This document shows positions 1 to 64,000 of a stretch of DNA of 64,000 bases, one piece after another; within the stretch, counting starts at the first letter, position 1; every line of letters begins with the position of its first letter. The notes under the pieces were generated by a model. It searched no databases, was not told the origin of the DNA, and was given only the letters and a program-made list of their open reading frames with translations. Made by a program: the position numbers and the translations under genes. The stretch lies in contig NZ_JACBZT010000001.1 of assembly GCF_013408985.1 (NCBI RefSeq), forward strand, positions 2,046,001-2,110,000, in the 5' to 3' direction. Source of the stretch: Petropleomorpha daqingensis. GTDB lineage: Bacteria; Actinomycetota; Actinomycetes; Mycobacteriales; Geodermatophilaceae.

Positions 1-361
1 AACTGGCGTCGACGGCCAGGAGCATCGCCGAGTCGAAGCGGTCGGCGGTCATCTCGACGTGCGCGAGGTAGGCCATGGCCAGGGCGGTCTCGGCGGTGGG
101 CGGGCACTTCTCGAGCGCCTCCCGCGCGCAGCCGGCCGCCTCGGCAGCGATCTCGCCGTCGCCGTCGAGCAGCCCGCGCCGGGCGGTGAGCACGTGCCGC
201 CACCCGACCCAGCGCGGTTCCGTCGCCGCGACGAGGGCCGGCTCGGCGTCGTCGAGGGCGGCGCGGAACGCGGTGGGGTCCTCGTGGTCGCTCGCGGTGA
301 GCAGACGCCACAGCGCAGCCTCGAGGTCACCCTCGGTCACTCGCGCGGGGCCCGGCGTCAC
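1..361 (-). CDS. N-terminal fragment of a TPR-like protein, possibly a GGDEF signalling protein
   Basis: A minus-strand frame runs off the left edge of the window. It starts at GTG 361, preceded at good spacing by a GGAGGG ribosome site; a second GTG lies at 340. About 120 residues are visible and they are soluble, Ala/Glu/Leu-rich and helical (…EAALWRLLTASDHEDPTAF…, …WRHVLTARRGLL…). This looks like a TPR-type helical repeat region. Similar N-termini precede GGDEF domains in Geodermatophilaceae, but no GGDEF domain is present here, so the link to c-di-GMP is only a guess. It is divergent from pheA, with a gap of about 120 bp. Other plus-strand frames here look like antisense shadows. Confidence 0.6.
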   Translation of the reverse strand, partial: MTPGPARVTEGDLEAALWRLLTASDHEDPTAFRAALDDAEPALVAATEPRWVGWRHVLTARRGLLDGDGEIAAEAAGCAREALEKCPPTAETALAMAYLAHVEMTADRFDSAMLLAVDAS

Positions 362-483
362 GCTTCCCTCCGCTCGACGGGTGTCCCCGGCCCGGATCGC
401 CCGATCGGCCGGTGGGGAGGCGACGCTCCCCAGGTGGGGCATGCACTCCGCGACGACAGCACTACCCTGCCCGGGTGCCCGGA

Positions 484-1425
484 ATGCCTGCTCGCCCGAC
501 GCCGACGCGATTCGCCTACCTCGGGCCCGAGGGTACCTTCGCCGAAGCGGCTCTGAGCAGGGCAGTTCCCGCCACGGAGGGACGCCGGCACCCCCAGCCG
601 AGTGTCCCGGCCGCGCTGGCCGCCGTCCGATCGGGCGACGCGGACGCCGCCGTGGTCCCCATGGAGAACTCGGTCGAGGGTTCGGTGCCCGCGACGATGG
701 ACGGCCTGGCCGACGGCGACCCCCTCGTGATCACGCAGGAGGTGGTGCTGCCGGTGACCATGACGCTGGTCGCCCGGGCCGGCACCGCGCTGGCCGACGT
801 CCGCTCCCTGGCCAGCCACCCGCACGCGCTCGCGCAGTCCGCCCGGTGGATCGCCGAGCACCTCCCGCAGGTCGCGCCGCTGCCCACGACGTCCACCGCG
901 GCCGCGGCCGCAGCCGTCGCGGCGGGGGAGTTCGACGCCGCCGTGTGCGCGCCGATCGCCGCCGAGCGGTACGGCCTGGCCACGCTGGTCGACGACATCG
1001 CCGACTTCCCCGGGGCGGCCACCCGGTTCGTGCTGGTGGAGCCGCCGGGCCGGCTGCCGGAGCCGACCGGCAACGACAAGACGTCGCTGGTCGCGGTCGT
1101 CGGCGACCGCACGGGCGCGCTGCTGGAGCTGCTGCGGGAGTTCGCCGTCCGGGAGATCAGCCTGACCCGGATCGAGTCCCGGCCGACGCGCGAGCGGATC
1201 GGCACCTACTCCTTCTCCCTGGACTGCGAGGGGCACGTGGCCGACCGCCGGGTCGCCGAGGCGCTGGCGGCGCTGCACCGGGTCTGCGACGAGATGCGCT
1301 TCCTGGGCTCCTACCCGCGGGCCGACGGCCGGACGAACAGGCCGGTGCCGCCCGTCGCCCAGGACCCGGCCTTCGCCGACGCGGAGTCCTGGCTGGCACG
1401 GGTGCGCGGAGGCGCCGCGTCCTGA
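484..1425 (+). CDS. pheA: Prephenate dehydratase
   Basis: Converts prephenate to phenylpyruvate in phenylalanine biosynthesis in the cytosol. The 313-residue length matches a monofunctional actinobacterial PheA without a chorismate mutase domain. The catalytic domain opens with FAYLGPEGTFAEAAL and contains the characteristic TRF triad near residues 180-182 (AATRFVLVEPP). An ACT domain begins near residue 197 (NDKTSLVAVV) and carries the ESRP phenylalanine-binding motif at about 231-234, so feedback inhibition by phenylalanine is expected. I chose ATG 484; an in-frame GTG lies at 475 and neither has a strong ribosome site. It stands alone, with an MMPL gene convergent downstream. Confidence 0.93.
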   Translation: MPARPTPTRFAYLGPEGTFAEAALSRAVPATEGRRHPQPSVPAALAAVRSGDADAAVVPMENSVEGSVPATMDGLADGDPLVITQEVVLPVTMTLVARAGTALADVRSLASHPHALAQSARWIAEHLPQVAPLPTTSTAAAAAAVAAGEFDAAVCAPIAAERYGLATLVDDIADFPGAATRFVLVEPPGRLPEPTGNDKTSLVAVVGDRTGALLELLREFAVREISLTRIESRPTRERIGTYSFSLDCEGHVADRRVAEALAALHRVCDEMRFLGSYPRADGRTNRPVPPVAQDPAFADAESWLARVRGGAAS

Positions 1426-1503
1426 CATCGCGGTCCAGTCTCGCGGCTCGACCTGCGGGATCAAGCCGACGCACCGGGGATGTGGCGGACCGATCCGTCC
1501 GGT

Positions 1504-3585
1504 TCAGTGGCGGGAGGAGAGCCGGCTCGGCCACCAGGTGCGGTCGCCCAGCAGGTGCACCGCGGCGGGGACGGTCAGCGACCGGACGACGACGGTGTCG
1601 AGCAGGACGCCGAAGCCGACCAGGAACGCCAGCTGGTTGAGGATCAGCAGGGGCAGGACGGCGAGGGTGCCGAACGTGGCCGCCAGCACCAGCCCGGCGC
1701 TGGTGATCACGCCGCCGGTGACCGCGAGCGCGCGCAGGACGCCGACGCGCGTGCCGGCGGCGACGGACTCCTCGCGGGCCCGGCTCATCAGGAAGATGTT
1801 GTAGTCGACGCCCAGCGCGACGAGGAACACGAACCCGATGAGCAGGACGCCGGGGTCGCTGCTGGGGAAGTCGAGGAGGTGCTGGAACACCAGCGCCGAG
1901 ACGCCCACGGTGGCGGCGACGCTGAGCGCGACCGACAGGACCAGCACGACGGGGGCGACCAGCGCCCGGAGCAGCACGGCCAGCACGAGGCCTACGACCA
2001 GCAGGACGGTCGGCACGATGACCGCGAGGTCGCGGGTACCGGCCTCGCGGGCGTCGAGCGAGCTGGCCGTCGTCCCGCCGACCAGGGCGTCCGGGGTGAC
2101 CCCGCGGACCGCCGTCCGCAGCTGCCCCACGACGTCGAGGGCCGCGTCGCTGTCGGGTGCCTCGGCGAGCGTGGCGTCGATGCGGACGAGGCCGTCCACG
2201 ACGACGGGCTCCGCGTCCGCCGTCGGCGGCCCCTGCTCCCCGGTGTAGGGGGCGACGGCGGCGACGCCGTCGACGTCGGCGGCCGCCGCGGCGACGTCCT
2301 CCCAGGTCCGCTCGGGCGTGATCACGACCGCCGGGCTGGCGCTGCCGGCGTCGAAGTGCCGGGCCAGCGTCTCCTGGCCGACCGTCGCCTCGGACCCGCC
2401 GCGGAGGGCGTCGGTGAGGGAGATCCCGCGGACGTCGAAAGTGGGGGCGAACGCGGCGGCGACGGCGAGGCCGATCACGCTCCACACCAGCACGCGTGCC
2501 GGGCGCCGTCCGACGAAGCCGGCCACCCGCTGCCAGCCGCGCCCGTGGGGCTGCTCGTCGCCGTAGCGCGGGCGGAACGGCCAGAAGGCGACCCGGCCGA
2601 GGAGGACCAGGGCGGCGGGCAGGAAGGTCAGCGCGGCGACCATCGCCAGCAGGATGCTGACCGCCGAGATCGGGCCGAGGCCGCGGTTGGACTTCAGGTC
2701 GGAGAGCAGCAGGCAGAGGACGCCGAGGATCACGGTGGCGCCGGAGGCCACGATCGGCTCCCACGACCGGCGCAGGGCGGTCCGCATGGCGTCGAACCGG
2801 GACTGCTCGCGGCGCAGCTCCTCGCGGAAGCGGGAGACCAGCAGCAGCCCGTAGTCGGTTGCGGCGCCGACGACCAGGATCGAGGCGATGCCCTGGCTCT
2901 GGCCGTTGACCGTGATCCAGCCCTGCCTCGCCAGGACGTAGGCGACGGCGACCGAGGCGGACAGCGCCAGCCCGGCCGTGCCGATCACCAGCAGCGGCAG
3001 GATCGGGCTGCGGTAGACGACGACCAGGATGAGCAGGACCACCCCGAACGCGGCCGCCAGCAGCAGGCCGTCGATGCCGGCGAAGCCGTTCGCGAAGTCG
3101 GCGAACAGCCCGCCGGGGCCGGTCACGTACGCCGTGGTGCCGGTGACGCCCGGCAGGGCGCGCAGCTCGGCGACGAGGTCGCCCAGCGCATCCCCGAGGT
3201 CCGGACGCAACGGGAGCACGGCCTCGACCGCCTCGCCGTCCTCCGACGGGATCGGCGGCGACGCCTCGCCGGTGGTGGCGTCGGCGTCCTCGGCGATCCG
3301 CACCGCCCGGTCGAGGCGCTGCGCGATCTCCGCCTGCGCAGCGGCGTCGACCGGGCCGCCGTCGGACTCCCAGAGCAGGACCACGGGCAGGCTGCGCTCG
3401 GTGTCGAACCGGCGCAGCAGCTCGGTGACGCGGGTGGACTCCGCGCTGTCGGGCAGGAAGGCGGCGTTGTCGTTCTCCTGGACGGCGCTCAGCTTCCCGT
3501 TGAACGAGCCCAGCGGTCCGCCGAGCCCCAGCCAGAGCAGGACGACGAGTGCCGGCAGGAGCCAGCGGAGCGTGCGGCGAGCCAT
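1504..3585 (-). CDS. MMPL-family RND transporter
   Basis: A 693-residue integral membrane protein of the MMPL/RND superfamily, expected to export lipids or hydrophobic compounds using the proton gradient. It has the standard duplicated layout: an N-terminal membrane segment, a periplasmic loop, a block of membrane helices, then the same again. Each half keeps an Asp-Tyr pair of the proton relay, GAATDYGLLLVSRF near residue 244 and GVDYNIFLMSRAREE near residue 593. It is shorter than mycobacterial MmpL proteins and lacks their long C-terminal tails. It starts at ATG 3585 and is divergent from a MarR gene; the 79-bp gap contains a dyad, so MarR control is likely. The substrate is unknown. Confidence 0.9.
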   Translation of the reverse strand: MARRTLRWLLPALVVLLWLGLGGPLGSFNGKLSAVQENDNAAFLPDSAESTRVTELLRRFDTERSLPVVLLWESDGGPVDAAAQAEIAQRLDRAVRIAEDADATTGEASPPIPSEDGEAVEAVLPLRPDLGDALGDLVAELRALPGVTGTTAYVTGPGGLFADFANGFAGIDGLLLAAAFGVVLLILVVVYRSPILPLLVIGTAGLALSASVAVAYVLARQGWITVNGQSQGIASILVVGAATDYGLLLVSRFREELRREQSRFDAMRTALRRSWEPIVASGATVILGVLCLLLSDLKSNRGLGPISAVSILLAMVAALTFLPAALVLLGRVAFWPFRPRYGDEQPHGRGWQRVAGFVGRRPARVLVWSVIGLAVAAAFAPTFDVRGISLTDALRGGSEATVGQETLARHFDAGSASPAVVITPERTWEDVAAAAADVDGVAAVAPYTGEQGPPTADAEPVVVDGLVRIDATLAEAPDSDAALDVVGQLRTAVRGVTPDALVGGTTASSLDAREAGTRDLAVIVPTVLLVVGLVLAVLLRALVAPVVLVLSVALSVAATVGVSALVFQHLLDFPSSDPGVLLIGFVFLVALGVDYNIFLMSRAREESVAAGTRVGVLRALAVTGGVITSAGLVLAATFGTLAVLPLLILNQLAFLVGFGVLLDTVVVRSLTVPAAVHLLGDRTWWPSRLSSRH

Positions 3586-3607
3586 GAAATCCCTCGACGG
3601 TCGACTA

Positions 3608-3622
3608 TCTCGATGGCCGAGA
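3608..3622. promoter_or_regulatory. Probable MarR operator dyad
   Basis: In the 79-bp gap between the divergent MMPL and MarR genes lies TCTCG-ATGGC-CGAGA, with perfect 5-bp arms. ATCTC (3607-3611) and GAGAT (3621-3625) add an overlapping outer dyad. The size, spacing and position fit a MarR dimer site controlling both genes. Binding by the adjacent MarR is inferred from position only. Confidence 0.55.
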
Positions 3623-3664
3623 GATTAGAGGAGTGAGAGACTGCGGGCCAACGGAGGGGGTTCG

Positions 3665-4117
3665 GTGGACGAGACGCGGGCCGAGCTGGCGCTGATGCTG
3701 CGGCGGCTCACTGTCGAGCTGGACGCGGTGGGGCAGCGCTTCGCCGGGCTGCACGGACTCGGCCGCACCGACGTCCGGGCGCTCGTCGCGATCATGGACG
3801 CCGCCCGGGCGGGGCGGCCGATGACCGCCGGCGCGCTGGGCACGGCCGTCGAGCTGTCCTCGGCGTCGGTGACCGCCCTGGTCGACCGGCTGGAGCGGGT
3901 CGGGCACGTCGAGCGGGTGCGCGACGAGCACGACCGGCGCCGGGTCGTGCTGGAGATGACGCCCTCGGCGATGGCGGCCGGTGGGGAGTTCTTCGGCGGG
4001 CTGCAGCGGGACCTCGTCGCGGCCATGGCGTCCTACTCCGACGAGGAGCTGGCCGTCGTCCGCCGGTTCCTCGAGGAGATGACCGAGGTCATCGTCGGCC
4101 ACCAGAAGGCGGACTAG
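3665..4117 (+). CDS. MarR-family transcriptional regulator
   Basis: A 150-residue winged-helix regulator. The DNA-binding part includes GALGTAVELSSASVTALVDRLERVG followed by the wing RVRDEHDRRRVVLEMT, typical of MarR, with helical dimerisation ends on both sides. GTG 3665 has a GGAGGG ribosome site. It is transcribed away from the MMPL exporter and probably represses both genes until a ligand, perhaps an export substrate, binds. Its stop codon overlaps the convergent stop of the downstream GroES-like gene by 4 nt (CTAG). Confidence 0.88.
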   Translation: MDETRAELALMLRRLTVELDAVGQRFAGLHGLGRTDVRALVAIMDAARAGRPMTAGALGTAVELSSASVTALVDRLERVGHVERVRDEHDRRRVVLEMTPSAMAAGGEFFGGLQRDLVAAMASYSDEELAVVRRFLEEMTEVIVGHQKAD

Positions 4118-4440
4118 AGGTAGAGGCCGGTCGATTCCTCGATGCGCTCGGCGGCGACGGCGTGCACGTCGCGCTCGCGCAGGATGATCAGGTCCTCGCC
4201 GTGCACCTCGACCTCGTGCTGGTCCTCGGGGGAGAACAGCACCTGGTCGCCGACCTTCACCTGGCGGACGCTGGAGCCGACACCGCGCGCCTCGCCCCAG
4301 ATCAGCCGCTTGGCCACCTGCGCGGTGGCCGGGATCAGGATCCCGCCGGTGGAGCGGCGCTCGCCGTCCTCCTTGCGCAGCGCGACCAGGATGCGGTCGT
4401 GCAGCATCTTGATCGGGAGCTTCCCTGCGGTCTCTGACAC
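4114..4440 (-). CDS. GroES-like co-chaperonin
   Basis: About 108 residues with the GroES fold: LHDRILVALRKEDGERRSTGGILIP, the mobile-loop region, then VGDQVLFSPEDQHEVEVHGEDLIILRERDV. It lacks the usual KPLxDRV opening and the AKEKPQ-type segment of housekeeping GroES and has no groEL beside it. It is therefore best regarded as a solitary paralogue rather than the main co-chaperonin. I chose GTG 4440; TTG 4449 is in frame and adds three residues. It lies 16 bp downstream of the metallopeptidase gene on the same strand and may be the last gene of the guaB1 transcript. Confidence 0.78.
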   Translation of the reverse strand: MSETAGKLPIKMLHDRILVALRKEDGERRSTGGILIPATAQVAKRLIWGEARGVGSSVRQVKVGDQVLFSPEDQHEVEVHGEDLIILRERDVHAVAAERIEESTGLYL

Positions 4441-4456
4441 GCCGATCAAGCTAGTC

Positions 4457-6255
<1,799 letters not shown>

Positions 6256-6300
6256 TCAACCTGGTTGACGATAGGGCGATGTGGGTGCAGGCTGCCGCCC

Positions 6301-6675
6301 ATGGCTGTGATCCCTGCTCCTTCCGCCCCGACCCACGAGCTGGGCGGTGCCCGGTTCACCTCGCTCGCCACGCCGTCCCGCGGCTCGAGCGACACCAGCG
6401 TCTGGCTGGTCGAGATCACCCCGGGGACACCGGGCGCGCCCCACCGGCTCACCCGCGAGGAGGTCTTCGTCGTCCTGGCCGGACGGGCTTCGGTGAGCCT
6501 GGACGCCGAGGTGTCCGTGGCAGAGGCCGGGGACGCGATCGTCGTCCCGGCGGGCGTGCCGTTCGCCTTGGCGGCCGCGGGGGACGAGCCGCTGCGGGCG
6601 CTCTGCTGCCTGCCGACCGGTGGGCAGGCGCAACTGGCGGACGGCGAGCCGTTCACCCCGCCGTGGGCCCGGTGA
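6301..6675 (+). CDS. Cupin-domain protein
   Basis: A 124-residue single-cupin protein. The first cupin motif is visible as PGTPGAPHRLTREEVFVVLAGRASV, with the His and Glu metal ligands partly conserved, and the second as AGDAIVVPAGVPFALAAAGDEP. The second motif has Phe where a metal-binding His is usual, so metal binding and enzymatic activity are doubtful; a small-molecule binding role is possible. It is followed at a 3-nt overlap by a MarR gene, suggesting a sensor/regulator pair. ATG 6301 is the clear start. Confidence 0.82.
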   Translation: MAVIPAPSAPTHELGGARFTSLATPSRGSSDTSVWLVEITPGTPGAPHRLTREEVFVVLAGRASVSLDAEVSVAEAGDAIVVPAGVPFALAAAGDEPLRALCCLPTGGQAQLADGEPFTPPWAR

Positions 6676-7133
6676 GCGAACCGCCCGTCCCGCTGGCCCG
6701 GCTGTTCGCCATGGCCTACCGGCTGCTGGTCGACGACCTGCACGAGCGCCTGGCCGGCCGCGGCTGGGTCGGTGTCCGGCCCGCGTTCGGCTACGTGCTG
6801 CTGGCCCTGCGCGCCGGACCGGTCTCGCTGCGCGACCTGCCCGTCGCGCTCGGCACCAGCAAGCAGGCGGTGTCCAAGCTCGTCGACGCGATGGTCGCGG
6901 CGGGGTTCGTGGAGCGGGCGGCCGATCCGGCCGACTCGCGCGCGAAGCGGGTCCAGCTCTCGGCGCGAGGGCGCGCGCTGCTCGCCGACGTCGAGGAGAT
7001 CTGGGCCGAGCTGGAGCGCGGCTGGGCCGAGGCGCTGGGCGAGCGCCGGGTGGAGGACCTGCGCGCCGACCTCACCGAGGTCCTGCGCGCCGCGCACGGC
7101 GGGACGCTCCCCGCGGTGCGCACGGTCAGCTGA
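6672..7133 (+). CDS. MarR-family transcriptional regulator
   Basis: A 153-residue MarR protein. The recognition region reads LRDLPVALGTSKQAVSKLVDAMVAAGFVERAADPADSRAKRVQLS, typical of the winged helix, and the C-terminal helix is long and charged. GTG 6672 overlaps the cupin stop (GTGA), so the two are translationally coupled and probably act together. The 3' end overlaps the convergent DsbA-like gene by 8 nt. No clear operator was recognised upstream of the cupin gene. Confidence 0.87.
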   Translation: MSEPPVPLARLFAMAYRLLVDDLHERLAGRGWVGVRPAFGYVLLALRAGPVSLRDLPVALGTSKQAVSKLVDAMVAAGFVERAADPADSRAKRVQLSARGRALLADVEEIWAELERGWAEALGERRVEDLRADLTEVLRAAHGGTLPAVRTVS

Positions 7134-7806
7134 CGCCGACCGGCTCCAGCGCGGCCCGCACGAGGTCGTCGTATACGGTCGGGTCGTCGTCGAGCAGCAC
7201 GGGCGTGCCGTGCGGCATCGGGCCGCCGTTCCAGCCGGTGCGCGTGCCGGGGTTGCAGACGGCGGTGCCGTCGGATCGGACGACGGTGCCGCTGCACGGC
7301 GCTGCGCCGGCGCGGGCGGCGGCGAAATCGGCCATGACCGCCGCCCGGAACCGCCCGCTGTCGAGCGCCGCGGCGAGCTGGTCGACATCGACGTCCGGGC
7401 AGGCGGCGGCAGCGGCGAGCACCTCGTGCCGCAAGGAGATGCAGCGCGAACGGGAGAAGAACGCCCGGCGGAGCTCGAGGTCGAGCTGTTCTGCGCCCCG
7501 TGTCGAGCTCTCGCCGGCCGCCCGCACCGCCTCCAGCGCCAGCAGGCTCGTCACCGGGTACTCCTCGGCACGGCCCTGCCACAGCGACCACCCGAACCCC
7601 GGTGTCAGCGACGCGCAGAGCGGGATCTCGGCGTCGACCACCCGCCGCGCGATCGGGCGCTCCAGCAGCAGCTCCAGCGGGAACGCCCGGTGCACGAGGG
7701 AGAGCTCGTCGTCCGCCCCGGCGCGTGCCCTCGCCTCGTGCAGCCGGAGCACGACCACGGTCGCCCAGGGGCAGACCAGGTCGCTGTAGACGACGAGCCC
7801 GGCCAT
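7126..7806 (-). CDS. DsbA-family thioredoxin-fold oxidoreductase
   Basis: A 226-residue protein of the DsbA/FrnE group. It opens with VVYSDLVCPWATVV, so the active site is CPWA: a single Cys without the resolving Cys of CxxC. A helical insertion follows and the C-terminus returns to the thioredoxin fold (NPGTRTGWNGGPMPHGTPVLL). Monothiol members of this family often work with low-molecular-weight thiols, which in actinobacteria means mycothiol. It is the last gene of a three-gene unit; its ATG shares one base with the TGA of the preceding mycothiol-type enzyme. No signal peptide is seen, so it is cytosolic. Confidence 0.83.
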   Translation of the reverse strand: MAGLVVYSDLVCPWATVVVLRLHEARARAGADDELSLVHRAFPLELLLERPIARRVVDAEIPLCASLTPGFGWSLWQGRAEEYPVTSLLALEAVRAAGESSTRGAEQLDLELRRAFFSRSRCISLRHEVLAAAAACPDVDVDQLAAALDSGRFRAAVMADFAAARAGAAPCSGTVVRSDGTAVCNPGTRTGWNGGPMPHGTPVLLDDDPTVYDDLVRAALEPVGVS

Positions 7807-8549
7807 CAGAACGGCACCGGGTGCGTCAGCAGGCCCGTGCCCTCGTCCCGTCCGGACAGCACCCGCGCGAACTCGACCGCGTCGAGGGTGAGCTGCTCGC
7901 CGTCCTGGCCGTGCGACCAGGTGCCGCCGGCCGGGCCGGTCAGCGTCAGCCGGTAGGGCTGCCCGTGCGTGGCCGCCCACTCCGCGACGACGTCGGCGAC
8001 GATCCGCCCGTCGTGGTCGGCGGTGAGCTCCAGCGGCCGCCCGGTGGCGCGGGCGAGGTCGACCCGGTGCAGCCACGCATCGCGGGTGTAGATGCAGTCC
8101 ATGAGGTAGCCGAGCGGGCGGGTGCCCAGGGGTGGGCCGAACGGGATCCGGACCGCGCGCACCGGTGCCGGGATCCGGCCGCGGGCGCGGACCGCGCGGA
8201 CGCCGACGTCGGCCAGGTCGCGCACCAGCTGATCCGGTGCGAGGTCGGCGCGCTCCTGCACGTGCACAGCGGTCATGCCGTCGATGTCCGGCGCGCCCGG
8301 CCGCAACCGACGGCCGAGCTTCTGCTGCCTCCGCAGCTCGCGGATGCTCGCCGAGCCCTCCGCGTTGCCGACCAGGTGGGCCACGAGGTCGCGCACGTCC
8401 CACTCCGTGCAGTCGGTCGGCCGGCGCCAGTCCTCGTCGGACAGCCCCGCGAGCAGCTCGCCCAGTCGCCGGTACTCCTCGGCCGACGCGGCCATCCAGT
8501 CGCGGTGCTGCATCGGCTGCTCCGTCCTCGACGTCGTCCCGGCGCTCAT
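7806..8549 (-). CDS. Maleylpyruvate isomerase/DinB-family mycothiol-dependent enzyme
   Basis: A 247-residue protein with the four-helix DinB-like fold of mycothiol-dependent enzymes. N-terminal signatures are CTEWDVRDLVAHLVGNAEG and YLMDCIYTRDAWLHRVDLARATG, supplying the His and Asp/His metal ligands typical of this family, and a smaller C-terminal domain follows. Family members use mycothiol as cofactor or co-substrate for isomerisation, conjugation or detoxification; the substrate here is unknown. ATG 8549 overlaps the upstream cupin stop (ATGA), and the stop shares one base with the DsbA-like ATG, so the three genes are translated as a coupled unit. Confidence 0.85.
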   Translation of the reverse strand: MSAGTTSRTEQPMQHRDWMAASAEEYRRLGELLAGLSDEDWRRPTDCTEWDVRDLVAHLVGNAEGSASIRELRRQQKLGRRLRPGAPDIDGMTAVHVQERADLAPDQLVRDLADVGVRAVRARGRIPAPVRAVRIPFGPPLGTRPLGYLMDCIYTRDAWLHRVDLARATGRPLELTADHDGRIVADVVAEWAATHGQPYRLTLTGPAGGTWSHGQDGEQLTLDAVEFARVLSGRDEGTGLLTHPVPF

Positions 8550-9055
8550 GCCAGCACCAGCCCGTGCGTCTGCGCCAGCCGCGGCACCGAGGTGGGGTCG
8601 ACCTCGAGGTCGAACCGCGCGGCGACCTCGGCGAGCCGGTCCAGGTCGGGCGGCCCGTCGACGGCCAGGACCTCGCCGAGAGCGGCGAAGTACTGCTCGA
8701 AGCCACCGGGGGTGATGACCTCCAGGAGCCGGGCGGGTTCGTCGCCGGCGTTCCAGAACGCGTGCGGGACGCCGCGCGGCTTGAGGACGAGATCGCCGGC
8801 CCAGGCGATCGACGAGCGGCCGCCGATCTCGACGCCGACCGCGCCGCTCAGCACGAACGACCACTCGTCCTCGTGGGTGTGCGTGTGCACGGGGCTGCCC
8901 AGGGCTCGCGGAGCCAGGTCGTGGACGACGAAGGCCGGCCCGCCCGCGGTGTCGTCGCGGCCGGCGAGCAGCAGCGCGCCGAGCGGTCCCTCCAGCAGCG
9001 GGACGGCGTCGCCTGCGGGCACGAGGCCTGCGCGGGCGGTGGACGGGACGGTCAT
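8546..9055 (-). CDS. Cupin-domain protein (quercetinase-like)
   Basis: A 169-residue protein with a well-conserved cupin: SPVHTHTHEDEWSFVLSGAVGVEIG supplies three His and one Glu metal ligands, and LKPRGVPHAFWNAGDEPARLLEV gives the second motif with its His. It could therefore be an active metal-dependent dioxygenase or isomerase, unlike the cupin at 6.3 kb. A helical C-terminal extension follows. It is the first gene of the cupin/mycothiol-enzyme/DsbA operon, transcribed away from tetR across a gap containing two matching operators. Confidence 0.85.
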   Translation of the reverse strand: MTVPSTARAGLVPAGDAVPLLEGPLGALLLAGRDDTAGGPAFVVHDLAPRALGSPVHTHTHEDEWSFVLSGAVGVEIGGRSSIAWAGDLVLKPRGVPHAFWNAGDEPARLLEVITPGGFEQYFAALGEVLAVDGPPDLDRLAEVAARFDLEVDPTSVPRLAQTHGLVLA

Positions 9056-9077
9056 GGGGCCTCTTCGGACGGGTTTT

Positions 9078-9092
9078 CCTAACGGTGTTCGG
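9078..9092. promoter_or_regulatory. TetR operator, cupin-proximal copy
   Basis: CCTAACGGTGTTCGG is a 15-bp near-palindrome: 6-bp arms around GGT with one mismatch. It sits 23 bp upstream of the cupin start. It is almost the same as the copy at 9131-9145, differing only at one position in each outer arm. A TetR dimer bound here would cover the operon promoter. Assignment to the adjacent TetR is by position. Confidence 0.65.
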
Positions 9093-9130
9093 AACAGTCC
9101 TCCGACCGCTTTCGACTGTCAATAGCTTTT

Positions 9131-9145
9131 CCGAACGGTGTTAGG
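9131..9145. promoter_or_regulatory. TetR operator, tetR-proximal copy
   Basis: CCGAACGGTGTTAGG is the second copy of the 15-bp operator and ends 8 bp before the tetR start codon. Its start is 53 bp from that of the first copy, about five helical turns, so the two sites lie on the same DNA face. This suggests autoregulation plus control of the divergent operon. Confidence 0.65.
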
Positions 9146-9153
9146 ATTCCTGC

Positions 9154-9765
9154 GTGACCGAGACCGCCGTCCCGCGGGACCGCCGTGCCGACCGGCATGC
9201 CGCGACCAAGAGCGAGATCGTCGCCGCCGCCTGGCGGCTGGCGCGTGAGCGCGGCCTCGGGGCCTGGTCGCTCCGCGACGTGGCGCGCGAGGTGGGCATG
9301 CAGGCGCCCTCGCTGTACGGCTACTTCGCGAGCAAGAACGCGGTGTTCGACGCGATGTTCGCGGAGGGCTGCGCCGAGCTCGCGTCCCGCGTCGAGGAGG
9401 CGGCGGCGTCCCCGGCTTCTCCTGTCGAGAAGCTGCGCGCGTCTGCGCCGCTGTTCTTCGACTTCTGCGTGGAGGACCCGGCTCGCTTCCAGCTGCTGTT
9501 CCTCCGCGTCGTGCCCGGCTTCGAGCCGTCCCCCGAGTCGTACGCGCTGGCGCAGATCGCCCTCGACCGGCTGGCCGAGGTGCTGGCTGCCGCAGGCATG
9601 GGTTCCCCGGAGCTGGTCGACCTCTGGACGGCGCTGACGACCGGGCTGGCCAGCCAGCAGGTCAGCAACGACCCGGGCGGGGACCGCTGGCGACGCCTCC
9701 TCGAGCCGGCCGTGGAGATGTTCCTCGCCCGACACCTGCCGGAAGGTGCGCCGGCGCGGAGTTGA
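9154..9765 (+). CDS. TetR/AcrR-family regulator
   Basis: A 203-residue TetR protein. The N-terminal helix-turn-helix is GAWSLRDVAREVGMQAPSLYGYFASKNAVFDAMF (about residues 35-70). The C-terminal ligand domain contains FFDFCVEDPARFQLLFLRVVPGF, resembling the TetR_C_33/WHG group. The GTG start at 9154 lies just 8 bp after an operator, which fits autorepression. It is divergent from the cupin operon, for which it is the obvious regulator. The ligand is unknown. Confidence 0.88.
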   Translation: MTETAVPRDRRADRHAATKSEIVAAAWRLARERGLGAWSLRDVAREVGMQAPSLYGYFASKNAVFDAMFAEGCAELASRVEEAAASPASPVEKLRASAPLFFDFCVEDPARFQLLFLRVVPGFEPSPESYALAQIALDRLAEVLAAAGMGSPELVDLWTALTTGLASQQVSNDPGGDRWRRLLEPAVEMFLARHLPEGAPARS

Positions 9766-9794
9766 GACCCGTCCTCACCATGGCGCCGGCGGTC

Positions 9795-10325
9795 CTACTG
9801 ACCGATCGTGACGAGTGTCTTGGACGTGATCAGTGAGTCGCCGAACTCGGCATCAGTGACGACGCGCCCGGTCTCGACGAAACCGAGCTTGTGCAGGACG
9901 GTGCGGGAAGCGAGGTTCCATGACCTGACCCCTGCCCAGAGCCGCTCGAACCCGGAGTCAGCTGCCCACCTCACGACGGCCTGGGCGGCTTCGGTGGCGA
10001 AGCCGGACCCGTGCGCGCGTCGCAGCAGTTCATAGACCAATTCGGGTTCGCCCGGCATGCTCTGGCCGTCGAACAACAGCCCGCAGTAGCCGATGACATC
10101 GCCTTCCCGCGATCGCGTGATCGTGAGGAGCCCTACATTCGGGGAGTGCGTCTCGGCGTCGATCTGGGAGGCAATGTCTTCGACTGTCGGGCGACCATCC
10201 GCGCCGATTCGTCGGTGCGGCGGCACCCGAGGGTCTCGCTCGGCCCACATCTCTCGGTAGGCAGCGGCATCGTCGACTCGCTGGCGTCGCAGCACGAGCC
10301 GAGCGGTCGCGATCTCGTTGGGCAT
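9795..10325 (-). CDS. GNAT-family N-acetyltransferase
   Basis: A 176-residue RimJ-type GNAT protein: IATARLVLRRQRVDDAAAYREMW opens the fold, YELLRRAHGSGFATEAAQAV carries the acetyl-CoA binding motif, and SWNLASRTVLHKLGFVETGR is the conserved C-terminal part. It probably acetylates a protein N-terminus or small molecule. I chose ATG 10325; an upstream in-frame start would overlap the neighbouring HNH gene by about 30 bp. Its sequence is visibly less GC-rich than its surroundings, which may indicate recent acquisition. Confidence 0.85.
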   Translation of the reverse strand: MPNEIATARLVLRRQRVDDAAAYREMWAERDPRVPPHRRIGADGRPTVEDIASQIDAETHSPNVGLLTITRSREGDVIGYCGLLFDGQSMPGEPELVYELLRRAHGSGFATEAAQAVVRWAADSGFERLWAGVRSWNLASRTVLHKLGFVETGRVVTDAEFGDSLITSKTLVTIGQ

Positions 10326-10383
10326 GACCCATGCCGACACCGCCACATCGTGCCAGGACGGGACTGCTCGACCCGCCGTCGGC

Positions 10384-11589
10384 TCAGCCGGCGTGGGCGA
10401 GTTCTTGTTCGCCATCGATCGGCGTGGGCCGGAGGGTGAGGATCTCGGTGCCGTCGGGTCGGTAGGTGTGCCATCGCCCGGCGGTATCTCGTTCGATCGT
10501 GAAGCCGTGGTGGACCTGGGTGTGGTGGCGTTCGCAGAGCAGCGCCGAGTTCTCGAGGCTGGTCTGGCCGCCGAAGAGCCAATGCACCACGTGGTGGACG
10601 TCGCACCACGACGTGGGGGCGTCGCAGCCGGCGAAGACGCACCGCTCGTCGCGGTGCTCGACGGCTCTGCGCAGGGCCGGGGTGGCCAGGCGTTGGCTGC
10701 GCCCGAGATCGAGCAGCTCGCCGTCGGGGCCGATCAGGTAGCGGCGCAGCTCGGCGTCGCAGGCGACCTGCCGGGCCGTGGCGGCGGAGACGACCCCGCC
10801 GAAGCCGAGGTCGGCCGCCCCGCGGCCGGTCGCCTCATCGGCCAGGTCCTCCGAGCTCACCTTGACCGCGACCTGCGGCTTGTTCCGCCGCAGCAGCGGC
10901 GCGGTGCCCGCGGCCAGGGTGTTGTCGGCCCACTGCACCAGCGCATCGCCCTGCTGCTGGGACACGGTCCGGTCATCCCCGGCCGGGCGGTCGGCCTGCC
11001 GGTGGGCCTCCAGGGCGGCCTGGACCTTCTCCGCGCCGAGGGCATCCAGGTGGCCGCGGAAGGTCACCGATCCATCGGCGTGCCGGACGATGGTCAGGAA
11101 CCGCTCCTCGGTCGGGTCGGGCTCCGGGCCGTCCTGATCCAGGCGCTGCTGGACCTGGTGGGCCAGCCGGGTCAGGTCCTCGTGCGGCCGGTCGGCGGCG
11201 AACCGGGCGAGGACCTCGGCGACGTCGGCCACCGTGCCGCCCTGGGCGGCGATCCGCGGCGCCCATTTCGGCCCGGTGAACTGCGCGATCACGTCGACCT
11301 GGTCGGCGGTCAGCGCGCCGGCGGCGTGCAGCTCCTCGACGGCCGGCAGCTGTTCCAGTGCCCGCCCGGCGCGGACGATCTTGGACGCGGCCGGCTCGGA
11401 GAGCCGGCCGTGCCCGCGCAGCCACGACGCCGCGGTCTTCTGCCCGTCGGCGGCGAACGCCCGCCTGGAGTCGGCCACCCGCACCGTGCGGGCCAGGGCG
11501 GCGTCGATCCGGTTGCGCTCGGCGACCAGGGCACGCGTGCGGTCGAGCAGCTCAGGGCCGCTCAGCGCGTGGAGGTCGTCGGAGGACAT
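10384..11589 (-). CDS. DUF222 / HNH endonuclease domain protein
   Basis: A 401-residue protein with an N-terminal DUF222 helical domain (about residues 10-290) and a C-terminal HNH nuclease domain: CVFAGCDAPTSWCDVHHVVHW, an Asn, then LLCERHHTQVHHG. The two Cys pairs and HH match the zinc-binding and catalytic HNH residues, so it looks intact. This family is highly multiplied in actinobacterial genomes (the 13E12 repeat proteins of mycobacteria) and is suspected to be mobile or selfish; its role is unknown. ATG 11589 is the start. The adjacent GNAT gene lies 58 bp downstream on the same strand. Confidence 0.88.
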   Translation of the reverse strand: MSSDDLHALSGPELLDRTRALVAERNRIDAALARTVRVADSRRAFAADGQKTAASWLRGHGRLSEPAASKIVRAGRALEQLPAVEELHAAGALTADQVDVIAQFTGPKWAPRIAAQGGTVADVAEVLARFAADRPHEDLTRLAHQVQQRLDQDGPEPDPTEERFLTIVRHADGSVTFRGHLDALGAEKVQAALEAHRQADRPAGDDRTVSQQQGDALVQWADNTLAAGTAPLLRRNKPQVAVKVSSEDLADEATGRGAADLGFGGVVSAATARQVACDAELRRYLIGPDGELLDLGRSQRLATPALRRAVEHRDERCVFAGCDAPTSWCDVHHVVHWLFGGQTSLENSALLCERHHTQVHHGFTIERDTAGRWHTYRPDGTEILTLRPTPIDGEQELAHAG

Positions 11590-11713
11590 GACCGCAACGC
11601 TAGCGACGCACCAGCCTCGACGCCGGGACGAATCCCCAGGTCACAGCCCTGTCCACAGATCCGGCAAGCACCTTGACAGGCCGCGCCCGGTCGCACCGGT
11701 AGCTTGGCTCGTC

Positions 11714-12964
11714 GTGGCACGGGACGGGGGAGCGACGCTGGGGCGCCCGTTCTTCGCGCTCTGGACGTCCAGCACCGCGTCGGCGTTCGGCACCGGGCTG
11801 GCCACCGTCGCGACCCCGCTGTTCATCGCCTCCCGCACGGACGATCCGTTCGTCGTCTCGACGGCCGCCGCCGTCACCTGGCTGCCGTGGTTGCTGTTCG
11901 CGCTGCCCGGGGGCGTGCTGGTCGACCGCGTCGACCGCCGCCGGCTGATGGTGGTCGTCGACTGGCTGCGGGCCGCCGCGATGGCCGGACTGGCGCTCGC
12001 CGTCGCCACCAGGAGCGCCGGCATCCCGCTGCTGCTCGCCGTCCTCTTCGTGATGAGCACCGGCGAGGTGCTCCAGCGGGCGGCCGGCCAGGCGCTGCTG
12101 CCCGCGCTGGTGCCGCGCGAGCGGCTGGAGCGGGCCAACGGCCTGCTGTTCGGCGGTGCCACGGTCGCCCAGCAGATGGTGGCCGGCCCGCTCGGCGGGT
12201 GGCTGTTCGTCGTCGGGGCCGCCCTGCCGTTCGTCGCGAATGCCGGGCTGCTCGCCGTGGGCGCCGCGACGCTCGCCCTGATCTCCGGCACCTACCGGGC
12301 CGGCGCCTCCGCCGCCGCCGCGGACAGATCGGTGCGCCGTGAGGTGCTCGACGGGCTGCGCTGGCTCCGGGGCCAGCGGTTGCTGCGCACGATGGCGGTG
12401 CTCATCGGCCTGCTCAACGTGACGCTCACCGCCGCCCTCGCGGTGCTCGTGCTGCTGGCCCGCGACCGGCTGGGTCTGGGGTCGGTCGGCTACGGCCTGC
12501 TGTTCACCAGCATGGCCGTCGGCGGCGTGCTCGGCGCGCTCGTCGGCGATCGGCTCATCGCGCGGTTCACCGCGACGTGGACCATCCGCGTCGGGCTGCT
12601 CGTGGAAGCGGCCACGCACCTGGTCCTCGCGGTGTCGACCAACGCCGTCGTCGTGGGCGTCACGCTGTTCCTCTTCGGGGTCCACGGTGCGCTCTGGGGC
12701 ATCGTGGCCTCGTCGCTCCGGCAGCGGCTCGCCCCGCCGGAGCTGCTCGGCCGGGTGGGCAGCTCCACGCTGTTCGTCTCCGCCGGGGGCAACTGCATCG
12801 GGGCCGTGCTCGGAGGAGCGCTCGCGTCGGCGTTCGGGCTGACCGCGCCGTACTGGGTCGGGTTCGTCGTGGCCGTCGTCGTCGCCGCCTGCACGTGGCG
12901 GGTCTTCAGCCCGGCCATCGTGGCGCGGGCCTATGGGGAGCGGGCACCTACGATCGGGGAGTGA
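11714..12964 (+). CDS. MFS transporter
   Basis: A 416-residue major facilitator protein with about 12 predicted membrane segments, resembling the MFS_3/EntS-like group. The loop between helices 2 and 3 reads [22 protein letters not shown], a good MFS signature. GTG 11714 is the start. Its stop overlaps the GTG of serS (GTGA), so it leads the MFS-serS-HAD-HAD unit; coupling a transporter to an essential synthetase gene is unusual. The substrate cannot be read from the sequence. Confidence 0.87.
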
Positions 12965-14259
12965 TCGACCTCCGGCTCCTGCGCGAGAACCCCGACGTCG
13001 TCCGTGCCAGCCAGCGCGCCCGCGGCGCCGACGAGTCCCTGGTCGACACCCTGCTCGCCGCCGACGAGGCACGCCGCGCGGCGGTCGGGCACGCCGACGA
13101 CCTCCGCGGCGAGCAGAAGTCCGCGTCGCAGGCGGTCGCGAAGGCGTCGAAGGAGGAGCGGCCCGCCGTCCTCGAGCGGGCCAAGGCGCTCGCCGCCCAG
13201 GTCAAGGAGGCCGAGGAGGCCCAGCGCGCCGCGGACGCCGCCCTGCGGGACGCCCACCTGAAGATCGCCAACGTCGTCCACGACGGCGTCCCGCCCGGTG
13301 GCGAGGACGACGCCGTCACCCTGCGCACCGTCGGCGAGGTCCCCACCTACGACTTCCCGGTCCGCGACCACCTCGAGATCGGCGAGGCGCTCGGCGCCAT
13401 CGACATGGAGCGCGGGGCCAAGGTGTCCGGCGCCCGCTTCTACTTCCTCACCGGGCCGGGCGCGCTGCTCGAGTTCGCCCTGGCCCAGCTGGCGATCAGC
13501 CGCGCGGTCGCCGCCGGGTTCACCCCCGTCGTGGCTCCGGCGCTGGTCAAGCCGGAGGCCATGGAGGGCACCGGGTTCCTCGGCGCGCACGGCGAGGAGG
13601 TCTACCGGGTCGAGCGCGACGACCTCTACCTCGTCGGCACCTCCGAGGTGGCGCTGGCCGGCATGCACGCCAACGAGGTGCTCGACCTCGACGGACCGCG
13701 CCGCTACGCCGGCTGGTCGTCCTGCTTCCGCCGCGAGGCCGGCTCCTACGGCAAGGACACCCGCGGGATCATCCGCGTGCACTGGTTCGACAAGGTCGAG
13801 ATGTTCAGCTTCTGCCGCCCCGAGGAGGCCGCCGACGAGCACCGGCGGCTGCTCGCCTGGGAGGAGGAGTTCCTCCAGCAGCTTGAGCTGCCCTACCGCG
13901 TGGTCGACATCGCCGCCGGCGACCTCGGCACCAGCGCCGCCCGCAAGTTCGACATCGAGGCCTGGTTCCCGAGCCAGGACACCTACCGCGAGCTGACCAG
14001 CACCTCGGACTGCACCACCTTCCAGGCCCGGCGGCTGAACATCCGCTACCGCGACGCCGACGGCAAGCCGCAGACCGCGGCCACGCTCAACGGGACGCTG
14101 TGCGCGATCGCCCGCACCATCGCCTGCCTGCTCGAGGTGCACCAGCGGGCCGACGGCTCGGTGTACGTGCCCAAGGCGCTGCGGCCCTGGCTCGGCGGCG
14201 TCGAGGCGCTCACCGCCGGCATGACCCTCACGGCGGCCGTTCCGCCGCCGGCCGCGTGA
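12961..14259 (+). CDS. serS: Seryl-tRNA synthetase
   Basis: A 432-residue class II synthetase charging tRNA-Ser (and tRNA-Sec if present). The N-terminal arm (about residues 25-105) is an Ala/Glu/Lys-rich coiled coil that clasps the tRNA long variable arm. Motif 2 is [21 protein letters not shown] and motif 3 is [22 protein letters not shown] 12961 overlaps the MFS stop and its own TGA overlaps the next GTG. A cognate tRNA-Ser(UGA) gene is present at 59.1 kb. I saw no T-box upstream. Confidence 0.96.
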
Positions 14260-15161
14260 GCTCACCCGGCGTCCTCCCCTCCTCCGGGCAGGCCGCCCCC
14301 GGTTCGGACGACGTCGTCCCGCTGCCCGACCTCGGTGGCTGGCGGCCGCGGCTGGTCGCCACCGACCTCGACGGCACGCTGCTGGACTCCGCCGGCGCCG
14401 TGACCCCGCGGACGCGGGCCGCGCTCGAGGCGTGCTGGGACGCCGGGATCCCGGTGGTCGGCGCGACCGGCCGCGGCCCGCGGCTCCTCGACAGCGTCCG
14501 CGAGGCGCTGGACGGGCGCGGGGTCGCCGTCCTGGCCCAGGGTGGGTTCGTCGTCGACCTCGAGCGCGACGAGGTGCTGCGCGCGGTCGGGCTGCCCCGG
14601 GAGCAGGCGATGTCGGTCATCGAGGAGATCGAGGCCGTCACCGGTCCCCTGGTCCTCGCGGTCGAGGACGCCGCCGAGCAGGCCGAGTCGCGGCGGCCGC
14701 TGCGGGTGCAGCACGGCTTCGACTGGCCGTACCCGGAGCCGGCGCACCTGCTGCCCCGCGACCGGGTGCTCCCGGAGGGCGCCGTCCTCAAGGTCTTCCT
14801 GCGCTCGTCGGCCCTCGGGCAGGACGAGCTGCTGGCCCGGGCGCGGCGCGTCGTCGACCCGGCGGTCGCCGAGGTGACCCACGCGGGCCTGGGCTTCATC
14901 GAGGTGCTCCCGCCGGGTATCACCAAGGCGACCGGCCTGGGCGTCGCGCTGGGCCGCTACGGGGTCGACTTCGGCGACGTCCTGGTCTTCGGCGACATGC
15001 CCAACGACCTGCCGATGATCGGCGCCGTCGCGGCGGCCGGCGGCCGGGCGGTGGCCGTCGCCAACGCGCACCCCGCCGTCCGGGCGGCGGCGCCGGAACG
15101 GACGAGCGGCAACGACGCCGACGGCGTGGCCCGCTACCTCGAAGCGGTGCTCGGTGTCTGA
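14256..15161 (+). CDS. Cof-type HAD hydrolase
   Basis: A 301-residue HAD-superfamily phosphatase. Motif I DLDGTLLD lies at about residues 37-44, motif II is the TGRGP region, and motif IV is [12 protein letters not shown]; the KATGL before it supplies the motif III Lys. A large cap domain (about 110-225) is of the Cof/IIB type, suggesting sugar-phosphate or nucleotide substrates. GTG 14256 overlaps the serS stop. About 20 residues precede the fold and may be disordered. It is a paralogue of the next gene. Confidence 0.87.
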
Positions 15162-15957
15162 CTGGCGGCCCCGGCTCATCGCCAGCGACATGGACGGCAC
15201 CCTGCTGCGCTGGGACGACACGGTCAGCGAGGCCACCGTCGCCGAGCTCGCCCGCTGGCGCGCCGAGGGGGTCCCGATCGTCCTGGCGACCGGGCGCCCG
15301 CCGCGCTGGATGGTCAAGATCCGCGAGGTCCTCGAGGTCGGGACGGCGGTCTGCTGCAACGGCGCCGTGCTGCTCGACCTCGAGAGCTTCACGATCGTCG
15401 ACGAGGACGCGCTCGCGCCCGCGGTGCTGCAGGACGTCGTCACCGAGCTGCGCCGGCGGCTGCCGGGCACCCGGTTCGCCGTGGAGTACGGCCTGGAGTT
15501 CCGTCACGAGCCCGGCTACCACCCCCGCTGGGACGTGAACGCGCCCGGCGTGGCGACGGCTCCGCTGGAGGAGCTGGTCACCGCCCCCGTCGCCAAGCTG
15601 CTGGCCCGCCACGACGACCTCGACGCCGCCCCGTTCGTGACCACCGTCGAGGAGGTCGTCGCCGACCGCGCCACGGTGACCAGCTCGTCGTCCGACGCGC
15701 TGGCCGAGATCTCCGCGCTCGGGATCACCAAGGCCACCGGCCTGGCCAAGGTCGCCGCCCGCCACGGCGTCGGTCCGGAGGACATCGTCGTCTTCGGCGA
15801 CATGCCCAACGACATCGCGGCGTTCGAGTGGGTGCGGGCAGCCGGCGGTCGAGCGGTCGCGATGGCGCAGGCCCATCCGGACCTGCTGGCCGCGGCCACC
15901 GACGTCACGCACAGCAACGAGGACGACGGCGTCGCGGAGTTCCTCCGCTCCCTCTGA
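15154..15957 (+). CDS. Cof-type HAD hydrolase (paralogue)
   Basis: A 267-residue HAD phosphatase with motif I SDMDGTLL (Asp12 and Asp14), the TGRPP motif II, the Lys in [11 protein letters not shown] and motif [15 protein letters not shown]. It shares [16 protein letters not shown] and the GDMPND block with the preceding gene, so the two are probably a tandem duplication. GTG 15154 overlaps the previous stop by 8 nt. The substrate is unknown. It ends the serS unit. Confidence 0.87.
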
Positions 15958-16114
15958 TCCGGAGGGACGGCTGGGACGCCCGGTGCGCCGGGGATTCCTG
16001 CGGCGGCCGGTGACGGCTCCGGGACGGATCCTCGATGGAGTCACTCCAGCCGACCGCCGAGAAGGAAGGCGTGCGGAGCGCCGGTGCTCCCCGTACCCCG
16101 TCTCGGAGACCTCG

Positions 16115-17707
16115 TTGCTGAAGAACCTGTCCATCAGCCGGCGGCTCGCGCTCGGCTTCCTCGTCGTCGTCCTGAGCATGGTCGGGCTCACCGCCATCGG
16201 CGTGACCCGCGTCAGCACGATCAACGACCACCTGACGACGATCAACGACCTCAACTCGGTCAAGCAGAGGTACGCGATCAACTTCCGCGGCAGCGTGCAC
16301 GACCGCTCGATCGCGGTGCGCGACGTCGTGCTGGCGAAGACGGCGGACGAGGTCCGGCAGCAGTCGGAGCTGATCGACCAGCTGACGCAGAAGTACACCG
16401 ACTCGGCCGGTCCGATGGACGACCTGTTCGCCGTGGCGTCCAACGCGAACGCCGAGGAGCGCGCGGCGCTGGCCGACATCACGAAGGTGGAGGAGCGGAC
16501 CCTCCCGCTGATCGAGCAGATCGTGCAGATGCGGACGGGCGGCAACATGATCGCCGCGGTGGGTGCGCTCGACCAGGCCAAGCCGCTGTTCGTCGAGTGG
16601 CTGCGCGCGGTCAACGTGCTCATCGACATGGAGGAGGCGATGAACCAGAAGCTGTCGGCCGATGCCCGCAGCGTCGCCTCCGGCTTCCTCCTCACCATGG
16701 TGCTGTTCTGCGCGGCCGCCGCCGTCCTGGCCGCCCTCATCGCGTGGCACCTCACCCGCGGCATCACCCGCCCGCTCGCGCAGGCCGAGGCGGCGTTCGC
16801 CGCCGTGGCCGAGGGTGACCTGACCCAGCGGCTCGAGGTCTCCTCGAAGGACGAGGTCGGCCGGATGGCGCAGTCGATGAACACGGCGCTGTCGTCGATC
16901 GGCGAGGTCATGTCCACCTTCCGCAGCGCCATCCAGGCGCTGACGACGGCCAGCACGCGGGTGGGCGACCTCAGCCGGCAGATCTCCATCGGCGCAGCGG
17001 AGTCCTCCGCCCAGGCCGGCGTCGTCGCGGCGGCCGCGACCGAGGTCTCGCGCAACGTGCAGACCGTCGCCGCCGGTTCCGAGCAGATGGGGGCGTCGAT
17101 CCGCGAGATCGCGCACAACGCCAACGAGGCGGCCACCGTGGCCGGCAAGGCGGTGGTCGCCGTCGGGACGACGACCGAGACCGTCTCCCGGCTCGGCGAG
17201 TCCAGCCGCACGATCGGCGACGTCGTCAAGGTGATCAGCTCGATCGCCGAGCAGACCAACCTGCTGGCCCTCAACGCCACGATCGAGGCCGCCCGGGCGG
17301 GCGACGCCGGCAAGGGCTTCGCCGTCGTGGCGAACGAGGTCAAGGAGCTGTCGCAGGAGACCGCCCGTGCGACCGAGGACATCGCCCGGCGGGTGGAGGC
17401 CATCCAGGCCGACACCACCAGCGCCGTCAGCGCGATCGCGGAGGTGTCCGAGGTGATCACGCAGATCAACGACTACCAGACCACGATCGCCTCCGCGGTC
17501 GAGGAGCAGACCGCGACCACCAACGAGATGAACCGCAGCGTCGGTGAGGCCGCGACCGGAACCGGTCAGATCGCGGACAACATCGAAGCGGTCGCGAGCG
17601 TCGCCCACTCCACGACCGAGCACGTCGGCGCGGCGCAGGAGGCGGCCGGCGAGCTCGCCGGGGTCTCGCGGCGGCTCGAGGAACTGGTGTCGGGCTTCCG
17701 CTTCTGA
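16115..17707 (+). CDS. Methyl-accepting chemotaxis protein
   Basis: About 530 residues. TM1 is near residues 10-30 ([20 protein letters not shown]). An extracytoplasmic four-helix sensor domain follows to about 185, then TM2, a HAMP domain and a long coiled-coil signalling domain. The hairpin tip [20 protein letters not shown] (near residue 380) binds CheA/CheW. No CheR-tethering pentapeptide is present; the protein ends in GFRF. I chose TTG 16115 because GGAG lies 6 nt upstream; GTG 15983 is in frame but has no ribosome site and adds unlikely residues. A strong terminator follows. Confidence 0.87.
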
Positions 17708-17722
17708 GGGTCGTTCCGGCCG

Positions 17723-17760
17723 AGAGGTCGGTCACCGGTTGATGCCGGTGACCGACCTCT
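17723..17760 (+). terminator. Hairpin terminator after the first chemoreceptor gene
   Basis: A perfect 16-bp inverted repeat (17723-17738 and 17745-17760) with a TTGATG loop begins 16 bp after the stop codon. It has no U-tract, as is usual for high-GC actinobacterial terminators. It separates the two chemoreceptor genes into independent transcripts. Confidence 0.8.
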
Positions 17761-17866
17761 CAGCGCACCTGCCCCACGGACCCCAGCCGCCACCGCTCTC
17801 GACGACATAGGGAACTGCTCGCTGCCGATACGGGCTGTGACCACTCGCACTTCCCGGAGGCCCACC

Positions 17867-19486
17867 ATGGACGTCGAACCCCAGCCCACCGCGCAGGTCG
17901 AGGGAGGGAAGAGCGGGAACGGCTTCGGGCTGAGGACCCGCATGCTCGGCGCGATCCTCGTCGTCGCGCTCGCCACGATCGTCGTCGGCGTCGTCGGCAT
18001 CAACCGCATGTCGGCGCTGAGCGACGAGGCGTCCCGCGTCTACGACGAGGGCGCCAAGCCGCTCGACGGACTGCGCCAGCTGCAGTCGGACTGGTGGGAG
18101 CTCTCGGCCTACACCGCCCGCGCCGCGATCACCGCCCTGCCGCCCGCGTCCATCCAGTCGGCGCAGCAGAGCGCGGCCCAGATGGTCCAGACCCTGAGCG
18201 ACCAGACCGCCGTGGTGGCCAAGATGCAGCTGTCCCCGGAGGCCGAGCAGGCGTTCGCGGAGTTCGGCCAGGCCGTCCAGACCTACCTGCAGGCCCTCGC
18301 GAAGGTCCAGCAGCCCAACCAGCCGATGGCGGTGATCGGTCCGCTGCTGCAGACGATGGACGAGCAGGAAGCGATCATCGCGAAGAGCCTGGTCACCGCG
18401 ACCGAGGCCGCCGCGGCGCAGGCCACCGCGGTCGCCGCCGACGCGCGCGACGCCTACACCTCCGCTCGGACGCTCACCATCGTGATCATCGGGATCGGCG
18501 TGATCGTGGCCGTCGTCCTGGCGCTCGTCGTGGCCCAAGGGGTGATCCGGCCGGCGCGCCGGATCCGCGAGGTGCTCGGACAGGTCGCCGCGGGTGATCT
18601 GTCCGTGCGGGCCGGCGCCACCGGCGGCGGCGAGCTGGGTGAGGTCGCCGCCTCGCTGGACGACACGCTGGAGTCGCTGGGCCACGTCATGAACCTCGTG
18701 CGCGGCTCCGCCACCCGCCTGTCCGATGCCTCCGCGCAGCTCGACGCCGCGTCGCAGGCGATCGCCGACAACGCCCGGACGGCGGCCGGTCAGGCCGAGG
18801 CGGTCGTGACCTCCGCCGGCGAGGTGGCCTCCAGCGTGGACACCGTCGCGGCGGGCTCCTCGCAGATGGAGTCGGCGATCCGGGAGATCGCGCACAACGC
18901 GACCGAGGCGGCGCGCGTCGCCGGCCAGGCCGTGGACGTCGCCGAGAACACCACCAACACCGTGGGCAAGCTCGGCGACTCGTCGCAGGAGATCGCCACC
19001 GTGGTCAAGCTGATCAACGGCATCGCCGAGCAGACCAACCTGCTGGCGCTCAACGCCACGATCGAGGCCGCCCGCGCCGGTGAGGCGGGCAAGGGCTTCG
19101 CCGTCGTCGCCTCGGAGGTCAAGGAGCTCGCGCAGGAGACGGCGCGGGCGACCGAGGACATCTCCAAGCGGGTCGAGGCCATCCAGGCCGACACGGCCGG
19201 GGCGGTCGAGGCGATCAGCCAGATCTCGTCGGTGATCGCGGAGATCAACGACTTCCAGGCGACCATCGCCGCCGCCGTGGAGGAGCAGACGGCGACGACG
19301 AACGAGATGAACCGCAACGTCGCCGAGGCGGCCAGCGGCTCGCAGGACATCGCCGCGGCGATCTCCGGTCTCGCCGCCGGGACGCAGGAGACCAACCAGC
19401 GGGTCGACGACGCCCAGCGCGCCGCGGCCGAACTGGCCCGGATGAGCGGCGAGCTGCAGGACGCCGTCGCCCGCTTCACCGTGTAA
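17867..19486 (+). CDS. Methyl-accepting chemotaxis protein
   Basis: A 539-residue chemoreceptor with TM1 near residues 25-45 ([20 protein letters not shown]), a four-helix sensor region to about 200, TM2 ([21 protein letters not shown]), HAMP, and the cytoplasmic coiled coil with the [18 protein letters not shown] tip. ATG 17867 has GGAGG 6 nt upstream. Its signalling domain is very close to that of the preceding receptor, but the sensor domains differ. The two probably feed the same CheA array with different ligands. No che genes are in the window. Confidence 0.9.
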
Positions 19487-19511
19487 CGAACGGCACCCTC
19501 CCGAACGGCAC

Positions 19512-19543
19512 AGGGCCCCGGCGCAGCGTCGCGCCGGGGCCCT
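19512..19543 (+). terminator. Hairpin terminator after the second chemoreceptor gene
   Basis: A perfect 13-bp GC-rich stem (19512-19524 and 19531-19543) with an AGCGTC loop, 25 bp after the stop. It lies between convergent genes and may serve both directions. Confidence 0.8.
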
Positions 19544-19557
19544 CGTCGTCCGTCCGG

Positions 19558-19818
19558 TCAGCCGGTGCGGATCTCGGTCGCGTAGGTGCGCCAGAAGACG
19601 ATCGCGACCACCACCGCCAGCACCCCCAGGACGACCCCGGCGACGGACAGCGTCCTGCCGGCGCCCGACGCCCGCGGGAAGCCCACGCCGCCGAGGACGA
19701 TCCCGACCAGCCCGAGGACGACGCCCAGCAGCGGGATGAGCCAGGACAGCAGGAGGCCGACCAGGCCGCAGACGAAGCCGCCGGTGCCCGGGCCGTTGCC
19801 GCCCGGCCGGCTAGAGAT
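19558..19818 (-). CDS. DUF4190-like small membrane protein, start unclear or N-terminus lost
   Basis: A minus-strand frame ending at TGA 19558 encodes a typical DUF4190-type core: GTGGFVCGLVGLLLSWLIP followed by two further hydrophobic segments (LLGVVLGLVGIVLGGVG and VAGVVLGVLAVVVAIVFW). Family members usually have a Pro/Gly/Tyr-rich N-terminal tail. Here no ATG, GTG or TTG lies in frame ahead of the first membrane segment. The upstream part of the frame enters the 3' end of bpa. The coordinates run to an ATC at 19818 only as a limit. It may use a rare start, or it may be a remnant whose N-terminus was lost next to bpa. Confidence 0.5.
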   Translation of the reverse strand: MSSRPGGNGPGTGGFVCGLVGLLLSWLIPLLGVVLGLVGIVLGGVGFPRASGAGRTLSVAGVVLGVLAVVVAIVFWRTYATEIRTG

Positions 19819-20362
19819 ACTGCCCGCCGCCCGGGCGGAAGTCGGGCTGCTGCGGCTGGCCGCCGGGCAGCGCCCGCCCGCCGCGGCGCATCTCCTCGAG
19901 CTGCGCGCGGGCGGCCATCTGCTGGGCGAACAGGGCCGTCTGGATGCCGTGGAAGACGCCCTCGAGCCAGCCGACCAGCTGCGCCTGGGCGATCCGCAGC
20001 TCGGCGTCGGACGGCGTCGCGTTCTCGCTGAACGGCAGGGTGATCCGCTCCAGCTCCTCCCGCAGGTCGGGGGAGAGGCCGTCCTCGAGCTCGCGGATCG
20101 ACGCGGCGTGGATGTCGCGCAGCCGGTTGCGGCTGGCGTCGTCCAGCGGCGCCGCGCGCACCTCCTCGAGGAGCTGCTTGATCATCGTGCCGATCCGCAT
20201 GACCTTGGCCGGCTCCTCGACCATGTCGCCGACGCTGAGCCCGCCCTCCTGGCCGCCCTGACCATCGTCCTGGGGCATGGGCATCGTGCCCATGGGCCGG
20301 CCGTCGGGCCCCACCACGACGATCTGCTGAGGACCTTCGCTGCCGCTTCCCGGTGCCGTCAT
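19811..20362 (-). CDS. bpa: Bacterial proteasome activator (Bpa/PafE)
   Basis: A 183-residue helical protein of the DUF2587/Bpa family. Bpa forms a dodecameric ring on the 20S proteasome and opens its gate without ATP, feeding unfolded proteins. The C-terminal GQYL tail, which docks into the alpha-ring pockets, is intact at the end of the protein, and the helical core VEEPAKVMRIGTMIKQLLEE...AQLVGWLEGVFHGIQ is characteristic. It implies that the organism has a proteasome. ATG 20362 is the start. It is divergent from the cysteine desulfurase-like gene, with a 66-bp gap. Confidence 0.92.
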   Translation of the reverse strand: MTAPGSGSEGPQQIVVVGPDGRPMGTMPMPQDDGQGGQEGGLSVGDMVEEPAKVMRIGTMIKQLLEEVRAAPLDDASRNRLRDIHAASIRELEDGLSPDLREELERITLPFSENATPSDAELRIAQAQLVGWLEGVFHGIQTALFAQQMAARAQLEEMRRGGRALPGGQPQQPDFRPGGGQYL

Positions 20363-20428
20363 GCCCCCATCCTGCCCCGCCGCGGGGACCGTCCGGTGGG
20401 TGGTCCACCGCGCACTAGGGTCGCAGGG

Positions 20429-21646
20429 GTGGGGGACGGCGGTCTCGACGTGGCGCGGGTGCGAGGCCTGTTCCCGGCGCTCGCCGACGGCTTCGTGCAC
20501 ACCGACGGCCCGGCGGGCACGCTGCTGCCGGAGAGCGTGGCCCGCGCCGTCGCGCACGCGATGCGGCTGCCGGTCGCCAACCGCGGGGGCGTGTTCCCGG
20601 CGTCCGGGCGGGCCGAGGCGATCGTGTCCGCCGCCCGCTCCGCCGTCGCCGACCTGGTCGGCGGCACGCCGGCCGGTGTCATCTTCGGCGCCAACATGAC
20701 CACCCTGACCTACCGGATCGCGCGCACCCTGGCGCGCACCTGGCGGCCGGGGGACGAGGTGGTGGTCAGCCGGCTGGACCACGACGCCAACATCCGGCCG
20801 TGGCTGCAGCTGGCCGAGGAGACCGGCGTCCTCGTGCGCTGGGCCGAGGTGGACATCGAGACCGGTGACCTGCCCGCCTGGCAGTACGACCAGCTGCTCA
20901 CCGAGCGGACCCGGCTGGTCGCCGTCACCGCGGCGAGCAACGCGATCGGCACCCGGCCGGACGTCGCCGCGATCGCCGCCCGGGCGCACGCCGTGGGCGC
21001 GCTGGTCTACGTCGACGCCGTGCACGCCGCCCCGCACGTCTACCTCGACCGCCGCGCCCTGGGCGCGGACTTCCTCGCGCTGTCGGCCTACAAGTGGTGC
21101 GGCCCGCACGTCGGCGCGGTCGTGGCCGACCCGGCGCTGCTCGGGCAGATGTGGCCGGACAAGGTGCTGCCCGCCTCCGACCGGGTGCCCGAGCGGTTCG
21201 AGACCGGCACCCCGCCGTTCGAGCTGCTCGCCGGCGTGCCCGCGGCCGTCGACCACCTCGCCGCGCTGAGCGCGGACGGGACCGGCTCGCGGCGCGAGCG
21301 GCTGCAGACCTCGATGGCCGCGGTGGCCGCCTACGAGGGCGAGCTGTTCGGTTGGCTGGACGACGCCCTGCGCGCGATGCGGCACGTGCAGGTGCTCGGC
21401 AGCCCCGAGGACCGGACGCCGACCCTGTCGTTCACCGTCGCGAACCTCGCGCCGCGGCAGGTGACCGCGGAGCTGTCCCGGCGCGGCATCTGCGCCTGGG
21501 ACGGCGACTACTACGCCCGCGAGCTGTTCGACGCGCTCGGCGTCAACGAGGCCGGCGGGGCGGTGCGCCTGGGCCTGGCGCACTACAACACGGCCGAGGA
21601 GGTCGGCTACGTGATCGACGCCGTGTCCGCCCTCCGCCTGCGCTGA
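20429..21646 (+). CDS. Cysteine desulfurase-like PLP enzyme
   Basis: A 405-residue fold-type I aminotransferase class V protein of the cysteine-desulfurase-like group. The PLP lysine is K222 in SAYKWCGPHVG, the cofactor Asp lies in VYVDAVHAAPH, and the N-terminal NRGGVFPASGRAEAI and C-terminal VRLGLAHYNTAEEV are typical. It lacks the mobile Cys loop of IscS/NifS, so a true sulfur-transfer role is uncertain; related proteins are often isopenicillin-epimerase-like. GTG 20429 is the start. A hairpin follows at 21.69 kb. Confidence 0.85.
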   Translation: MGDGGLDVARVRGLFPALADGFVHTDGPAGTLLPESVARAVAHAMRLPVANRGGVFPASGRAEAIVSAARSAVADLVGGTPAGVIFGANMTTLTYRIARTLARTWRPGDEVVVSRLDHDANIRPWLQLAEETGVLVRWAEVDIETGDLPAWQYDQLLTERTRLVAVTAASNAIGTRPDVAAIAARAHAVGALVYVDAVHAAPHVYLDRRALGADFLALSAYKWCGPHVGAVVADPALLGQMWPDKVLPASDRVPERFETGTPPFELLAGVPAAVDHLAALSADGTGSRRERLQTSMAAVAAYEGELFGWLDDALRAMRHVQVLGSPEDRTPTLSFTVANLAPRQVTAELSRRGICAWDGDYYARELFDALGVNEAGGAVRLGLAHYNTAEEVGYVIDAVSALRLR

Positions 21647-21688
21647 GGGCCCTGAACCGCCGACCGGCTGCCCGACGTGTGTCCCGGT

Positions 21689-21713
21689 GGGCCGCGGGAA
21701 CGGCCCGCGGCCC
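21689..21713 (+). terminator. Hairpin, probable terminator
   Basis: A perfect 10-bp stem (GGGCCGCGGG with CCCGCGGCCC) around an AACGG loop, 43 bp after the cysteine desulfurase-like gene and 20 bp before the small lipoprotein start. It is a likely terminator without a U-tract. Confidence 0.6.
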
Positions 21714-21732
21714 CGCTCGGAAGGGGAACGCC

Positions 21733-21858
21733 GTGCGCAGGTTCTGGATCCTGGCCCTCCTCGCGGCAGCCGCGCTGCTGCTCGCCGCGTGCGGTCCCGG
21801 AGGTCGCTACGTCAGCGGATCGGCGGTCGCTCCGGAGGTCGTGGTCTCAGCTGCTTGA
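21733..21858 (+). CDS. Very small predicted lipoprotein
   Basis: A 41-residue product with a lipoprotein signal peptide: VRRFWILALLAAAALLLAAC, with lipobox LAAC at residues 17-20, followed by only 21 residues (GPGGRYVSGSAV...). GTG 21733 has a strong GGAAGGGG ribosome site. Once cleaved and lipidated the mature peptide would be about 22 residues, so it is barely more than a lipid anchor. It lies just upstream of a second, larger lipoprotein and may be co-transcribed. The function is unknown; it falls below the size most gene finders keep. Confidence 0.6.
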   Translation: MRRFWILALLAAAALLLAACGPGGRYVSGSAVAPEVVVSAA

Positions 21859-21934
21859 ACCCTGCAACGGTCTCGCCCGTGTCCTCGGGTGACGGCGCCC
21901 GATACAGGCCGCGCCGTTTCGACGAGAGGGGCGC

Positions 21935-22486
21935 GTGGTGCGCAAGATCGGGATCATCACGGTGTTCGCCGCGGGGGCGCTCACCCTGGCCGCCTGCGGT
22001 GGCTCGAGCGGGTCCGGCGGCTCGAGCGCGGCGTCCGGCTCGAGCACGTCGTCGAGCAGCTCCGCTGCTGCGGCGACCGACCTCGCGTCCTGGGACAGCC
22101 CGCTGGGCACGATCGTGGTCGACGACAAGGCCCAGACCGTGTACGTGTTCGACAAGGACACCCCCGGCGCGGCGAGTGCCTGCACCGGCACCTGCGTCCC
22201 GCTGTGGCCGGCGCTGACCACCACGTCGTCCACGCCCACGGTCACCGGCGTCACCGGCATGGTGGGCACCGCGCCGACGGCCGACGGCAAGCAGCAGGTG
22301 ACCCTCGACGGGCACCGGCTCTACGTCTTCTCCGGCGACTCCGCCGCCAAGCAGACCAACGGCCAGGGCTTCATGGGCCTCTGGTGGGCGGTCGCGCCGG
22401 ACGGCACGAAGGTCACCGGGACGGCGTCGTCCGGCTCGTCGTCGGCCCCGTCGAGCTCCTCCGGCCAGCCCTCGTACACCTACTGA
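21935..22486 (+). CDS. Lipoprotein with secreted repeats (COG4315 type)
   Basis: A 183-residue predicted lipoprotein. The signal peptide ends in LTLAAC with Cys21, followed by a Ser/Gly-rich linker to about residue 50. Two copies of the secreted-repeat domain follow: LGTIVVDDKAQTVYVFDKDTPG...CTGTCVPLWPAL and VTLDGHRLYVFSGDSAAKQTNGQGFMGLWWAV. A Ser-rich tail ends in PSYTY. Family members are cell-envelope proteins of unknown function. GTG 21935 is used; GTG 21938 directly after it is equally possible. Confidence 0.85.
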   Translation: MVRKIGIITVFAAGALTLAACGGSSGSGGSSAASGSSTSSSSSAAAATDLASWDSPLGTIVVDDKAQTVYVFDKDTPGAASACTGTCVPLWPALTTTSSTPTVTGVTGMVGTAPTADGKQQVTLDGHRLYVFSGDSAAKQTNGQGFMGLWWAVAPDGTKVTGTASSGSSSAPSSSSGQPSYTY

Positions 22487-22488
22487 CG

Positions 22489-23481
22489 TCAGTCCTCGGG
22501 GAGCAGCAGCACCTTGCCGATGTGCTCGCTGGCCTCCACCACGCGGTGCGCCTCCGCGGCCCGGGACATCGGCAGCCGGCGGTCGATGATCGGCCGGACG
22601 ACGCCCCGCTCGACGTCGGGCCAGACGTCGTGGCGGACGGCGGCGACGATCTCGGCCTTGCCCCCGGGCCCGGCCGGCGGCCGGGAGCGCAGCGTGGTGG
22701 CGTGCACCGAGGCCCGCTTGCGCATGAGCAAGCCGAGGTCGAGCTCGGCCTTGGTGCCGCCCTGCATGCCGATGCTGACCAGCCGGCCGCCGACGGCGAG
22801 GGCGTCGACGTTGCGGGCCAGGTACTTCGCGCCCATGTTGTCCAGGACGACGTCGACCCCCGCGCCGTCGGTCTCCTCCCTCACCCGCTCGACGAAGTCC
22901 TCGTCGCGGTAGTTGATCAGCACCTCGGCGCCGAGCTCGCGGCAGAACTCGAGCTTCTCGGCGCTGCCGGCGGTGGTGAACACCCGTGCACCGGCCCGCG
23001 CGGCCAGCTGGATCGCCATCGTGCCGATGCCGCTGGAGCCGCCGTGCACCAGGAAGCAGTCGCCGCGGGTGAGCCCGGCCAGCAGGAACACGTTGGACCA
23101 GACCGTGCAGGTCACCTCGGGCAGCCCGGCCGCGGTGGCCAGCTCGACGCCGGCCGGACGGGGGAGCAGCTGACCGGCCGGGACGGCGACCCGCTCGGCG
23201 TACCCGCCGCCGGCGAGCAGCGCGCACACCTCGTCGCCCACCCGCCAGCCGGTCACGCCCTCGCCGACCTCGCTGACGATGCCGCTGCACTCCAGGCCGA
23301 GGATCTCGCTCGCGCCGGGCGGCGGCGGGTAGAAGCCCTGCCGCTGCAGCAGGTCGGCGCGGTTCACCGCGGTCGCGGCGACGTCCACGACCACCTCGCC
23401 CGGGCCGCAGACGGGGTCGGGGACCTCACCCCAGCCGAGCACCTCGGGGCCACCGGGTTCTGCGATCGTGACGGCGCGCAT
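22489..23481 (-). CDS. NAD(P)H-quinone oxidoreductase (zinc-independent alcohol dehydrogenase family)
   Basis: A 330-residue medium-chain dehydrogenase of the quinone-oxidoreductase type (like PIG3). The N-terminal catalytic domain has NRADLLQRQGFYPPPPG and GLECSGIV, and the Rossmann motif is FLVHGGSSGIGTMAIQLA near residues 140-160. The zinc ligands of alcohol dehydrogenases are absent, as expected. It probably reduces quinones or enones using NADPH. ATG 23481 is the start. Its 3' end is 2 bp from the convergent lipoprotein stop. Confidence 0.9.
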   Translation of the reverse strand: MRAVTIAEPGGPEVLGWGEVPDPVCGPGEVVVDVAATAVNRADLLQRQGFYPPPPGASEILGLECSGIVSEVGEGVTGWRVGDEVCALLAGGGYAERVAVPAGQLLPRPAGVELATAAGLPEVTCTVWSNVFLLAGLTRGDCFLVHGGSSGIGTMAIQLAARAGARVFTTAGSAEKLEFCRELGAEVLINYRDEDFVERVREETDGAGVDVVLDNMGAKYLARNVDALAVGGRLVSIGMQGGTKAELDLGLLMRKRASVHATTLRSRPPAGPGGKAEIVAAVRHDVWPDVERGVVRPIIDRRLPMSRAAEAHRVVEASEHIGKVLLLPED

Positions 23482-23505
23482 GTTCCGAACCCTAGGGTGA
23501 GCAGG

Positions 23506-24465
23506 GTGGATGCCGCTGTTCCGCACGTGCTGCTGGGCACCTGGCCGACCCCGCTCGAACCCGCGCCCCGGCTCGCCCGCGCGCTCGGCCTCGCCGATGA
23601 GGACCTGTGGCTCAAGCGCGACGACCTGGTCGGCCTGGCCGGCGGCGGTAACAAGGTCCGCAAGCTCGAGTTCACCGTCGGTGCCGCGCTGGACGACGGC
23701 GCGGACGTGCTGGTCACCACCGGGGCGGCGCAGAGCAACCACGCCCGGCTGACCGCAGCGGCCGGCGCCCGGGTCGGGCTCGACGTCGTCCTGGTGCTGG
23801 CCGGTTCCGCCGGTGCCGCGTCGTCGGGGAACCTGGCGCTGGACGGCCTGCTCGGCGCCCGGGTGGTGTGGGCCGGCGACGCCGACCTCGAGGCCACCGC
23901 GCTGTCGGTGGCCGACGACCTCCGCGCGCAGGGGCGCACCCCCGCCGTGATCCCGTTCGGCGGGTCCAGCGCGGTGGGCGCCCGGGGCTACGCGCGGTGC
24001 GCCGCCGAGCTGCTCGAGCAGGCGCCGGACCTGGTGCGGGTGGTGACCGCGGTGGGATCGGGCGGCACGATGGCCGGGCTGGTCGCCGTCCTGGGGCCCG
24101 CGCGGGTGCTGGGCGTGGACTGCGGGGCGGTGACCGACCCGGCCGCGGAGGTGGCCCGGCTGCTCACCGGGCTGACCGGGACGCCGTACGACCCGGCGGT
24201 GCTGCGGATCCGCCGCGACCAGGTCGGCGAGGGCTACGGCGCGCTCACCGAGCCGGTGCTCGACGCGCTGAGCACCGCTGCCCGCGCCGAGGGCGTCGTC
24301 CTCGACCCGGTCTACACCGGGCGGGCGCTGGCCGGGCTGACCGCCGCGGTCGCCGACGGCGACGTCGTCCCGGGGGAGCGGACCGTGCTGCTGCACTCGG
24401 GCGGGCTGCCCGGGCTGTTCGGGCACGCCGCTGCCGTGGCGCGGGCGGAGTCGCTGCTGGAGTGA
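23506..24465 (+). CDS. D-cysteine desulfhydrase / ACC deaminase-family PLP enzyme
   Basis: A 319-residue fold-type II PLP enzyme. The PLP lysine is in GGGNKVRKLEF (near residue 50), TTGAAQSNHARLTAAAGARVG is the conserved substrate and phosphate region, and VGSGGTMAGL forms the PLP phosphate loop. Enzymes of this family cleave D-cysteine to pyruvate, H2S and ammonia or deaminate 1-aminocyclopropane-1-carboxylate; the sequence alone does not settle which. GTG 23506 is the start. It is divergent from the quinone oxidoreductase, with a 24-bp gap that must hold both promoters or a leaderless start. Confidence 0.86.
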   Translation: MDAAVPHVLLGTWPTPLEPAPRLARALGLADEDLWLKRDDLVGLAGGGNKVRKLEFTVGAALDDGADVLVTTGAAQSNHARLTAAAGARVGLDVVLVLAGSAGAASSGNLALDGLLGARVVWAGDADLEATALSVADDLRAQGRTPAVIPFGGSSAVGARGYARCAAELLEQAPDLVRVVTAVGSGGTMAGLVAVLGPARVLGVDCGAVTDPAAEVARLLTGLTGTPYDPAVLRIRRDQVGEGYGALTEPVLDALSTAARAEGVVLDPVYTGRALAGLTAAVADGDVVPGERTVLLHSGGLPGLFGHAAAVARAESLLE

Positions 24466-24506
24466 CCGGCAAGTCGGTCGCAAGTGGGTGGCCCGAACCT
24501 TCGGTC

Positions 24507-25211
24507 ATGACCGCTCAGACCCCCGCCCTGCCGTTCCCCGTCACCCCGCGCCGACCCGGCGACCCGGAGGCCGACCTGACCGGGTTCACCCTCATCCACC
24601 GCGCGCTGCGCGCCGGCACCCGCGACCTCGCCGTCGCGGCGACCGCGATCGCCGCCGGTGCCTCGTGCCGTGCGTCGCGGCGGGACGCCTACGTCGCCTT
24701 CGCCACCGAGGTGCTGCACGAGATCCACCTGCACCACACCCGCGAGGACGACGTCCTCTGGCCGGTCATCGCGGCCTCCGCCGGCGCCGTGGTCGACCTC
24801 GAGCCGCTCACCGACGACCACACCGAGCTGCACGCGGTCCTCGCCCGCGCCGAGGAGGCCCTGACGGCGTTCGCCGGCGCGACCGACGTCCGCGCCGCGG
24901 CCGCCCCGCTGGGCGCCGTCCTCACCGAGATGGCCGACCTGCTCGACGAGCACATCGTCGAGGAGGAGGCGGAGGTGTTCCCGGTGATCCGCGCGCACGT
25001 CTCGGCGAAGGACTTCGCGGCCTGCGAGAAGCGGTTCCAGAAGGGCTCGGGCCCCAAGCACATGATGTTCGTGCTGCCCTGGATCATCGCGCAGTGCTCG
25101 CCGGCGGAGCGGGCCGAGGTGCTGGCGATCGCGCCGGCGCCGCTCAAGGTCCTGCTCAGGCTCGGCGAGGGCCGCTGGCAGCGCCGCCGCGCCCTCGTCG
25201 TCGGCGCGTAG
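24507..25211 (+). CDS. Hemerythrin-domain protein
   Basis: A 234-residue protein with a hemerythrin HHE four-helix bundle. Candidate di-iron ligands are the His in FTLIHRALRAG, the HxxHH...E of IHLHHTREDDVLWPV, the His pair of DDHTELHAV, and LLDEHIVEEEAEVFPVI. A C-terminal part (KGSGPKHMMFVLPWIIAQC…) is shared with the paralogue at 29.3 kb. It probably senses or scavenges oxygen, nitric oxide or iron. ATG 24507 is the start. A large inverted repeat immediately follows the stop. Confidence 0.86.
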   Translation: MTAQTPALPFPVTPRRPGDPEADLTGFTLIHRALRAGTRDLAVAATAIAAGASCRASRRDAYVAFATEVLHEIHLHHTREDDVLWPVIAASAGAVVDLEPLTDDHTELHAVLARAEEALTAFAGATDVRAAAAPLGAVLTEMADLLDEHIVEEEAEVFPVIRAHVSAKDFAACEKRFQKGSGPKHMMFVLPWIIAQCSPAERAEVLAIAPAPLKVLLRLGEGRWQRRRALVVGA

Positions 25212-25259
25212 CGCGCTTTGTCGCGATAAAGCACCCGCGCTTTATCGCGACAAAGCGCG
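25212..25259. repeat. Perfect 21-bp inverted repeat at convergent gene ends
   Basis: Two perfect 21-bp arms (25212-25232 and 25239-25259) around an ACCCGC loop. The first arm starts right after the hemerythrin stop; the second overlaps the last codons and TAA of the convergent AfsR-like gene. Each arm contains its own near-palindrome, TTTGTCGCGATAAA. It is relatively AT-rich for this genome. A bidirectional terminator is the simplest reading. Confidence 0.7.
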
Positions 25260-28200
25260 GGCGGCGGCGATCCAGTCGGGGTTGCCGGTCCGCTCGGCGA
25301 CCTCGACCGCCTTCTTCCGGTGCGCCTCCGCGGCTGCGACGTCGCCGCGGTAGGCGGCCAGCCGGGCGAGCAGGGTCGCGGTCGGGCCGAGGGCGATGGT
25401 CGCCGTCCACGCCCCGCAGACGGCGTCCTCGTGCGCCAGCAGCCCGGCGTAGGCCTCGTCGACCCGGTCGTCGTCCTCCAGGCCCAGGCCGAGCACCGCC
25501 CGGAGGCCGAGCAGGATCGGCGTGAAGTAGTCCCGTCCGACCGACGGCCGGATCTCGGCGAACCGGCGGGCCTCCTCGGTGCGGCCGTTGACCATCAGCG
25601 CCACCGCGAGCAGCTCGGCGAGCTCGACGGGGGCGACGTCGAGCAGGTCCTCCGACTGCGCGATGAGGTCGTCGTAGCGGCCGGCGGTCAGCCGCAGGCA
25701 GAACACCGACACCCACCACAGCGCCTGCGCCTGCCGCGCCCAGAACCCGGTGGAGCCCACGCCGGCCACGGCCGCGCCGTACGCCGCCTCCGCGGTGGCG
25801 TAGTCGCCGCCGATGGTGGCGCGCAGGCCGCGGTACCAGGTGGCGATCGCGTGCAGCAGCGGCAGCCCGTAGACCAGGGCCAGCCGCTCGGCCTCGGTGG
25901 CGTGCTCGTCGGCCGCTGCCAGGTCGAGGACGCCGCAGCTGTGCTGCACGAGCACCAGCCGCGCGGTGGCCTCGAACAGGCCCAGCTGCTCGCGCTGCGC
26001 CAGCGCCAGCAGCTCCCGGCCCAGCTCGCCGCGCTCGGCCAGCCCGCCGTGCCGGTAGGTGTTGATGTAGCGGGCGTTGAGGGCCGAGGCCAGCACGAGC
26101 GGGTCGCCGGTGCTGCGCGCCAGCGCCACCGCTTCGAGGCTGGCCTCGTAGCCGCGCGGGTCGGGCGCGCCGGCCAGCTCCACCGCGAGCACGCCGAGCA
26201 GCCGCGAGCGCAGGTCCGGGCGGTCGGGCAGGGCCGCCACGGTGCGCTCCAGCGCCGTCACGAGAGCGGCCTCGGCCGGTGTCTGCCGCGGCGCCCACAG
26301 CGTCGGGACGTCGCAGGAGAGCAGCACCTCGGCGGTGACCAGTGGATCGCCCAGCGCCGTCGCCGCCGGCAACGCGCCGTCGCGCAGCTCGCGGCCCGCG
26401 GGCATGTCCCCGGCGAGCGTCGCCGCGCGCGCGGCCCGGGCGACCAGCCGAAGCCGGCCCGCCTCGTCGGCCGGGGCCGCCAGCGCGGACGCCGCCTCCG
26501 CCCGCCGCCACCAGTGCAGCGCGTCGCGGTAGGAGAACCGCCGCTCGGCCAGCTCCGCGGCGGCGGCCGCCCAGCGGGCGGTGTCGGCGGCGTGCGACCG
26601 GCCGGCCGCCTCCGAGTGGTGCGCCAGCGCCGTCACGTCGTGCGGGCGCAGCCGCTGCAGCGCCGCGGTGACCCGGCCGTGCAGCCGCCCCGCGCGCAGC
26701 CGGGAGAGGTCCTCGTAGAGGGTGTCGCGCACCAAGGAGTGCACGAACCGCAGCCGCCCGGGGCCCGGCTCGACCAGCAGGCCGCTGACCAGCGCCGACT
26801 CCAGGGCGTCGACCAGCTCCTCGTCGTCGTCGCCCTGGGCCGCGTCCAGCAGGACGTCGACGTCGACGTCCCGGCCCACGACGGCGGCCAGCCGCAGCAG
26901 GCTGCCGGTCTGCGCGGGCAGCGCGGCCAGCCGGGAGTGGACGACGTCGCGCACCCCGCCGGGCACCGCCCCGACGTCGGCGCCCGTGGAGACCAGCCGG
27001 GCCAGCTCGCGGACCAGGAACGGGTTGCCGGCCGTGCGCTCGGCGATCGCGGTCCGGACGGCGTCGTCGACCGGGGTGGCCGACACGTCGTCGACCAGCC
27101 GGCGGACCGCGTCGTCGTCCAGCCCGGCCAGCGCCAGCCGCACCGGCGAGCGGCGGGCGAGCGCGGCGCGCACCGCGTCGAGCTCGGGCACCGGATCGGG
27201 GCGCGCCGCGGCCACGACCAGCACGGGCGTGGCCTGCAGCGCCTCGACGACGTCGAGCAGCAGCGAGGCGGTCTCCTGGTCGGCGCGGTGCAGGTCGTCC
27301 AGGACGAGCAGCAGCGGGCCGGGCACGCTCGCCAGCCACGCCGCGACGGCGCGGTGCAGCCGGAACCGGGAGGCGACCGCGTCGCCGGCCTCCTCCTCGG
27401 GCGCGTCCTCGAGCAGCGGCGCCAGCCGGGCCGGGTCCGCCGGCGGGTGCACGCGCGCCAGCCGGCCGAGGGCCTCCGTCCACGGCCAGCCGCTGGGCGC
27501 GCCCTCGGTCTCGGGGCAGCGGGCCACGCACGTCGTCCAGCCGGTCGCGGCCAGCTCGGCGGTCAGCTGCTCGACCAGCGCCGACTTGCCGCTGCCCGCC
27601 TCGCCGGTGACGACGGCGACCGCCAGCCTCCCGCCCGCGGCGTCGGCGGCCGCGCCGCGCAGGGCGGCCAGCTCGGCGTCCCGCCCGAAGAGAGGGGGCG
27701 GGGGAGGTTCGTCGACGACGCTCGTGCTCTGCCCCGTCGGAGTGGGCAGAGCACGAGCACGCTCGGGAGCCCGTGCCGGGTGCAGCAGGTGCGGTGCCTG
27801 GGCCAGGACGTCGTCCTCCAGCTGCCGCAGCGCCGGGCCGGGGTCGACACCGAGCTCGTCGGCCAGCCGGCCGCGGACCTCCCGCAGCGCGGCGAGCGCG
27901 TCGGCCTGCCGGCCGGCCCGGTACAGGCCGAGCGCGAGCAGCCGCCAGCCCTCCTCCCGCAGCGGGTGCTCGGCGACGTGCGCGCGCAGCCGGGCCAGCG
28001 GGTCCGGGCCGCCGGGCACCGCGAGCGCGGCGGCGGCCCAGCGCTCGACCGCGGTCAGCCGCAGCTCGTCGAGCCGGGCGGCCTCGGGGGCGGCCCAGGG
28101 CTCGTCGGCGTACTCGGCGTAGGCCGGCCCGCGCCAGAGCTCGAGCGCCGCGGCGAAGCGGTCCCGCGCCGCGGCCGGGTCGTCGTCGAAGAGCCGGTCG

Positions 28201-28547
28201 CCCTCGGCCAGCAGCCGGGCGGCGCGGGCGGCGTCGACCGCGTCGTCGTCCGGGCGGAGGGCGTAGCCCGGTGGCACGGTGAGCAGCAGCCGGGCCGGCG
28301 TGCGCGGCGGGCGGTCGGGCTCCAGCGCGCGCCGCAGGTGGCTGATGTGCGCCTGTAGCGCGGCCTGGGCGCGCGGCGGGGTCTCGGCGTGCCAGAGGTC
28401 GGCGACCAGCAGGTCGGCCGGGACGACGGCGCCGCGGGAGGTGAGCAGCCGGGCGATCACCGATCGCTGCCGGTGCCCGCCGAGCTCGACCGGTGCCCCG
28501 TCGCGGGCGGCCCACACGCCGCCCAGCACCCCGAACTCGACCGTCAT
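25242..28547 (-). CDS. AfsR/SARP-like transcriptional regulator with BTAD, AAA and TPR-like domains
   Basis: A 1101-residue regulator. Residues 1-95 form an OmpR-type winged helix (VEFGVLGGVWAARDG..., HISHLRRALEPDRPPRTPARLLLTVPPGYAL). A BTAD helical domain follows to about 250, then an AAA ATPase with Walker A GEAGSGKSALVEQL near residue 315 and Walker B LLLVLDDLHRAD, then about 550 residues of TPR-like helices. Such proteins control secondary metabolism or stress genes, gated by ATP and ligand. ATG 28547 is the start. Its last codons form one arm of a 48-bp inverted repeat. A longer upstream open frame is non-coding extension. Confidence 0.88.
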   Translation of the reverse strand: MTVEFGVLGGVWAARDGAPVELGGHRQRSVIARLLTSRGAVVPADLLVADLWHAETPPRAQAALQAHISHLRRALEPDRPPRTPARLLLTVPPGYALRPDDDAVDAARAARLLAEGDRLFDDDPAAARDRFAAALELWRGPAYAEYADEPWAAPEAARLDELRLTAVERWAAAALAVPGGPDPLARLRAHVAEHPLREEGWRLLALGLYRAGRQADALAALREVRGRLADELGVDPGPALRQLEDDVLAQAPHLLHPARAPERARALPTPTGQSTSVVDEPPPPPLFGRDAELAALRGAAADAAGGRLAVAVVTGEAGSGKSALVEQLTAELAATGWTTCVARCPETEGAPSGWPWTEALGRLARVHPPADPARLAPLLEDAPEEEAGDAVASRFRLHRAVAAWLASVPGPLLLVLDDLHRADQETASLLLDVVEALQATPVLVVAAARPDPVPELDAVRAALARRSPVRLALAGLDDDAVRRLVDDVSATPVDDAVRTAIAERTAGNPFLVRELARLVSTGADVGAVPGGVRDVVHSRLAALPAQTGSLLRLAAVVGRDVDVDVLLDAAQGDDDEELVDALESALVSGLLVEPGPGRLRFVHSLVRDTLYEDLSRLRAGRLHGRVTAALQRLRPHDVTALAHHSEAAGRSHAADTARWAAAAAELAERRFSYRDALHWWRRAEAASALAAPADEAGRLRLVARAARAATLAGDMPAGRELRDGALPAATALGDPLVTAEVLLSCDVPTLWAPRQTPAEAALVTALERTVAALPDRPDLRSRLLGVLAVELAGAPDPRGYEASLEAVALARSTGDPLVLASALNARYINTYRHGGLAERGELGRELLALAQREQLGLFEATARLVLVQHSCGVLDLAAADEHATEAERLALVYGLPLLHAIATWYRGLRATIGGDYATAEAAYGAAVAGVGSTGFWARQAQALWWVSVFCLRLTAGRYDDLIAQSEDLLDVAPVELAELLAVALMVNGRTEEARRFAEIRPSVGRDYFTPILLGLRAVLGLGLEDDDRVDEAYAGLLAHEDAVCGAWTATIALGPTATLLARLAAYRGDVAAAEAHRKKAVEVAERTGNPDWIAAARALSR

Positions 28548-28694
28548 AGCGGGCGGCAGCCTAGCGGTCGCGACCCTCTGTGAAAGCCGATGACCACCTC
28601 GGCACGGCACGCAGCGGCCCGTCGGCACCCGCTCGCCGTCCCGCCCCTTCCCGGTTCCGGCGGTGCCACCCTCGAACGGCCTCTGGAGGTGATC

Positions 28695-29252
28695 ATGACT
28701 CCTGGCCGTTGGGGAGCGGGACGCGTCGTGGCGCTCGTCCTCGGGGTGCTCCTGCTGGTCCCCGGTCTCGCGCTGCTGGTCGGCGGGGGTGCGCTGCTCT
28801 GGGCGGACAGCACCCACCGGACCTCGGTCGCCCACCTGACCTCGGATGCCACCGATCCCGGCACCGACCTCGTCACCGGCATCGCCGCCGCGTCCGGCAT
28901 CGCCGGGTACCTCGACGGCGTCCAGTGCACGGTGGTCGACGACCTGGGCAGCGGCGCGTCGCCCGGGACCGAGGCGGCCGGTGGGGGGCGGTCCGGCGAC
29001 CAGACGTTCTGGACGCCGCGGGCCGGCGGCTGGGGTACCCAGCAGCTGACCTGGCGGGCCGCGAGCGGGAACTGGGCGCTCGGGGCCATGGACGCCGGTG
29101 GCAGCCCCGGCATCAGGGTGACCAGCACGGCCGGCGCGACCGCGCCGTCGCTGGCCGGGCTGGGCTGGGGCCTGCTGGTCGTCGGCGGGCTGGTGAGCCT
29201 CGTCGGCGTCCTGCTGATCGTCCTGGCCGCCCGGCGGAAAGCCGAGCACTAG
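28695..29252 (+). CDS. Small membrane protein of unknown function
   Basis: A 185-residue protein with TM1 near residues 8-30 (VVALVLGVLLLVPGLALLVGGGALL), a Gly/Thr-rich extracytoplasmic domain of about 115 residues (…DGVQCTVVDDLGSG…, …GGWGTQQLTWRA…), and TM2 near the C-terminus (GWGLLVVGGLVSLVGVLLIVL) ending in a basic RRKAEH tail. GGAGG lies 5 nt before ATG 28695, which decides against an upstream in-frame ATG. It is divergent from the AfsR-like gene and followed by a hemerythrin gene 45 bp on. Confidence 0.75.
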   Translation: MTPGRWGAGRVVALVLGVLLLVPGLALLVGGGALLWADSTHRTSVAHLTSDATDPGTDLVTGIAAASGIAGYLDGVQCTVVDDLGSGASPGTEAAGGGRSGDQTFWTPRAGGWGTQQLTWRAASGNWALGAMDAGGSPGIRVTSTAGATAPSLAGLGWGLLVVGGLVSLVGVLLIVLAARRKAEH

Positions 29253-29297
29253 CCGCTCGCAAGCGCGCCACCAGCGGTTCCGGTCACCGTCTGCGTC

Positions 29298-29981
29298 ATG
29301 ACGACGACCGTTCCGAGCCCCGTCCACGCCCCGGCGACCACCGAGCCCGACCTCTCCGGGTTCACCCTGATGCACCGCGCGCTGCGCTCGGGCACCCGGA
29401 TGCTCGCCGAGGCCGTCGACGGCATCGCCCGGGACGACGCCTGCGACCGGTCCCGGCAGCGCGGCATCGTCGAGTTCGCGTGCGCCGTGCTCACCGAGGT
29501 CCGGGCGCACCTGGAGCGCGAGGACGCCGCCCTCTACCGGCTCGTCGTGGTGTCGGCCGACGAGTGGGCCGACCTCGCACCGCTGTCGGCCGACCACGTC
29601 GAGCTGGAGCGGCTGCTGCAGCTGGCCTGGGCGGCGCTGCCCGTGTTCGCCCGCTGCGCGAGCACCGGCGCACCGCTGCTGGCCCCGGTCCTGACCGAGC
29701 TGGCCGCACGGCTGGAGGCGCACCTCGCCGCGGAGGAGGCGATCGTGTTCGCGCGGATCCGCGCGCACGTCACCGGCGCCGAGCTGGAGCGCTGCCGGAC
29801 GCGGCTGCGGGCGGGGACCTCGACGTCGCGGCTGCTGTTCCTGGCGCCGTGGCTGGCCGACCAGTGCCACCCCGCGGAGCTGCGGCACGTGCTCGCCGCG
29901 GCCGACGCGCGCAGCCGGCTGCTGCTCTCGCTGGGCCAGAAGCGCTACGCCGCCCGCCGCGACGCCGTCCTCGGGGCTTGA
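29298..29981 (+). CDS. Hemerythrin-domain protein (paralogue)
   Basis: A 227-residue hemerythrin HHE protein clearly related to the one at 24.5 kb: DLSGFTLMHRALRSGTRMLAEAV against DLTGFTLIHRALRAGTRDLAVAA, and a matching C-terminal half (LFLAPWLADQCHPAEL). The visible ligands are fewer: one helix reads VRAHLEREDAALY, where the paralogue has HLHHTREDDVLW, and AHLAAEEAIVFARI replaces EHIVEEEAEVF. It may bind iron differently. ATG 29298 is the start. An imperfect 18-bp hairpin follows the stop. Confidence 0.85.
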   Translation: MTTTVPSPVHAPATTEPDLSGFTLMHRALRSGTRMLAEAVDGIARDDACDRSRQRGIVEFACAVLTEVRAHLEREDAALYRLVVVSADEWADLAPLSADHVELERLLQLAWAALPVFARCASTGAPLLAPVLTELAARLEAHLAAEEAIVFARIRAHVTGAELERCRTRLRAGTSTSRLLFLAPWLADQCHPAELRHVLAAADARSRLLLSLGQKRYAARRDAVLGA

Positions 29982-29982
29982 T

Positions 29983-30021
29983 GGAGGCTGGGAAGCGAGG
30001 AAACCTCGCCTCCCAGCCTCC
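29983..30021. terminator. GGAGGCTGGGA-family hairpin, copy 1
   Basis: An 18-bp stem with one mismatch and an AAA loop between the convergent stops of the hemerythrin and acyl-CoA ligase genes. It begins one base after the hemerythrin TGA. The outer stem GGAGGCTGGGA is shared with the hairpin at 37184-37224. Probably a bidirectional terminator. Confidence 0.7.
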
Positions 30022-30026
30022 GCAAC

Positions 30027-31619
<1,593 letters not shown>

Positions 31620-31662
31620 GGGGGTCCTCCTCGCAGGATGCTCTGTGGCGCCAGTCTCACAT

Positions 31663-31683
31663 GGCGGTTACCCGGCGGTTACC
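31663..31683 (-). promoter_or_regulatory. Tandem 10-bp direct repeat upstream of the acyl-CoA ligase gene
   Basis: GGTAACCGCC occurs twice with an 11-bp period (31674-31683 and 31663-31672, read on the minus strand), the first overlapping the stop of the upstream thioesterase gene. The spacing of one helical turn suggests a regulator or activator site; no regulator is adjacent. Confidence 0.4.
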
Positions 31684-32104
31684 TGGGCCAGAGCACCGAC
31701 TGCGTGCAGCGGAACAGCGCGATCGTCTTGCCGCTCCCCTCGGCGGTGACGGTGGCGTCCCACACCTGCGTCGTCCGCCCGGCGTGCGCGTTGGTGGCGA
31801 CCACGCCGATCCGTCCCTCCCGCGCCGTCCCGAGGTAGTTGGCCTTGAGCTCGATGGTGGTGAACCCGGCCGCTCCCTCGGGCAGCAGCGCGCGGGTGGC
31901 CAGCCCGCAGGCGGTGTCGGCCAGGCCGACGACGGTCGCCGCGTGCAGGTAGCCGTTGGGGGCGAGCACGTCGCGGCGGACGTCGAGGTGTCCCTCGATG
32001 CGCCCCGGCTCGTGCGCGGTGAACACGATGCCGAGCAGCCCGGGCAGCGTGCCCGGCAGCAGGTCGTTGAGCTCGTCGACGGTGTGGAACCCGGTGGCGG
32101 CCAT
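31679..32104 (-). CDS. PaaI-family thioesterase
   Basis: A 141-residue single hotdog-fold thioesterase. The catalytic region reads NGYLHAATVVGLADTACGLATRALL, with the helical Asp typical of the PaaI group, followed by GFTTIELKANYLGTAREG. It hydrolyses acyl- or aryl-CoA esters. ATG 32104 is the start. It lies just upstream of the acyl-CoA ligase gene, so it may act on that enzyme's products. A 61-bp hairpin repeat separates it from the VOC gene upstream. Confidence 0.87.
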   Translation of the reverse strand: MAATGFHTVDELNDLLPGTLPGLLGIVFTAHEPGRIEGHLDVRRDVLAPNGYLHAATVVGLADTACGLATRALLPEGAAGFTTIELKANYLGTAREGRIGVVATNAHAGRTTQVWDATVTAEGSGKTIALFRCTQSVLWPR

Positions 32105-32116
32105 GACGCCGAACCT

Positions 32117-32177
32117 AACGGCCCTCCTGCAGGGGCCCGCCGCGAGCCTGCGAGTGGCGGGGGGCAGGAGGGTCCTT
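32117..32177. repeat. 61-bp intergenic hairpin repeat, copy 1
   Basis: A GC-rich hairpin sequence between the VOC gene and the thioesterase gene, ending inside the VOC stop codon. It matches the copy at 43836-43896 at 54 of 61 positions with no gaps, by my count. Several differences lie at paired stem positions. Likely a terminator-like element spread as a repeat. Confidence 0.7.
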
Positions 32178-32496
32178 AAACCATCGGCCCGACCGGCGTC
32201 TTCCCCACGACGGTCGAACCCCCGAGCTCCCCGATCCGCTCCAGCGCCTCGTCGATGCTCTCGACGTCGACCACGACAACCGGCCCGGGCGACGGGCTGT
32301 CGGAGCGGCGGAGCATCCCGCCGTTGACGAAACCCGGCTCGGTGGGCCCGCGGTCGCCGGTCGGCCCGGTGCTCGCCAGGACGTAGCCCATGCCCGGCAC
32401 GCCCTGCAGCTGCCAGCCGAAGGCGCCCTCGTAGAACTGCTGCGCGCGATCCCCGTCCTCGTAGGGGATCTCGAAGTGCACGACCCGCCCGCTCAT
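32176..32496 (-). CDS. VOC-family (glyoxalase-like) protein
   Basis: A 106-residue vicinal oxygen chelate protein: VVHFEIPYEDGDRAQQFYEGAFGW opens the first beta-alpha-beta-beta unit with its His, and a second unit follows (VVVVDVESIDEALERIGELGGSTVVGKT). Members include glyoxalases, dioxygenases and resistance proteins; the substrate is unknown. ATG 32496 is the start. It lies 11 bp downstream of the formamidase gene on the same strand, so they may share a transcript. Its TAA stop forms the edge of a 61-bp hairpin repeat. Confidence 0.85.
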   Translation of the reverse strand: MSGRVVHFEIPYEDGDRAQQFYEGAFGWQLQGVPGMGYVLASTGPTGDRGPTEPGFVNGGMLRRSDSPSPGPVVVVDVESIDEALERIGELGGSTVVGKTPVGPMV

Positions 32497-32507
32497 GGCG
32501 CGGCACG

Positions 32508-33434
32508 CTAGACCCGGACGGCGTCCCGCGGGAGCAGCGCGTGCACGCCGAAGACCTGGTTGGCCACCTGGGTGACGCGCAGGTCGACCACCACGCTGGC
32601 CAGCGCCATCGCCTCGGACCGACCCAGCCCGTGCAGCGCCCCGAGCAGGTCGAGCATGGCGCTCAGGGCCTCGGCCGCGGCCTCGTCCAGGTCGTTCCCG
32701 AGCCCCATCGCCACCCAGCCGGCCGGGGTGTCGGCGACCGGCGTGGTCAGCGGCCGGCCGAGCAGGTCGCCCTGCACGTCCAGCGTCAGGTCGGCGCGCT
32801 CCACCGGGCACTCGATCGCCGTCCCGCTGACCTCGCCGTCCCCCTGGGCGGCGTGCCCGTCGCCGACGCTGAACAGCGCTCCCTCGACCGGGATCGGCAG
32901 GTAGAGCGTGGAGCCGGCGACCAGCTCGCGGCAGTCGAGGTTCCCGCCGTGCCAGTACGGCGGGATCGTCGAGTGCCGCCCCGGCTCGGCTGGCGGCATG
33001 CCCATCACGCCGAGGAACGGCCGCAGCGCGACGGTGCCGAGGGTGGAGGTCGCCGTTCCGGCGGCCACGTCGATGTCCCACGGGACGACGGCCGGCTGCT
33101 CGACGCCCAGCCGCACGTTCCAGGCGGTGGACCGCACCCCGGCGTACGTCGTGCCCCACGCGCCCGGCACGACGGCCTCGATCCGGACGGCGAGGACGTC
33201 GCCCGGTCGCGCCCCGCGGACCTCCACCGGACCGGTCAGCGCGTGCCCGGAGCCCTCCGTGTGCTGGGGGCTCCGCTCGCGCCCGGGCCCGTGCGGGCCG
33301 GCCCACCAGCCGGAGTCGAGGGCGGCGAACCGCACCGTCGTCCCCGGATCGACGGTGAGCACCGGCGGCAGATCGCGGTCGAACCAGCCGTGCAGGGTGC
33401 GCTCGTCCGGGAGCAGGGTCGGCGGCACGGTCAC
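32508..33434 (-). CDS. Acetamidase/formamidase family protein
   Basis: A 308-residue FmdA/AmdA-type amidohydrolase, expected to hydrolyse short amides to ammonia and acid. Typical segments are HALTGPVEVRGARPGDVLAVRI, FLGVMGMPPAEPGRHSTIPP, GGNLDCRELVAGSTLYLPI and VEGALFSVGDGHAAQGDGEVSGTAIE, the last with conserved acidic and His residues. GTG 33434 overlaps the TGA of the DHPS-like gene (GTGA), so the two are translationally coupled; a longer open frame upstream is a shadow. Confidence 0.88.
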   Translation of the reverse strand: MTVPPTLLPDERTLHGWFDRDLPPVLTVDPGTTVRFAALDSGWWAGPHGPGRERSPQHTEGSGHALTGPVEVRGARPGDVLAVRIEAVVPGAWGTTYAGVRSTAWNVRLGVEQPAVVPWDIDVAAGTATSTLGTVALRPFLGVMGMPPAEPGRHSTIPPYWHGGNLDCRELVAGSTLYLPIPVEGALFSVGDGHAAQGDGEVSGTAIECPVERADLTLDVQGDLLGRPLTTPVADTPAGWVAMGLGNDLDEAAAEALSAMLDLLGALHGLGRSEAMALASVVVDLRVTQVANQVFGVHALLPRDAVRV

Positions 33435-34324
33435 ACCAGGTTGTGCAGGGCGTAGACGGGCGGCGTCATGCCGAGCAGCACCTCGGTCATCCGCACGGCC
33501 CGGACCGTCGGGCGGACGTCGTGCGCGCGGACCAGCCGGGCGCCCTGCAGGATGCACGCCACGGTGGTGGCCAGGCTGCCCTCGAGCCGGTCCTCGGTGC
33601 GCGTCTCGCCGATCGCCTCGCCGATGAAGTCCTTGCGCGAGACCGCCGCCAGGATCGGGTACCCGAGCTCGGCCAGCTCGTCCATGCGCCGGACCAGCTC
33701 CAGCGAGTGGTAAGTGTTCTTGTGCAGGTCGATGCCGGGGTCGATGACGAGCTGCTCGGGTCGCACGCCGCGGTCCAGGCAGAACGCGACCTGGCGGCGC
33801 AGGAACTCCACGACCTCGGCGCTCACGTCGTCGTAGGTCGGCCGGAAGGACGCCGTCCCCGGGCCGTCGGCGGCGTGGGTGATGATCAGCCCGGCCCCGG
33901 TCTCCGCGGCGACGTCCACGATCGCGGGCTCCTTGAGGCCGCTCGCGTCGTTGATGATCGTGGCGCCGGCGGCGATGACCTCCCGCGCCACGTCGGCGCG
34001 CATGGTGTCGACCGAGACGACCAGCCCGGTCTGCTCGGCCGCCGCGGTCACCACGGGCAGCAGCCGGTCCAGCTCCTCGGCGGCCGGCACCCAGGCACCT
34101 GGCGCGTAGGCCACGCCGCCGAGGTCGAGCCAGTCGGCGCCCTCCTCCTCGGCCTGGCGGCAGGCGGCGAGGGCGTCCTCGAAGCGGAACGTCGTCCCGG
34201 GCGCGTGGAAGGAGTCGGGGGTGACGTCGACGACGGCGCCGACGAGCACGCGGCGGGAGAGGTCGAACCGGCGCCCGCCGAACTCCCGCACTCCCACGTG
34301 CGCTTGATCGGGATGAAGCGCCAC
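33431..34324 (-). CDS. Dihydropteroate synthase-like protein (FolP2-like)
   Basis: A 297-residue TIM-barrel protein of the DHPS family. It keeps DVTPDSF near the N-terminus, TIINDASG, and SRKDFIGEAIG. However, the loop that is D-x-G-G-E-S-T-R-P-G in true DHPS reads DLGGVAYAPG here, so the Ser-Thr-Arg that contacts the substrate is missing. The mycobacterial second copy FolP2, which is reported to lack DHPS activity, is altered at the same place. No other folate gene is adjacent. GTG 34324 follows the serine hydrolase stop by 2 bp; a later GTG is also possible. I would not call this the working folate enzyme. Confidence 0.8.
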   Translation of the reverse strand: MALHPDQAHVGVREFGGRRFDLSRRVLVGAVVDVTPDSFHAPGTTFRFEDALAACRQAEEEGADWLDLGGVAYAPGAWVPAAEELDRLLPVVTAAAEQTGLVVSVDTMRADVAREVIAAGATIINDASGLKEPAIVDVAAETGAGLIITHAADGPGTASFRPTYDDVSAEVVEFLRRQVAFCLDRGVRPEQLVIDPGIDLHKNTYHSLELVRRMDELAELGYPILAAVSRKDFIGEAIGETRTEDRLEGSLATTVACILQGARLVRAHDVRPTVRAVRMTEVLLGMTPPVYALHNLV

Positions 34325-34326
34325 GT

Positions 34327-35583
34327 TCAGTCCACCAGGGCCTGGTAGACGAGGGAGCGCAGGTAGGTGCGCACGGGCAGCGTGGACGACGGCATGAGCT
34401 GCGTGTAGAAGCACACGGTCAGGTCCTCGACCGGGTCGACGAAGAACGCCGTCGAGGCCGCGCCGCCCCAGTTGTACTCACCGAGGCTGGAGACGACGCC
34501 GTAGCGGGCCTGGTCGACCACGGTCGCGAAGCCCAGCCCGAAGCCCACCCCGCGCAGCGGCGTCTCGGCGAACAGCGGGCGGCCGAACGTCGCGAGGTCG
34601 GCGTTGCCCGGCAGGTGGTTGCGGGTCATGTGGTCGACCGTGCGGGGTCCCAGCAGCCGACCGCCGTCGTGCTCACCGCGGCGGCGCAGCATCTCGACGA
34701 AGCGCAGGTAGTCCGGCGCGGTGGAGACCAGCCCGCCGCCGCCGGAGAGGTACTTCGGCTTGGACAGGAAGCCGTCGCCGAGCACGTCGAGCGGCTGGAT
34801 GCCGACCGGCGGCCCGAGCGGGTCGCGGCGGACCGGCGCGTAGAGCCGGGCCAGCGTCGAGGGGTCGTCGTCCTCGCGGAGCCCGAAGGACGTGTCGGTC
34901 ATGCCGAGCGGGGCGAAGACCCGCTGCTCGAAGAACTCGTCGAGCGGCTGACCGGAGAGCACCTCGACCAGCCGGCCGAGGACGTCGGTGGAGACGCCGT
35001 AGTTCCACTCGCTGCCGGGCTGGAAGACCAGCGGCAGCGCGGCCCACTGCGCGGTGCACTCGGCGAGGTCGGCGCCGGGCGGGGCGCCCCACTCGTGGCC
35101 GGCGGCCCGGTACATCTCGTCGACCGGGTGCGCGTGGTGGAAGCCGTAGGTCAGCCCCGAGGTGTGCGAGAGCAGGTGCCAGACGCGGATCGGCTCGGTC
35201 TGCGGCTCGGTGACCGGCCGCTGGGCGGAGCCGGCGACGTAGACCGGCGTGTGCGCGAACTCCGGCAGCCACTCGGCGATCGGGTCGTTGAGCTGGAAGG
35301 CGCCCTCCTCGTGCAGCATCATCGCCGCGACCGAGGTGACCGCCTTGGTCATCGAGTAGATGCGCCAGCGGGTCGTCGTCTCCACCGGCAGGGCGTCCTC
35401 GACGTGCCGCAGCCCGCCCAGCCCCACGTGGGCCAGCCGGCCGTGGCGGGCGACGGTGACGAGGTAGCCCGGCAGCAGCCCGTCGTCGACGTAGCGCTGC
35501 AGCCTCCGGTCGAGCCGGTCCAGCCGGGCGGGGTCGAAGCCGACCTCCGCGGGATCGACGTCGACGGTCAGCTCCTGAGCCAC
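34327..35583 (-). CDS. Serine hydrolase (beta-lactamase/class C family)
   Basis: A 418-residue beta-lactamase-superfamily protein, probably an esterase or peptidase. The nucleophile motif is SMTK (IYSMTKAVTSVAAMML, near residue 80), the Tyr motif is WNYGVSTDVLGRLVEVLSG, and a Gly-rich segment with YNWGGAASTAFFVDP stands in for the KTG box. No signal peptide is evident, so it may be cytosolic. GTG 35583 has a GAGGGAG ribosome site. The DHPS-like gene follows 2 bp downstream, making this the head of a serine hydrolase-DHPS-like-formamidase-VOC set. Confidence 0.87.
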   Translation of the reverse strand: MAQELTVDVDPAEVGFDPARLDRLDRRLQRYVDDGLLPGYLVTVARHGRLAHVGLGGLRHVEDALPVETTTRWRIYSMTKAVTSVAAMMLHEEGAFQLNDPIAEWLPEFAHTPVYVAGSAQRPVTEPQTEPIRVWHLLSHTSGLTYGFHHAHPVDEMYRAAGHEWGAPPGADLAECTAQWAALPLVFQPGSEWNYGVSTDVLGRLVEVLSGQPLDEFFEQRVFAPLGMTDTSFGLREDDDPSTLARLYAPVRRDPLGPPVGIQPLDVLGDGFLSKPKYLSGGGGLVSTAPDYLRFVEMLRRRGEHDGGRLLGPRTVDHMTRNHLPGNADLATFGRPLFAETPLRGVGFGLGFATVVDQARYGVVSSLGEYNWGGAASTAFFVDPVEDLTVCFYTQLMPSSTLPVRTYLRSLVYQALVD

Positions 35584-35701
35584 GGGCCACTCCCTCGAGA
35601 AGGCCGTCCGCCGTCGGACGGCGCCTGCCCTCGCATCCTCACCCACGCACCTGAGCGCGGGCGCGAGGAGGGCAGGCGCCGGACCGGTCGATCAGGATCG
35701 A

Positions 35702-35986
35702 TCAGACCGGGACGTTGCCGGCGGCCTTCTTCAGGTTCGAGCCCGCGGTCACCTTGACCGTGTTGGCGGCCGGGATGTCGATGGACTCGCCGGTCTGCGG
35801 GTTGCGCCCGGTGCGCGCGGAACGCTGGGTGCGCTCCACGGTGAGCAGGCCGGAGACCGCGACCTTCTCGCCGCGCGTGATCGCGTCGACGAGCTCCTCC
35901 TGGAGGGCGTCCACGACCGAGTTCACGGTCGAGGCCGGGACGTCGGCGCGCTTGGCGATGGCGGAGACCAGTTCGCTCTTGTTCAC
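35702..35986 (-). CDS. hup: HU-family DNA-binding protein
   Basis: A 94-residue nucleoid protein. MNKSELVSAIAKRADVPASTVNSVVDALQEEL forms the dimerising helices, and RTGRNPQTGESIDIPA is the DNA-bending arm with the Pro at its tip. It lacks the long Lys/Ala-rich C-terminal tail of mycobacterial HupB, so it is a short bacterial HU. GTG 35986 has a GAGAGGAA ribosome site. The 263 bp upstream to the aldo/keto reductase gene are non-coding and probably hold its promoter; I see no other feature there. Confidence 0.93.
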   Translation of the reverse strand: MNKSELVSAIAKRADVPASTVNSVVDALQEELVDAITRGEKVAVSGLLTVERTQRSARTGRNPQTGESIDIPAANTVKVTAGSNLKKAAGNVPV

Positions 35987-36249
35987 AGGGTTCCTCTCGG
36001 TGTGGTGGCCGGTGCTCTGTCCCGGAAAAACGGACTCGGCACCCGGCCGTCTCCTTCTCGGGGACCCGCGCAGGCACGAACCCCCCGTATTTCGGCCCGG
36101 ACCTCGGGTGTTGAGGCCGGACCGGACGTGCACGCTGCCAGACAGGGCCGGGATCCCGCCAGTGCGGGTCCTGCGGAATCCCTGCAGTCACAGGCGTACC
36201 GGTCCGTCACGGATACCCAGGACAGCGGCCCGTACGCCCCCCGCTTAGC

Positions 36250-37182
36250 GTGGGGGACGTGCCACGCATCCCCGGGACCGATCTGGACGTCAGCGATCTC
36301 TGCCTCGGCGGCAACGTCTTCGGCTGGACGGCCGACGAGCCGACGACGTTCGCGCTGCTCGACCGCTTCAACGACGCGGTGCCGTCGGTGCTGCGCCCGT
36401 TCGTCGACACCGCCGAGTCCTACGGCGACGGCACGTCCGAGCGGCTGCTCGGCGCGTGGATGGCCGAGCGCGGGATGCGCGACCGGTTCGTGGTGGCCAC
36501 GAAGGCCTCGCGGATGCAGAAGGAGCACCCGCTGTCGGCGGGGGAGATCAGGACGGCGGTGGAACGGTCACTGCGGAATCTCCGGACCGACGTCATCGAC
36601 GTCTACTACGCCCACTACGACGACGAGACGACGCCGCTCGAGGAGACGCTGACCGCCTTCGACGAGCTCGTGACCAGCGGCAAGATCCGCTACGCGGCGG
36701 CGTCGAACTACTCGGCGGCGCGGCTGAGCGAGGCGCTGGCGACCTCCGAGCGGCTCGGCATCACGCGCTACGTCGCGCTGCAGCCGCACTACAACCTGAT
36801 GGAGCGCCCGGCCTACGAGGACGAGCTGCGCGACGTCGTCGCCCGCCACGACCTGGGCTGCTTCCCGTACTTCGGTCTGGCGCGCGGGTTCCTGACCGGC
36901 AAGTACCGGCCGGGCGAGCAGATCGACTCGCCGCGCGCGCAGGGGGCGGCGAAGTACGTGGGGGAGAAGGGCGACCGCGTGCTCGCGGCGCTCGAGGAGG
37001 TGGCCCGGGCGCACGGGGTCACCGGTTCGGCGGTGGCGCTGCGGTGGCTGGCCGACCAGCCGACGGTGACCGCGCCGATCGCCAGCGGCCGCGACGTCGA
37101 CCAGCTGGCCGACCTGCTGCCGATGCAGGACCTCCGGCTCGCCGACGACGAGCTCCGGCTGCTGACCGACGCCTCGGCGTAG
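36250..37182 (+). CDS. Aldo/keto reductase
   Basis: A 310-residue NADPH-dependent TIM-barrel oxidoreductase. The catalytic tetrad is visible as Asp and Tyr in VDTAESYGDG, Lys in VVATKAS and His in DVYYAHYDDET. IASGRDVDQLADLL forms the C-terminal cofactor clamp. It belongs to the AKR type often seen reducing aldehydes or sugars. GTG 36250 is used; GTG 36259 is also possible. Its TAG is followed by a perfect 18-bp hairpin shared with the convergent DUF1059 gene. Confidence 0.9.
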   Translation: MGDVPRIPGTDLDVSDLCLGGNVFGWTADEPTTFALLDRFNDAVPSVLRPFVDTAESYGDGTSERLLGAWMAERGMRDRFVVATKASRMQKEHPLSAGEIRTAVERSLRNLRTDVIDVYYAHYDDETTPLEETLTAFDELVTSGKIRYAAASNYSAARLSEALATSERLGITRYVALQPHYNLMERPAYEDELRDVVARHDLGCFPYFGLARGFLTGKYRPGEQIDSPRAQGAAKYVGEKGDRVLAALEEVARAHGVTGSAVALRWLADQPTVTAPIASGRDVDQLADLLPMQDLRLADDELRLLTDASA

Positions 37183-37183
37183 T

Positions 37184-37224
37184 CGGAGGCTGGGAGCGCA
37201 GGTTTTCTGCGCTCCCAGCCTCCG
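37184..37224. terminator. GGAGGCTGGGA-family hairpin, copy 2 (bidirectional terminator)
   Basis: A perfect 18-bp stem (37184-37201 and 37207-37224) with a GTTTT loop fits exactly between two convergent stop codons, one ending at 37182 and the other starting at 37226. The stem contains GGAGGCTGGGA, as in the hairpin at 29983. Confidence 0.85.
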
Positions 37225-37225
37225 T

Positions 37226-37399
37226 TCAGGCGCTGACGATGCGGTCGCGGACGGCCTGCACCAGCTCCGGGGTGACGTCGTGGATGCCGTGGTCGTGCGC
37301 GGCGTGGCCGGCGACCTGGGCCAGGATGCCGTCCTCGTCGGCGGCCGAGAACCGGGCGCTGCAACCGGGGACGACGTCGCCGCAGGCGAAGGTCTTCAT
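37226..37399 (-). CDS. DUF1059 small protein
   Basis: A 57-residue protein, MKTFACGDVVPGCSARFSAADEDG..., with two Cys near the N-terminus and a His-rich centre (VAGHAAHDHGIHDV), typical of the DUF1059 family. ATG 37399 has AAGGAG 6 nt upstream. The function is unknown; family members are small soluble proteins, and the Cys/His content hints at metal binding. It is convergent with the aldo/keto reductase. Confidence 0.85.
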   Translation of the reverse strand: MKTFACGDVVPGCSARFSAADEDGILAQVAGHAAHDHGIHDVTPELVQAVRDRIVSA

Positions 37400-37459
37400 G
37401 GGGGACTCCTTGGTCGTTGGGGGACGGGCGGACCGGGCCTCAGCGGCCCGGGGTCTGGG

Positions 37460-38704
37460 TCACCTCGCGTGGCGGGCGGAGGCGAGGTCCTCGAGGCGCA
37501 GCAGGCCGAGCACGGTGCCGGTCGGATCGGTGACCAGCACGGGGTCGAAGCGCTGGGCCGGGGGCCGGGTGAGCGCGCGCTGCAGGGTCTCGGCGATGTC
37601 GGCCGAGGGGTGCACCCGCAGCGACACGGGCGCCAGGTAGACCTCCGCCGTCCGCGGGTCGCGCAGCACCAGGCCGGTGGGCTCGCCGAGCGGGCCGACC
37701 AGGACGGCGGGCGGCGGCTCGGCGACGTCCGCCCCGGCCTCGATCTGCCGCACGGGACGCATCAGGCTGGCGACGCTCTCGGTGAGCTGCACCCGGGCGA
37801 CCTGGCCCTTGACCAGCCGGATCACCTCGGGCGCCAGCGGCGCGAAGCCCGGGCCCGGGCGGCCGAGGACCCAGCCCTGGCCCAGCGGCACGCCCAGGCG
37901 CATGAACGCGGCCAGCTCGGCGACGGTCTCGAGGCCCTCGGCGAGCAGCCACGCGTCGATCCGGCCGGCGAACTCGCCCATCATCTCGGCCAGCGCCACG
38001 CGCACGGGGTCGGTGTCGGCGTCGCTGACCAGCGCGCGGTCGAGCTTGACCACCTGCGGGCGCAGCTCGGCCATCTGCTGCAGCCCCGAGTAGCCGGAGC
38101 CGGCGTCGTCCAGGGCGATGAGCGCGCCGCGCTCGCGCAGCTCGGCGATCTGGCTCTTGAGCGCGGACAGGTCGTCGACGGGGGTGTGCTCGGTCAGCTC
38201 GACGACGACGCGGCGCAGGTCGCGGCGGATGGCCAGCGCGTCCTGGATCGGGTCGGTGCCCAGCAGGTGGGGGCTGACGTTGACGGTCAGGAAGGTGTTG
38301 TCCGGCAGGCCCGGGACGGCGGCCAGCGCCTTGTGGATCGCCAGGGCCTCGAGCTCGGCGTCCAGTCCCGCGTCCGCCGCGGCGGCGAACCACACGTCCG
38401 GGCCGGCGGTGCCGGGGAAGCGGGAGAGCGCCTCGTAGCCGGCGATCGTCGCGCCCGCGAGGTCGACGATCGGCTGGAAGGCCAGCGTGAGGTCGTCGGG
38501 GGACGCCAGCAGCGGACGGCAGTCCGGCAGGGCGAGCAGACGCGACGCGGGCACGAGGTGGGCATCGGTCTCCCACGGCCGTACGTGGAGGTCGGAGACC
38601 TCCCTCTCACCCGTCCGGGGGAGCGCGGCGCGCCGTCCCTCCTCGGGACGATCCCGTTTCGTACCAGCGGGCGTGACAGCATGTCCCGAACGCCGTGGGC
38701 CCAA
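37460..38704 (-). CDS. EAL-domain c-di-GMP phosphodiesterase with C-terminal CBS-like region
   Basis: An EAL domain begins at LTLAFQPIVDLAG and includes GYEALSRFP in place of the classic EAL motif, NVSPHLL, ELTEHTPV, ALDDAGSGYSGLQQM, and KLDRALV with the catalytic Lys. Glu in LLAEGLET completes the metal site. The signature is A-L-S rather than E-V-L but the metal-binding residues look largely present, so c-di-GMP hydrolysis is plausible. The last 110 residues resemble a CBS-type module (VLVTDPTGTVLGLLRLEDL). The start is uncertain: TTG 38704 is the outer limit and GTG 38554 is the next choice; neither has a good ribosome site. It is divergent from a SpoIIE phosphatase. Confidence 0.8.
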   Translation of the reverse strand: MGPRRSGHAVTPAGTKRDRPEEGRRAALPRTGEREVSDLHVRPWETDAHLVPASRLLALPDCRPLLASPDDLTLAFQPIVDLAGATIAGYEALSRFPGTAGPDVWFAAAADAGLDAELEALAIHKALAAVPGLPDNTFLTVNVSPHLLGTDPIQDALAIRRDLRRVVVELTEHTPVDDLSALKSQIAELRERGALIALDDAGSGYSGLQQMAELRPQVVKLDRALVSDADTDPVRVALAEMMGEFAGRIDAWLLAEGLETVAELAAFMRLGVPLGQGWVLGRPGPGFAPLAPEVIRLVKGQVARVQLTESVASLMRPVRQIEAGADVAEPPPAVLVGPLGEPTGLVLRDPRTAEVYLAPVSLRVHPSADIAETLQRALTRPPAQRFDPVLVTDPTGTVLGLLRLEDLASARHAR

Positions 38705-38748
38705 CCAGGAGCCCGCTGCCCGCCGACGAGTCCGAGGGGAGATCTCGC

Positions 38749-41472
38749 GTGGCGGCGCTGCCCACCCCCTCGACGCCCGACGTCCTGCGGGATCCCCACC
38801 GCATCGCCAGCGCCCGACGGCTGCTGGTGGAGGTCCCCGGTCCGGCCGCGTTCGACCGGCTCTCGGCGCTGGCGGCGCGGCTGGTCGGCGCCGGCCACGC
38901 CAAGGTCACGCTGTTCACCGACCAGGACATCGTCGTCGGCGGCTACGGGCTGCCGGCCGGCGTCGTGGGTGGTCCCGCACTGCTCACCGGTGCGCTCTCG
39001 GCGATCGTCGTCCGCGAGGGCACCCCGCTGAACATCCCCGACGCCCGCGCGAACGAGCGGGTCGCGGACCTGCCCGCGGTCACCTCCGGGCAGGTGCAGG
39101 CGTACCTCGGGGCGCCGATCATCGCCGCGTCGGGGCACATCGTCGGCGTCCTCGCCGTCTACGACCCGACCCCGCGGTCGTGGACCGGCGACGCGACCGA
39201 GCTGCTCGAGCAGCTGTCGGCGTCGGTGGTCGCCGAGCTGGAGCTCTCCGCCGCCCAGTCCGCCGTCGGCGCCTCCTCCGCCCGGCTGGACGTCGCCCTG
39301 GAGGCCGGCTCGGTCGGCATCTGGGAGCGCGACCTGCGCACCGGCTCGGTGTTCTGGGACGAGCGGGCCTCCGGGATCATGGGCTTCGAGGGCGCGGTGC
39401 AGCTCGACTCGCTCGAGCAGCTGATGAGCCACATCCACCCCGAGGACCACGCCACCGTCCAGCAGGCGATGCAGACCGCGCTGGCGGAGCGCGGTGCCTT
39501 CCTCGCCGAGTGCCGGGTGCTGCGCACCGACGGCGCGGTGCGGTGGACCGTCTCCCGCGCGCGCGTCGTCGCCGACCCGAGCGGGGAGCCGATCCGGGTC
39601 CTCGGCACCGTCGTCGACGTCACCGACGCCCGCGAGCAGTCGGCGCGCCGGTTGTCGGCGGTGCAGCGGGCGGCGGCGATCGCCGAGGTCGCCGCGGAGC
39701 TGGCCAACGCCACCCGCGTCGAGGAGCTGGCCGACATCGCCCAGCGCGGCGGCCAGGTGCTCGGCGCGAGCTCCAGCGCGCTGGCCGTGTTCGACCCCGG
39801 CGGCGCGCCGCTGCGGCTGCACATGACGCACTGGCTGGTCGACCAGGCCCGCGCGGGGGCCGACGTCGAGCTGCCGCGCGACGGCATCCCGATCGAGCTG
39901 GACGACGAGCTGCCCACCCAGTGGGTCGCCCGGCACGGCCGGCGGGTGTTCCTCGCCACCCCGGAGGAGGCGCGTGCCCGGTTCCCGCGGATGGGCGAGA
40001 TCAGCGCCGTCCTCGGTGTGCAGGCCCTCGCCGCGCTGCCGCTGCGGGTCGAGAGCCGGGTGCTCGGCAGCTTCGTCGTCGTCTGGGACACCGAGCACCC
40101 GTTCGCCGGTGACGACCTCGAGGTGCTCGAGGCGCTCACCGCGCAGATCGCGCTGTCGGTCTCCCGGCTGCAGGCCGACGTGGAGCGCGACGCCGCCGTG
40201 GCCGCCATGACCGAGGCCAACCGGCACCTGCAGCTGCTCGCCGACGTCGGCGAGGTGCTCTCCGACAGCCTCGACATCGAGGACCAGATCGACCGGCTGA
40301 CCGCGCGCATCGTGCCGGGCATCGCGGACTGGTGCTACCTCGTCGTCACCGACGAGCAGGGCCGGCCGCAGCAGCTGGCGGCGGCTCACCGCGATCCGGA
40401 GCGGCGGGCGCTGGTCTCCGAGTACGTCAAGGCCCTCGTCGCGGGGGCCAGCGAGGAGGCGGCGCTGCACGTCGCCGTCCGGAGCGGGCAGGTGGTCCGG
40501 ACGACGATCGACCAGGCCTACCTGGATGCGGTGCTGCCCGATCCGGCGCTGCGTGAGCTCTTCGCCCGCCTCGGCGGGACGTCGGCCACGGTCGTGCCCC
40601 TCACCGGGCGCGGGCGGACGCTCGGCGCGCTCGGGCTGCTCAACGACCCCGAGCGCGGGCCGCACTCCGACGCGGAGGTCGACACCCTCGTCGAGATCGG
40701 CCGCCGCGCCGGGCTGGCGCTGGAGCACGCGCGGCTGTTCGGCCAGCAGCGCGCGCTGGCCGAGACGCTGCAGCGCAGCATGCTCACCGCCCCGCCACGG
40801 CCCTCCGGCACCGAGATCGTCGTGCGCTACGTGCCGGCCGCCGCCGGCGCCGAGATCGGCGGCGACTGGTACGACGCGTTCCTGCAGCCCGACGGCTGCA
40901 CGGTGCTCGCGATCGGCGACGTCGTCGGCCACGACAGCCGGGCCGCGGCCGCGATGGGCCAGGTCCGCGGCCTGCTGCGGGGCATCAGCTACTCCAGCGG
41001 CGACACCCCGGCCGGCGTGCTGCGCCAGCTCGACCGCGCGGTGCGCGGCCTCGCGCTGGACACGATGGCCACCTGCCTGGTCGCCCGCCTCGAGCCGGAC
41101 GACGGTGCCGCCGGGACGACGCTGCGGTGGTCCAACGCCGGTCACCTGCCGCCGGCCGTGCTCGCCCCCGACGGCACCGTGACGCTGCTCGACGACGGCC
41201 CGGTGGACCTGCTGCTCGGCGTCGCCCCGGACACCCCGCGCACCGACCGCGTCGCCGTCCTGCCGCCCGGTGCGACCGTGCTGCTCTACACCGACGGGCT
41301 GGTCGAGCGGCGCGACCGCGACCTCGACGCCGGGGCGGCGGAGCTGGCCGAGGTGCTGCGCCGCTGCGCCGGGCTGCCGCTGGCCGAGCTGTGCGACCGG
41401 GTGCTCGAGCGGCTGTTCCTGCCCGACGCCGAGGACGACGTCGCCGTCCTGGCCGTCCGGCTCGCGGGCTGA
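38749..41472 (+). CDS. GAF-PAS-GAF-GAF sensor protein with PP2C/SpoIIE phosphatase domain
   Basis: A 907-residue soluble sensor phosphatase. Domains in order: GAF (about 15-165), PAS with PAC (about 180-310, HPEDHATVQQAM...GTVVDVTD), GAF (about 320-480), GAF (about 500-675), then PP2C_SIG (about 700-905). Phosphatase motifs are GAEIGGDWYDAF, AIGDVVGHDSRAAAAM and NAGHLPPAVL, with TDGLVERRDRD and the terminal AEDDVAVLAV supplying metal-binding Asp residues. It probably dephosphorylates an anti-sigma-factor antagonist in a stress pathway. There is no kinase domain. GTG 38749 has a GAGGGGAGA ribosome site. It is divergent from the EAL gene. Confidence 0.9.
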   Translation: MAALPTPSTPDVLRDPHRIASARRLLVEVPGPAAFDRLSALAARLVGAGHAKVTLFTDQDIVVGGYGLPAGVVGGPALLTGALSAIVVREGTPLNIPDARANERVADLPAVTSGQVQAYLGAPIIAASGHIVGVLAVYDPTPRSWTGDATELLEQLSASVVAELELSAAQSAVGASSARLDVALEAGSVGIWERDLRTGSVFWDERASGIMGFEGAVQLDSLEQLMSHIHPEDHATVQQAMQTALAERGAFLAECRVLRTDGAVRWTVSRARVVADPSGEPIRVLGTVVDVTDAREQSARRLSAVQRAAAIAEVAAELANATRVEELADIAQRGGQVLGASSSALAVFDPGGAPLRLHMTHWLVDQARAGADVELPRDGIPIELDDELPTQWVARHGRRVFLATPEEARARFPRMGEISAVLGVQALAALPLRVESRVLGSFVVVWDTEHPFAGDDLEVLEALTAQIALSVSRLQADVERDAAVAAMTEANRHLQLLADVGEVLSDSLDIEDQIDRLTARIVPGIADWCYLVVTDEQGRPQQLAAAHRDPERRALVSEYVKALVAGASEEAALHVAVRSGQVVRTTIDQAYLDAVLPDPALRELFARLGGTSATVVPLTGRGRTLGALGLLNDPERGPHSDAEVDTLVEIGRRAGLALEHARLFGQQRALAETLQRSMLTAPPRPSGTEIVVRYVPAAAGAEIGGDWYDAFLQPDGCTVLAIGDVVGHDSRAAAAMGQVRGLLRGISYSSGDTPAGVLRQLDRAVRGLALDTMATCLVARLEPDDGAAGTTLRWSNAGHLPPAVLAPDGTVTLLDDGPVDLLLGVAPDTPRTDRVAVLPPGATVLLYTDGLVERRDRDLDAGAAELAEVLRRCAGLPLAELCDRVLERLFLPDAEDDVAVLAVRLAG

Positions 41473-41476
41473 CCGC

Positions 41477-42163
41477 TCACTGCTGCTTCCGGCGGGCGAC
41501 GAAGCGGCTGCGCGCGCGGGTGGGCAGGTCGACCGCGACCGGCGCCTCCCAGCCGCGCCAGACCGACAGCACGTTCAGGCCCGCCACCAGCACGATGACG
41601 ATCGCGGCGACCGGCAGCGGCGGCAGGTCGAGCGGCCCGGCCAGCACGGTCAGCGCGACCGCGCCGATCAGCGCGGCCACCGCGAAGTACGGGCCGGGCC
41701 GCACGATGTAGGCCTGCTGCGCCAGCAGCATGTCCCGGATGACGGCACCACCCACCGCCGTCACCACGCCGATGAAGACCACCGACGCGCTCGGCAGCCC
41801 GGCGAGCTGCGCCTTCTGGGCGCCGATGACCGTGAAGAAGCCCAGGGTGACCGCGTCGAGCACCACCAGCAGCACGGTCAGCCGGGACAGCCAGCCGGAG
41901 AAGAAGAAGGTCACCGCCGCGGTGATGGCGACCGTCGGCAGGTAGGCCTTGTTGGTGAGCGCGACCGGCGTCGCGTGGGCCAGCAGGATGTCGCGGATCA
42001 GCCCGCCGCCGAGCCCCCCGCTGACCGCCAGCAGCAGCACCCCGGAGACGGCGAAACCCTCGCGCGCGGCGAGCAGCCCGCCGGTCAGCGCGCCGATGAC
42101 GACGGCGGCCAGATCGACGACGTGCGGCACCTTGAGCGCTTCGGTGGCAGCGGCGATGTACAC
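41477..42163 (-). CDS. TRIC-like trimeric intracellular cation channel family protein
   Basis: A 228-residue membrane protein of the UPF0126/TRIC family with about seven hydrophobic segments. The family shows two repeated three-helix units, each with a Gly-rich turn: VSGGLGGGLIRDILL and VTAVGGAVIRDMLLA. These GGxxRD motifs are diagnostic. It probably forms a potassium or small-ion channel. GTG 42163 is the start. The basic tail RSRFVARRKQQ is cytosolic. It is convergent with the phosphatase gene and divergent from the amidase. Confidence 0.87.
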   Translation of the reverse strand: MYIAAATEALKVPHVVDLAAVVIGALTGGLLAAREGFAVSGVLLLAVSGGLGGGLIRDILLAHATPVALTNKAYLPTVAITAAVTFFFSGWLSRLTVLLVVLDAVTLGFFTVIGAQKAQLAGLPSASVVFIGVVTAVGGAVIRDMLLAQQAYIVRPGPYFAVAALIGAVALTVLAGPLDLPPLPVAAIVIVLVAGLNVLSVWRGWEAPVAVDLPTRARSRFVARRKQQ

Positions 42164-42273
42164 GGCTGGAGATTGTCGACGGCGGCTGTGCCGGCTCCGG
42201 TGACAGGGGGGAACGTGCGGTCCTAGCGTGGCGCCATCCCCTCGTCGCCCCGTCGGCCGCCCCGGAGGTTGCC

Positions 42274-43827
42274 ATGGCCGTCCCTCGACCCGATCGCGAC
42301 GACGTCGCCGCGCTGGCCCGCGCGTACGGGCTGCAGCACACCGACGCCGACCTCGACACCTACGCCCTGCTGGTCGCCGGCTCGTTCGACGCCTACGAGG
42401 CGGTCGAGGAGCTGTACGAGGCGATCCGCCCGGAGCCGCCCGCCGACCGCCCCGTCACGTGGCCCGAGGAGGCGGACAACCCGCTCGGCGCCTGGTACGT
42501 GCGGACCGAGATCCGGGGCGCCGACGACGGTCCTTTCGCCGGGCGCACCGTGGCGATCAAGGACAACACCGCGGTGGCCGGCGTCCCGATGATGAACGGC
42601 TCGCACACGCTGGAGGGCTTCGTGCCCACGCGCGACGCCACCGTGGTCAGCCGGCTGCTGGCCGCGGGCGCGACGATCACCGGCAAGGCCGTCTGCGAGG
42701 ACCTCTGCTTCTCCGGCGGCAGCCACACCTCGTGCACCGGACCGGTGCGCAACCCGTGGGACCCGTCCCGGACCACCGGCGGCAGCTCCAGCGGCAGCGC
42801 CGCGCTGGTGGCCGCCGGAGAGGTGGACCTCGCGCTCGGCGGCGACCAGGGCGGCTCCATCCGGATGCCGGCGGCCTTCTCCGGCATCGTCGGCCACAAG
42901 CCGACCCACGGCCTGGTGCCCTACACCGGCGCCTTCCCGATCGAGCTGACCCTCGACCACCTCGGGCCGATGACCCGCACGGTCGCCGACGCCGCCGCGA
43001 TGCTCGACGTCCTCGCCGGCCGCGACGGCCTCGACCCGCGGCAGCCGGCCGACCTGGCGCCCGAGCACTACGCGGCGGCCCTCGGCGGCGACGTCGCCGG
43101 GCTGCGCGTCGGCGTGGTCGCGCAGGGCTTCGGGATCCCCGGGCTGTCGGAGGACGGCGTCGACGAGACGGTGCGCGCGGCCGCCGGCCGGCTGCGCGAG
43201 CTCGGCATCGAGGTGGTCGACGTCGACGTCCCCTGGCACACGAACGCCATGGCGGTGTGGGCGGTCATCGCCACGGACGGCGCGACGATCCAGATGGTCG
43301 ACGGCGAGGGCTACGGCCACAACTACTGGGGGCTCTACGACCCCGAGCTGGTCGAGCACTACGGCCGGCAGCGCCGCGAGGTGGGAGACCGCTGGTCGCC
43401 GACGGTGACGGTGACCGCGCTGGCCGGGCGGTGGTCGGTGGAGAAGCTGCACACCCGGCACTACGCGATGGCCCGCAACCTCGCCTTCGAGGTGCGCGCC
43501 CGGTACGACGCGGCGCTGGCCGACGTCGACCTGCTGGTGATGCCGACGGTGCCGATGGTGGCGCGCACGATCCCGGCGCCGGACGACCCGCTCGAGGTCC
43601 GGATCGCGCGCGGGCTGGAGATGATCGTCAACTGCGCGCCGTTCGACGTCAGCGGGCACCCGGCGACCAGCGTCCCGGCCGGTCTCTCCGAGGGGCTGCC
43701 GGTCGGGATGATGCTGGTCGGCCGCCGGTTCGAGGACACGACCTGCCTCAAGGTCGCGCACGCCTACGAGCAGCTGCTCGGCGGCTTCCCGGCCCCACCC
43801 GTCCGCGAACCCGCCACGGCCTGGTGA
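42274..43827 (+). CDS. Amidase (amidase-signature family)
   Basis: A 517-residue amidase with the Ser-cisSer-Lys triad: Lys96 in VAIKDNT, cis-Ser near 171 in GGSSSGSAA and nucleophile Ser195 in GGDQGGSIRMPAAFSG. GHKPTHGLVPYTGAFPIELTLDHLGPMTRTVADAA is also typical. An unusual N-terminal helical domain of about 70 residues (LARAYGLQHTDADLDTYALLV) is shared with amidases of the AmdA type. It cleaves amides of unknown identity. ATG 42274 is the start. A 61-bp hairpin repeat follows its stop. Confidence 0.9.
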   Translation: MAVPRPDRDDVAALARAYGLQHTDADLDTYALLVAGSFDAYEAVEELYEAIRPEPPADRPVTWPEEADNPLGAWYVRTEIRGADDGPFAGRTVAIKDNTAVAGVPMMNGSHTLEGFVPTRDATVVSRLLAAGATITGKAVCEDLCFSGGSHTSCTGPVRNPWDPSRTTGGSSSGSAALVAAGEVDLALGGDQGGSIRMPAAFSGIVGHKPTHGLVPYTGAFPIELTLDHLGPMTRTVADAAAMLDVLAGRDGLDPRQPADLAPEHYAAALGGDVAGLRVGVVAQGFGIPGLSEDGVDETVRAAAGRLRELGIEVVDVDVPWHTNAMAVWAVIATDGATIQMVDGEGYGHNYWGLYDPELVEHYGRQRREVGDRWSPTVTVTALAGRWSVEKLHTRHYAMARNLAFEVRARYDAALADVDLLVMPTVPMVARTIPAPDDPLEVRIARGLEMIVNCAPFDVSGHPATSVPAGLSEGLPVGMMLVGRRFEDTTCLKVAHAYEQLLGGFPAPPVREPATAW

Positions 43828-43835
43828 CGTGATGG

Positions 43836-43896
43836 AACGGCCCCCCTGCAGGGCCCCGCCGCGAGCTTGCTCGCGGCGGGGGGCAGGGGGGTCCTT
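43836..43896. repeat. 61-bp intergenic hairpin repeat, copy 2
   Basis: Same element as at 32117-32177, here filling the gap between the convergent amidase and acyl-CoA dehydrogenase genes and ending one base before the latter's stop. It can fold into one long stem with a TTGC-type loop (CGCGAGCTTGCTCGCG in the centre). Probably a bidirectional terminator. Confidence 0.75.
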
Positions 43897-45951
43897 CTAC
43901 TGGGCCGGGGCGACCTCGAGGTCGGTGGCGCTCTCCTTCGAGGCCTGGCGGCCCTCCGCGCCCTGGCGCACCTCGGCGTCGCGGGCGGCCATCGCCTCCT
44001 GGCGGTCGTCCTCCTCCTCGAGGATCTTCGCGGCCTTCCACGCAGCCGGGATCGCGAACGCGTCCACCAGGGTGGTCATGTGCGGCCGCAGCTCCTTGAG
44101 CAGCGTGTTCACCGTCGCGGTCAGCACCTTGGCCCGGGTCGGGGTGAGCCGGCCGTGCTCCAGGAACCACGCCTTGTCCTGCTCGATCGTCCACAGCGCG
44201 TAGAGGTCGCAGAGCTTCTCGAGCAGGGCCTGGGCGTCGGGGTCCGTCGTCCGCTCGATGCCGGCGACGAACGCCTCGAGGATCACCCGGTCGATGTGCG
44301 TCTGCGCCGTCCGCAGGACGTGGTCCTGGACGTCGTTGAACATGTCGAAGGGCTCCATGCCCTCGGTCGCCGCGTTCTTGCGCAGCCGCTTGATCGCGCC
44401 CTCGAGGGAGTGCTTCTCGCGGAACTCGAACATCTTCAGCTGCCACCCGCGGTCGAGCATCGGGACGTCGTCGTCCCGGCCCGGCACCGCGTCGACCAGG
44501 CGGGCGATCAGCCCGCGGGCCGCCGTCCGCTCGAGGACCGTCTCGCGGACCAGATCGGCGACGAAGCCGACCTTGCCCCAGCCGTCCAGCGAGCCGAACG
44601 CGTCGCGGTAGCCGGTGAGCAGGCCCTTGGCGACCAGCTGCAGCAGGACGGTGTTGTCGCCCTCGAACGTGGTGAAGACGTCGGTGTCGGCCTTGAGCGC
44701 GGGCAGCCGGTTCTCGGCCAGGTAGCCGGCGCCGCCGCACGCCTCGCGCGCCATCTGGATGGTCCGGGTCGCGTGCCAGGTGTTGGCCACCTTGAGTCCC
44801 GCCGCCCGCGACTCCAGCTCGCGCTGCCCGGCCTCGTCGATCTCCTCGCCGAGGACGTGGGTCTTGTACTGCACGTCGTGCATCGTGCTGACCAGCTCCT
44901 CCTGCGCGAAGTGCAGCGCGTAGGAGGTGGCCAGCGCCGGCAGCAGCTTGCGCTGGTGCACGAGGTAGTCGTTGATGACGATCTCGCGGTCCTTGCCGGG
45001 GGCGGCGAACTGGCGGCGCACGTTGCCGTAGCGGACGGCGATGTCCAGAGCCATCTTCGTGGCCGATCCGGCCGAGCCGCCGACGCTCACCCGCCCGCGC
45101 ACCAGCGTGCCGAGCATGGTGAAGAAGCGGCGGGTCTCGTTCTCGATGCTCGAGGTGTAGGTGCCGTCCTCGGCGACCTGGCCGTACCGGTCGAGCAGCA
45201 TGTCGCGGGGCACGCGCACGTGGTCGAAGCTCAGCCGGCCGTTGTCGACGCCGAGCAGGCCGGCCTTCGGACCGTCGTCCCCGATGGTGACGCCCTCGCA
45301 CGGGGTGCCGTCGTCGTTGCGGATCGGCACCAGCCAGGCGTGCACGCCGTGGTTCTTGCCCTGGGTGATCAGCTGGGCGAAGACGACGGCCATCCGGCCG
45401 TCCTTGGCGGCGTTGCCGATGTAGTCCTTGCGCGCGGCCTCGTGCGGGGTGTGCAGGTCGAAGGTGCCCGTCTCCGCGTCGTAGGTGCAGGTGGTGCGCA
45501 GCTGCTGGACGTCGGAGCCGTGCCCGGTCTCGGTCATCGCGAAGCAGCCGGGCAGGTCGAAGCTCATGATGTCGGCGAGGTGCGCGCGGTGGTGCCGCTC
45601 GGTGCCCAGCAGCTGGACGGCGCCGCCGAACAGGCCCCACTGCACGCCGGCCTTGACCATCAGCGACAGGTCGCCGAAGGCGAGCATCTCGATGGAGGCC
45701 ACCGAGCCGCCGGAGTCGTCCTGGCCGCCGTACTCCTTGGGGAAGCCGAGGCCGACCCGGCCGGTGGCGGCCAGCTTCTTGGCCAGCCGGCTGATCCGCT
45801 CGCGGGCTTCCTGCATCGTCTCGCCGTACACCGGTGCGAACTCGGGGTCGCCGAGGTGTTCACGGGCGTCGCGCCGGACGTGGCCCCAGCGGCCGTCGAG
45901 GACCTCCTGGAGCTTCCCCGGGTCCACGGTCGTTGGCAGGGTCGACGTCAC
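43897..45951 (-). CDS. Acyl-CoA dehydrogenase/oxidase
   Basis: A 684-residue flavoprotein of the acyl-CoA dehydrogenase/oxidase superfamily. An extended N-terminal helical domain is followed by the FAD-binding segment CFAMTETGHGSDVQQLRTTCTY, the middle beta domain, and REACGGAGYLAENRLPALKADTDVFTTFEGDNTVL. The last of these and the long C-terminal domain resemble acyl-CoA oxidases. It performs the first step of beta-oxidation. It occupies the place of fadE5 in the mycobacterial fadE5-fadA2-fabG4-htdX locus but is longer, so orthology is uncertain. GTG 45951 overlaps the TetR stop (GTGA). Confidence 0.87.
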   Translation of the reverse strand: MTSTLPTTVDPGKLQEVLDGRWGHVRRDAREHLGDPEFAPVYGETMQEARERISRLAKKLAATGRVGLGFPKEYGGQDDSGGSVASIEMLAFGDLSLMVKAGVQWGLFGGAVQLLGTERHHRAHLADIMSFDLPGCFAMTETGHGSDVQQLRTTCTYDAETGTFDLHTPHEAARKDYIGNAAKDGRMAVVFAQLITQGKNHGVHAWLVPIRNDDGTPCEGVTIGDDGPKAGLLGVDNGRLSFDHVRVPRDMLLDRYGQVAEDGTYTSSIENETRRFFTMLGTLVRGRVSVGGSAGSATKMALDIAVRYGNVRRQFAAPGKDREIVINDYLVHQRKLLPALATSYALHFAQEELVSTMHDVQYKTHVLGEEIDEAGQRELESRAAGLKVANTWHATRTIQMAREACGGAGYLAENRLPALKADTDVFTTFEGDNTVLLQLVAKGLLTGYRDAFGSLDGWGKVGFVADLVRETVLERTAARGLIARLVDAVPGRDDDVPMLDRGWQLKMFEFREKHSLEGAIKRLRKNAATEGMEPFDMFNDVQDHVLRTAQTHIDRVILEAFVAGIERTTDPDAQALLEKLCDLYALWTIEQDKAWFLEHGRLTPTRAKVLTATVNTLLKELRPHMTTLVDAFAIPAAWKAAKILEEEDDRQEAMAARDAEVRQGAEGRQASKESATDLEVAPAQ

Positions 45952-46652
45952 TTCTCCTCCTGAGGGTGGGTGCCGATGGTCGAGAGGCCCGACCACGCGA
46001 GTTCGGTCAGATGAGCAGCGAGTTCGCTGCGGAGCATGGGGCGTTCGGCGCGCAGCCACCAGTCGGCGGCCGAGCGGACCAGCCCGACGACGCCGTGGCC
46101 CCACGGCGCCGCGGCGGCCACGTCGCGGCCGGACTGCTGCAGCGCGACCGAGACGGCGGCCGCGGCCTGCTCGCCGACGAGGTCGGCCAGGCTGGTGAGC
46201 GGGTCCGGCCGGTCCGGTTGCGGCGGGTGGACGACGAACCGGTAGAGCTCGGGGTCGGCCTCGACGAACGCCAGGTAGGTCTCGATCGCCGCGGCGACCA
46301 TGTGGCGCGGCTGCGCGTTGCTCTCGATCGCCTCGCGCAGCTTGGGCAGCAGCTGCGAGGCCACCCGGTTGCAGACGGCGACGTGCAGCTCGGCGCGGTC
46401 GGCGAAGTGCCGGTAGACGACGGTCTTGCTGGTGCCGGCCTCGGCGGCGATCTCCTCCATGCCGACGCCGGCGCCGTGCTTGCCGACCGCGGCGAGCGTC
46501 GCGTCGACCAGCTCCTGGCGCCGCTGCGCGCGGTGCGCGTCCCACCTCGAGTCGCGGCGATCGCGGGGCTCTCCCGCGGGCTTCGACTCGCGGCCCTCGC
46601 CACCGTGAGCGATCTTGTCCTGCGACGCAGGTCTCACCGTCCCAACTTTCAT
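45948..46652 (-). CDS. TetR-family regulator of the fatty-acid cluster
   Basis: A 234-residue TetR protein. A basic Arg/Glu-rich N-terminal tail of about 40 residues is followed by the helix-turn-helix GAGVGMEEIAAEAGTSKTVVYRHFADRAELHVAV. The C-terminal domain contains FVEADPELYRFVVHPP. ATG 46652 is the start. It is coupled to the acyl-CoA dehydrogenase gene downstream and divergent from fadA2, and a dyad lies 7 bp upstream of its start. It probably represses both directions and is released by an acyl-CoA. Confidence 0.88.
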   Translation of the reverse strand: MKVGTVRPASQDKIAHGGEGRESKPAGEPRDRRDSRWDAHRAQRRQELVDATLAAVGKHGAGVGMEEIAAEAGTSKTVVYRHFADRAELHVAVCNRVASQLLPKLREAIESNAQPRHMVAAAIETYLAFVEADPELYRFVVHPPQPDRPDPLTSLADLVGEQAAAAVSVALQQSGRDVAAAAPWGHGVVGLVRSAADWWLRAERPMLRSELAAHLTELAWSGLSTIGTHPQEEK

Positions 46653-46658
46653 GTGTCG

Positions 46659-46677
46659 GACAGTACCTGATACTGTC
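46659..46677. promoter_or_regulatory. TetR operator between tetR and fadA2
   Basis: GACAGTA-CCTGA-TACTGTC is a dyad with perfect 7-bp arms and a 5-bp centre, in the 60-bp gap between the divergent genes. It is the only strong dyad there. Assignment to the adjacent TetR is by position. Confidence 0.65.
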
Positions 46678-46712
46678 GGTACCGAGCAATTCCACCGACC
46701 CCGGAGGACCCG

Positions 46713-48047
46713 ATGGCTGCCCAGCCCCGCAAAGCCGCCAGTCGCGCCGCCACTGGCGCCGCCACTCGCAAGGCCGCGATCGTCGGCGGGAACCGCATCC
46801 CGTTCGCGCGGTCGAACTCGACGTACGCGCAGGCCTCCAACCAGGACATGCTCACCACCACGCTCGACGGGCTCGTCGCCCGCTTCGGGCTGCAGGGCCA
46901 GCAGGTCGGGGAGGTCGTGGCGGGCGCCGTCCTCAAGCACTCGCGCGACTTCAACCTGACCCGCGAGGCCGTCCTCGGCTCCAAGCTGTCGGCGACGACG
47001 CCGGCCTACGACGTGCAGCAGGCGTGCGGCACCGGTCTGGAGGCGGCGGTTCTCGTCGCCAACAAGATCGCCCTCGGGCAGATCGAGTCGGGCATCGCCG
47101 GCGGCGTCGACACCACCTCCGACGCCCCGCTCGCGGTCAACGACGACCTGCGGCGGGTGCTCATCAAGGTCAACAGCGCCAAGACGGTGCAGGACCGGCT
47201 CAAGGCCCTGGCCGGCATCCGGCCGGGGATGATCTCGCCGGAGATCCCGCGCAACGCCGAGCCGCGCACCGGCCTGGCGATGGGCGAGCACGCGCAGCTG
47301 ACCGCGAACGAGTGGGAGATCGGCCGCGAGGAGCAGGACGAGCTGACCGTCCGCTCGCACCAGAACCTCGCCGCCGCCTACGACCGCGGCTTCTTCGACG
47401 ACCTGGTCACCCCGTACCTGGGCCTGACCCGCGACCAGAACCTGCGCCCGGATTCGTCGGTGGAGAAGCTCGCCACGCTCAAGCCGGTGTTCGGCAAGGC
47501 GCTGCCGGCCGGGGCCGAGGCGACGATGACCGCGGGCAACTCGACCCCGCTGTCCGACGGCGCGTCGGCCGTCCTGCTGGCCTCCGACGAGTGGGCGGCC
47601 GAGCACGACCTGCCGGTGCTCGCGCACCTGGTCGACGCGCAGACCGCCGCGGTCGACTACGTGCACGGCGGCGAGGGCCTGCTCATGGCGCCGGTCTACG
47701 CGGTGCCGGTGATGCTCGCCCGGCAGGGGCTGACCCTGCAGGACTTCGACTACTACGAGATCCACGAGGCCTTCGCCTCGACGGTCCTGGCCACGCTCAA
47801 GGCCTGGGAGGACCCGGAGTTCTGCAAGGGCCGGCTGGGCCTGGACGCTCCGCTCGGCTCGATCGACCGCTCGAAGCTCAACGTCAACGGCTCGTCCCTG
47901 GCGGCCGGGCACCCGTTCGCCGCGACCGGCGGGCGGATCGTCGCCTCGCTGGCCAAGCAGCTGCACGAGGCGGGCCCGGGCAAGCGCGGCCTGATCTCGA
48001 TCTGCGCGGCCGGCGGCCAGGGCGTCGTCGCCATCCTCGAGTCCTGA
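46713..48047 (+). CDS. fadA2: Acetyl-CoA C-acyltransferase (thiolase)
   Basis: A 444-residue thiolase catalysing the last step of beta-oxidation. The nucleophile is Cys105 in QQACGTGLEAA, the catalytic His is in YYEIHEAFAS and in SSLAAGHPFAATGG, and the second Cys in SICAAGGQG. A 20-residue Ala/Arg-rich N-terminal tail precedes the fold (RKAAIVGGNRIPF). ATG 46713 has GGAGGACCCG upstream. It matches FadA2 by gene order with fabG4 and htdX. A 42-bp palindrome separates it from fabG4. Confidence 0.92.
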   Translation: MAAQPRKAASRAATGAATRKAAIVGGNRIPFARSNSTYAQASNQDMLTTTLDGLVARFGLQGQQVGEVVAGAVLKHSRDFNLTREAVLGSKLSATTPAYDVQQACGTGLEAAVLVANKIALGQIESGIAGGVDTTSDAPLAVNDDLRRVLIKVNSAKTVQDRLKALAGIRPGMISPEIPRNAEPRTGLAMGEHAQLTANEWEIGREEQDELTVRSHQNLAAAYDRGFFDDLVTPYLGLTRDQNLRPDSSVEKLATLKPVFGKALPAGAEATMTAGNSTPLSDGASAVLLASDEWAAEHDLPVLAHLVDAQTAAVDYVHGGEGLLMAPVYAVPVMLARQGLTLQDFDYYEIHEAFASTVLATLKAWEDPEFCKGRLGLDAPLGSIDRSKLNVNGSSLAAGHPFAATGGRIVASLAKQLHEAGPGKRGLISICAAGGQGVVAILES

Positions 48048-48058
48048 CCCACATCCGA

Positions 48059-48100
48059 GGTTTCGCGCGCTCAACCGCGCGCGGTTAAGCGCGCGAAACC
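48059..48100. repeat. 42-bp near-perfect palindrome between fadA2 and fabG4
   Basis: From 48059 to 48100 the sequence is a palindrome with a single mismatched pair (48072 against 48087) and no separate loop; the centre is AACCGCGCGCGGTT. It begins 12 bp after the fadA2 stop and ends before the fabG4 ribosome site at 48107. It could be an attenuating hairpin, an RNA-processing site or a protein-binding site. Confidence 0.7.
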
Positions 48101-48119
48101 ACCTTCTGGAGGCTTTGCA

Positions 48120-49445
48120 GTGAGTGACTGGTACCGCGACTTCGCGCACTCGGGGATCGGGACGACGATCACCAAGCAGCTCGGTCTGCCCCGCCCGGGC
48201 GTGCTGCGCCGCTACGAGCCGGGGCAGCCGCTGCTGCCCGGGCCGGCGGTCGTCGGCTCGGCGGGGGAGGGCCGGCTGCGCGAGACGCTGAGCGCCGTCC
48301 TCAAGGACGCCGGGGTGAGCACGGACGACGACGGGGGGAAACCGGCCGCGGTGATCCTCGACGCCACCGGGCTGACCGGGCCGGCCGACCTGGCCGCCGC
48401 GCACGACTTCCTCGCACCGGCGGTGAAGCGGCTGCGGCCGAGCGGCCGCGTGGTCGTGCTGGGCGACCCGGCGTCGGACGCCGACTCCCCGGCGGCGGCT
48501 GCGGCGCGGCAGGCCCTCGACGGGCTGGTCCGCTCCATCGGCAAGGAGCTGCGCGACGGCTCGACGGCGAACCTGCTCTACGTGCCGGCCGGTGCCGAGG
48601 CGTCGGTGGCAAGCCCCCTGAGGTTCTTCCTCTCCGGGCGCTCGGCCTACGTCGACGGCCAGCCGGTCACGCTGAGCACCGCCGAGATCCCCGACCAGGA
48701 CGACGTCCGCCCCCTGGACGGCAAGGTCGCCGTGGTCACCGGCGCGGCGCGGGGCATCGGCGCCGCGATCGCGAAGGTCATGGCCCGGGACGGCGCGCAC
48801 GTGGTCGCCGTCGACATCCCGGCCGCCGGGCAGTCGCTGGCCGACGTCGCCAACGAGATCGGCGGGACGGCGTTGCAGCTCGACATCACCGCCCCCGACG
48901 CGGCGCAGCGGCTGATCGCGCACCTGGAGGAGCGGCACGGCGGGGTGGACGTCGTCGTCCACAACGCCGGCATCACCCGCGACAAGCTGCTGGTCAACAT
49001 GGACGCCGCCCGCTGGAACTCGGTCATGGCGGTGAACCTGCAGGCCCAGCTGGACATCACCCAGGCGCTGCTGGAGGGCGACGTCTTCAAGCCCGGCGGT
49101 CGCGTGGTCGCCGTGAGCTCGCAGTCCGGCATCGCGGGCAACCGCGGGCAGACCAACTACGCGGCGTCGAAGGCCGGCGTCATCGGCATGGTGCGCGCCT
49201 GGGCGCCCGCCTTCGCCGAGCGCGGGGCCACCATCAACGCCGTCGCGCCGGGCTTCATCGTCACCGAGATGACGGCCCAGATGCCCTTCGGCACCCGCGA
49301 GGTCGGCGCCCGGCTCAACTCGCTGCAGCAGGGCGGGCTGCCGGTCGACGTCGCCGAGACGATCGCCTGGCTGTCGCAGCCGGCCAGCGCCGGGGTGAAC
49401 GGGCAGGTCGTGCGGGTGTGCGGCCAGTCGCTGCTGGGGGCGTGA
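48120..49445 (+). CDS. fabG4: High-molecular-weight 3-oxoacyl reductase FabG4
   Basis: A 441-residue SDR reductase of the HMwFabG type, acting on 3-oxoacyl-CoA or ACP. The N-terminal 200 residues form a degenerate Rossmann domain lacking the glycine motif. The C-terminal half is a complete ketoreductase with VTGAARGIGAAIAK, HNAGITRD, the Ser of VAVSSQSG, and the YxxxK motif in TNYAASKAG. GTG 48120 has TGGAGG 7 nt upstream. Its stop overlaps the htdX GTG. Gene order matches Rv0242c in mycobacteria. Confidence 0.92.
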   Translation: MSDWYRDFAHSGIGTTITKQLGLPRPGVLRRYEPGQPLLPGPAVVGSAGEGRLRETLSAVLKDAGVSTDDDGGKPAAVILDATGLTGPADLAAAHDFLAPAVKRLRPSGRVVVLGDPASDADSPAAAAARQALDGLVRSIGKELRDGSTANLLYVPAGAEASVASPLRFFLSGRSAYVDGQPVTLSTAEIPDQDDVRPLDGKVAVVTGAARGIGAAIAKVMARDGAHVVAVDIPAAGQSLADVANEIGGTALQLDITAPDAAQRLIAHLEERHGGVDVVVHNAGITRDKLLVNMDAARWNSVMAVNLQAQLDITQALLEGDVFKPGGRVVAVSSQSGIAGNRGQTNYAASKAGVIGMVRAWAPAFAERGATINAVAPGFIVTEMTAQMPFGTREVGARLNSLQQGGLPVDVAETIAWLSQPASAGVNGQVVRVCGQSLLGA

Positions 49446-50302
49446 GCGTGGACGCCCGCACCGTGCTGAGCGGCCCTCCGGCGATGCCGGCGCTGTTCGC
49501 CAAGGCCGCGCTCACCGCGCGCGGCCGCGGCGGCGCGCTGCCGTCGACGCGGGTGGCGCGCACCGGCGTGCAGGTCGACCGGGGCGACCTGGCGGCCTAC
49601 GACCGGGTCTGCGGGTTCGGCCTGTCCGACGTCCTGCCCGCCACCTACCCCCACGTGCTCGCCTTCCCGCTGCAGGTCGCGCTGATGAGCGACCGCTCGT
49701 TCCCGCTGGCCCTGCCCGGGCTGGTGCACGTGCGCAACCGGATCGACGTGCTGCGGCCGATCGGCGCCGCCGAGCCGCTGGACCTCGAGGTCTGGGCCGA
49801 GCGGTTCGCCCGGCACGGCAAGGGCGCCACCGTCGACCTCTGCGCGTCGGCGAGCGTCGACGGTGAGGAGGTCTGGCGCGGCCGGTCGACCTACCTCGCG
49901 CGCGGGGCGAAGGCGCCCGAGGGGGCGCCGGAGTCCGAGACGTCGGTGGCGATCGGCGAGGTGCGGCAGGTGGCCACCTGGCGGGTCCCTGACGACGCCG
50001 GCCGCCGCTACGCCAAGGTCTCCGGCGACGTGAACCCGATCCACCTGTCGGGCCTGTCGGCGAAGGCGTTCGGCTTCAAGCGGGCGATCGCGCACGGCAT
50101 GTGGGTCAAGGCCCGCGCGCTGGCGGCGCTGTCCGGCCGGCTGCCCGATGCGCTCAGCGTCGACGTCGGCTTCCAGAAGCCCCTGTACCTGCCCTCGACG
50201 GTGGCGCTGTCGACCGCCGAGGCCGGCGGCGGCTGGGACTTCGCCGTCCGCAACGCGGTCAACGGGACCGGCCACCTGGTCGGGACGGTCCGGCCGTCCT
50301 GA
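49442..50302 (+). CDS. htdX: MaoC-like 3-hydroxyacyl dehydratase HtdX
   Basis: A 286-residue double-hotdog MaoC-type hydratase/dehydratase. The hydratase-2 signature is in the C-terminal half: YAKVSGDVNPIHLSGLSAKAFGFKRAIAHGMW, with the catalytic Asp and His. It interconverts 3-hydroxyacyl- and enoyl-thioesters, completing the thiolase/reductase/dehydratase set with fadA2 and fabG4. GTG 49442 overlaps the fabG4 stop. Its last 44 bases overlap the end of the convergent antiporter gene. Confidence 0.9.
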   Translation: MSVDARTVLSGPPAMPALFAKAALTARGRGGALPSTRVARTGVQVDRGDLAAYDRVCGFGLSDVLPATYPHVLAFPLQVALMSDRSFPLALPGLVHVRNRIDVLRPIGAAEPLDLEVWAERFARHGKGATVDLCASASVDGEEVWRGRSTYLARGAKAPEGAPESETSVAIGEVRQVATWRVPDDAGRRYAKVSGDVNPIHLSGLSAKAFGFKRAIAHGMWVKARALAALSGRLPDALSVDVGFQKPLYLPSTVALSTAEAGGGWDFAVRNAVNGTGHLVGTVRPS

Positions 50303-51464
50303 CGGCGTCCACCGCCGGCCGGTCGAGGACGACGGCCAGCGTGGGCAGCACGAGCACCGTCAGGACGCCGGCGCCGACCAGCGCGGCTGCGTTCTCGGGG
50401 AGCATCGTGCCGCTGCGCCGACCGATCTCCGTGAGGGCGACCAGCAAGGGGAGGGACGTCGCCGTGATCAGCACCGTCTGGGTGCGTTGCCGCAGCGACA
50501 GGACTCCCCGGTAGACGGCCAGCGCCGGGAGGCCGCGGACCGCGACCATCAACGCGAAGAACAGCAGCATGCGCAGCGGCGTCCCGGCGATCGAGCGCAG
50601 GTCGAGCGCCATCCCCGAGTAGACGAAGAAGATCGGCACGAAGAACCCGTAGCCGACGGCGTCCAGCTTCGACTCCAGCGCCGGCGCGGCGCCACCGGCC
50701 CAGTGCCGGAGCACCACCCCGGCGAGGAACGCGCCGAGCACCGCGTCCAGGTGGAACCGGTCGGCCAGCGCCACGAGGACGACGAGGAGCAGCATCGTCG
50801 CGCGCAGGGTGATCTGCGCGGTCTCGTGCTGGCCGAGCCGGACGACGGTGGACAGCCGGCCTCCGTCGCGCACGACCCGTCGGGCCAGGCCGAGCAGGAC
50901 GCCCAGGACGGCGACCGCCGCCAGCGACAGCAGGGCGGCGAACCGGCTCTGCGTACCGAGGAACACCGCGATGGCCAGCACCGGGAAGAGCTCTCCGGCG
51001 CCGCCGGCAGCGAGCAGGTAGCGCCCGAGCCGGCCGGTCAGCAGCCCGCGGTCGCGCAGGATCGGCAGCAGCGTGCCCAGGGCCGTGGTGGTCAGCGCCA
51101 GCGCGACCGGCACGAAGGCGTCGACCAGGCCGGTGCCGGCGAGCACGCCGGTCACCGCGAGGGCGAGCGCCAGCGAGACGAACCAGGCCACGACCGCCCG
51201 ACGTCCGGCGTCCTGGCCGAACCAGCGCAGGTCGATCTCGTAGCCGGCCAGGAGGAAGACGAAGCCGAGCCCGACGTCGGCCAGCACCTGGACGTCTTCG
51301 GGGCTGCTGAGGCCGAGCACCTGCGGGCCGATCAGGATGCCGCCCACGAGCAGCAGGACCACCTGGGGAACGGGCAGGCGCGGGACCAGGCCGACGAGGA
51401 TCGGGGCCGCGAGGGCGACCACGGCGACGGCGACCAGCGAGGCGGGTGCCAGGTTGTGGTCCAT
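50259..51464 (-). CDS. Cation/proton antiporter (CPA2 type)
   Basis: A 401-residue membrane protein with about 12 helices, of the Kef/NhaA-like Na+/H+ exchanger family. The first membrane unit carries VVLLLVGGILIGP and the glycine-rich loops; LADRFHLDAVLGAFLAGVVL holds the conserved charged residues in the exchange core, and VGYGFFVPIFFVYSGM is the characteristic C-terminal unit. No TrkA-N domain follows, so it is a core-only form. ATG 51464 is the start. It overlaps htdX at the 3' end by 44 bp, unusually long for convergent genes here. Confidence 0.87.
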   Translation of the reverse strand: MDHNLAPASLVAVAVVALAAPILVGLVPRLPVPQVVLLLVGGILIGPQVLGLSSPEDVQVLADVGLGFVFLLAGYEIDLRWFGQDAGRRAVVAWFVSLALALAVTGVLAGTGLVDAFVPVALALTTTALGTLLPILRDRGLLTGRLGRYLLAAGGAGELFPVLAIAVFLGTQSRFAALLSLAAVAVLGVLLGLARRVVRDGGRLSTVVRLGQHETAQITLRATMLLLVVLVALADRFHLDAVLGAFLAGVVLRHWAGGAAPALESKLDAVGYGFFVPIFFVYSGMALDLRSIAGTPLRMLLFFALMVAVRGLPALAVYRGVLSLRQRTQTVLITATSLPLLVALTEIGRRSGTMLPENAAALVGAGVLTVLVLPTLAVVLDRPAVDAVRTAGPSRPGGRSR

Positions 51465-51493
51465 GGCGGCTCCGGATGCGTCGGCAGCGCGTT

Positions 51494-51534
51494 CGGAGGC
51501 CGAGCGGTCAGGTTTCCTGCGCCGACAGCCTCCG
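51494..51534. repeat. GGAGGCTGGGA-family hairpin, degenerate copy 3
   Basis: CGGAGGC (51494-51500) pairs with GCCTCCG (51528-51534), and an inner AGG-TTT-CCT hairpin resembles the loop of the 37184 hairpin. Inner stem bases no longer match well. It lies between the antiporter gene and the downstream end of the orphan gene at 51.5 kb. Confidence 0.5.
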
Positions 51535-51536
51535 CT

Positions 51537-52097
51537 TCAGCAGAAAGCGGCGAGGGTGATCATCGCGCCGGCGCCGAGGGCGCAGCCGGCGCCGAGCGTC
51601 TTCGGGCACGTCATCAGGCCGCCCATGGCCGCGAACGCCATCAGGCCGCAACCCACGTCGTGCGCGTCGGCGGCCAGCACGATGCCGTCGATCCGGTTGC
51701 GCAGATCGGTCCGCAGGCCGCCCTCGAGAACCGTCGAGGCCAGCTCCGTCCCCCGGCGCGCGTAGTCGCCATCCGTCACGTCGATCACCCGGGCGAAGGC
51801 GGCGCGCTCGCCGTCCCCGAACTGCCCGATGCTCAGGGCGGCCGCGATCTGCTCGTTGCACCACGGCCCGTACTGCTCGAACACGTCGCGCAGCGCCAGG
51901 GCGTGCGTCGGCGCCTCGCCGAAGGCGCTCTCGATGTCGGTCCCGATGGTGTTCAGCGCGAAGAGGTCGTCGTCGGTCGACCGTGCCGAGGCCTCCAGCC
52001 ACGCGGCCCGGCGCTGGGCGAGCGAGAGCAGGACGGCGGCGCCGTCCGTCACCCGCAGCTGCAGTTCGATCGGCGGGACCGCAGTCGTCTCGGGCAC
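51537..52097 (-). CDS. Orphan protein with Cys/Gly-rich hydrophobic C-terminus
   Basis: A 186-residue protein I do not recognise. The first 140 residues are soluble, acidic and helical (…LAQRRAAWLEASARSTDDDLFALNTIGTDIES...). The last 40 or so are hydrophobic and Gly-rich, with four Cys: VGCGLMAF, LMTCPKTLG, AGCALG, and a final Cys as the last residue. No signal peptide is seen. GTG 52097 has GGGAGG 5 nt upstream, so expression is credible. The tail resembles membrane-inserting or disulfide-rich peptides such as halocin C8-like domains, but only in general composition. It is divergent from the GH2 gene. Confidence 0.75.
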   Translation of the reverse strand: MPETTAVPPIELQLRVTDGAAVLLSLAQRRAAWLEASARSTDDDLFALNTIGTDIESAFGEAPTHALALRDVFEQYGPWCNEQIAAALSIGQFGDGERAAFARVIDVTDGDYARRGTELASTVLEGGLRTDLRNRIDGIVLAADAHDVGCGLMAFAAMGGLMTCPKTLGAGCALGAGAMITLAAFC

Positions 52098-52178
52098 GGG
52101 ACCTCCCTGGTCGGCGTCGCGAGTGTGGCGACGGTCGGCCCGGGGCGGCAAGGCTTCCGGGTGCGGTAGGACTTCGGG

Positions 52179-53900
52179 ATGCCGTCGACCGATCCGACCG
52201 AGCACCCGCGGCCGCTGCTCCGCCGTCCCTGGACGTCGCTGTCCGGCGAGTGGGAGTTCGCCGCGGACCCCGATCTCAAGCAGGCGATCGGCGACGTCGT
52301 CTTCGACCGGCGGATCCAGGTGCCGTACGCCCCGGAGACCCCGGCGAGCGGCGTCGGCTGGACCGGATCGCCGCTGAATCGCGCCTGGTACCGCCGCCCC
52401 CTGCCCGACCCCGGCCACCGGCGCACCCTCCTGCACTTCGGCGCGGTCGACCGCGTCTGCGACGTCTGGGTCGGCGGCGCGCACGTGGCCCACCACGAGG
52501 GCGGCTACACCCCGTTCAGCGTCGACGTGACCGACTGCAGCGGGGAGCTCGTCGTCCGTGCCGACGACCCGGTCGACGGCGAGGCGCCGCGGGGCAAGCA
52601 GGACTGGCGGGACGAGCCGCACGCCATCTGGTACCCATCGACCACCGGCATCTGGCGCACCGTGTGGCTGGAGCAGGTCGCGCCGGTGCACATCGCCGAC
52701 GTGCTGTGGCGCGGCGACCCCGACACGCTGCGCGTCGACGTGCGGGTCGAGCTGTCCGTCCCGTTCCGCGGCCGGCTGCACGTCCGGCTCAGGCACGGCG
52801 AGCGGCTGCTGGCCGACGACGTCGTCCGGGTGGACGGCGCGGTCGTCGAGCGCACGCTGCAGGTGGGCGACGGCGGCTTCGACGACCGGGAGGGCCTGCT
52901 GTGGTTCCCCGGGGCGCCGGTGCTGATCGACGCCGAGCTCGCGCTCACCGACGACGACGGCACGGTGCTCGACGAGGCCGAGAGCTACACGGCGCTGCGC
53001 TCGGTGAGCGTCGAGGACGGCCGGTTCCTCGTCAACCGCAGGACGGCGCCGCTGCGGCTGGTGCTCGACCAGGGCTACTGGCCGGAGACCGGCGCCACGC
53101 CGCCCGACGGTGAAGCGCTGCGCCGCGACCTGGAGCTGACCCGCGCCCTCGGGTTCACCGGCGCCCGCAAGCACCAGAAGACCGAGGACCCCCGCTACCT
53201 GGCCCTCGCCGACCGGATGGGGCTGCTGGTGTGGGCGGAGATGCCGTCGGCGCACCGGCCGGGCCCGACGTCGTCCGCACGGCTGCTGCGCGAGTGGGCC
53301 GACGTCGTGGTCGCGCACCGCGGGCACCCGAGCGTGGTCGCCTGGGTCCCGGTCAACGAGGGCTGGGGCGTGCAGGAGGCGGAGGTCGACCCGCGGCAGC
53401 GGGCGCTGGTGCGCGGGCTGACCGCGGTCGCCGACGCGCTCGACGGCACCCGGCCGGTGTCGGCGGACGACGGCTGGGAGACCCTCGGCGGGGACGTCTT
53501 CGGTGTGCACGACTACACGCAGGACCCCGCCGTGCTGGCCGCCCGGTACGGGACGGCGGAGTCGGTGGCGCGCACGGTGGCGGCGCGGCGCGGCGACGGG
53601 CGGCTGGCCGATCTCGACCGCGCGGGCCCGGGCGGCCGGGCCGTCGTCCTGTCGGAGTTCGGCGGGATCTCGCTGAACTCCGGCGGCCGCGACTGGGGCT
53701 ACGCCGACGCGCGCTCGCCGGAGGACCTGCTCGAGCGCTACCGCGCGCAGTGGGCCGCGGTGCACGCGAGCGACGCGCTCGCCGGCGCCTGCTGGACGCA
53801 GCTGACCGACACCTACCAGGAGGTGAACGGCCTGCTCACCGCCGACCGGGTGCCGAAGGTGGACCCCGAGGACCTGCGCCGCGCGACCGAGGGCCGCTGA
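52179..53900 (+). CDS. Glycoside hydrolase family 2 protein
   Basis: A 573-residue cytosolic glycosidase with no signal peptide. An N-terminal sugar-binding jelly-roll (WTSLSGEWEFAADP, ...SGVGWTGSPLNRAWYRRP) and an immunoglobulin-like domain are followed by a TIM barrel. Catalytic residues are Glu394 in VPVNEGWG (acid/base) and Glu493 in VLSEFGG (nucleophile). The barrel and C-terminus are short for GH2, giving a compact form. Likely activities are beta-galactosidase, glucuronidase or mannosidase; it cannot be resolved here. ATG 52179 is the start. Confidence 0.9.
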   Translation: MPSTDPTEHPRPLLRRPWTSLSGEWEFAADPDLKQAIGDVVFDRRIQVPYAPETPASGVGWTGSPLNRAWYRRPLPDPGHRRTLLHFGAVDRVCDVWVGGAHVAHHEGGYTPFSVDVTDCSGELVVRADDPVDGEAPRGKQDWRDEPHAIWYPSTTGIWRTVWLEQVAPVHIADVLWRGDPDTLRVDVRVELSVPFRGRLHVRLRHGERLLADDVVRVDGAVVERTLQVGDGGFDDREGLLWFPGAPVLIDAELALTDDDGTVLDEAESYTALRSVSVEDGRFLVNRRTAPLRLVLDQGYWPETGATPPDGEALRRDLELTRALGFTGARKHQKTEDPRYLALADRMGLLVWAEMPSAHRPGPTSSARLLREWADVVVAHRGHPSVVAWVPVNEGWGVQEAEVDPRQRALVRGLTAVADALDGTRPVSADDGWETLGGDVFGVHDYTQDPAVLAARYGTAESVARTVAARRGDGRLADLDRAGPGGRAVVLSEFGGISLNSGGRDWGYADARSPEDLLERYRAQWAAVHASDALAGACWTQLTDTYQEVNGLLTADRVPKVDPEDLRRATEGR

Positions 53901-53959
53901 GGAATCCGGACGCCGCCTCCGGGGTTGGCGCGAGCACGACCCGACGAGAGGGGAACGTC

Positions 53960-54823
53960 ATGGACATCGGCATCGGCATCCCGAACACCGTCACCGGGGC
54001 CACCGGCCCCCTCCTGCTCGACTGGGCCCGGCGGGCCGAGGCGGCCGGGTTCTCCACCCTCGCGACGATCGGGCGGATCGCCTATCCCGGCTTCGAGGAG
54101 CTGAGCGTGCTCGGCGCGGCCGGCGCGGTCACCGAGCGGATCGGGCTGGTGACGAACGTGCTGCTCGCCCCCACCCGCAGCAGCGCCGAGCTGGCCAAGC
54201 AGGCAGCCACCGTGCAGCAGCTCAGCGGCGGCCGGCTCACCCTCGGCCTGGGCGTCGGCGGCCGGCCGGACGACTTCGCGCTGGCCGGCCGCGACTTCGG
54301 CCGCCGCGGACGGCTGTTCGACCAGCAGCTCGCCGATCTGCGCCGGGCGTGGTCCGGCGAACCCCTCGCGGAGGGCTCGAAGCCGCCCGCCCCGGACCCC
54401 GGCCCCGGCGGGGTGCCGATCCTCATCGGCGGCACCAGCGACGCGACGATCCGCCGGACCGTCGAGCACGGGTCCGGGTGGACGGCGGGCGGCGCGCCGC
54501 CGCAGGCGACCGGCCCCTTCGCGGAGCGGGTCCGAGCCGCCTGGCGCGAGGCGGGTCGGGACGGTTCCCCGACGATCGCTGCGCTCAACTACTTCGGCCT
54601 CGGTGACACCGAGGAGCGCTCGCGCGCGTACCTCCTCGACTACTACGGGATCCTCGGTCCGCAGGTCGCCGAGATGATCGCCGGCGGCGCCCACCGCTCG
54701 CCCCAGGCGATCAAGGACGTGATCGCCGCGTTCGAGGACGCCGGCGTCGACGAGCTGGTCCTCGACCCCACCGTCGCCGAGCTCGACCAGGTCGACCGGC
54801 TCGCGGAGGTCGTCTTCGGCTGA
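53960..54823 (+). CDS. LLM-class flavin-dependent oxidoreductase
   Basis: A 287-residue luciferase-like TIM-barrel protein, probably using FMN or F420. MDIGIGIPNTVTGATGPLLLDWARRAEAAGF opens it; GLVTNVLLAPTRSSAELAKQAATV and LTLGLGVGGRPDDF are typical, and VPILIGGTSDATIRR is the second phosphate-binding region. ATG 53960 follows GAGAGGGGAAC. It shares a strand with the GH2 gene upstream. A 23-bp-stem hairpin follows at 54860. Confidence 0.88.
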   Translation: MDIGIGIPNTVTGATGPLLLDWARRAEAAGFSTLATIGRIAYPGFEELSVLGAAGAVTERIGLVTNVLLAPTRSSAELAKQAATVQQLSGGRLTLGLGVGGRPDDFALAGRDFGRRGRLFDQQLADLRRAWSGEPLAEGSKPPAPDPGPGGVPILIGGTSDATIRRTVEHGSGWTAGGAPPQATGPFAERVRAAWREAGRDGSPTIAALNYFGLGDTEERSRAYLLDYYGILGPQVAEMIAGGAHRSPQAIKDVIAAFEDAGVDELVLDPTVAELDQVDRLAEVVFG

Positions 54824-54859
54824 CTCCGCTGGCCGTCGGGAAGCGAGGATCGTTCAGTG

Positions 54860-54909
54860 ATGTGCGTGTGTGGCGGGTTCTGCGGCCAGAACCCGCCACA
54901 CACGCACAT
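54860..54909. terminator. Perfect 23-bp-stem hairpin between convergent genes
   Basis: Two perfect 23-bp arms (54860-54882 and 54887-54909) with a CGGC loop lie between the LLM gene and the convergent SRPBCC gene. The arms are rich in alternating purine-pyrimidine (GTGCGTGTGTGG). It is the longest uninterrupted stem in the window. Probably a bidirectional terminator. Confidence 0.75.
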
Positions 54910-54938
54910 TGCTTCGGCTCCACCGCCCGGCCGGTGGT

Positions 54939-55421
54939 TCACAACGGCACGCCCCGCCCGGCCGCGACCGCGCCGATCCGCCTGAGGTCGTCGGTGAGCC
55001 GCGCATCGCGATCCCGGTGGTCCGGGATCAGCAGCGCGTAGACCGGGTCGAGCAGCCGCGGGGCCCGCACCACCTCGAACGACTGCGTGATCCGCGTGCC
55101 CCCGCCCTCCGGCGCCAGCCGGATGCGCCACTCGGTGCTGTCCGGGATCAGCCGGGTCGGCACGGTGCGCCAGACCAGCTCGGACGGCGGGTCGGCGACG
55201 ACGATCCGGCAGGTGCGCGTCCACCGCCACCAGCGGGCCCGGTTCCGGCCGCGGAAGCGCACACCGGGGGCGGCGGCGTCCGCACCGTCCAACCACTCAC
55301 CCGACCGGCACTCGTGGCTCCACTCGCCGGTGCGCCGGACGTCGGCGATCACCCGCCACACGTCGTCCACGGGCGCGTCGACGACGACGCTGACGCACGA
55401 GCTCTTCTGCACCCGCCTCAT
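54939..55421 (-). CDS. SRPBCC-family protein (polyketide cyclase/START-like)
   Basis: A 160-residue START-like protein: VSVVVDAPVDDVWRVIADVRRTGEWSHECRSGEW opens it, and VRFRGRNRARWWRWTRTCRIVVADPPSELVWR and WRIRLAPEGGGTRITQSFEVV continue the beta-grip. It probably binds a hydrophobic ligand. ATG 55421 overlaps the TetR stop (ATGA) and has GGAGGG upstream. It is the third gene of a hemerythrin-TetR-SRPBCC unit. Confidence 0.87.
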   Translation of the reverse strand: MRRVQKSSCVSVVVDAPVDDVWRVIADVRRTGEWSHECRSGEWLDGADAAAPGVRFRGRNRARWWRWTRTCRIVVADPPSELVWRTVPTRLIPDSTEWRIRLAPEGGGTRITQSFEVVRAPRLLDPVYALLIPDHRDRDARLTDDLRRIGAVAAGRGVPL

Positions 55422-56056
55422 CGCCGTCCCTCCTCCCCGGGCACGAGCAGCCTGCCCAGCACGTCGGCCACCCACCGCTCGTACTTCGCCACCGACCACC
55501 CCGCGATCTCGGTGAGCAGGTGGAAGACGTCGACGCCCGACATCGCCCAGATCTCGTCGCGCAGGTCCTCGCCCACGTCCCGGCCGGTGACGAGCTCGAC
55601 GCCCTGCCGGACGTTGACCCGGCGCCGGTTCTCGGCCTGGAGGAGCTTCGCGGCGAGCTCCGGCTCGCTGCCCGCGGCCTCGGCGAGCGCCCGGCGCAGC
55701 CCGGAGATCCGCCGGTTGATGTCGGTCATGAGGTGCGCGGCCGCGGTGATCCGGTCGGCGAGCTCCCCGGCCGACAGCCGGGCGAACTCCGGACGCTGCG
55801 CCAGGGGCACCGGGTCGGCGTCGCCGACGACGCCGACGTCGATGGCCGCCATCAGCAGTTCGGTCTTCGACCGGAAGTTGGCGTACACCGTCTCCACCGC
55901 GACGCCGGCCTCGCGCGCGACGTCGCGCATCCCGGTGGCCGACCAGCCGCGCGTGCCGAAGAGCGCGGTGGCGGCGGCCAGCACGCCGGCCCGGGTCTCC
56001 GCGGCCTGCTGCTGCCGGCGGGGGGATCGGTAGGCCCGACGACCGGGAGCGGTCAA
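55418..56056 (-). CDS. TetR-family regulator
   Basis: A 212-residue TetR protein with the helix-turn-helix WSATGMRDVAREAGVAVETVYANFRSKTELLMAAI and an all-helical ligand domain (AEAAGSEPELAAKLLQAENRRRVNVRQG). TTG 56056 overlaps the hemerythrin stop (TTGA) and is the only sensible start, so translation depends on the upstream gene. It sits inside an operon rather than divergent from one, suggesting control of its own transcript. Confidence 0.86.
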   Translation of the reverse strand: MTAPGRRAYRSPRRQQQAAETRAGVLAAATALFGTRGWSATGMRDVAREAGVAVETVYANFRSKTELLMAAIDVGVVGDADPVPLAQRPEFARLSAGELADRITAAAHLMTDINRRISGLRRALAEAAGSEPELAAKLLQAENRRRVNVRQGVELVTGRDVGEDLRDEIWAMSGVDVFHLLTEIAGWSVAKYERWVADVLGRLLVPGEEGRR

Positions 56057-56742
56057 CGCACCGCCGTCCGCGGCTGCGGGACGACCGGCGACCAGCAGGC
56101 GGCCGAGTGCCGCCGGTAGCTGCGGGCGAAGCCGTGCAGCAGCACGAACCGCGGCACCGCCGGCACCGTGTGGACGACGACGTCGTAGCCCTCGGGGTCG
56201 ATGCCGTCGAGCAGCCAGTGACCCTCGAACCCCAGCTCCCGCATCGACTTGGGCTTGACGTTGTACTCCTGCTCGACGGCGTCCCACTCCCGGTCGGTGA
56301 TGCTCGCCGCGACCACCGGCATCGCCTCGGCCACCTCCCGGTCCAGGTGCGGGACGAGCACCTCGACCAGCCGGTCCAGCGCGGCCAGGAGGGCGGCCCG
56401 CGGCCCGTCGGTCGTGGTCGTCGCGTACTCGCGCGCGGCCGCGGTCACCGCCTCCGCCGCGGGGGCGATCCGGGCGTGGTCGGCCTCCAGCGAGTCGAGC
56501 AGGGGTCCGGCCGCCGGGTTGCGGTCGCGCACGAGCGGCCAGAGGCCGTCGTCCTCGCCGGTGTGGTGGCCGTGCAGGAACTGCATCAGCCACTGCACGT
56601 GCGCGCCCAGCGCCCGGCGCTGACCGCCCTCCGGAGGGGGCGCGGCCCCGAGCACGTCGCGGGCCCGGCGCAGGTCGCGCTGCAGGGCGGCGTGGACGAT
56701 TCCCATGATCCGGGTGTCGGCCGGAGTGTCCTGAGTCGTCAT
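56053..56742 (-). CDS. Hemerythrin-domain protein (third copy)
   Basis: A 229-residue HHE protein only distantly related to those at 24.5 and 29.3 kb. The ligands are clearer: HAALQRDLRRARD, FLHGHHTGEDDGLWPLV, EADHARIAPAA and LVPHLDREVAEAMPVV, matching H-HxxxE-H-HxxxxE/D. The C-terminal 70 residues form an extra helical segment (HTVPAVPRFVLLHGFARSYRRH). ATG 56742 has GGAGG 8 nt upstream; GTG 56751 is less likely. It starts the three-gene unit, 68 bp after helR. Confidence 0.88.
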   Translation of the reverse strand: MTTQDTPADTRIMGIVHAALQRDLRRARDVLGAAPPPEGGQRRALGAHVQWLMQFLHGHHTGEDDGLWPLVRDRNPAAGPLLDSLEADHARIAPAAEAVTAAAREYATTTTDGPRAALLAALDRLVEVLVPHLDREVAEAMPVVAASITDREWDAVEQEYNVKPKSMRELGFEGHWLLDGIDPEGYDVVVHTVPAVPRFVLLHGFARSYRRHSAACWSPVVPQPRTAVR

Positions 56743-56810
56743 CGGACTCACCTCCGGCGCACACGGTAGAACCGGCGTGGGTTCGATACAAGGCTGTTCC
56801 AGCTAAAGCC

Positions 56811-58967
56811 TCACGACGTCAGGACGACGAGCCGCTGCGTGGCCCGCGTCATCGCGACGTAGCGGTCGACCGCGCCCTCGATGCCCTCGCCGAAGTCCTG
56901 CGGATCCACGAGGACGACCAGGTCGAACTCGAGCCCCTTGACCAGCTCGGGCGTCAGCGACCGGATGCGCGGCGTCCCCTTGAAGGTCGGGTCGCCGATC
57001 ACGCAGGCGATCCCCTCGCCCTCGGCGTGCTCGGTCTGCCACGCCTGGAGGATCGCGTCCCGCTCGGAGACCGATCCGTGCCGGACCGGGACGCCGGTGC
57101 TGCGGATGGAGGTCGGCACGTTGGCGTCGGGGAGCGCGGCCCGGATGACCGGCTCGGCCTCGGCCATGACCTCCTCGGGCGTGCGGTAGTTGACCGTCAG
57201 CGAGGCCAGGCCGACCCGCTCGACGCCGACCCGCGCGAGCCGTTCCTGCCACGACTCGGTGAACCCGTGCCGGGCCTGGGCGCGGTCGCCGACGATGGTG
57301 AAGCTCCCCGAGGGGCAGCGCAGCCGCAGCATCTGCCACTCGGCGTCGGTCAGCTCCTGGGCCTCGTCCACGACGACGTGCGCGAACGGGCCGGCCAGCC
57401 TGTCGGGCTCGGCGGTCGGCAGGGCGGCCTGGTCGACCAGGGCCTCGCGCAGGTCGGAGTGGCGCAGGGTCGTCATCAGCAGCAGCTCGGAGTCGTCGGC
57501 GGCGATCAGCTCGTCGATGACGCCCGACATCCGCTCGCGCTCGGCGGCGGCCGCGGCCTCCGCCCGGCGACGCCGGCGGGAGGTCTCCGGGTCGCCGAGC
57601 CGCTGCCGCGCCGCGTCGAGCAGCGGCAGGTCCGAGAGCGTCCACGCACGGGCGTCGTCCCGCTGCAGCCGGCGGATCTCCTCCGCGCTCAGCCAGGGCG
57701 CGCACCTGCGCAGATAGGCCGGCACCGACCACAGGTCCGCGACCAGGTCGGGCGCGTCGATCAGCGGCCAGGCCCGGTTGAACGCCGCGACCAGCTCGCG
57801 GTTCTGCGCCAGTGACCGGCGCAGGTCGTCGGGGGAGGCGTCGTCGTCCTCCTCGAACTGGTCGCCGAGGATCGCGAGCACCGCCTCCCAGACCTGGTCG
57901 CGCGCCTCGTTGTGCGGCGTGCCCGGGTCGGGCGTCTCGAACGCCTCGGCCCAGTCGTCGGCGCGCAGGCGCAGGTCCGCCCACGGCGTCTCGACCGTCA
58001 GCGTCGTCGTCGGGGGCTCCTCGTAGAACCGCACGGCGGTCTCGATCGCCGCGACCAGGTCGGCCGACGACTTCAGCCGCGCGACCTCCGGGTCGGTCTC
58101 GACGCCGGCCGCGGCGCCCTCGGGCACGAGGTCGCGCAGGGTGACGGTCTGCACGCCCTCCTCGCCGAGGCTGGGCAGGACGTCGGAGACGTAGGCCAGG
58201 TAGGGCTGGTGCGGGCCGACGAACAGGACGCCGCCCCGGTGGTGGCCGAGGTGCGGATCGGCGTAGAGCAGGTAGGCGGTCCGGTGCAGGGCGACGACGG
58301 TCTTGCCCGTGCCGGGGCCGCCGTCCACGACCAGCGCACCGTCGGAACCGGCCCGGATGATGGCGTCCTGGTCGGCCTGGATGGTGCCCAGGACGTCGCG
58401 CATCCGGGGCGAGCGGTCGCTGCCGAGGCTGGCGATGAACGCGGACTGGTCGTCGAGCGCGGCGTGCCCCTCGAGCCCGTCGGCGGTGAACACCTCGTCC
58501 CAGTAGTCGGTGATCCGGCCGCGGGTCCAGCGGTAGCGGCGGCGGCTGACCAGCCCCTCGGGGTGGGCGTGGGTGGCGGCGAAGAACGGCTCGGCGGCGG
58601 GGGAGCGCCAGTCGACCAGCAGCCGGCGGCCGGTGGGGTCGGTGAGGCCCAGCCGGCCGATGTAGACCGGCTCCGGGTCGTCGGCGAAGAGGATGCGGCC
58701 GAGGCAGAGGTCCAGGCCGAACCGGCGCAGAGTGCGCAGCCGGGAGGTCAGCCGGTGGATCTCCAGGTCGCGGTCCAGCGCCTTCTGGCCGATGCCGCCG
58801 GGCGACCTGCGCTCGGCGTCGAGGCGTTCGGTCAGCTCGGCGATGGACCGGGCGAGGCTCTCGGCGATCGCCGCGAAGTGCTGCTCGTCGCGGGAGATGA
58901 GCCCCGGGTCGGCCTTGGCGGTGAGGTTGGCGGGCAGGGAGAACACGCTGGTGCTCAGGGAATTCAC
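56811..58967 (-). CDS. helR: HelR-like RNA polymerase recycling ATPase (HelD/UvrD superfamily)
   Basis: A 718-residue SF1 motor ATPase. An N-terminal charged helical region of about 130 residues is expected to reach into the polymerase. Walker A is GGPGTGKTVVALHR near residue 217, Walker B VVVDEAQELTDAEWQML, with later helicase motifs VNYRTPEEVM and VKGLEFDLVVLVDP and final YVAMTRATQRLVVL. HelD proteins remove stalled RNA polymerase from DNA, and HelR in Streptomyces displaces rifamycin and confers tolerance. GTG 58967 is chosen because the rifamycin-associated element lies 54 bp upstream; a longer frame to 59111 would put the element inside the gene. Confidence 0.85.
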   Translation of the reverse strand: MNSLSTSVFSLPANLTAKADPGLISRDEQHFAAIAESLARSIAELTERLDAERRSPGGIGQKALDRDLEIHRLTSRLRTLRRFGLDLCLGRILFADDPEPVYIGRLGLTDPTGRRLLVDWRSPAAEPFFAATHAHPEGLVSRRRYRWTRGRITDYWDEVFTADGLEGHAALDDQSAFIASLGSDRSPRMRDVLGTIQADQDAIIRAGSDGALVVDGGPGTGKTVVALHRTAYLLYADPHLGHHRGGVLFVGPHQPYLAYVSDVLPSLGEEGVQTVTLRDLVPEGAAAGVETDPEVARLKSSADLVAAIETAVRFYEEPPTTTLTVETPWADLRLRADDWAEAFETPDPGTPHNEARDQVWEAVLAILGDQFEEDDDASPDDLRRSLAQNRELVAAFNRAWPLIDAPDLVADLWSVPAYLRRCAPWLSAEEIRRLQRDDARAWTLSDLPLLDAARQRLGDPETSRRRRRAEAAAAAERERMSGVIDELIAADDSELLLMTTLRHSDLREALVDQAALPTAEPDRLAGPFAHVVVDEAQELTDAEWQMLRLRCPSGSFTIVGDRAQARHGFTESWQERLARVGVERVGLASLTVNYRTPEEVMAEAEPVIRAALPDANVPTSIRSTGVPVRHGSVSERDAILQAWQTEHAEGEGIACVIGDPTFKGTPRIRSLTPELVKGLEFDLVVLVDPQDFGEGIEGAVDRYVAMTRATQRLVVLTS

Positions 58968-59020
58968 GTCGTCCGCTCTGATCGGGGTGCGAGAAACCCG
59001 GCGATTCTGCGACCTCACCT

Positions 59021-59039
59021 GGGTCTTGCCGCAAGCCCC
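59021..59039 (-). promoter_or_regulatory. Rifamycin-associated element (RAE) upstream of helR
   Basis: Read on the minus strand, this is GGGGCTTGCGGCAAGACCC, a 19-bp dyad matching the RAE described upstream of rifamycin-resistance genes (consensus as I recall it, GGGGCTTGCGGCAAGGCCC) at 18 of 19 positions. It starts one base after the predicted transcription start of helR. Genes with this element are induced by rifamycins. Confidence 0.85.
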
Positions 59040-59046
59040 ACCACGC

Positions 59047-59052
59047 GCTATA
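59047..59052 (-). promoter_or_regulatory. Candidate helR -10 element
   Basis: TATAGC on the minus strand lies 7 bp upstream of the first RAE base. It is the only AT-rich hexamer in this gap. No good -35 box is visible at 17-bp spacing, which is common when an activator or extended element is used. The start point is inferred, not seen. Confidence 0.45.
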
Positions 59053-59061
59053 CGTTGAAGT

Positions 59062-59087
59062 GGGAAGGGAGACGTGTCTCCCTTCCC
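59062..59087. promoter_or_regulatory. 26-bp dyad between helR and tRNA-Ser
   Basis: GGGAAGGGAGAC and GTCTCCCTTCCC form perfect 12-bp arms separated by GT, followed by TTT. It lies 9 bp behind the candidate helR -10 and 35 bp before the tRNA, so it cannot terminate an annotated upstream gene on the plus strand. A regulator site or a terminator insulating helR from tRNA-region transcription are both possible. Confidence 0.5.
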
Positions 59088-59122
59088 TTTCGCGTTCCGT
59101 AGCATCGGCACCGGCTCAGCCG

Positions 59123-59209
59123 GGAGGGCTCGCCTAGTGGCCGATGGCGGCGGTCTTGAAAACCGCTATGGGGTCAAACCCATCGTGGGTTCGAATCCCA
59201 CGCCCTCCG
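59123..59209 (+). tRNA. tRNA-Ser(UGA)
   Basis: An 87-nt class II tRNA. The acceptor stem GGAGGGC (59123-59129) pairs with GCCCTCC (59202-59208), with discriminator G 59209. The anticodon loop is CTTGAAA in a GCGGT/ACCGC stem, so the anticodon is UGA (serine, UCA codons). A long variable arm GGGGTCAAACCCA and the T arm with TTCGAAT follow. CCA is not encoded. TAGCAT about 20 bp upstream could be its -10. Confidence 0.95.
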
Positions 59210-59221
59210 CTCGCACGGGCG

Positions 59222-59902
59222 TCAGGGACGCACGGCCGCGTCCAGTGCCTGCTTCAGCTGCGCGGCCGGGACCTGGTGCGCGGGTCCCGGGAAGTCCGCA
59301 CCGGGAGTGACGTAGGGCTGGCCGTAGGCGGGGGTGCCGGGCTCGTAGCGCCAGCCCTCCGCGAGCGGGCCGGCGTCGTAGGCGTCGTAGCCGATCGAGT
59401 CGAGGAACCGCGTCACCGCCTGCTTGGCCGCCTCGTCGTCACCGGCGATCGCCAGCGCCGACCGCTCGGGGGACCCGGCCGGGCGCTGCAGGCTGCCGAG
59501 GTGGCCGAAGTAGATGTTGTTGAACACCTTCACCACGTGCGACTCCGGCAGGTGCGCCTGGAGCAGCTCGCTGCTCGTCGTCGTCCCGTCGTCGAGCTCG
59601 GCGATGTTCCCGTCGCGCTGCGCGTAGTAGTTGCCGGTGTCGATGACGACCTTGCCGCGCAGCGGCTCGACCGGTACGTCGCGGTAGGCCTTCAGCGGGA
59701 TCGTCACCACCACGAGATCGCCGGCCGCGGCGGCCTCGGCCGCGCTGGCCGCGCGCGCGTGCGGGCCGAGCTCGCCGACCAGGTCGGCCAGGGTGTCCGG
59801 TCCCCGGCTGTTGCTCAGCACCACGTCGTGCCCGGCGTCGACCGCCAGCCGCGCCACGGTGCTGCCGATGTGTCCGCTGCCGATGAGCCCGATGGTCGTC
59901 AT
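59222..59902 (-). CDS. NADPH-dependent F420 reductase-like protein
   Basis: A 226-residue Rossmann protein of the F420-NADP oxidoreductase family: TIGLIGSGHIGSTVARLAVDAGHDVVLSNSRGP is the NADPH-binding region, with the Ser-Arg phosphate pocket. DLVVVTIPLKAYRD, VIDTGNYYAQRDG and HVVKVFNNIYFGHLG follow. Many actinobacterial members do not use F420 but act on other substrates, so the exact activity is open. ATG 59902 is the start. It converges on the tRNA-Ser gene, 12 bp away. Confidence 0.87.
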   Translation of the reverse strand: MTTIGLIGSGHIGSTVARLAVDAGHDVVLSNSRGPDTLADLVGELGPHARAASAAEAAAAGDLVVVTIPLKAYRDVPVEPLRGKVVIDTGNYYAQRDGNIAELDDGTTTSSELLQAHLPESHVVKVFNNIYFGHLGSLQRPAGSPERSALAIAGDDEAAKQAVTRFLDSIGYDAYDAGPLAEGWRYEPGTPAYGQPYVTPGADFPGPAHQVPAAQLKQALDAAVRP

Positions 59903-60025
59903 GCCTGCCGCCAACGCACCCTGGGCCGCGTTCTTCCCGCCGGTCTCCGCCGCTGCGGATGAGGTGCCACCTGTCGCACGGAGGCGACGCTCGCCGTCCC
60001 GGGGGACGACGGAAGGGGGACGACC

Positions 60026-60571
60026 ATGCTGGGAGGCCGGGAGCGCCGGCAGGAACGGCGCGAGGAGCGCCGGGGCGGCGGGAACATCCACTACCGGATG
60101 CGGCAGCGGCTGATCTCGATCGGCGACGACTACTGGATCGAGGACGACCGGGGAGGGCGGTCCTACAAGGTCGACGGCAAAGCGCTGCGGATGCGCAAGA
60201 CCATGATCCTGGAGGACGCCGACGGCCACGAGCGGGCCAAGATCCAGGAGCGGATGCTCCGGATCAAGGACTCGATGGAGATCGAGGACGGCGACGGCCA
60301 CCGGATGGCCATGGTCAAGAAGGCCCTGGTCAGCCCGCTGCGGGACCGCTGGGTCGTCCACGTGGAGAACGGCCCCGACTGGGACATCCAGGGCAACATC
60401 GTCGACCACGAGTACACGATCAGCGAGGGGCGCTCGACCGTGGCCACGGTGTCGAAGAAGTGGTTCCGGGTCGCCGACACCTACGGCGTGGAGATGGAGC
60501 CCGACCGCGACCCCGTGCTGGTCCTGGCGGCCACCGTCGCCGTCGACTCGATGGCCCACCCGGACCGCTGA
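60026..60571 (+). CDS. LURP-one-related (tubby C2-like) protein
   Basis: A 181-residue protein. After a 22-residue, strongly Arg/Glu-rich start (RERRQERREERRGGG), a beta-rich LURP-one/scramblase-like domain follows: YRMRQRLISIGDDYWIEDDRGGRSYKVDGKAL and ILEDADGHERAKIQERML, with repeated I-E-D-x-D-G turns. Members are thought to bind membranes or phospholipids. ATG 60026 has a GGGGGACGACC upstream. The function in bacteria is unknown. Confidence 0.8.
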   Translation: MLGGRERRQERREERRGGGNIHYRMRQRLISIGDDYWIEDDRGGRSYKVDGKALRMRKTMILEDADGHERAKIQERMLRIKDSMEIEDGDGHRMAMVKKALVSPLRDRWVVHVENGPDWDIQGNIVDHEYTISEGRSTVATVSKKWFRVADTYGVEMEPDRDPVLVLAATVAVDSMAHPDR

Positions 60572-60582
60572 GGCGCTGTCTG

Positions 60583-61173
60583 TCAGCTCGTCGTCGTCCC
60601 CCGGCGCGGCAGGGTCACGGCCATGGCCAGGTAGGCGGCGGCGAGCAGCAGCGGCGACGGTCCGGGGAGGACCGGCAGCAGGCCGCCGACGGCCCACGCG
60701 ACCGGCCAGGCGACCAGCAGCCAGCGCGGCAGCAGCCCGGTGCGCCAGGACCCGATCGCGAAGAGGACGACGCCGATGATCATCGCGCCCGAGGCGAGCA
60801 GGTAGGTCGGGCCGAGCGAGCTGCCCGTGGCGGCGATCAGCCCGTACACGAACATCCCGGTCAGCACGAGCGCACCCGCGCAGGTGGCGACGATGCCGGC
60901 CATGCCCAGCCGGCCGTCGCGCCGCTCCTGCAGGGTGCGCAGCGCGGGCAGCAGGGCGGCCACCACGAGCACGGCGGGGATGCCGAGCGCGGTCAAGAAG
61001 TAGTCGCCGACGTGGTGGAAGGCGTCGTCGTCGGTCGACGTCGGCACGAACACGAGGACCGCGGCGAGGGCGACGGCGCTCGCGGCGCCGACGTACAGGG
61101 AGATCAGGGCGCGGGTCCGTGCCGTGCGGCGGGCCTCGTCCACGGGGGTGGCTGCGGTGACGGTGTCGCTCAT
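60583..61173 (-). CDS. Six-helix integral membrane protein
   Basis: A 196-residue protein with a short cytosolic start (MSDTVTAATPVDEARRTARTR) and about six hydrophobic segments, ending in RRGTTTS. No domain is recognised beyond general resemblance to small unknown actinobacterial membrane proteins. ATG 61173 is the start. It is divergent from the histidine kinase gene, an arrangement seen where a two-component system controls its neighbour. The function is unknown. Confidence 0.8.
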   Translation of the reverse strand: MSDTVTAATPVDEARRTARTRALISLYVGAASAVALAAVLVFVPTSTDDDAFHHVGDYFLTALGIPAVLVVAALLPALRTLQERRDGRLGMAGIVATCAGALVLTGMFVYGLIAATGSSLGPTYLLASGAMIIGVVLFAIGSWRTGLLPRWLLVAWPVAWAVGGLLPVLPGPSPLLLAAAYLAMAVTLPRRGTTTS

Positions 61174-61343
61174 CTGGGTTCCTCCTCGATCAGGTCGGGA
61201 CGGCGCCAGACGCTAGGACGGCGACCACCGGCGCGGGTCCGGCGCGGGGATGTTCCGGCTCCGCCCCGCGGGTGATCCGCGCGGGCCGTGGTCCGCCGCG
61301 CGGGGGATGTGGATCCGCCTGGTGGAGAGCTAGTTTTCGCGGC

Positions 61344-62471
61344 GTGCGGAGGACGGTGGCCGGTGCGCCGCTCGGGGACGCGCTGATCGCGGTCGGTCTG
61401 CTCGTGGCCCGGCTCGTCACGCTCGCGAGCGGGGTGCAGCCGGGCGGGGGCGCGATCAGCTACGTGCTGGCCCCGGTCTGGACGCTGCCGCTGGCCTGGC
61501 GCAGCCGCTACCCGCTGGCCGTCGCGCTGACGATCGCGGGGGCGGAGCTGGTCGAGGTCGCCGTCGGCGGCTACCACGACTCGGTGCCGGAGCTGCTGGC
61601 GCTGCTGCTCGTGCAGTACTCGCTGGGCGCGCACTCGGCCAGCACCGTGCGGCTGGTTCTCGGCGAGGCCGCCGTCCTCGGCGTCAGCACGTGGAGCTGG
61701 CTCGGGCCGCAGCACGAGCACTCGTGGAGCCTGCTCGGCGACGTCGCGCTGGCCCTCGCCCCGATGTTCGCCGGGCTCTACGTGCGCCAGCAGCGGCTGC
61801 GGGCGGCGGCGCTGGAGCGGCTGGCCGAACAGCTCGCGCACGAGCGGGAGGAGCGGGCCCGGACCGCCGTCGCCGAGGAGCGCAGCCGGATCGCCCGCGA
61901 GCTGCACGACGAGGTGGCCCACGCAATGAGCGTGATCGCCGTCCAGGCCGACGCCGCCGAGGGCGCGCTGGCCCGCGACCCCGCGCTCGTCCAGAAACCG
62001 CTGGTCGCGATCCGGGACACCGCGAGGGCGGCGCTGACCGACATGCGGCGGGTGCTCGGCGCGCTCGGCGGCGACGAGGCGCCCGAGCTGGCGCCCGGCC
62101 CCGGCCTGGCCCGGGCTCCCGAGCTGCTGGAGCAGGCGTGCGCGGCCGGTCTCGACGTCCGCTTCCGGGCCGAGGGAGAAGCCGCGCCCCTGCCGCAGGC
62201 GTTGGACCTGGCCGCCTTCCGGGTGCTGCAGGAAGGGCTGACCAACGTGCGCAAGCACGCCGGCGCCGCCCGGGTCGACGTCCTGCTCCGCTACGAGCCG
62301 GACGCGGTCACCGTCGAGGTCGACGACGACGGCGACGGCTCCGGGGCGGGCGGCGGCAGCGGCCGCGGCCTCGCCGGGCTCCGGGAACGGGTGGCCCTGC
62401 TCGGGGGCGAGTTCGCCGCCGGACCGGGCACCCGTGGCTTCGCCCTGCGCGTGAAGCTGCCGCTGACGTGA
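61344..62471 (+). CDS. NarL-type sensor histidine kinase
   Basis: A 375-residue kinase with about four to five membrane segments in its first 150 residues and no extracytoplasmic sensor domain. The HisKA_3 phosphoacceptor is His188 in ARELHDEVAHAMSVIAVQAD. The ATPase domain has FRVLQEGLTNVRKHAGA (N box) and GRGLAGLRERVALLGG (G box). It resembles DesK/LiaS-type kinases that sense membrane state. GTG 61344 is the start. It is coupled to the response regulator by GTGA. Confidence 0.9.
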   Translation: MRRTVAGAPLGDALIAVGLLVARLVTLASGVQPGGGAISYVLAPVWTLPLAWRSRYPLAVALTIAGAELVEVAVGGYHDSVPELLALLLVQYSLGAHSASTVRLVLGEAAVLGVSTWSWLGPQHEHSWSLLGDVALALAPMFAGLYVRQQRLRAAALERLAEQLAHEREERARTAVAEERSRIARELHDEVAHAMSVIAVQADAAEGALARDPALVQKPLVAIRDTARAALTDMRRVLGALGGDEAPELAPGPGLARAPELLEQACAAGLDVRFRAEGEAAPLPQALDLAAFRVLQEGLTNVRKHAGAARVDVLLRYEPDAVTVEVDDDGDGSGAGGGSGRGLAGLRERVALLGGEFAAGPGTRGFALRVKLPLT

Positions 62472-63142
62472 TCCGCGTCCTGCTCGCCGACGACCAGGAG
62501 CTCGTGCGCTCCGGCTTCCGGCTGATCCTGGAGCTCGCCGAGGGCATCGAGGTCGTCGGCGAGGCGGGCGACGGTCAGCAGGCGGTGCGGCTGGCGAGGG
62601 AGCTGCGGCCGGACGTCGTCCTGATGGACGTGCGCATGCCGGGGCTCGACGGCATCGAGGCGACCCGCCGGCTGCGCCAGGCCGGGGTCGAGGCCCGGGT
62701 GCTGGTGCTGACGACGTTCGACCTCGACGAGTACGTCTACGCCGCGGTCCGGGCCGGCGCGAGCGGCTTCCTGCTCAAGGACGCACCGCGCGACCAGCTG
62801 GTCACCGCCGTCCGCACCGTGGCGCGGGGTGAGGCGCTGCTCGCGCCGGCGATCACCCAGCGGCTGATCGAGCGCTTCCTCACGCGCCCGGCCCCCGCGC
62901 ACGCGGCACCGGCGCTGGCCGAGCTGAGCGCGCGGGAGCTGGAGGTGCTGCGGCTGCTGGCGCGGGGGCTGTCCAACGCCGAGATCGCGGCCGCGCTGTT
63001 CGTCGGCGAGGCGACGGTGAAGACCCACGTGGCCCGCGTCTTCGCCAAGCTCGACCTGCGCGACCGCGTCCAGGCCGTCGTCTTCGCCTACGAGAGCGGA
63101 CTGGTCGAACCCGGCTCCGCCTCCGCGACCGGCCACCGATGA
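62468..63142 (+). CDS. NarL/FixJ-type response regulator
   Basis: A 224-residue regulator. The receiver domain has the acidic pair LLADDQEL, phosphoacceptor Asp54 in VVLMDVRMPG, Thr in VLTTFD and Lys in FLLKDAP. The LuxR-type helix-turn-helix is LSARELEVLRLLARGLSNAEIAAALF. GTG 62468 overlaps the kinase stop. It is expected to control the divergent membrane protein gene, by analogy to similar loci. Confidence 0.93.
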   Translation: MIRVLLADDQELVRSGFRLILELAEGIEVVGEAGDGQQAVRLARELRPDVVLMDVRMPGLDGIEATRRLRQAGVEARVLVLTTFDLDEYVYAAVRAGASGFLLKDAPRDQLVTAVRTVARGEALLAPAITQRLIERFLTRPAPAHAAPALAELSARELEVLRLLARGLSNAEIAAALFVGEATVKTHVARVFAKLDLRDRVQAVVFAYESGLVEPGSASATGHR

Positions 63143-63777
63143 GTACCGGGCTTTCCGGCAGTCTGGACGGCATGGCCACCGTCATCTCGCACATGTCGAT
63201 GTCCCTCGACGGCTTCGTCGCCGGCCCGGACCAGTCGCAGGAGAACCCGCTCGGCATCGGCGGCCACGCGGTGCACCGGTGGCACATGGGCTCGCTCCTC
63301 CCCGAGGACGTCCCCTGGACCGAGCAGCTGCTCGAGCGGGGGAACGCCTACGTCATGGGGCGCAACATGTTCGGCCCGATCCGCGGCCCCTGGGAGGGCG
63401 ACTGGCGCGGCTGGTGGGGGGAGGAGCCGCCCTACCACGCCCCGGTGTTCGTGCTCACCCACCATGCGCGGGAGCCGCTGGAGATGGCGGGGGGCACGAC
63501 CTTCTACTTCGTCACCGACGGCTTCGACTCCGCCCTGAAGCAGGCGAGCGAGGTGGCCGGGGAGGACGGCGTGGTCGACATCGCCGGTGGCGCCTCGACC
63601 GTGCGCCAGGCGATGGCCTCCGGCGCGCTCGACGAGCTCGTCGTCGACCTCGCCCCGGTGGTGCTCGGGCGGGGTGAGTCGATGTTCGACCTCAGCCACG
63701 TCGAGCTCACCCCGGTGGAGGTCGGGCACTCGCCGCGCGCCACCCACATCCGGTACCGGGTCAGCCCGCGCAGCTAG
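63139..63777 (+). CDS. Dihydrofolate reductase-family (RibD C-terminal) protein
   Basis: A 212-residue protein, MATVISHMSMSLDGFVAGPDQSQ after an 11-residue lead. AYVMGRNMFGP and VVDIAGGASTVRQAM, with DELVVDLAPVVLG, are typical of the RibD_C/DHFR-like group. It probably reduces a pterin- or pyrimidine-like compound with NADPH. ATG 63139 overlaps the response regulator stop (ATGA); ATG 63172 starts at the domain itself and is also plausible. It may be in the same transcript as the two-component system. Confidence 0.85.
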   Translation: MSTGLSGSLDGMATVISHMSMSLDGFVAGPDQSQENPLGIGGHAVHRWHMGSLLPEDVPWTEQLLERGNAYVMGRNMFGPIRGPWEGDWRGWWGEEPPYHAPVFVLTHHAREPLEMAGGTTFYFVTDGFDSALKQASEVAGEDGVVDIAGGASTVRQAMASGALDELVVDLAPVVLGRGESMFDLSHVELTPVEVGHSPRATHIRYRVSPRS

Positions 63778-63912
63778 CGAGGACGGCGTTGCGGCAGACG
63801 GCCGGCCCACCGCGACGACGTCGTCCCCCCGCTCGGTGAACAGGCGGACCAGCGCCGAGCCGATGCCACCGGTCCCGCCGGTGATCACGACGGATGCCGT
63901 GCCGCGCAGCAT
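63778..63912 (-). pseudogene. Truncated short-chain dehydrogenase (N-terminal fragment)
   Basis: From ATG 63912 the minus strand encodes an SDR beginning with VVITGGTGGIGSALVRLF and continuing to VVAVGR, about 37 residues that match the start of a Rossmann fold. The frame then continues into the antisense of the DHFR-like gene with no further SDR features: the catalytic YxxxK and the rest of the fold are missing. It is probably a remnant of an SDR gene lost by deletion. Confidence 0.65.
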
Positions 63913-64000
63913 GGCCGCCGGGACTGCCGATATCCATGTCGCGCACTCTCTGCCGCGGCCCGGCTGACACGCCGCGCGTCGTCCGCGTCGGGAGCATGAC

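Follow-up and report, generated by a model that had tools for sequence, protein, structure and literature searches.

The window, a stretch of 64,000 nucleotides from the Petropleomorpha daqingensis genome, carries two hemerythrin genes, Hem1 and Hem2, separated by the genes for a large regulator and a small membrane protein (Table 1). Hem1 and Hem2 are 44% identical (102 of 231 residues; BLASTP, E 2e-53) and both exceeded the curated PF01814 cut-off of 25.3 bits, with 58.8 and 45.9 bits, respectively, while the regulator contains an AAA_16 domain. These data confirmed a sequence-only reading that described two hemerythrins flanking a 1101-residue ATP-binding regulator and a two-helix membrane protein; the third, different hemerythrin that it placed at 56.1 kb is indeed a more distant copy.

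Table 1. Features of the hemerythrin-regulator locus (positions are those of the window)
Feature	Position	Strand	Description
Predicted Hem1 operator/promoter	24458-24500	+	GCAAGTC-4-GCAAGTG (24469-24486), 8 bp, -10-like GAACCT (24495-24500)
Hem1	24507-25211	+	HHE hemerythrin, 234 aa, PF01814 match
21-bp hairpin	25212-25259		Between convergent Hem1/SARP stops; right arm overlaps SARP gene end
Large SARP (AfsR-type)	25242-28547	-	1101 aa; OmpR-like DNA-binding, BTAD, STAND NTPase, predicted helical-repeat C-terminus
Two-helix membrane protein	28695-29252	+	185 aa; start moved from 28590
Predicted Hem2 operator/promoter	29248-29290	+	ACTAGCC-4-GCAAGCG-4-ACCAGCG (29248-29276), 8 bp, -10-like CACCGT (29285-29290)
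Hem2	29298-29981	+	HHE hemerythrin, 227 aa, PF01814 match, ligands intact
Third hemerythrin	56053-56742	-	More distant from Hem1/Hem2

In its AlphaFold2 model (pLDDT 95.6), the HHE hemerythrin Hem1 has a four-helix bundle fold. Searches of the PDB by sequence with phmmer gave nothing useful (best E 0.26), and Foldseek returned no match of the model with an E value below 0.001. VIA-align ranked hemerythrin-like entries highest, namely 2p0n (Z 15.6) and 3cax (Z 13.9), which we take to be hemerythrins (their PDB titles say uncharacterised); among entries titled as hemerythrins, 3u9j (FBXL5) reached Z 12.3 and 6q09 (Rv2633c homologue) Z 10.9, the latter lying below the Z of up to 11.0 obtained with unrelated helical bundles. 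Hem1 carries all six di-iron ligands (H31, H76, E80, H105, H149 and E153), and the pattern H-HxxxE-H-HxxxE is shared by Hem1, Hem2 and the named relatives that were aligned with them (60 of 79). In the alignment of these 62 sequences (A3) the six positions were invariant in every row, Hem2 included, and the supposed loss of iron ligands in Hem2 was thereby ruled out: the histidines that it lacks with respect to Hem1 (among them those at positions 71, 74, 77 and 109) lie outside the six-ligand set. From their sequences, both proteins are thus predicted to be di-iron proteins with an intact ligand set. Ligands did appear lost, by alignment, in three Hem2 orthologues from elsewhere (L127, L128 and L129, in genomes G046, G042 and G047). 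O2-carrying hemerythrins follow a five-His rule, with the fifth His four residues past the helix-C His. The family lacks this residue; at position 109, only Hem1 and one relative (L106) have His among the 25 rows of alignment A1, in which Hem2 has Glu.

Judged by its sequence, the 1101-residue protein is a large SARP, an AfsR-type STAND regulator, and not AfsR proper, as it scored 147.8 bits against the cut-off of 1430 of the AfsR equivalog NF053617. Its N-terminus matched Trans_reg_C (29.6 bits, cut-off 26.2) and BTAD (120.8 bits, cut-off 22.1), and its STAND/NOD domain matched AAA_16 (85.9 bits, cut-off 32.6), with the Walker A residues G318, G320 and K321 invariant in 15 chosen regulators. 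The C-terminal part gave an all-helical model (pLDDT 93.6), whose top Foldseek matches were often TPR proteins (LGN, Rap); only three matches overall reached E <= 0.001, and TM-scores were about 0.4-0.5. The hairpin at the 3' end of the gene (-41.4 kcal/mol, z -4.66), with a core unique within the window, is probably a two-way terminator.

The membrane protein has one hydrophobic stretch at either end, as read from its sequence, and no match in Pfam. Its start is most likely at 28695 rather than 28590, because the alignments of many relatives begin near residue 37 and a Shine-Dalgarno sequence, GGAGGTGATC, lies immediately 5' of the ATG at 28695. The family occurs in 49 of the 112 Geodermatophilaceae genomes; among the matches listed, its neighbour is a hemerythrin in just three genomes, those of P. 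daqingensis, G031 and G037, the hemerythrin frame being interrupted in the last of these. As its promoter carries no operator of the type described below (score -11.2) and its linkage is different, this protein is probably not part of the hemerythrin-SARP unit or its regulon. The four-gene order was found in none of the other 111 Geodermatophilaceae genomes among the matches listed, and we discarded the four-gene module; its two halves, Hem-SARP and membrane protein-Hem, recur separately, the latter in those two other genomes. What stood of the original proposal, strongly supported by the data below, is the association of a hemerythrin with a large SARP: the genes of the full order come apart in relatives, whereas Hem1 and the regulator stay together.

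An AfsR-like gene was present within 6 kb on either side of 73 of the 79 named Hem1 relatives, in convergent orientation in 70 loci, in tandem in two and divergent in one. The gap was 301 bp or less in 65 of the 70 convergent pairs, and in many loci the 3' ends are very close or overlap. The pair extends over Geodermatophilaceae, Nakamurella, Mycobacteriaceae, Nocardiaceae, Pseudonocardiaceae, Micromonosporaceae, Streptosporangiaceae and one record named Streptomyces. Starting from the regulator, with the SARP C-terminal part as the query and distances taken from the estimated gene, 37 of 150 SARPs had a listed hemerythrin within 1.5 kb (17 convergent, 12 tandem and 8 divergent) and 113 had none beside them, both counts being among the matches listed. 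Within the family, with six candidates scored per genome, at least 14 of 112 genomes among the matches listed, that of P. daqingensis included, had a hemerythrin convergent with a large SARP and no more than 200 bp from it; 13 of these copies are Hem1-like, and G029 has a more distant hemerythrin. Of the gene families around the pair that are present in at least three taxon groups, the next largest reached only 10 of the 79 loci. Hemerythrin and SARP distances were correlated (r = 0.92, 63 loci; none of 1000 permutations as high), a correlation that shared species history alone also yields. On a FastTree phylogeny the hemerythrin-linked regulators cluster (3 changes vs a shuffled mean of 16.6), a result taken as supporting evidence only because branches are long and all unlinked rows come from Geodermatophilaceae. 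By these comparisons, Hem1 and the SARP appear to be an old, co-inherited pair throughout Actinomycetes, and Hem2 a paralogue that occupies a separate site and has the predicted operator in common with Hem1.

The regions upstream of the paired hemerythrins have a consensus of NNAAGTS heptamers with an 11-bp period, followed after 8 bp by the -10 element CANNGT. In de novo expectation maximization (EM) on 53 non-redundant upstream regions, all from outside Geodermatophilaceae, period 11 yielded 21.5 bits per sequence, against 8.7-10.2 for the remaining periods within 8-14 and 7.5 for 53 control genes at period 11. This test over periods was needed since the raw heptamer repeats, which peak at 11 bp (exact in 20 of 80 regions; 0-5 in ten shuffles), were also frequent at spacings of 24 bp (15 cases), 22 bp or two turns (12 cases), and 12 and 18 bp (10 cases each). 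With Geodermatophilaceae left out of its training, a model ranked the Hem1 promoter first (23.0 bits) and that of Hem2 second (20.1 bits) among 127,916 positions of the window. The third, upstream repeat of the Hem1 operator (24458-24464) is degenerate, as is the Hem2 site. Only 6 bases separate the Hem1 -10 element from the start codon, which predicts a leaderless mRNA; for Hem2 the distance is 7 bases. In leave-one-group-out tests, 66 of 78 loci had the best site of the whole locus in the 200 bp preceding the hemerythrin, and 12 had it elsewhere; inside Geodermatophilaceae the result was weaker (9 of 15). A further set of 40 regions comprised 20 tandem or divergent loci and 20 picked by hand. 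Two of the 40, L271 and L301, had already served for training, and four others (L300, L302, L303 and L304) are 84-88% identical to loci used there. Here the best site was at the hemerythrin in 31 of the 38 loci outside training, and seven of the 40 regions failed (L283, L284, L285, L289, L294, L308 and L309); the operator is present in each of the 12 tandem loci and in the majority of the divergent loci. Its geometry is that of the SARP promoter rule, in which 11-bp repeats precede the -10 element with 8 bp after the 3' repeat, afsS having CACTGT as its -10, as given in the available text of the AfsR study (PMC10936776).

Three of the 12 hemerythrins of the P. daqingensis genome have such a site: Hem1 (25.4), Hem2 (21.6) and a copy whose gene diverges from that of another large SARP (13.0); the other nine scored 4.2 or less. 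The third hemerythrin of the window, with no SARP-type operator upstream (-12.5) and on a separate branch of the tree, was excluded from the module. The hemerythrin site does not depend on a linked regulator, as six named hemerythrins with no flanking SARP (L132, L133, L164, L166, L171 and L206; in-sample scores of 26.3-39.1) and L307 (38.0; no SARP found within 10 kb) carry the operator. Two unlinked Hem2 orthologues also keep it (25.5 in G046 and 23.4 in G047), and L308 and L309, with no SARP nearby, have no site (-11.8 and -13.6). Autoregulation of the SARP through a hemerythrin-type operator was not supported: scores upstream of 67 regulators did not exceed 1.5, their median being -11.2, and the regulator gene of the window lacks a site of this type. 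A motif of the hemerythrin-operator kind precedes other genes at other large SARPs of the genome (L122 and L124), near FAD (berberine-bridge-like) oxidase genes, so assigning the Hem1 and Hem2 operators to one SARP rests on adjacency. Beside some pairs, operators were also seen before a small membrane-protein gene and MMPL-like transporter genes. Genome-wide, simple counts were not enriched, either for GCAAGTSNNNNGCAAGT with at most one mismatch (4 matches vs 13 for the reversed control) or for the longer motif pattern (9 vs 5).

Together, these results make it likely that the adjacent large SARP activates Hem1 and Hem2 through the predicted operators as a stand-alone regulatory module. That the SARP switches the hemerythrin on is very probable because the two genes are kept side by side and a SARP-type site lies at the hemerythrin promoter, and the presence of such predicted operators at both Hem1 and Hem2 suggests a direction from regulator to hemerythrin. 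By its OmpR/BTAD part, the SARP would bind the direct repeats of 11-bp period that closely precede the two -10 boxes and recruit RNA polymerase, as AfsR does at afsS; the STAND ATPase would be the switch and the helical repeats the sensor. A signal would free the ATPase/TPR part, and the hemerythrins would then be made and act as effectors, with a putative role in the response to O2, peroxide, NO or iron.

We also considered that the hemerythrin is an accessory sensor for O2, NO or the redox state that docks on the TPR/ATPase part of the SARP, so that the regulator reads its partner while activating it in a feedback, a view closest to the redox- or NO-responsive module of the earlier reading. 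Close co-inheritance and the pairing in three gene orders would suit protein partners equally well, the C-terminus of the SARP is a confident helical-repeat model with weak matches to TPR proteins including Rap, and proteins with O2-binding hemerythrin domains frequently carry signalling domains as well, as stated in the accessible part of one report (PMC4919030). Nevertheless, the operator alone explains the linkage and is kept in hemerythrins with no adjoining SARP, and we regard this possibility as unlikely. It is similarly doubtful that the pair forms a hitherto undescribed two-gene signalling unit of Actinomycetes with the di-iron hemerythrin as both target and sensing subunit of the large SARP, and there is little probability that the hemerythrin, through its O2, NO or redox state, controls the ATPase/TPR switch of its own regulator; if true, such a unit would show what a large SARP not tied to an antibiotic cluster responds to physiologically. 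The operators might instead be used by another SARP, or several, with the adjacent one mainly controlling other genes. The motif near the oxidase genes at other large SARPs, and the operators before membrane-protein and transporter genes mentioned above, would fit this explanation, which is nonetheless improbable, being hard to square with the pairing in 73 of 79 loci, the correlated divergence and the clustering of hemerythrin-linked SARPs on the tree. Finally, mutual regulation by transcript collision or antisense, suggested by the short or overlapping 3' ends and the strong hairpin between the stops, is very improbable as the force that keeps the linkage, since tandem and divergent loci exist and mostly carry the operator, and the hairpin would keep the two transcripts apart.

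The best reading is thus a SARP regulon that stands alone and acts on a di-iron protein rather than on an antibiotic cluster. SARPs are known as switches of antibiotic clusters, and to our knowledge the field has yet to settle to what the large ones respond. Here a SARP and a single constant partner, the hemerythrin, stay together across several actinobacterial families, with a recognizable operator, and no conserved biosynthetic cluster surrounds the pair. The question of the input to large SARPs becomes tractable with a single main target gene that is simple to read out, and a regulatory handle is gained on the HHE hemerythrins, which are poorly understood in actinobacteria. In P. daqingensis we predict that Hem1 and Hem2 are under one control that does not include the nine hemerythrins with no site.

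With respect to known systems, the HHE hemerythrins FBXL5 and the Rv2633c homologue share their fold with the Hem1 model. The ligand pattern is common to Hem1, Hem2 and YtfE/RIC, whose ligands are H84, H129, E133, H160, H204 and E208 in the available section of the YtfE report (PMC9268430). Neither protein approached the 204.7-bit cut-off of the RIC/YtfE equivalog TIGR03652 (Hem1 25.4 bits, Hem2 21.5 bits). For Mycobacterium smegmatis, the hemerythrins MSMEG_3312, MSMEG_2415 and MSMEG_6212 have been studied in relation to H2O2 and erythromycin susceptibility, and the portion of that work at hand makes no mention of a SARP (PMC4660385); in the open-access literature we found no account of a hemerythrin paired with a large SARP.

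The best PDB sequence match of the SARP was EmbR of M. tuberculosis (2fez, E 8.9e-34, residues 3-253), restricted to the SARP part of the 1101-residue protein. EmbR has a C-terminal FHA domain and is under phospho-control. PimR, of the SARP-LAL type, recognizes three CGGCAAG heptamers with 4-bp spacers according to the accessible text (PMC5930380), and the hemerythrin operators, with two or three heptamers, have a core resembling its GCAAG; PimR acts on pimM within an antibiotic cluster, whereas the Hem-SARP pair has no conserved surrounding gene set. AfsR of Streptomyces coelicolor has the domain order predicted for our SARP (OmpR-type, BTAD, STAND ATPase and helical-repeat end), its structures 8k60 and 8jke matched residues 3-328 with an E of about 1e-31 (phmmer), and the afsS promoter follows the same rule of 11-bp repeats placed 8 bp from a CANNGT -10 element. 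Its base-reading residues T88 and R92, as named in the available text (PMC10936776), correspond, counted in the alignment, to A66 and H70, a replacement in line with the different repeat (CAAGT). Unlike AfsR, with afsS as its target, the SARP described here has a hemerythrin as its predicted target.

A hemerythrin with an adjoining large SARP (AfsR-type) gene forms a pair which, judging from gene order, is co-inherited well beyond the Geodermatophilaceae. Named genomes were scanned with 17 family hemerythrins, mostly picked for being linked, although the scan itself used hemerythrin sequence alone. It gave 79 loci, of which 73 proved, on a search with a regulator HMM, to have an AfsR-like gene in the flanks (70 convergent, two tandem, one divergent; six had none). 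Measured to the end of the HMM match, the gap was at most 301 bp in 65 of the 70 convergent loci, many overlapping; the more distant ones were L168, L169, L186, L196 and L199, the last a weak match. With the SARP C-terminal part as query, 150 regulator matches are listed from 394 genomes in the order. Of these, 37 have an estimated gene no more than 1.5 kb from a listed hemerythrin, in convergent (17), tandem (12) or divergent (8) arrangement, and the other 113 have none listed within that distance. Among families found in at least three taxon groups around the named loci, the regulator, present in 71 loci, and the hemerythrin, in 69, stood out; the next, in 10, was a small membrane protein that carries an LHPLEH motif. 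Hemerythrin and regulator distances correlated over 63 loci (r = 0.92; 0 of 1000 permutations as high), although a common species history would by itself produce some correlation.

In the window, the four genes lie where the sequence-only reading had placed them, except for the start of the membrane-protein gene (28695 instead of 28590). Hem1 and Hem2 are indeed paralogous (44% identity), and the third hemerythrin, described there as different, falls on a distant branch of the tree. The 1101-aa regulator has EmbR and AfsR as its best PDB sequence matches, its Walker A residues G318, G320 and K321 are invariant among 15 chosen regulators aligned, and its C-terminal part is predicted to be helical. 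The hairpin between Hem1 and the regulator is probably a two-way terminator; its core has no second copy within the window. The genome (5.38 Mb, single contig) holds 12 hemerythrin and 18 BTAD matches.

Coordinates of window features and of related sites in compared loci
Feature	Locus	Position	Strand	Detail
Operator, rank 1	window	24458	+	score 23.0
Hem1	window	24507-25211	+	PF01814 hemerythrin
Perfect 21-bp hairpin	window	25212-25259		between two convergent stops; -41.4 kcal/mol
Regulator, large SARP	window	25242-28547	-	Trans_reg_C, BTAD, STAND-type AAA_16
Membrane protein	window	28695-29252	+	start corrected
Operator, rank 2	window	29248	+	score 20.1
Hem2	window	29298-29981	+	PF01814 hemerythrin
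Third hemerythrin	window	56053-56742		upstream of TetR and SRPBCC-like genes (names of the sequence-only reading)
Hem2 orthologue	L127	4997-5725	+	three ligands gone
Hem2 orthologue	L128	5149-5871	+	three ligands gone
Hem2 orthologue	L129	5341-6051	-	three ligands gone
LHPLEH-protein operator	L154	5913	-	
LHPLEH-protein operator	L163	908	-	
LHPLEH-protein operator	L208	5914	-	
LHPLEH-protein operator	L168	5926	-	
LHPLEH-protein operator	L186	5918	-	no called gene
LHPLEH-protein operator	L179	11225	-	
MMPL/RND-like transporter operator	L283	7010	+	
MMPL/RND-like transporter operator	L285	2074	-	
MMPL/RND-like transporter operators	L307	2079; 4404	+; +	

Within the family, comparison of the listed hemerythrin and regulator matches, followed by reading of the surrounding regions, located a convergent pair at most 200 bp apart in at least 14 of 112 genomes (own included), 13 with Hem1-like copies and one (G029) with a more distant hemerythrin; in G046 and G047 two Hem1-like copies stand in a tandem row at the pair. 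The four-gene order, put forward earlier as a single module, was not seen among the matches listed for the other 111 genomes. At the window's site, G031 and G037 carry only the membrane protein and hemerythrin, and G046, G042 and G047 only the Hem2 orthologue, their hemerythrin-regulator pairs lying elsewhere, with genes for an FMN dehydrogenase and a luciferase-like protein next to them. Since the halves recur apart in these genomes, Hem1-regulator and Hem2 are separate units, neighbours here by chance. The FMN-dependent dehydrogenase (Pfam FMN_dh) adjoins the pair in Geodermatophilus regions L091 (3808-5067, +) and L092-L096; we take it to resemble MftD of the mycofactocin system.

Geodermatophilaceae hold two versions of the pair. 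The hemerythrin of the second lies at distances of 0.50 and 0.46 from mycobacterial and micromonosporal pairs, respectively, versus 0.58 from the first version, and its regulator at 0.47 and 0.45 versus 0.59. As both genes are alike in this, the sequence distances argue that the pair travelled or was duplicated as a unit.

Upstream of the hemerythrins we found a predicted operator: two or three NNAAGTS direct repeats with an 11-bp period and, 8 bp beyond the last, CANNGT. According to PMC10936776, repeats in SARP promoters are 11 or 22 bp apart, the last 8 bp from the -10, and the afsS -10 is CACTGT; in PMC5930380 the PimR operator consists of CGGCAAG heptamers, three in number and separated by 4 bp. 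Three tests served to check that the pattern is not due to chance. An EM search begun at sampled sites in 53 non-redundant upstream regions, Geodermatophilaceae left out, scored 21.5 bits at period 11; scores were 8.7-10.2 for periods of 8-10 or 12-14, and 7.5 bits at period 11 on control genes. In leave-one-group-out runs, 66 of 78 loci had the best site of the whole locus no more than 200 bp upstream of the hemerythrin gene (mycobacteria and Nocardiaceae-type 32/32, Geodermatophilaceae 9/15, Micromonosporaceae 11/13, Streptosporangiaceae 6/7, Pseudonocardiaceae 6/9, Nakamurella 1/1, Streptomyces 1/1). Further loci had it at the hemerythrin in 33 of 40 (31 of 38 without two repeats of training loci), and all 12 tandem loci there, one a training locus, carry it. 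Among hemerythrins with no SARP nearby, those of L308 and L309 lack the site and that of L307 has it; the operator is also present at six named hemerythrins whose flanks hold no SARP, which counts against its tie to the pair. Genome-wide counts of plain patterns speak against it too, being not enriched (4 versus 13 in the reversed control) or little enriched (9 versus 5).

Across 127,916 window positions, the model trained without Geodermatophilaceae ranked the sites before Hem1 and Hem2 highest, followed by the same sites shifted one repeat (16.9, 9.9) and by 54251 (-; 7.2). With only 6 (Hem1) and 7 (Hem2) bases between -10 and start codon, both transcripts are likely leaderless. Of the genome's 12 hemerythrins, three have the operator: Hem1 (25.4), Hem2 (21.6) and a copy whose gene is divergent from a further large SARP (13.0). 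None of the other nine scores above 4.2, and the third hemerythrin of the window stands at -12.5; no operator was found upstream of the membrane-protein (-11.2) or regulator (-13.4) genes. Unlinked Hem2 orthologues keep the site (G046 25.5, G047 23.4; weakly G042, 13.3), a sign that the regulator acts in trans, with Hem2 in its regulon. Other SARPs of the genome show the same motif before other genes, so the motif does not identify which regulator.

The top score among scanned stretches of this genome, 34.2 (L119 9289, -; G000:C1:282288), precedes a 74-aa membrane-protein-like gene in leaderless arrangement. At L122 (8503, +; G000:C1:2016502), L124 (9930, +) and L250, other large SARPs adjoin FAD oxidase genes, that of L122 with FAD_binding_4 and a sub-threshold berberine-bridge match, that of L124 in the same cluster and that of L250 assigned by reading only. 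L122 (32.1) and L124 (18.1) have SARP operators and L250 a 2-mismatch pattern match; this is possibly a second SARP-target pairing. Beside several pairs, the LHPLEH membrane protein (~206 aa, matching no Pfam family above cut-off) is preceded by an operator of its own and is likely a second regulon member. Strong operators also occur in some loci at a transporter gene, MMPL/RND-like as read from its sequence, adjoining the SARP or hemerythrin, a hint that the signal could be stress from drugs or on the envelope.

Hem2 had been thought to have lost His ligands. In an alignment of Hem1 and Hem2 with 60 named relatives (out of 79), H31, H76, E80, H105, H149 and E153 are invariant in all 62 rows, so Hem2 has all six ligands and keeps its iron site. 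In other genomes, Hem2 orthologues L127, L128 and L129 (grouping with Hem2 at support 100/99) lack E80, H105 and H149 by alignment. They retain the C-terminal part, and the operator well in two and weakly in the third; possibly they are metal-free hemerythrins under the same control as Hem2.

By analogy with AfsR (PMC10936776), the C-terminal parts would hold the SARP off until a signal releases it to bind the repeats and recruit RNA polymerase, the hemerythrin being the presumed effector. According to PMC4660385, M. smegmatis hemerythrins, which may not be of the Hem1 subfamily, affect H2O2 and erythromycin susceptibility. Among the open-access papers listed, we found no description of a hemerythrin-SARP/AfsR pair; the passages of PMC5069765 that name hemerythrin and AfsR do not connect them. 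Hem1-type hemerythrins share the YtfE ligand pattern, H-HxxxE-H-HxxxE (PMC9268430). In AfsR, T88 and R92 contact bases (PMC10936776); by our count in an alignment they correspond to A66 and H70 in the window regulator, where this stretch reads HISHLRR (group consensus HVSHLRR), which fits a changed repeat. SARP regulons themselves are known, and on the sequence evidence the pair is probably one with an unusual, widely conserved target.

Follow-up and report, generated by a model that had tools for sequence, protein, structure and literature searches.

A structured repeat of roughly 60-80 bp occurs in about 66 copies, mostly at gene ends, in the 5.38-Mb genome of Petropleomorpha daqingensis. 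Its copies have a common origin, a covarying two-helix fold with conserved loops, and one end anchored to stop codons, and they are gained and lost quickly in either orientation. With a probability of about 0.6, we explain the element as a non-autonomous, REP-like palindrome specific to Geodermatophilaceae, which spreads or is exchanged fast and settles behind stop codons as a terminator-like hairpin.

Two copies in the window and the family fold

The window, a stretch of 64,000 nucleotides, carries two copies that align without gaps and are identical at 54 of 61 positions, the same figure as in the first-pass annotation. That annotation had also claimed paired differences between them. The outer-stem change from CCTCC/GGAGG to CCCCC/GGGGG was indeed found and turns one U-A pair into C-G, but it is the only compensatory pair that the two copies, taken alone, provide in this stem. 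Both copies end at a minus-strand stop codon, as had been stated: the end of copy 1 shares bases with the TAA of a VOC gene, and the TAG of an acyl-CoA oxidase/dehydrogenase gene directly borders copy 2. Copy 1 lies between co-directional genes and copy 2 between convergent genes. Genes were called on genome stretches with a simple codon-score finder, and domains were assigned by Pfam. The features are as follows.

32117..32177, plus strand: copy 1 in the folding (T) orientation (blastn, alignment, covariance model)
32120..32130, plus strand: copy 1, 5′ arm of the outer stem, pairing with 32164-32174 (structure tested on 27 and 150 copies)
32164..32174, plus strand: copy 1, 3′ arm of the outer stem (structure tested on 27 and 150 copies)
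32136..32143, plus strand: copy 1, 5′ arm of the inner stem, pairing with 32154-32161 (same structure tests on 27 and 150 copies)
32154..32161, plus strand: copy 1, 3′ arm of the inner stem (structure tests on 27 and 150 copies)
32144..32153, plus strand: copy 1, apical loop, family consensus GAGCNTGCGA (near-invariant columns)
32176..32178, minus strand: stop codon TAA of the VOC gene, overlapping the end of copy 1 (gene call, Pfam)
32176..32496, minus strand: VOC / glyoxalase-like gene, whose 3′ end bears copy 1 (gene call, Pfam)
31679..32104, minus strand: thioesterase (4HBT) gene, co-directional and downstream, 12 bp from copy 1 (gene call, Pfam)
43836..43896, plus strand: copy 2 in the folding (T) orientation, its apical stem lengthened into a perfect hairpin (alignment, folding, covariance model)
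43839..43849, plus strand: copy 2, 5′ arm of the outer stem, pairing with 43883-43893 (folding, structure test)
43883..43893, plus strand: copy 2, 3′ arm of the outer stem (folding, structure test)
43855..43880, plus strand: copy 2, inner stem and loop (folding)
43823..43835, plus strand: copy 2, extended left part GGTGACGTGATGG, common to many copies and including the amidase stop codon TGA (43825-43827)
43897..43899, minus strand: stop codon TAG of the acyl-CoA oxidase/dehydrogenase gene, directly adjoining copy 2 (gene call)
43897..45951, minus strand: acyl-CoA oxidase/dehydrogenase gene, whose 3′ end bears copy 2 (gene call, Pfam)
42274..43827, plus strand: amidase gene, convergent, at copy 2 (gene call, Pfam)

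RNA folding z-scores were -2.3 to -3.0 for copy 1 and -5.7 to -6.1 for copy 2. Both copies fold better on the plus strand, although both adjoining stop codons belong to the minus strand. The element had no Rfam match at the gathering score; the sole Rfam match in the window is a tRNA gene at 59123-59209. Elsewhere in the window, 17007-17511 and 18786-19290 form a tandem duplication (73-82% identity) whose translation has a chemoreceptor-type motif.

A blastn search with copy 1 gave about 36 convincing places in the genome. Chance origin is excluded, because this search found copy 2 at E 3e-16 and about 34 further copies at E < 1e-3. A strict pattern search matched the two window copies only; the larger count given above came from a covariance model. 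Such a scan had been proposed in the first-pass annotation as a check on its claim that the hairpins share an origin and form a dispersed structured element. The claim stands: the scan revealed neither a lack of further copies nor a loss of pairing, since it returned some 66 copies with covarying stems.

The convincing blastn places were aligned in one direction, the T orientation, defined as AACGGCC...GGTCCTT. The family fold consists of an 11-pair outer stem, an AGGGN/GG internal loop, an 8-pair inner stem and a ten-base apical loop with the consensus named above. The columns of both loops are near-invariant and the stems covary freely, which suggests that the folded single strand is recognised. 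In 27 copies from P. daqingensis, 97.8% of the cells were paired and two-sided changes numbered 48, where shuffles averaged 10. For 150 copies from named relatives, 97.4% of the cells were paired and 315 had two-sided changes, compared with 71 after shuffling; these latter figures are biased toward the structure because the alignment was fitted to the model. Shifting the register of the 150-copy alignment abolished the covariation signal.

Tandem copies and half copies also occur. For example, three tandem copies with a spacing of exactly 66 bp were found at G019:C24:140447-140639. At two loci (near 1943 in L096 and near 4899 in L163), half copies that break off in the apical loop precede a full copy sharing their left extension, an arrangement that looks like duplication of the 5′ half.

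Placement and strand asymmetry at gene ends

The 3′ edge of genes is the home of the family; this is one of the best-supported results. In the T orientation, the right-hand gene is antisense for 52 of 62 intergenic copies in P. daqingensis and for 122 of 145 other copies (122:23), and the orientation of the left-hand gene is random (68 vs 77). The end of the element lies between -7 and +5 nt from the stop codon of the right-hand antisense gene in 113 of 126 cases. The favoured stop registers are TGA +2 (59), TAG 0 (11), TGA -1 (11) and TAA -2 (6), so that in some registers the stop codon is completed by the AA or A of the element itself. Measured against all spacers of at least 25 bp (n = 551), those with the family are more often convergent (22/59 vs 89/551 overall) and less often divergent (6/59 vs 163/551).

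The fold is strand-specific. Among paired positions, the T strand has 298 G.U against 18 A.C. When two fixed G.U pairs are left out, the ratio is 71:17, with a binomial p of 5e-9 that is indicative only because the copies share ancestry. The T strand has the more stable fold in 159 of 164 copies. Per 10 nt after the hairpin there are 3.8 U on the T strand and 1.3 on the other strand; a proper U-tract is missing from both. Curiously, the strand with the better fold is the one pointing into the anchored gene.

Distribution and turnover among relatives

The element has so far been found to be confined to Geodermatophilaceae, a family of desert and rock bacteria. The covariance model matched 28 of 61 genomes, all 28 from this family. 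It had no match in 24 genomes of other families in the order or, with stricter filters, in 197 other genomes of the same class. A pattern scan of 84,980 species gave at least 119 loci, and those among the matches listed were all from Geodermatophilaceae: Geodermatophilus, Blastococcus, Modestobacter, Klenkia, Trujillonella, Goekera and MAGs of the group, with two MAGs among the matches listed titled only Frankiales bacterium. Phages, plasmids and viral contigs gave no match, and carriage by any of these was rejected. Most sampled genera carry from 25 to at least 95 copies, and two complete relatives have only 1-5. These differences are seen between complete genomes of one genus: 1 copy (G018) vs at least 89 (G010) in one case, and 5 copies (G002) vs at least 73 (G013) in another.

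Fast turnover of the family is the other best-supported result. In two syntenic 200-kb comparisons between species 92-95% identical in the compared loci, 2 of about 20 judged sites were shared; the rest were empty, held a remnant or held a different hairpin. Empty sites include convergent genes with stop codons overlapping in CTAG. Comparison of empty and filled sites showed short replacements of 5-18 bp with no clean insertion, and no target-site duplication of the kind expected of a MITE. The type of stop codon differs between species at several of the compared sites.

Single loci show the same range of states. In 30 genomes with an orthologue of the acyl-CoA gene, the slot downstream of it held the element, part of it, no element or another hairpin instead. 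One convergent gene pair was followed in 26 Geodermatophilus genomes: its states include overlapping stops, short spacers, a copy anchored to one gene, copies anchored to the other and hence reversed, a palindrome anchored to both, and deletion remnants. One copy in P. daqingensis sits in frame inside a gene for a UvrD-like helicase, to which it adds about 18 codons compared with 24 orthologues.

Several other palindromes were seen at such positions or in short spacers. Behind the acyl-CoA gene, relatives of one genus (L230, L233, L240, L245, L247) have a different palindrome, TTGATCATCGGC...GCCGATGATCA, in the same post-stop slot, and L231, L234 and L235 have a further, near-perfect one, GTCGTGCTCTG...CAGAGCACGAC, 3′ of the stop codon. 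In Modestobacter, at two gene ends (the G016 counterparts of L315:17785 and L321:17991), the place of the element is taken by a longer composite palindrome, GTGATCAGG...CCCCCCGCACCAACGTTGGTGCGGGGGG...CCTGATCAC. Intergenic spacers of 42-59 bp (L283-L292, L302) are filled by a small palindrome family of Geodermatophilus, CCGTGCACCTCCGCGGA....

Proposed mobility and termination, and comparison with known systems

We infer both the mobilising mechanism and the terminator function. The folded strand, as ssDNA or RNA, may be recognised through its loops by some host or mobile factor, which would then move it. At gene ends the hairpin would stop RNA polymerase, best in the direction toward the antisense strand of the anchored gene. 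The direction of the better-folding strand would fit the stopping of incoming antisense or convergent transcription, and would likewise fit ssDNA recognition during movement. The preference for gene ends could come from target choice, from tolerance combined with benefit, or from both. The element is probably a movable transcription stop signal, and terminator action at the gene end would be its most likely effect on the host. Against this reading stand the failure to find a mobilising enzyme (below), the short replacements that distinguish empty from filled sites, the missing U-tract, and the many orthologous gene ends that have no hairpin at all and so do not need a terminator. A more specific proposal is possible, and we put it forward tentatively: a new class of mobile palindromes, working without RAYT or reverse transcriptase, might target gene 3′ ends. 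Its end (TAAGGACC, TGAAGGACC, TAGAAGGACC, TGAGNAAGGACC) would form or replace the stop codon, recognition of its folded strand would depend on two loops, AGGGN (internal) and GAGCNTGCGA (apical), and the host would gain portable, reversible terminators at many of its gene ends.

The copies could instead be intrinsic terminators maintained by the host, copied between gene ends by recombination and kept where a site needs them, with mobility incidental. A GC-rich hairpin just 3′ of the gene end, as found here, is one mark of an intrinsic terminator; a U-rich tract after the hairpin, seen on neither strand, is another. The placement right behind stops, the bias toward convergent and away from divergent genes, and the unrelated hairpins in the same slot of some relatives are all in keeping with this. 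We nevertheless consider it unlikely, since close relatives share so few of the judged sites and most counterparts have no hairpin, some complete relatives are down to 1-5 copies, and one copy is in frame within a coding gene. A terminator does not need such strong loop conservation either, and the stable strand points away from the anchored gene's own transcript. Of the "terminator family" suggested in the first-pass annotation, the position at gene ends was confirmed, the element is not an essential fixture of its sites, and the label is unproven. The consistent orientation relative to the anchored gene and the conserved unpaired bases would also suit a post-transcriptional RNA element, a 3′-UTR site for a protein or sRNA in that gene's mRNA. 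This is improbable: the mRNA strand folds worse, with A.C mismatches at fixed positions, and site turnover is too fast for a conserved regulon.

The enzymes that might move a hairpin were searched for directly. A true REP, moved by a RAYT (TnpA-REP, a Y1 HUH enzyme) through a strand-specific ssDNA hairpin, would account for the strand-specific fold, the conserved loops, the high copy number and the clusters and tandem copies. Y1_Tnp (PF01797, RAYT type) was found in 0 of 40 Geodermatophilaceae genomes, with 5 of 14 control genomes positive, and no conserved GTAG, a sequence important in REP/RAYT systems (PMC8266576), was found 5′ of the hairpin in the left flanks of the folding strand. The absence of Y1_Tnp largely refutes this reading, to which we give almost no weight. 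Y2_Tnp (IS91) was found in 1 of 40 genomes, one of low completeness and free of the element, and both enzyme types were rejected as movers. Reverse transcription of a structured RNA from the folding strand into gene ends would fit the sharp 3′ end at the stop codon, the variable 5′ side and the RNA-like polarity of the fold. This too is very improbable, as RVT_1 had no match in the P. daqingensis genome or in several copy-rich relatives (G001, G003, G014, G019, G027, G030) and there is no excess of lone 3′ halves; the partial copies are 5′ halves and inner hairpins. The 5′-truncation expected of retro-insertion was not seen, lone 3′ halves being mostly regex misses of full copies. Integron attC sites were considered because they also follow stop codons and fold on one strand, and were rejected on inspection: the ends are unlike RYYYAAC/GTTRRRY boxes, and the copies lie scattered instead of forming arrays.

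Among known systems, the REP/BIME sequences of E. coli, associated with TnpA-REP, resemble the element as short, imperfect, high-copy palindromes that are mostly extragenic, have a strand-specific hairpin with conserved irregularities and occur in clusters and tandems (PMC8266576). The element differs in its longer two-helix fold and in having one end locked to stop codons, and its clade lacks the Y1 transposase and the GTAG guide. It has the general properties of a REP-like repeat (high-copy, extragenic, a strand-specific imperfect palindrome), and is REP-like but not a RAYT-REP because the tests for the enzyme and for GTAG were negative. The "REP-like" suggestion of the first-pass annotation therefore holds for dispersal, strand specificity and fast turnover, and fails for the defining enzyme.

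The MIRU of mycobacteria is a small non-autonomous actinobacterial repeat at stop codons of chromosomal genes; it lies between translationally coupled genes of the same direction and codes through. The element appears analogous in also lying at stop codons, but it is a strong hairpin and occupies convergent about as often as co-directional spacers. Rickettsia palindromic elements are short palindromes able to sit in frame within genes. In-frame insertion is common to both, with one clear case here, where almost all copies are at gene ends. Intrinsic terminators, including the U-tract-poor ones proposed for actinobacteria, share the GC-rich hairpin directly 3′ of the stop; the element differs from them as one sequence family with conserved loops, limited to one bacterial family, with fast site change and a better antisense fold. 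Systematic scans of bacterial genomes have defined foldable repeat families, the stem-loop sequence families (PMC2267715). No such element in Geodermatophilaceae was found in a literature search that covered few subscription papers, and we provisionally regard it as new to the literature.

Gene ends are usually thought to be slow to change. The Geodermatophilaceae appear to rewrite many of their gene 3′ ends, sometimes including the stop codon, by means of a small hairpin without a recognised transposase. Many empty, filled and reversed sites exist among sequenced relatives, so that both the mechanism by which the element moves and the consequences of acquiring or losing a terminator-like hairpin are directly testable.
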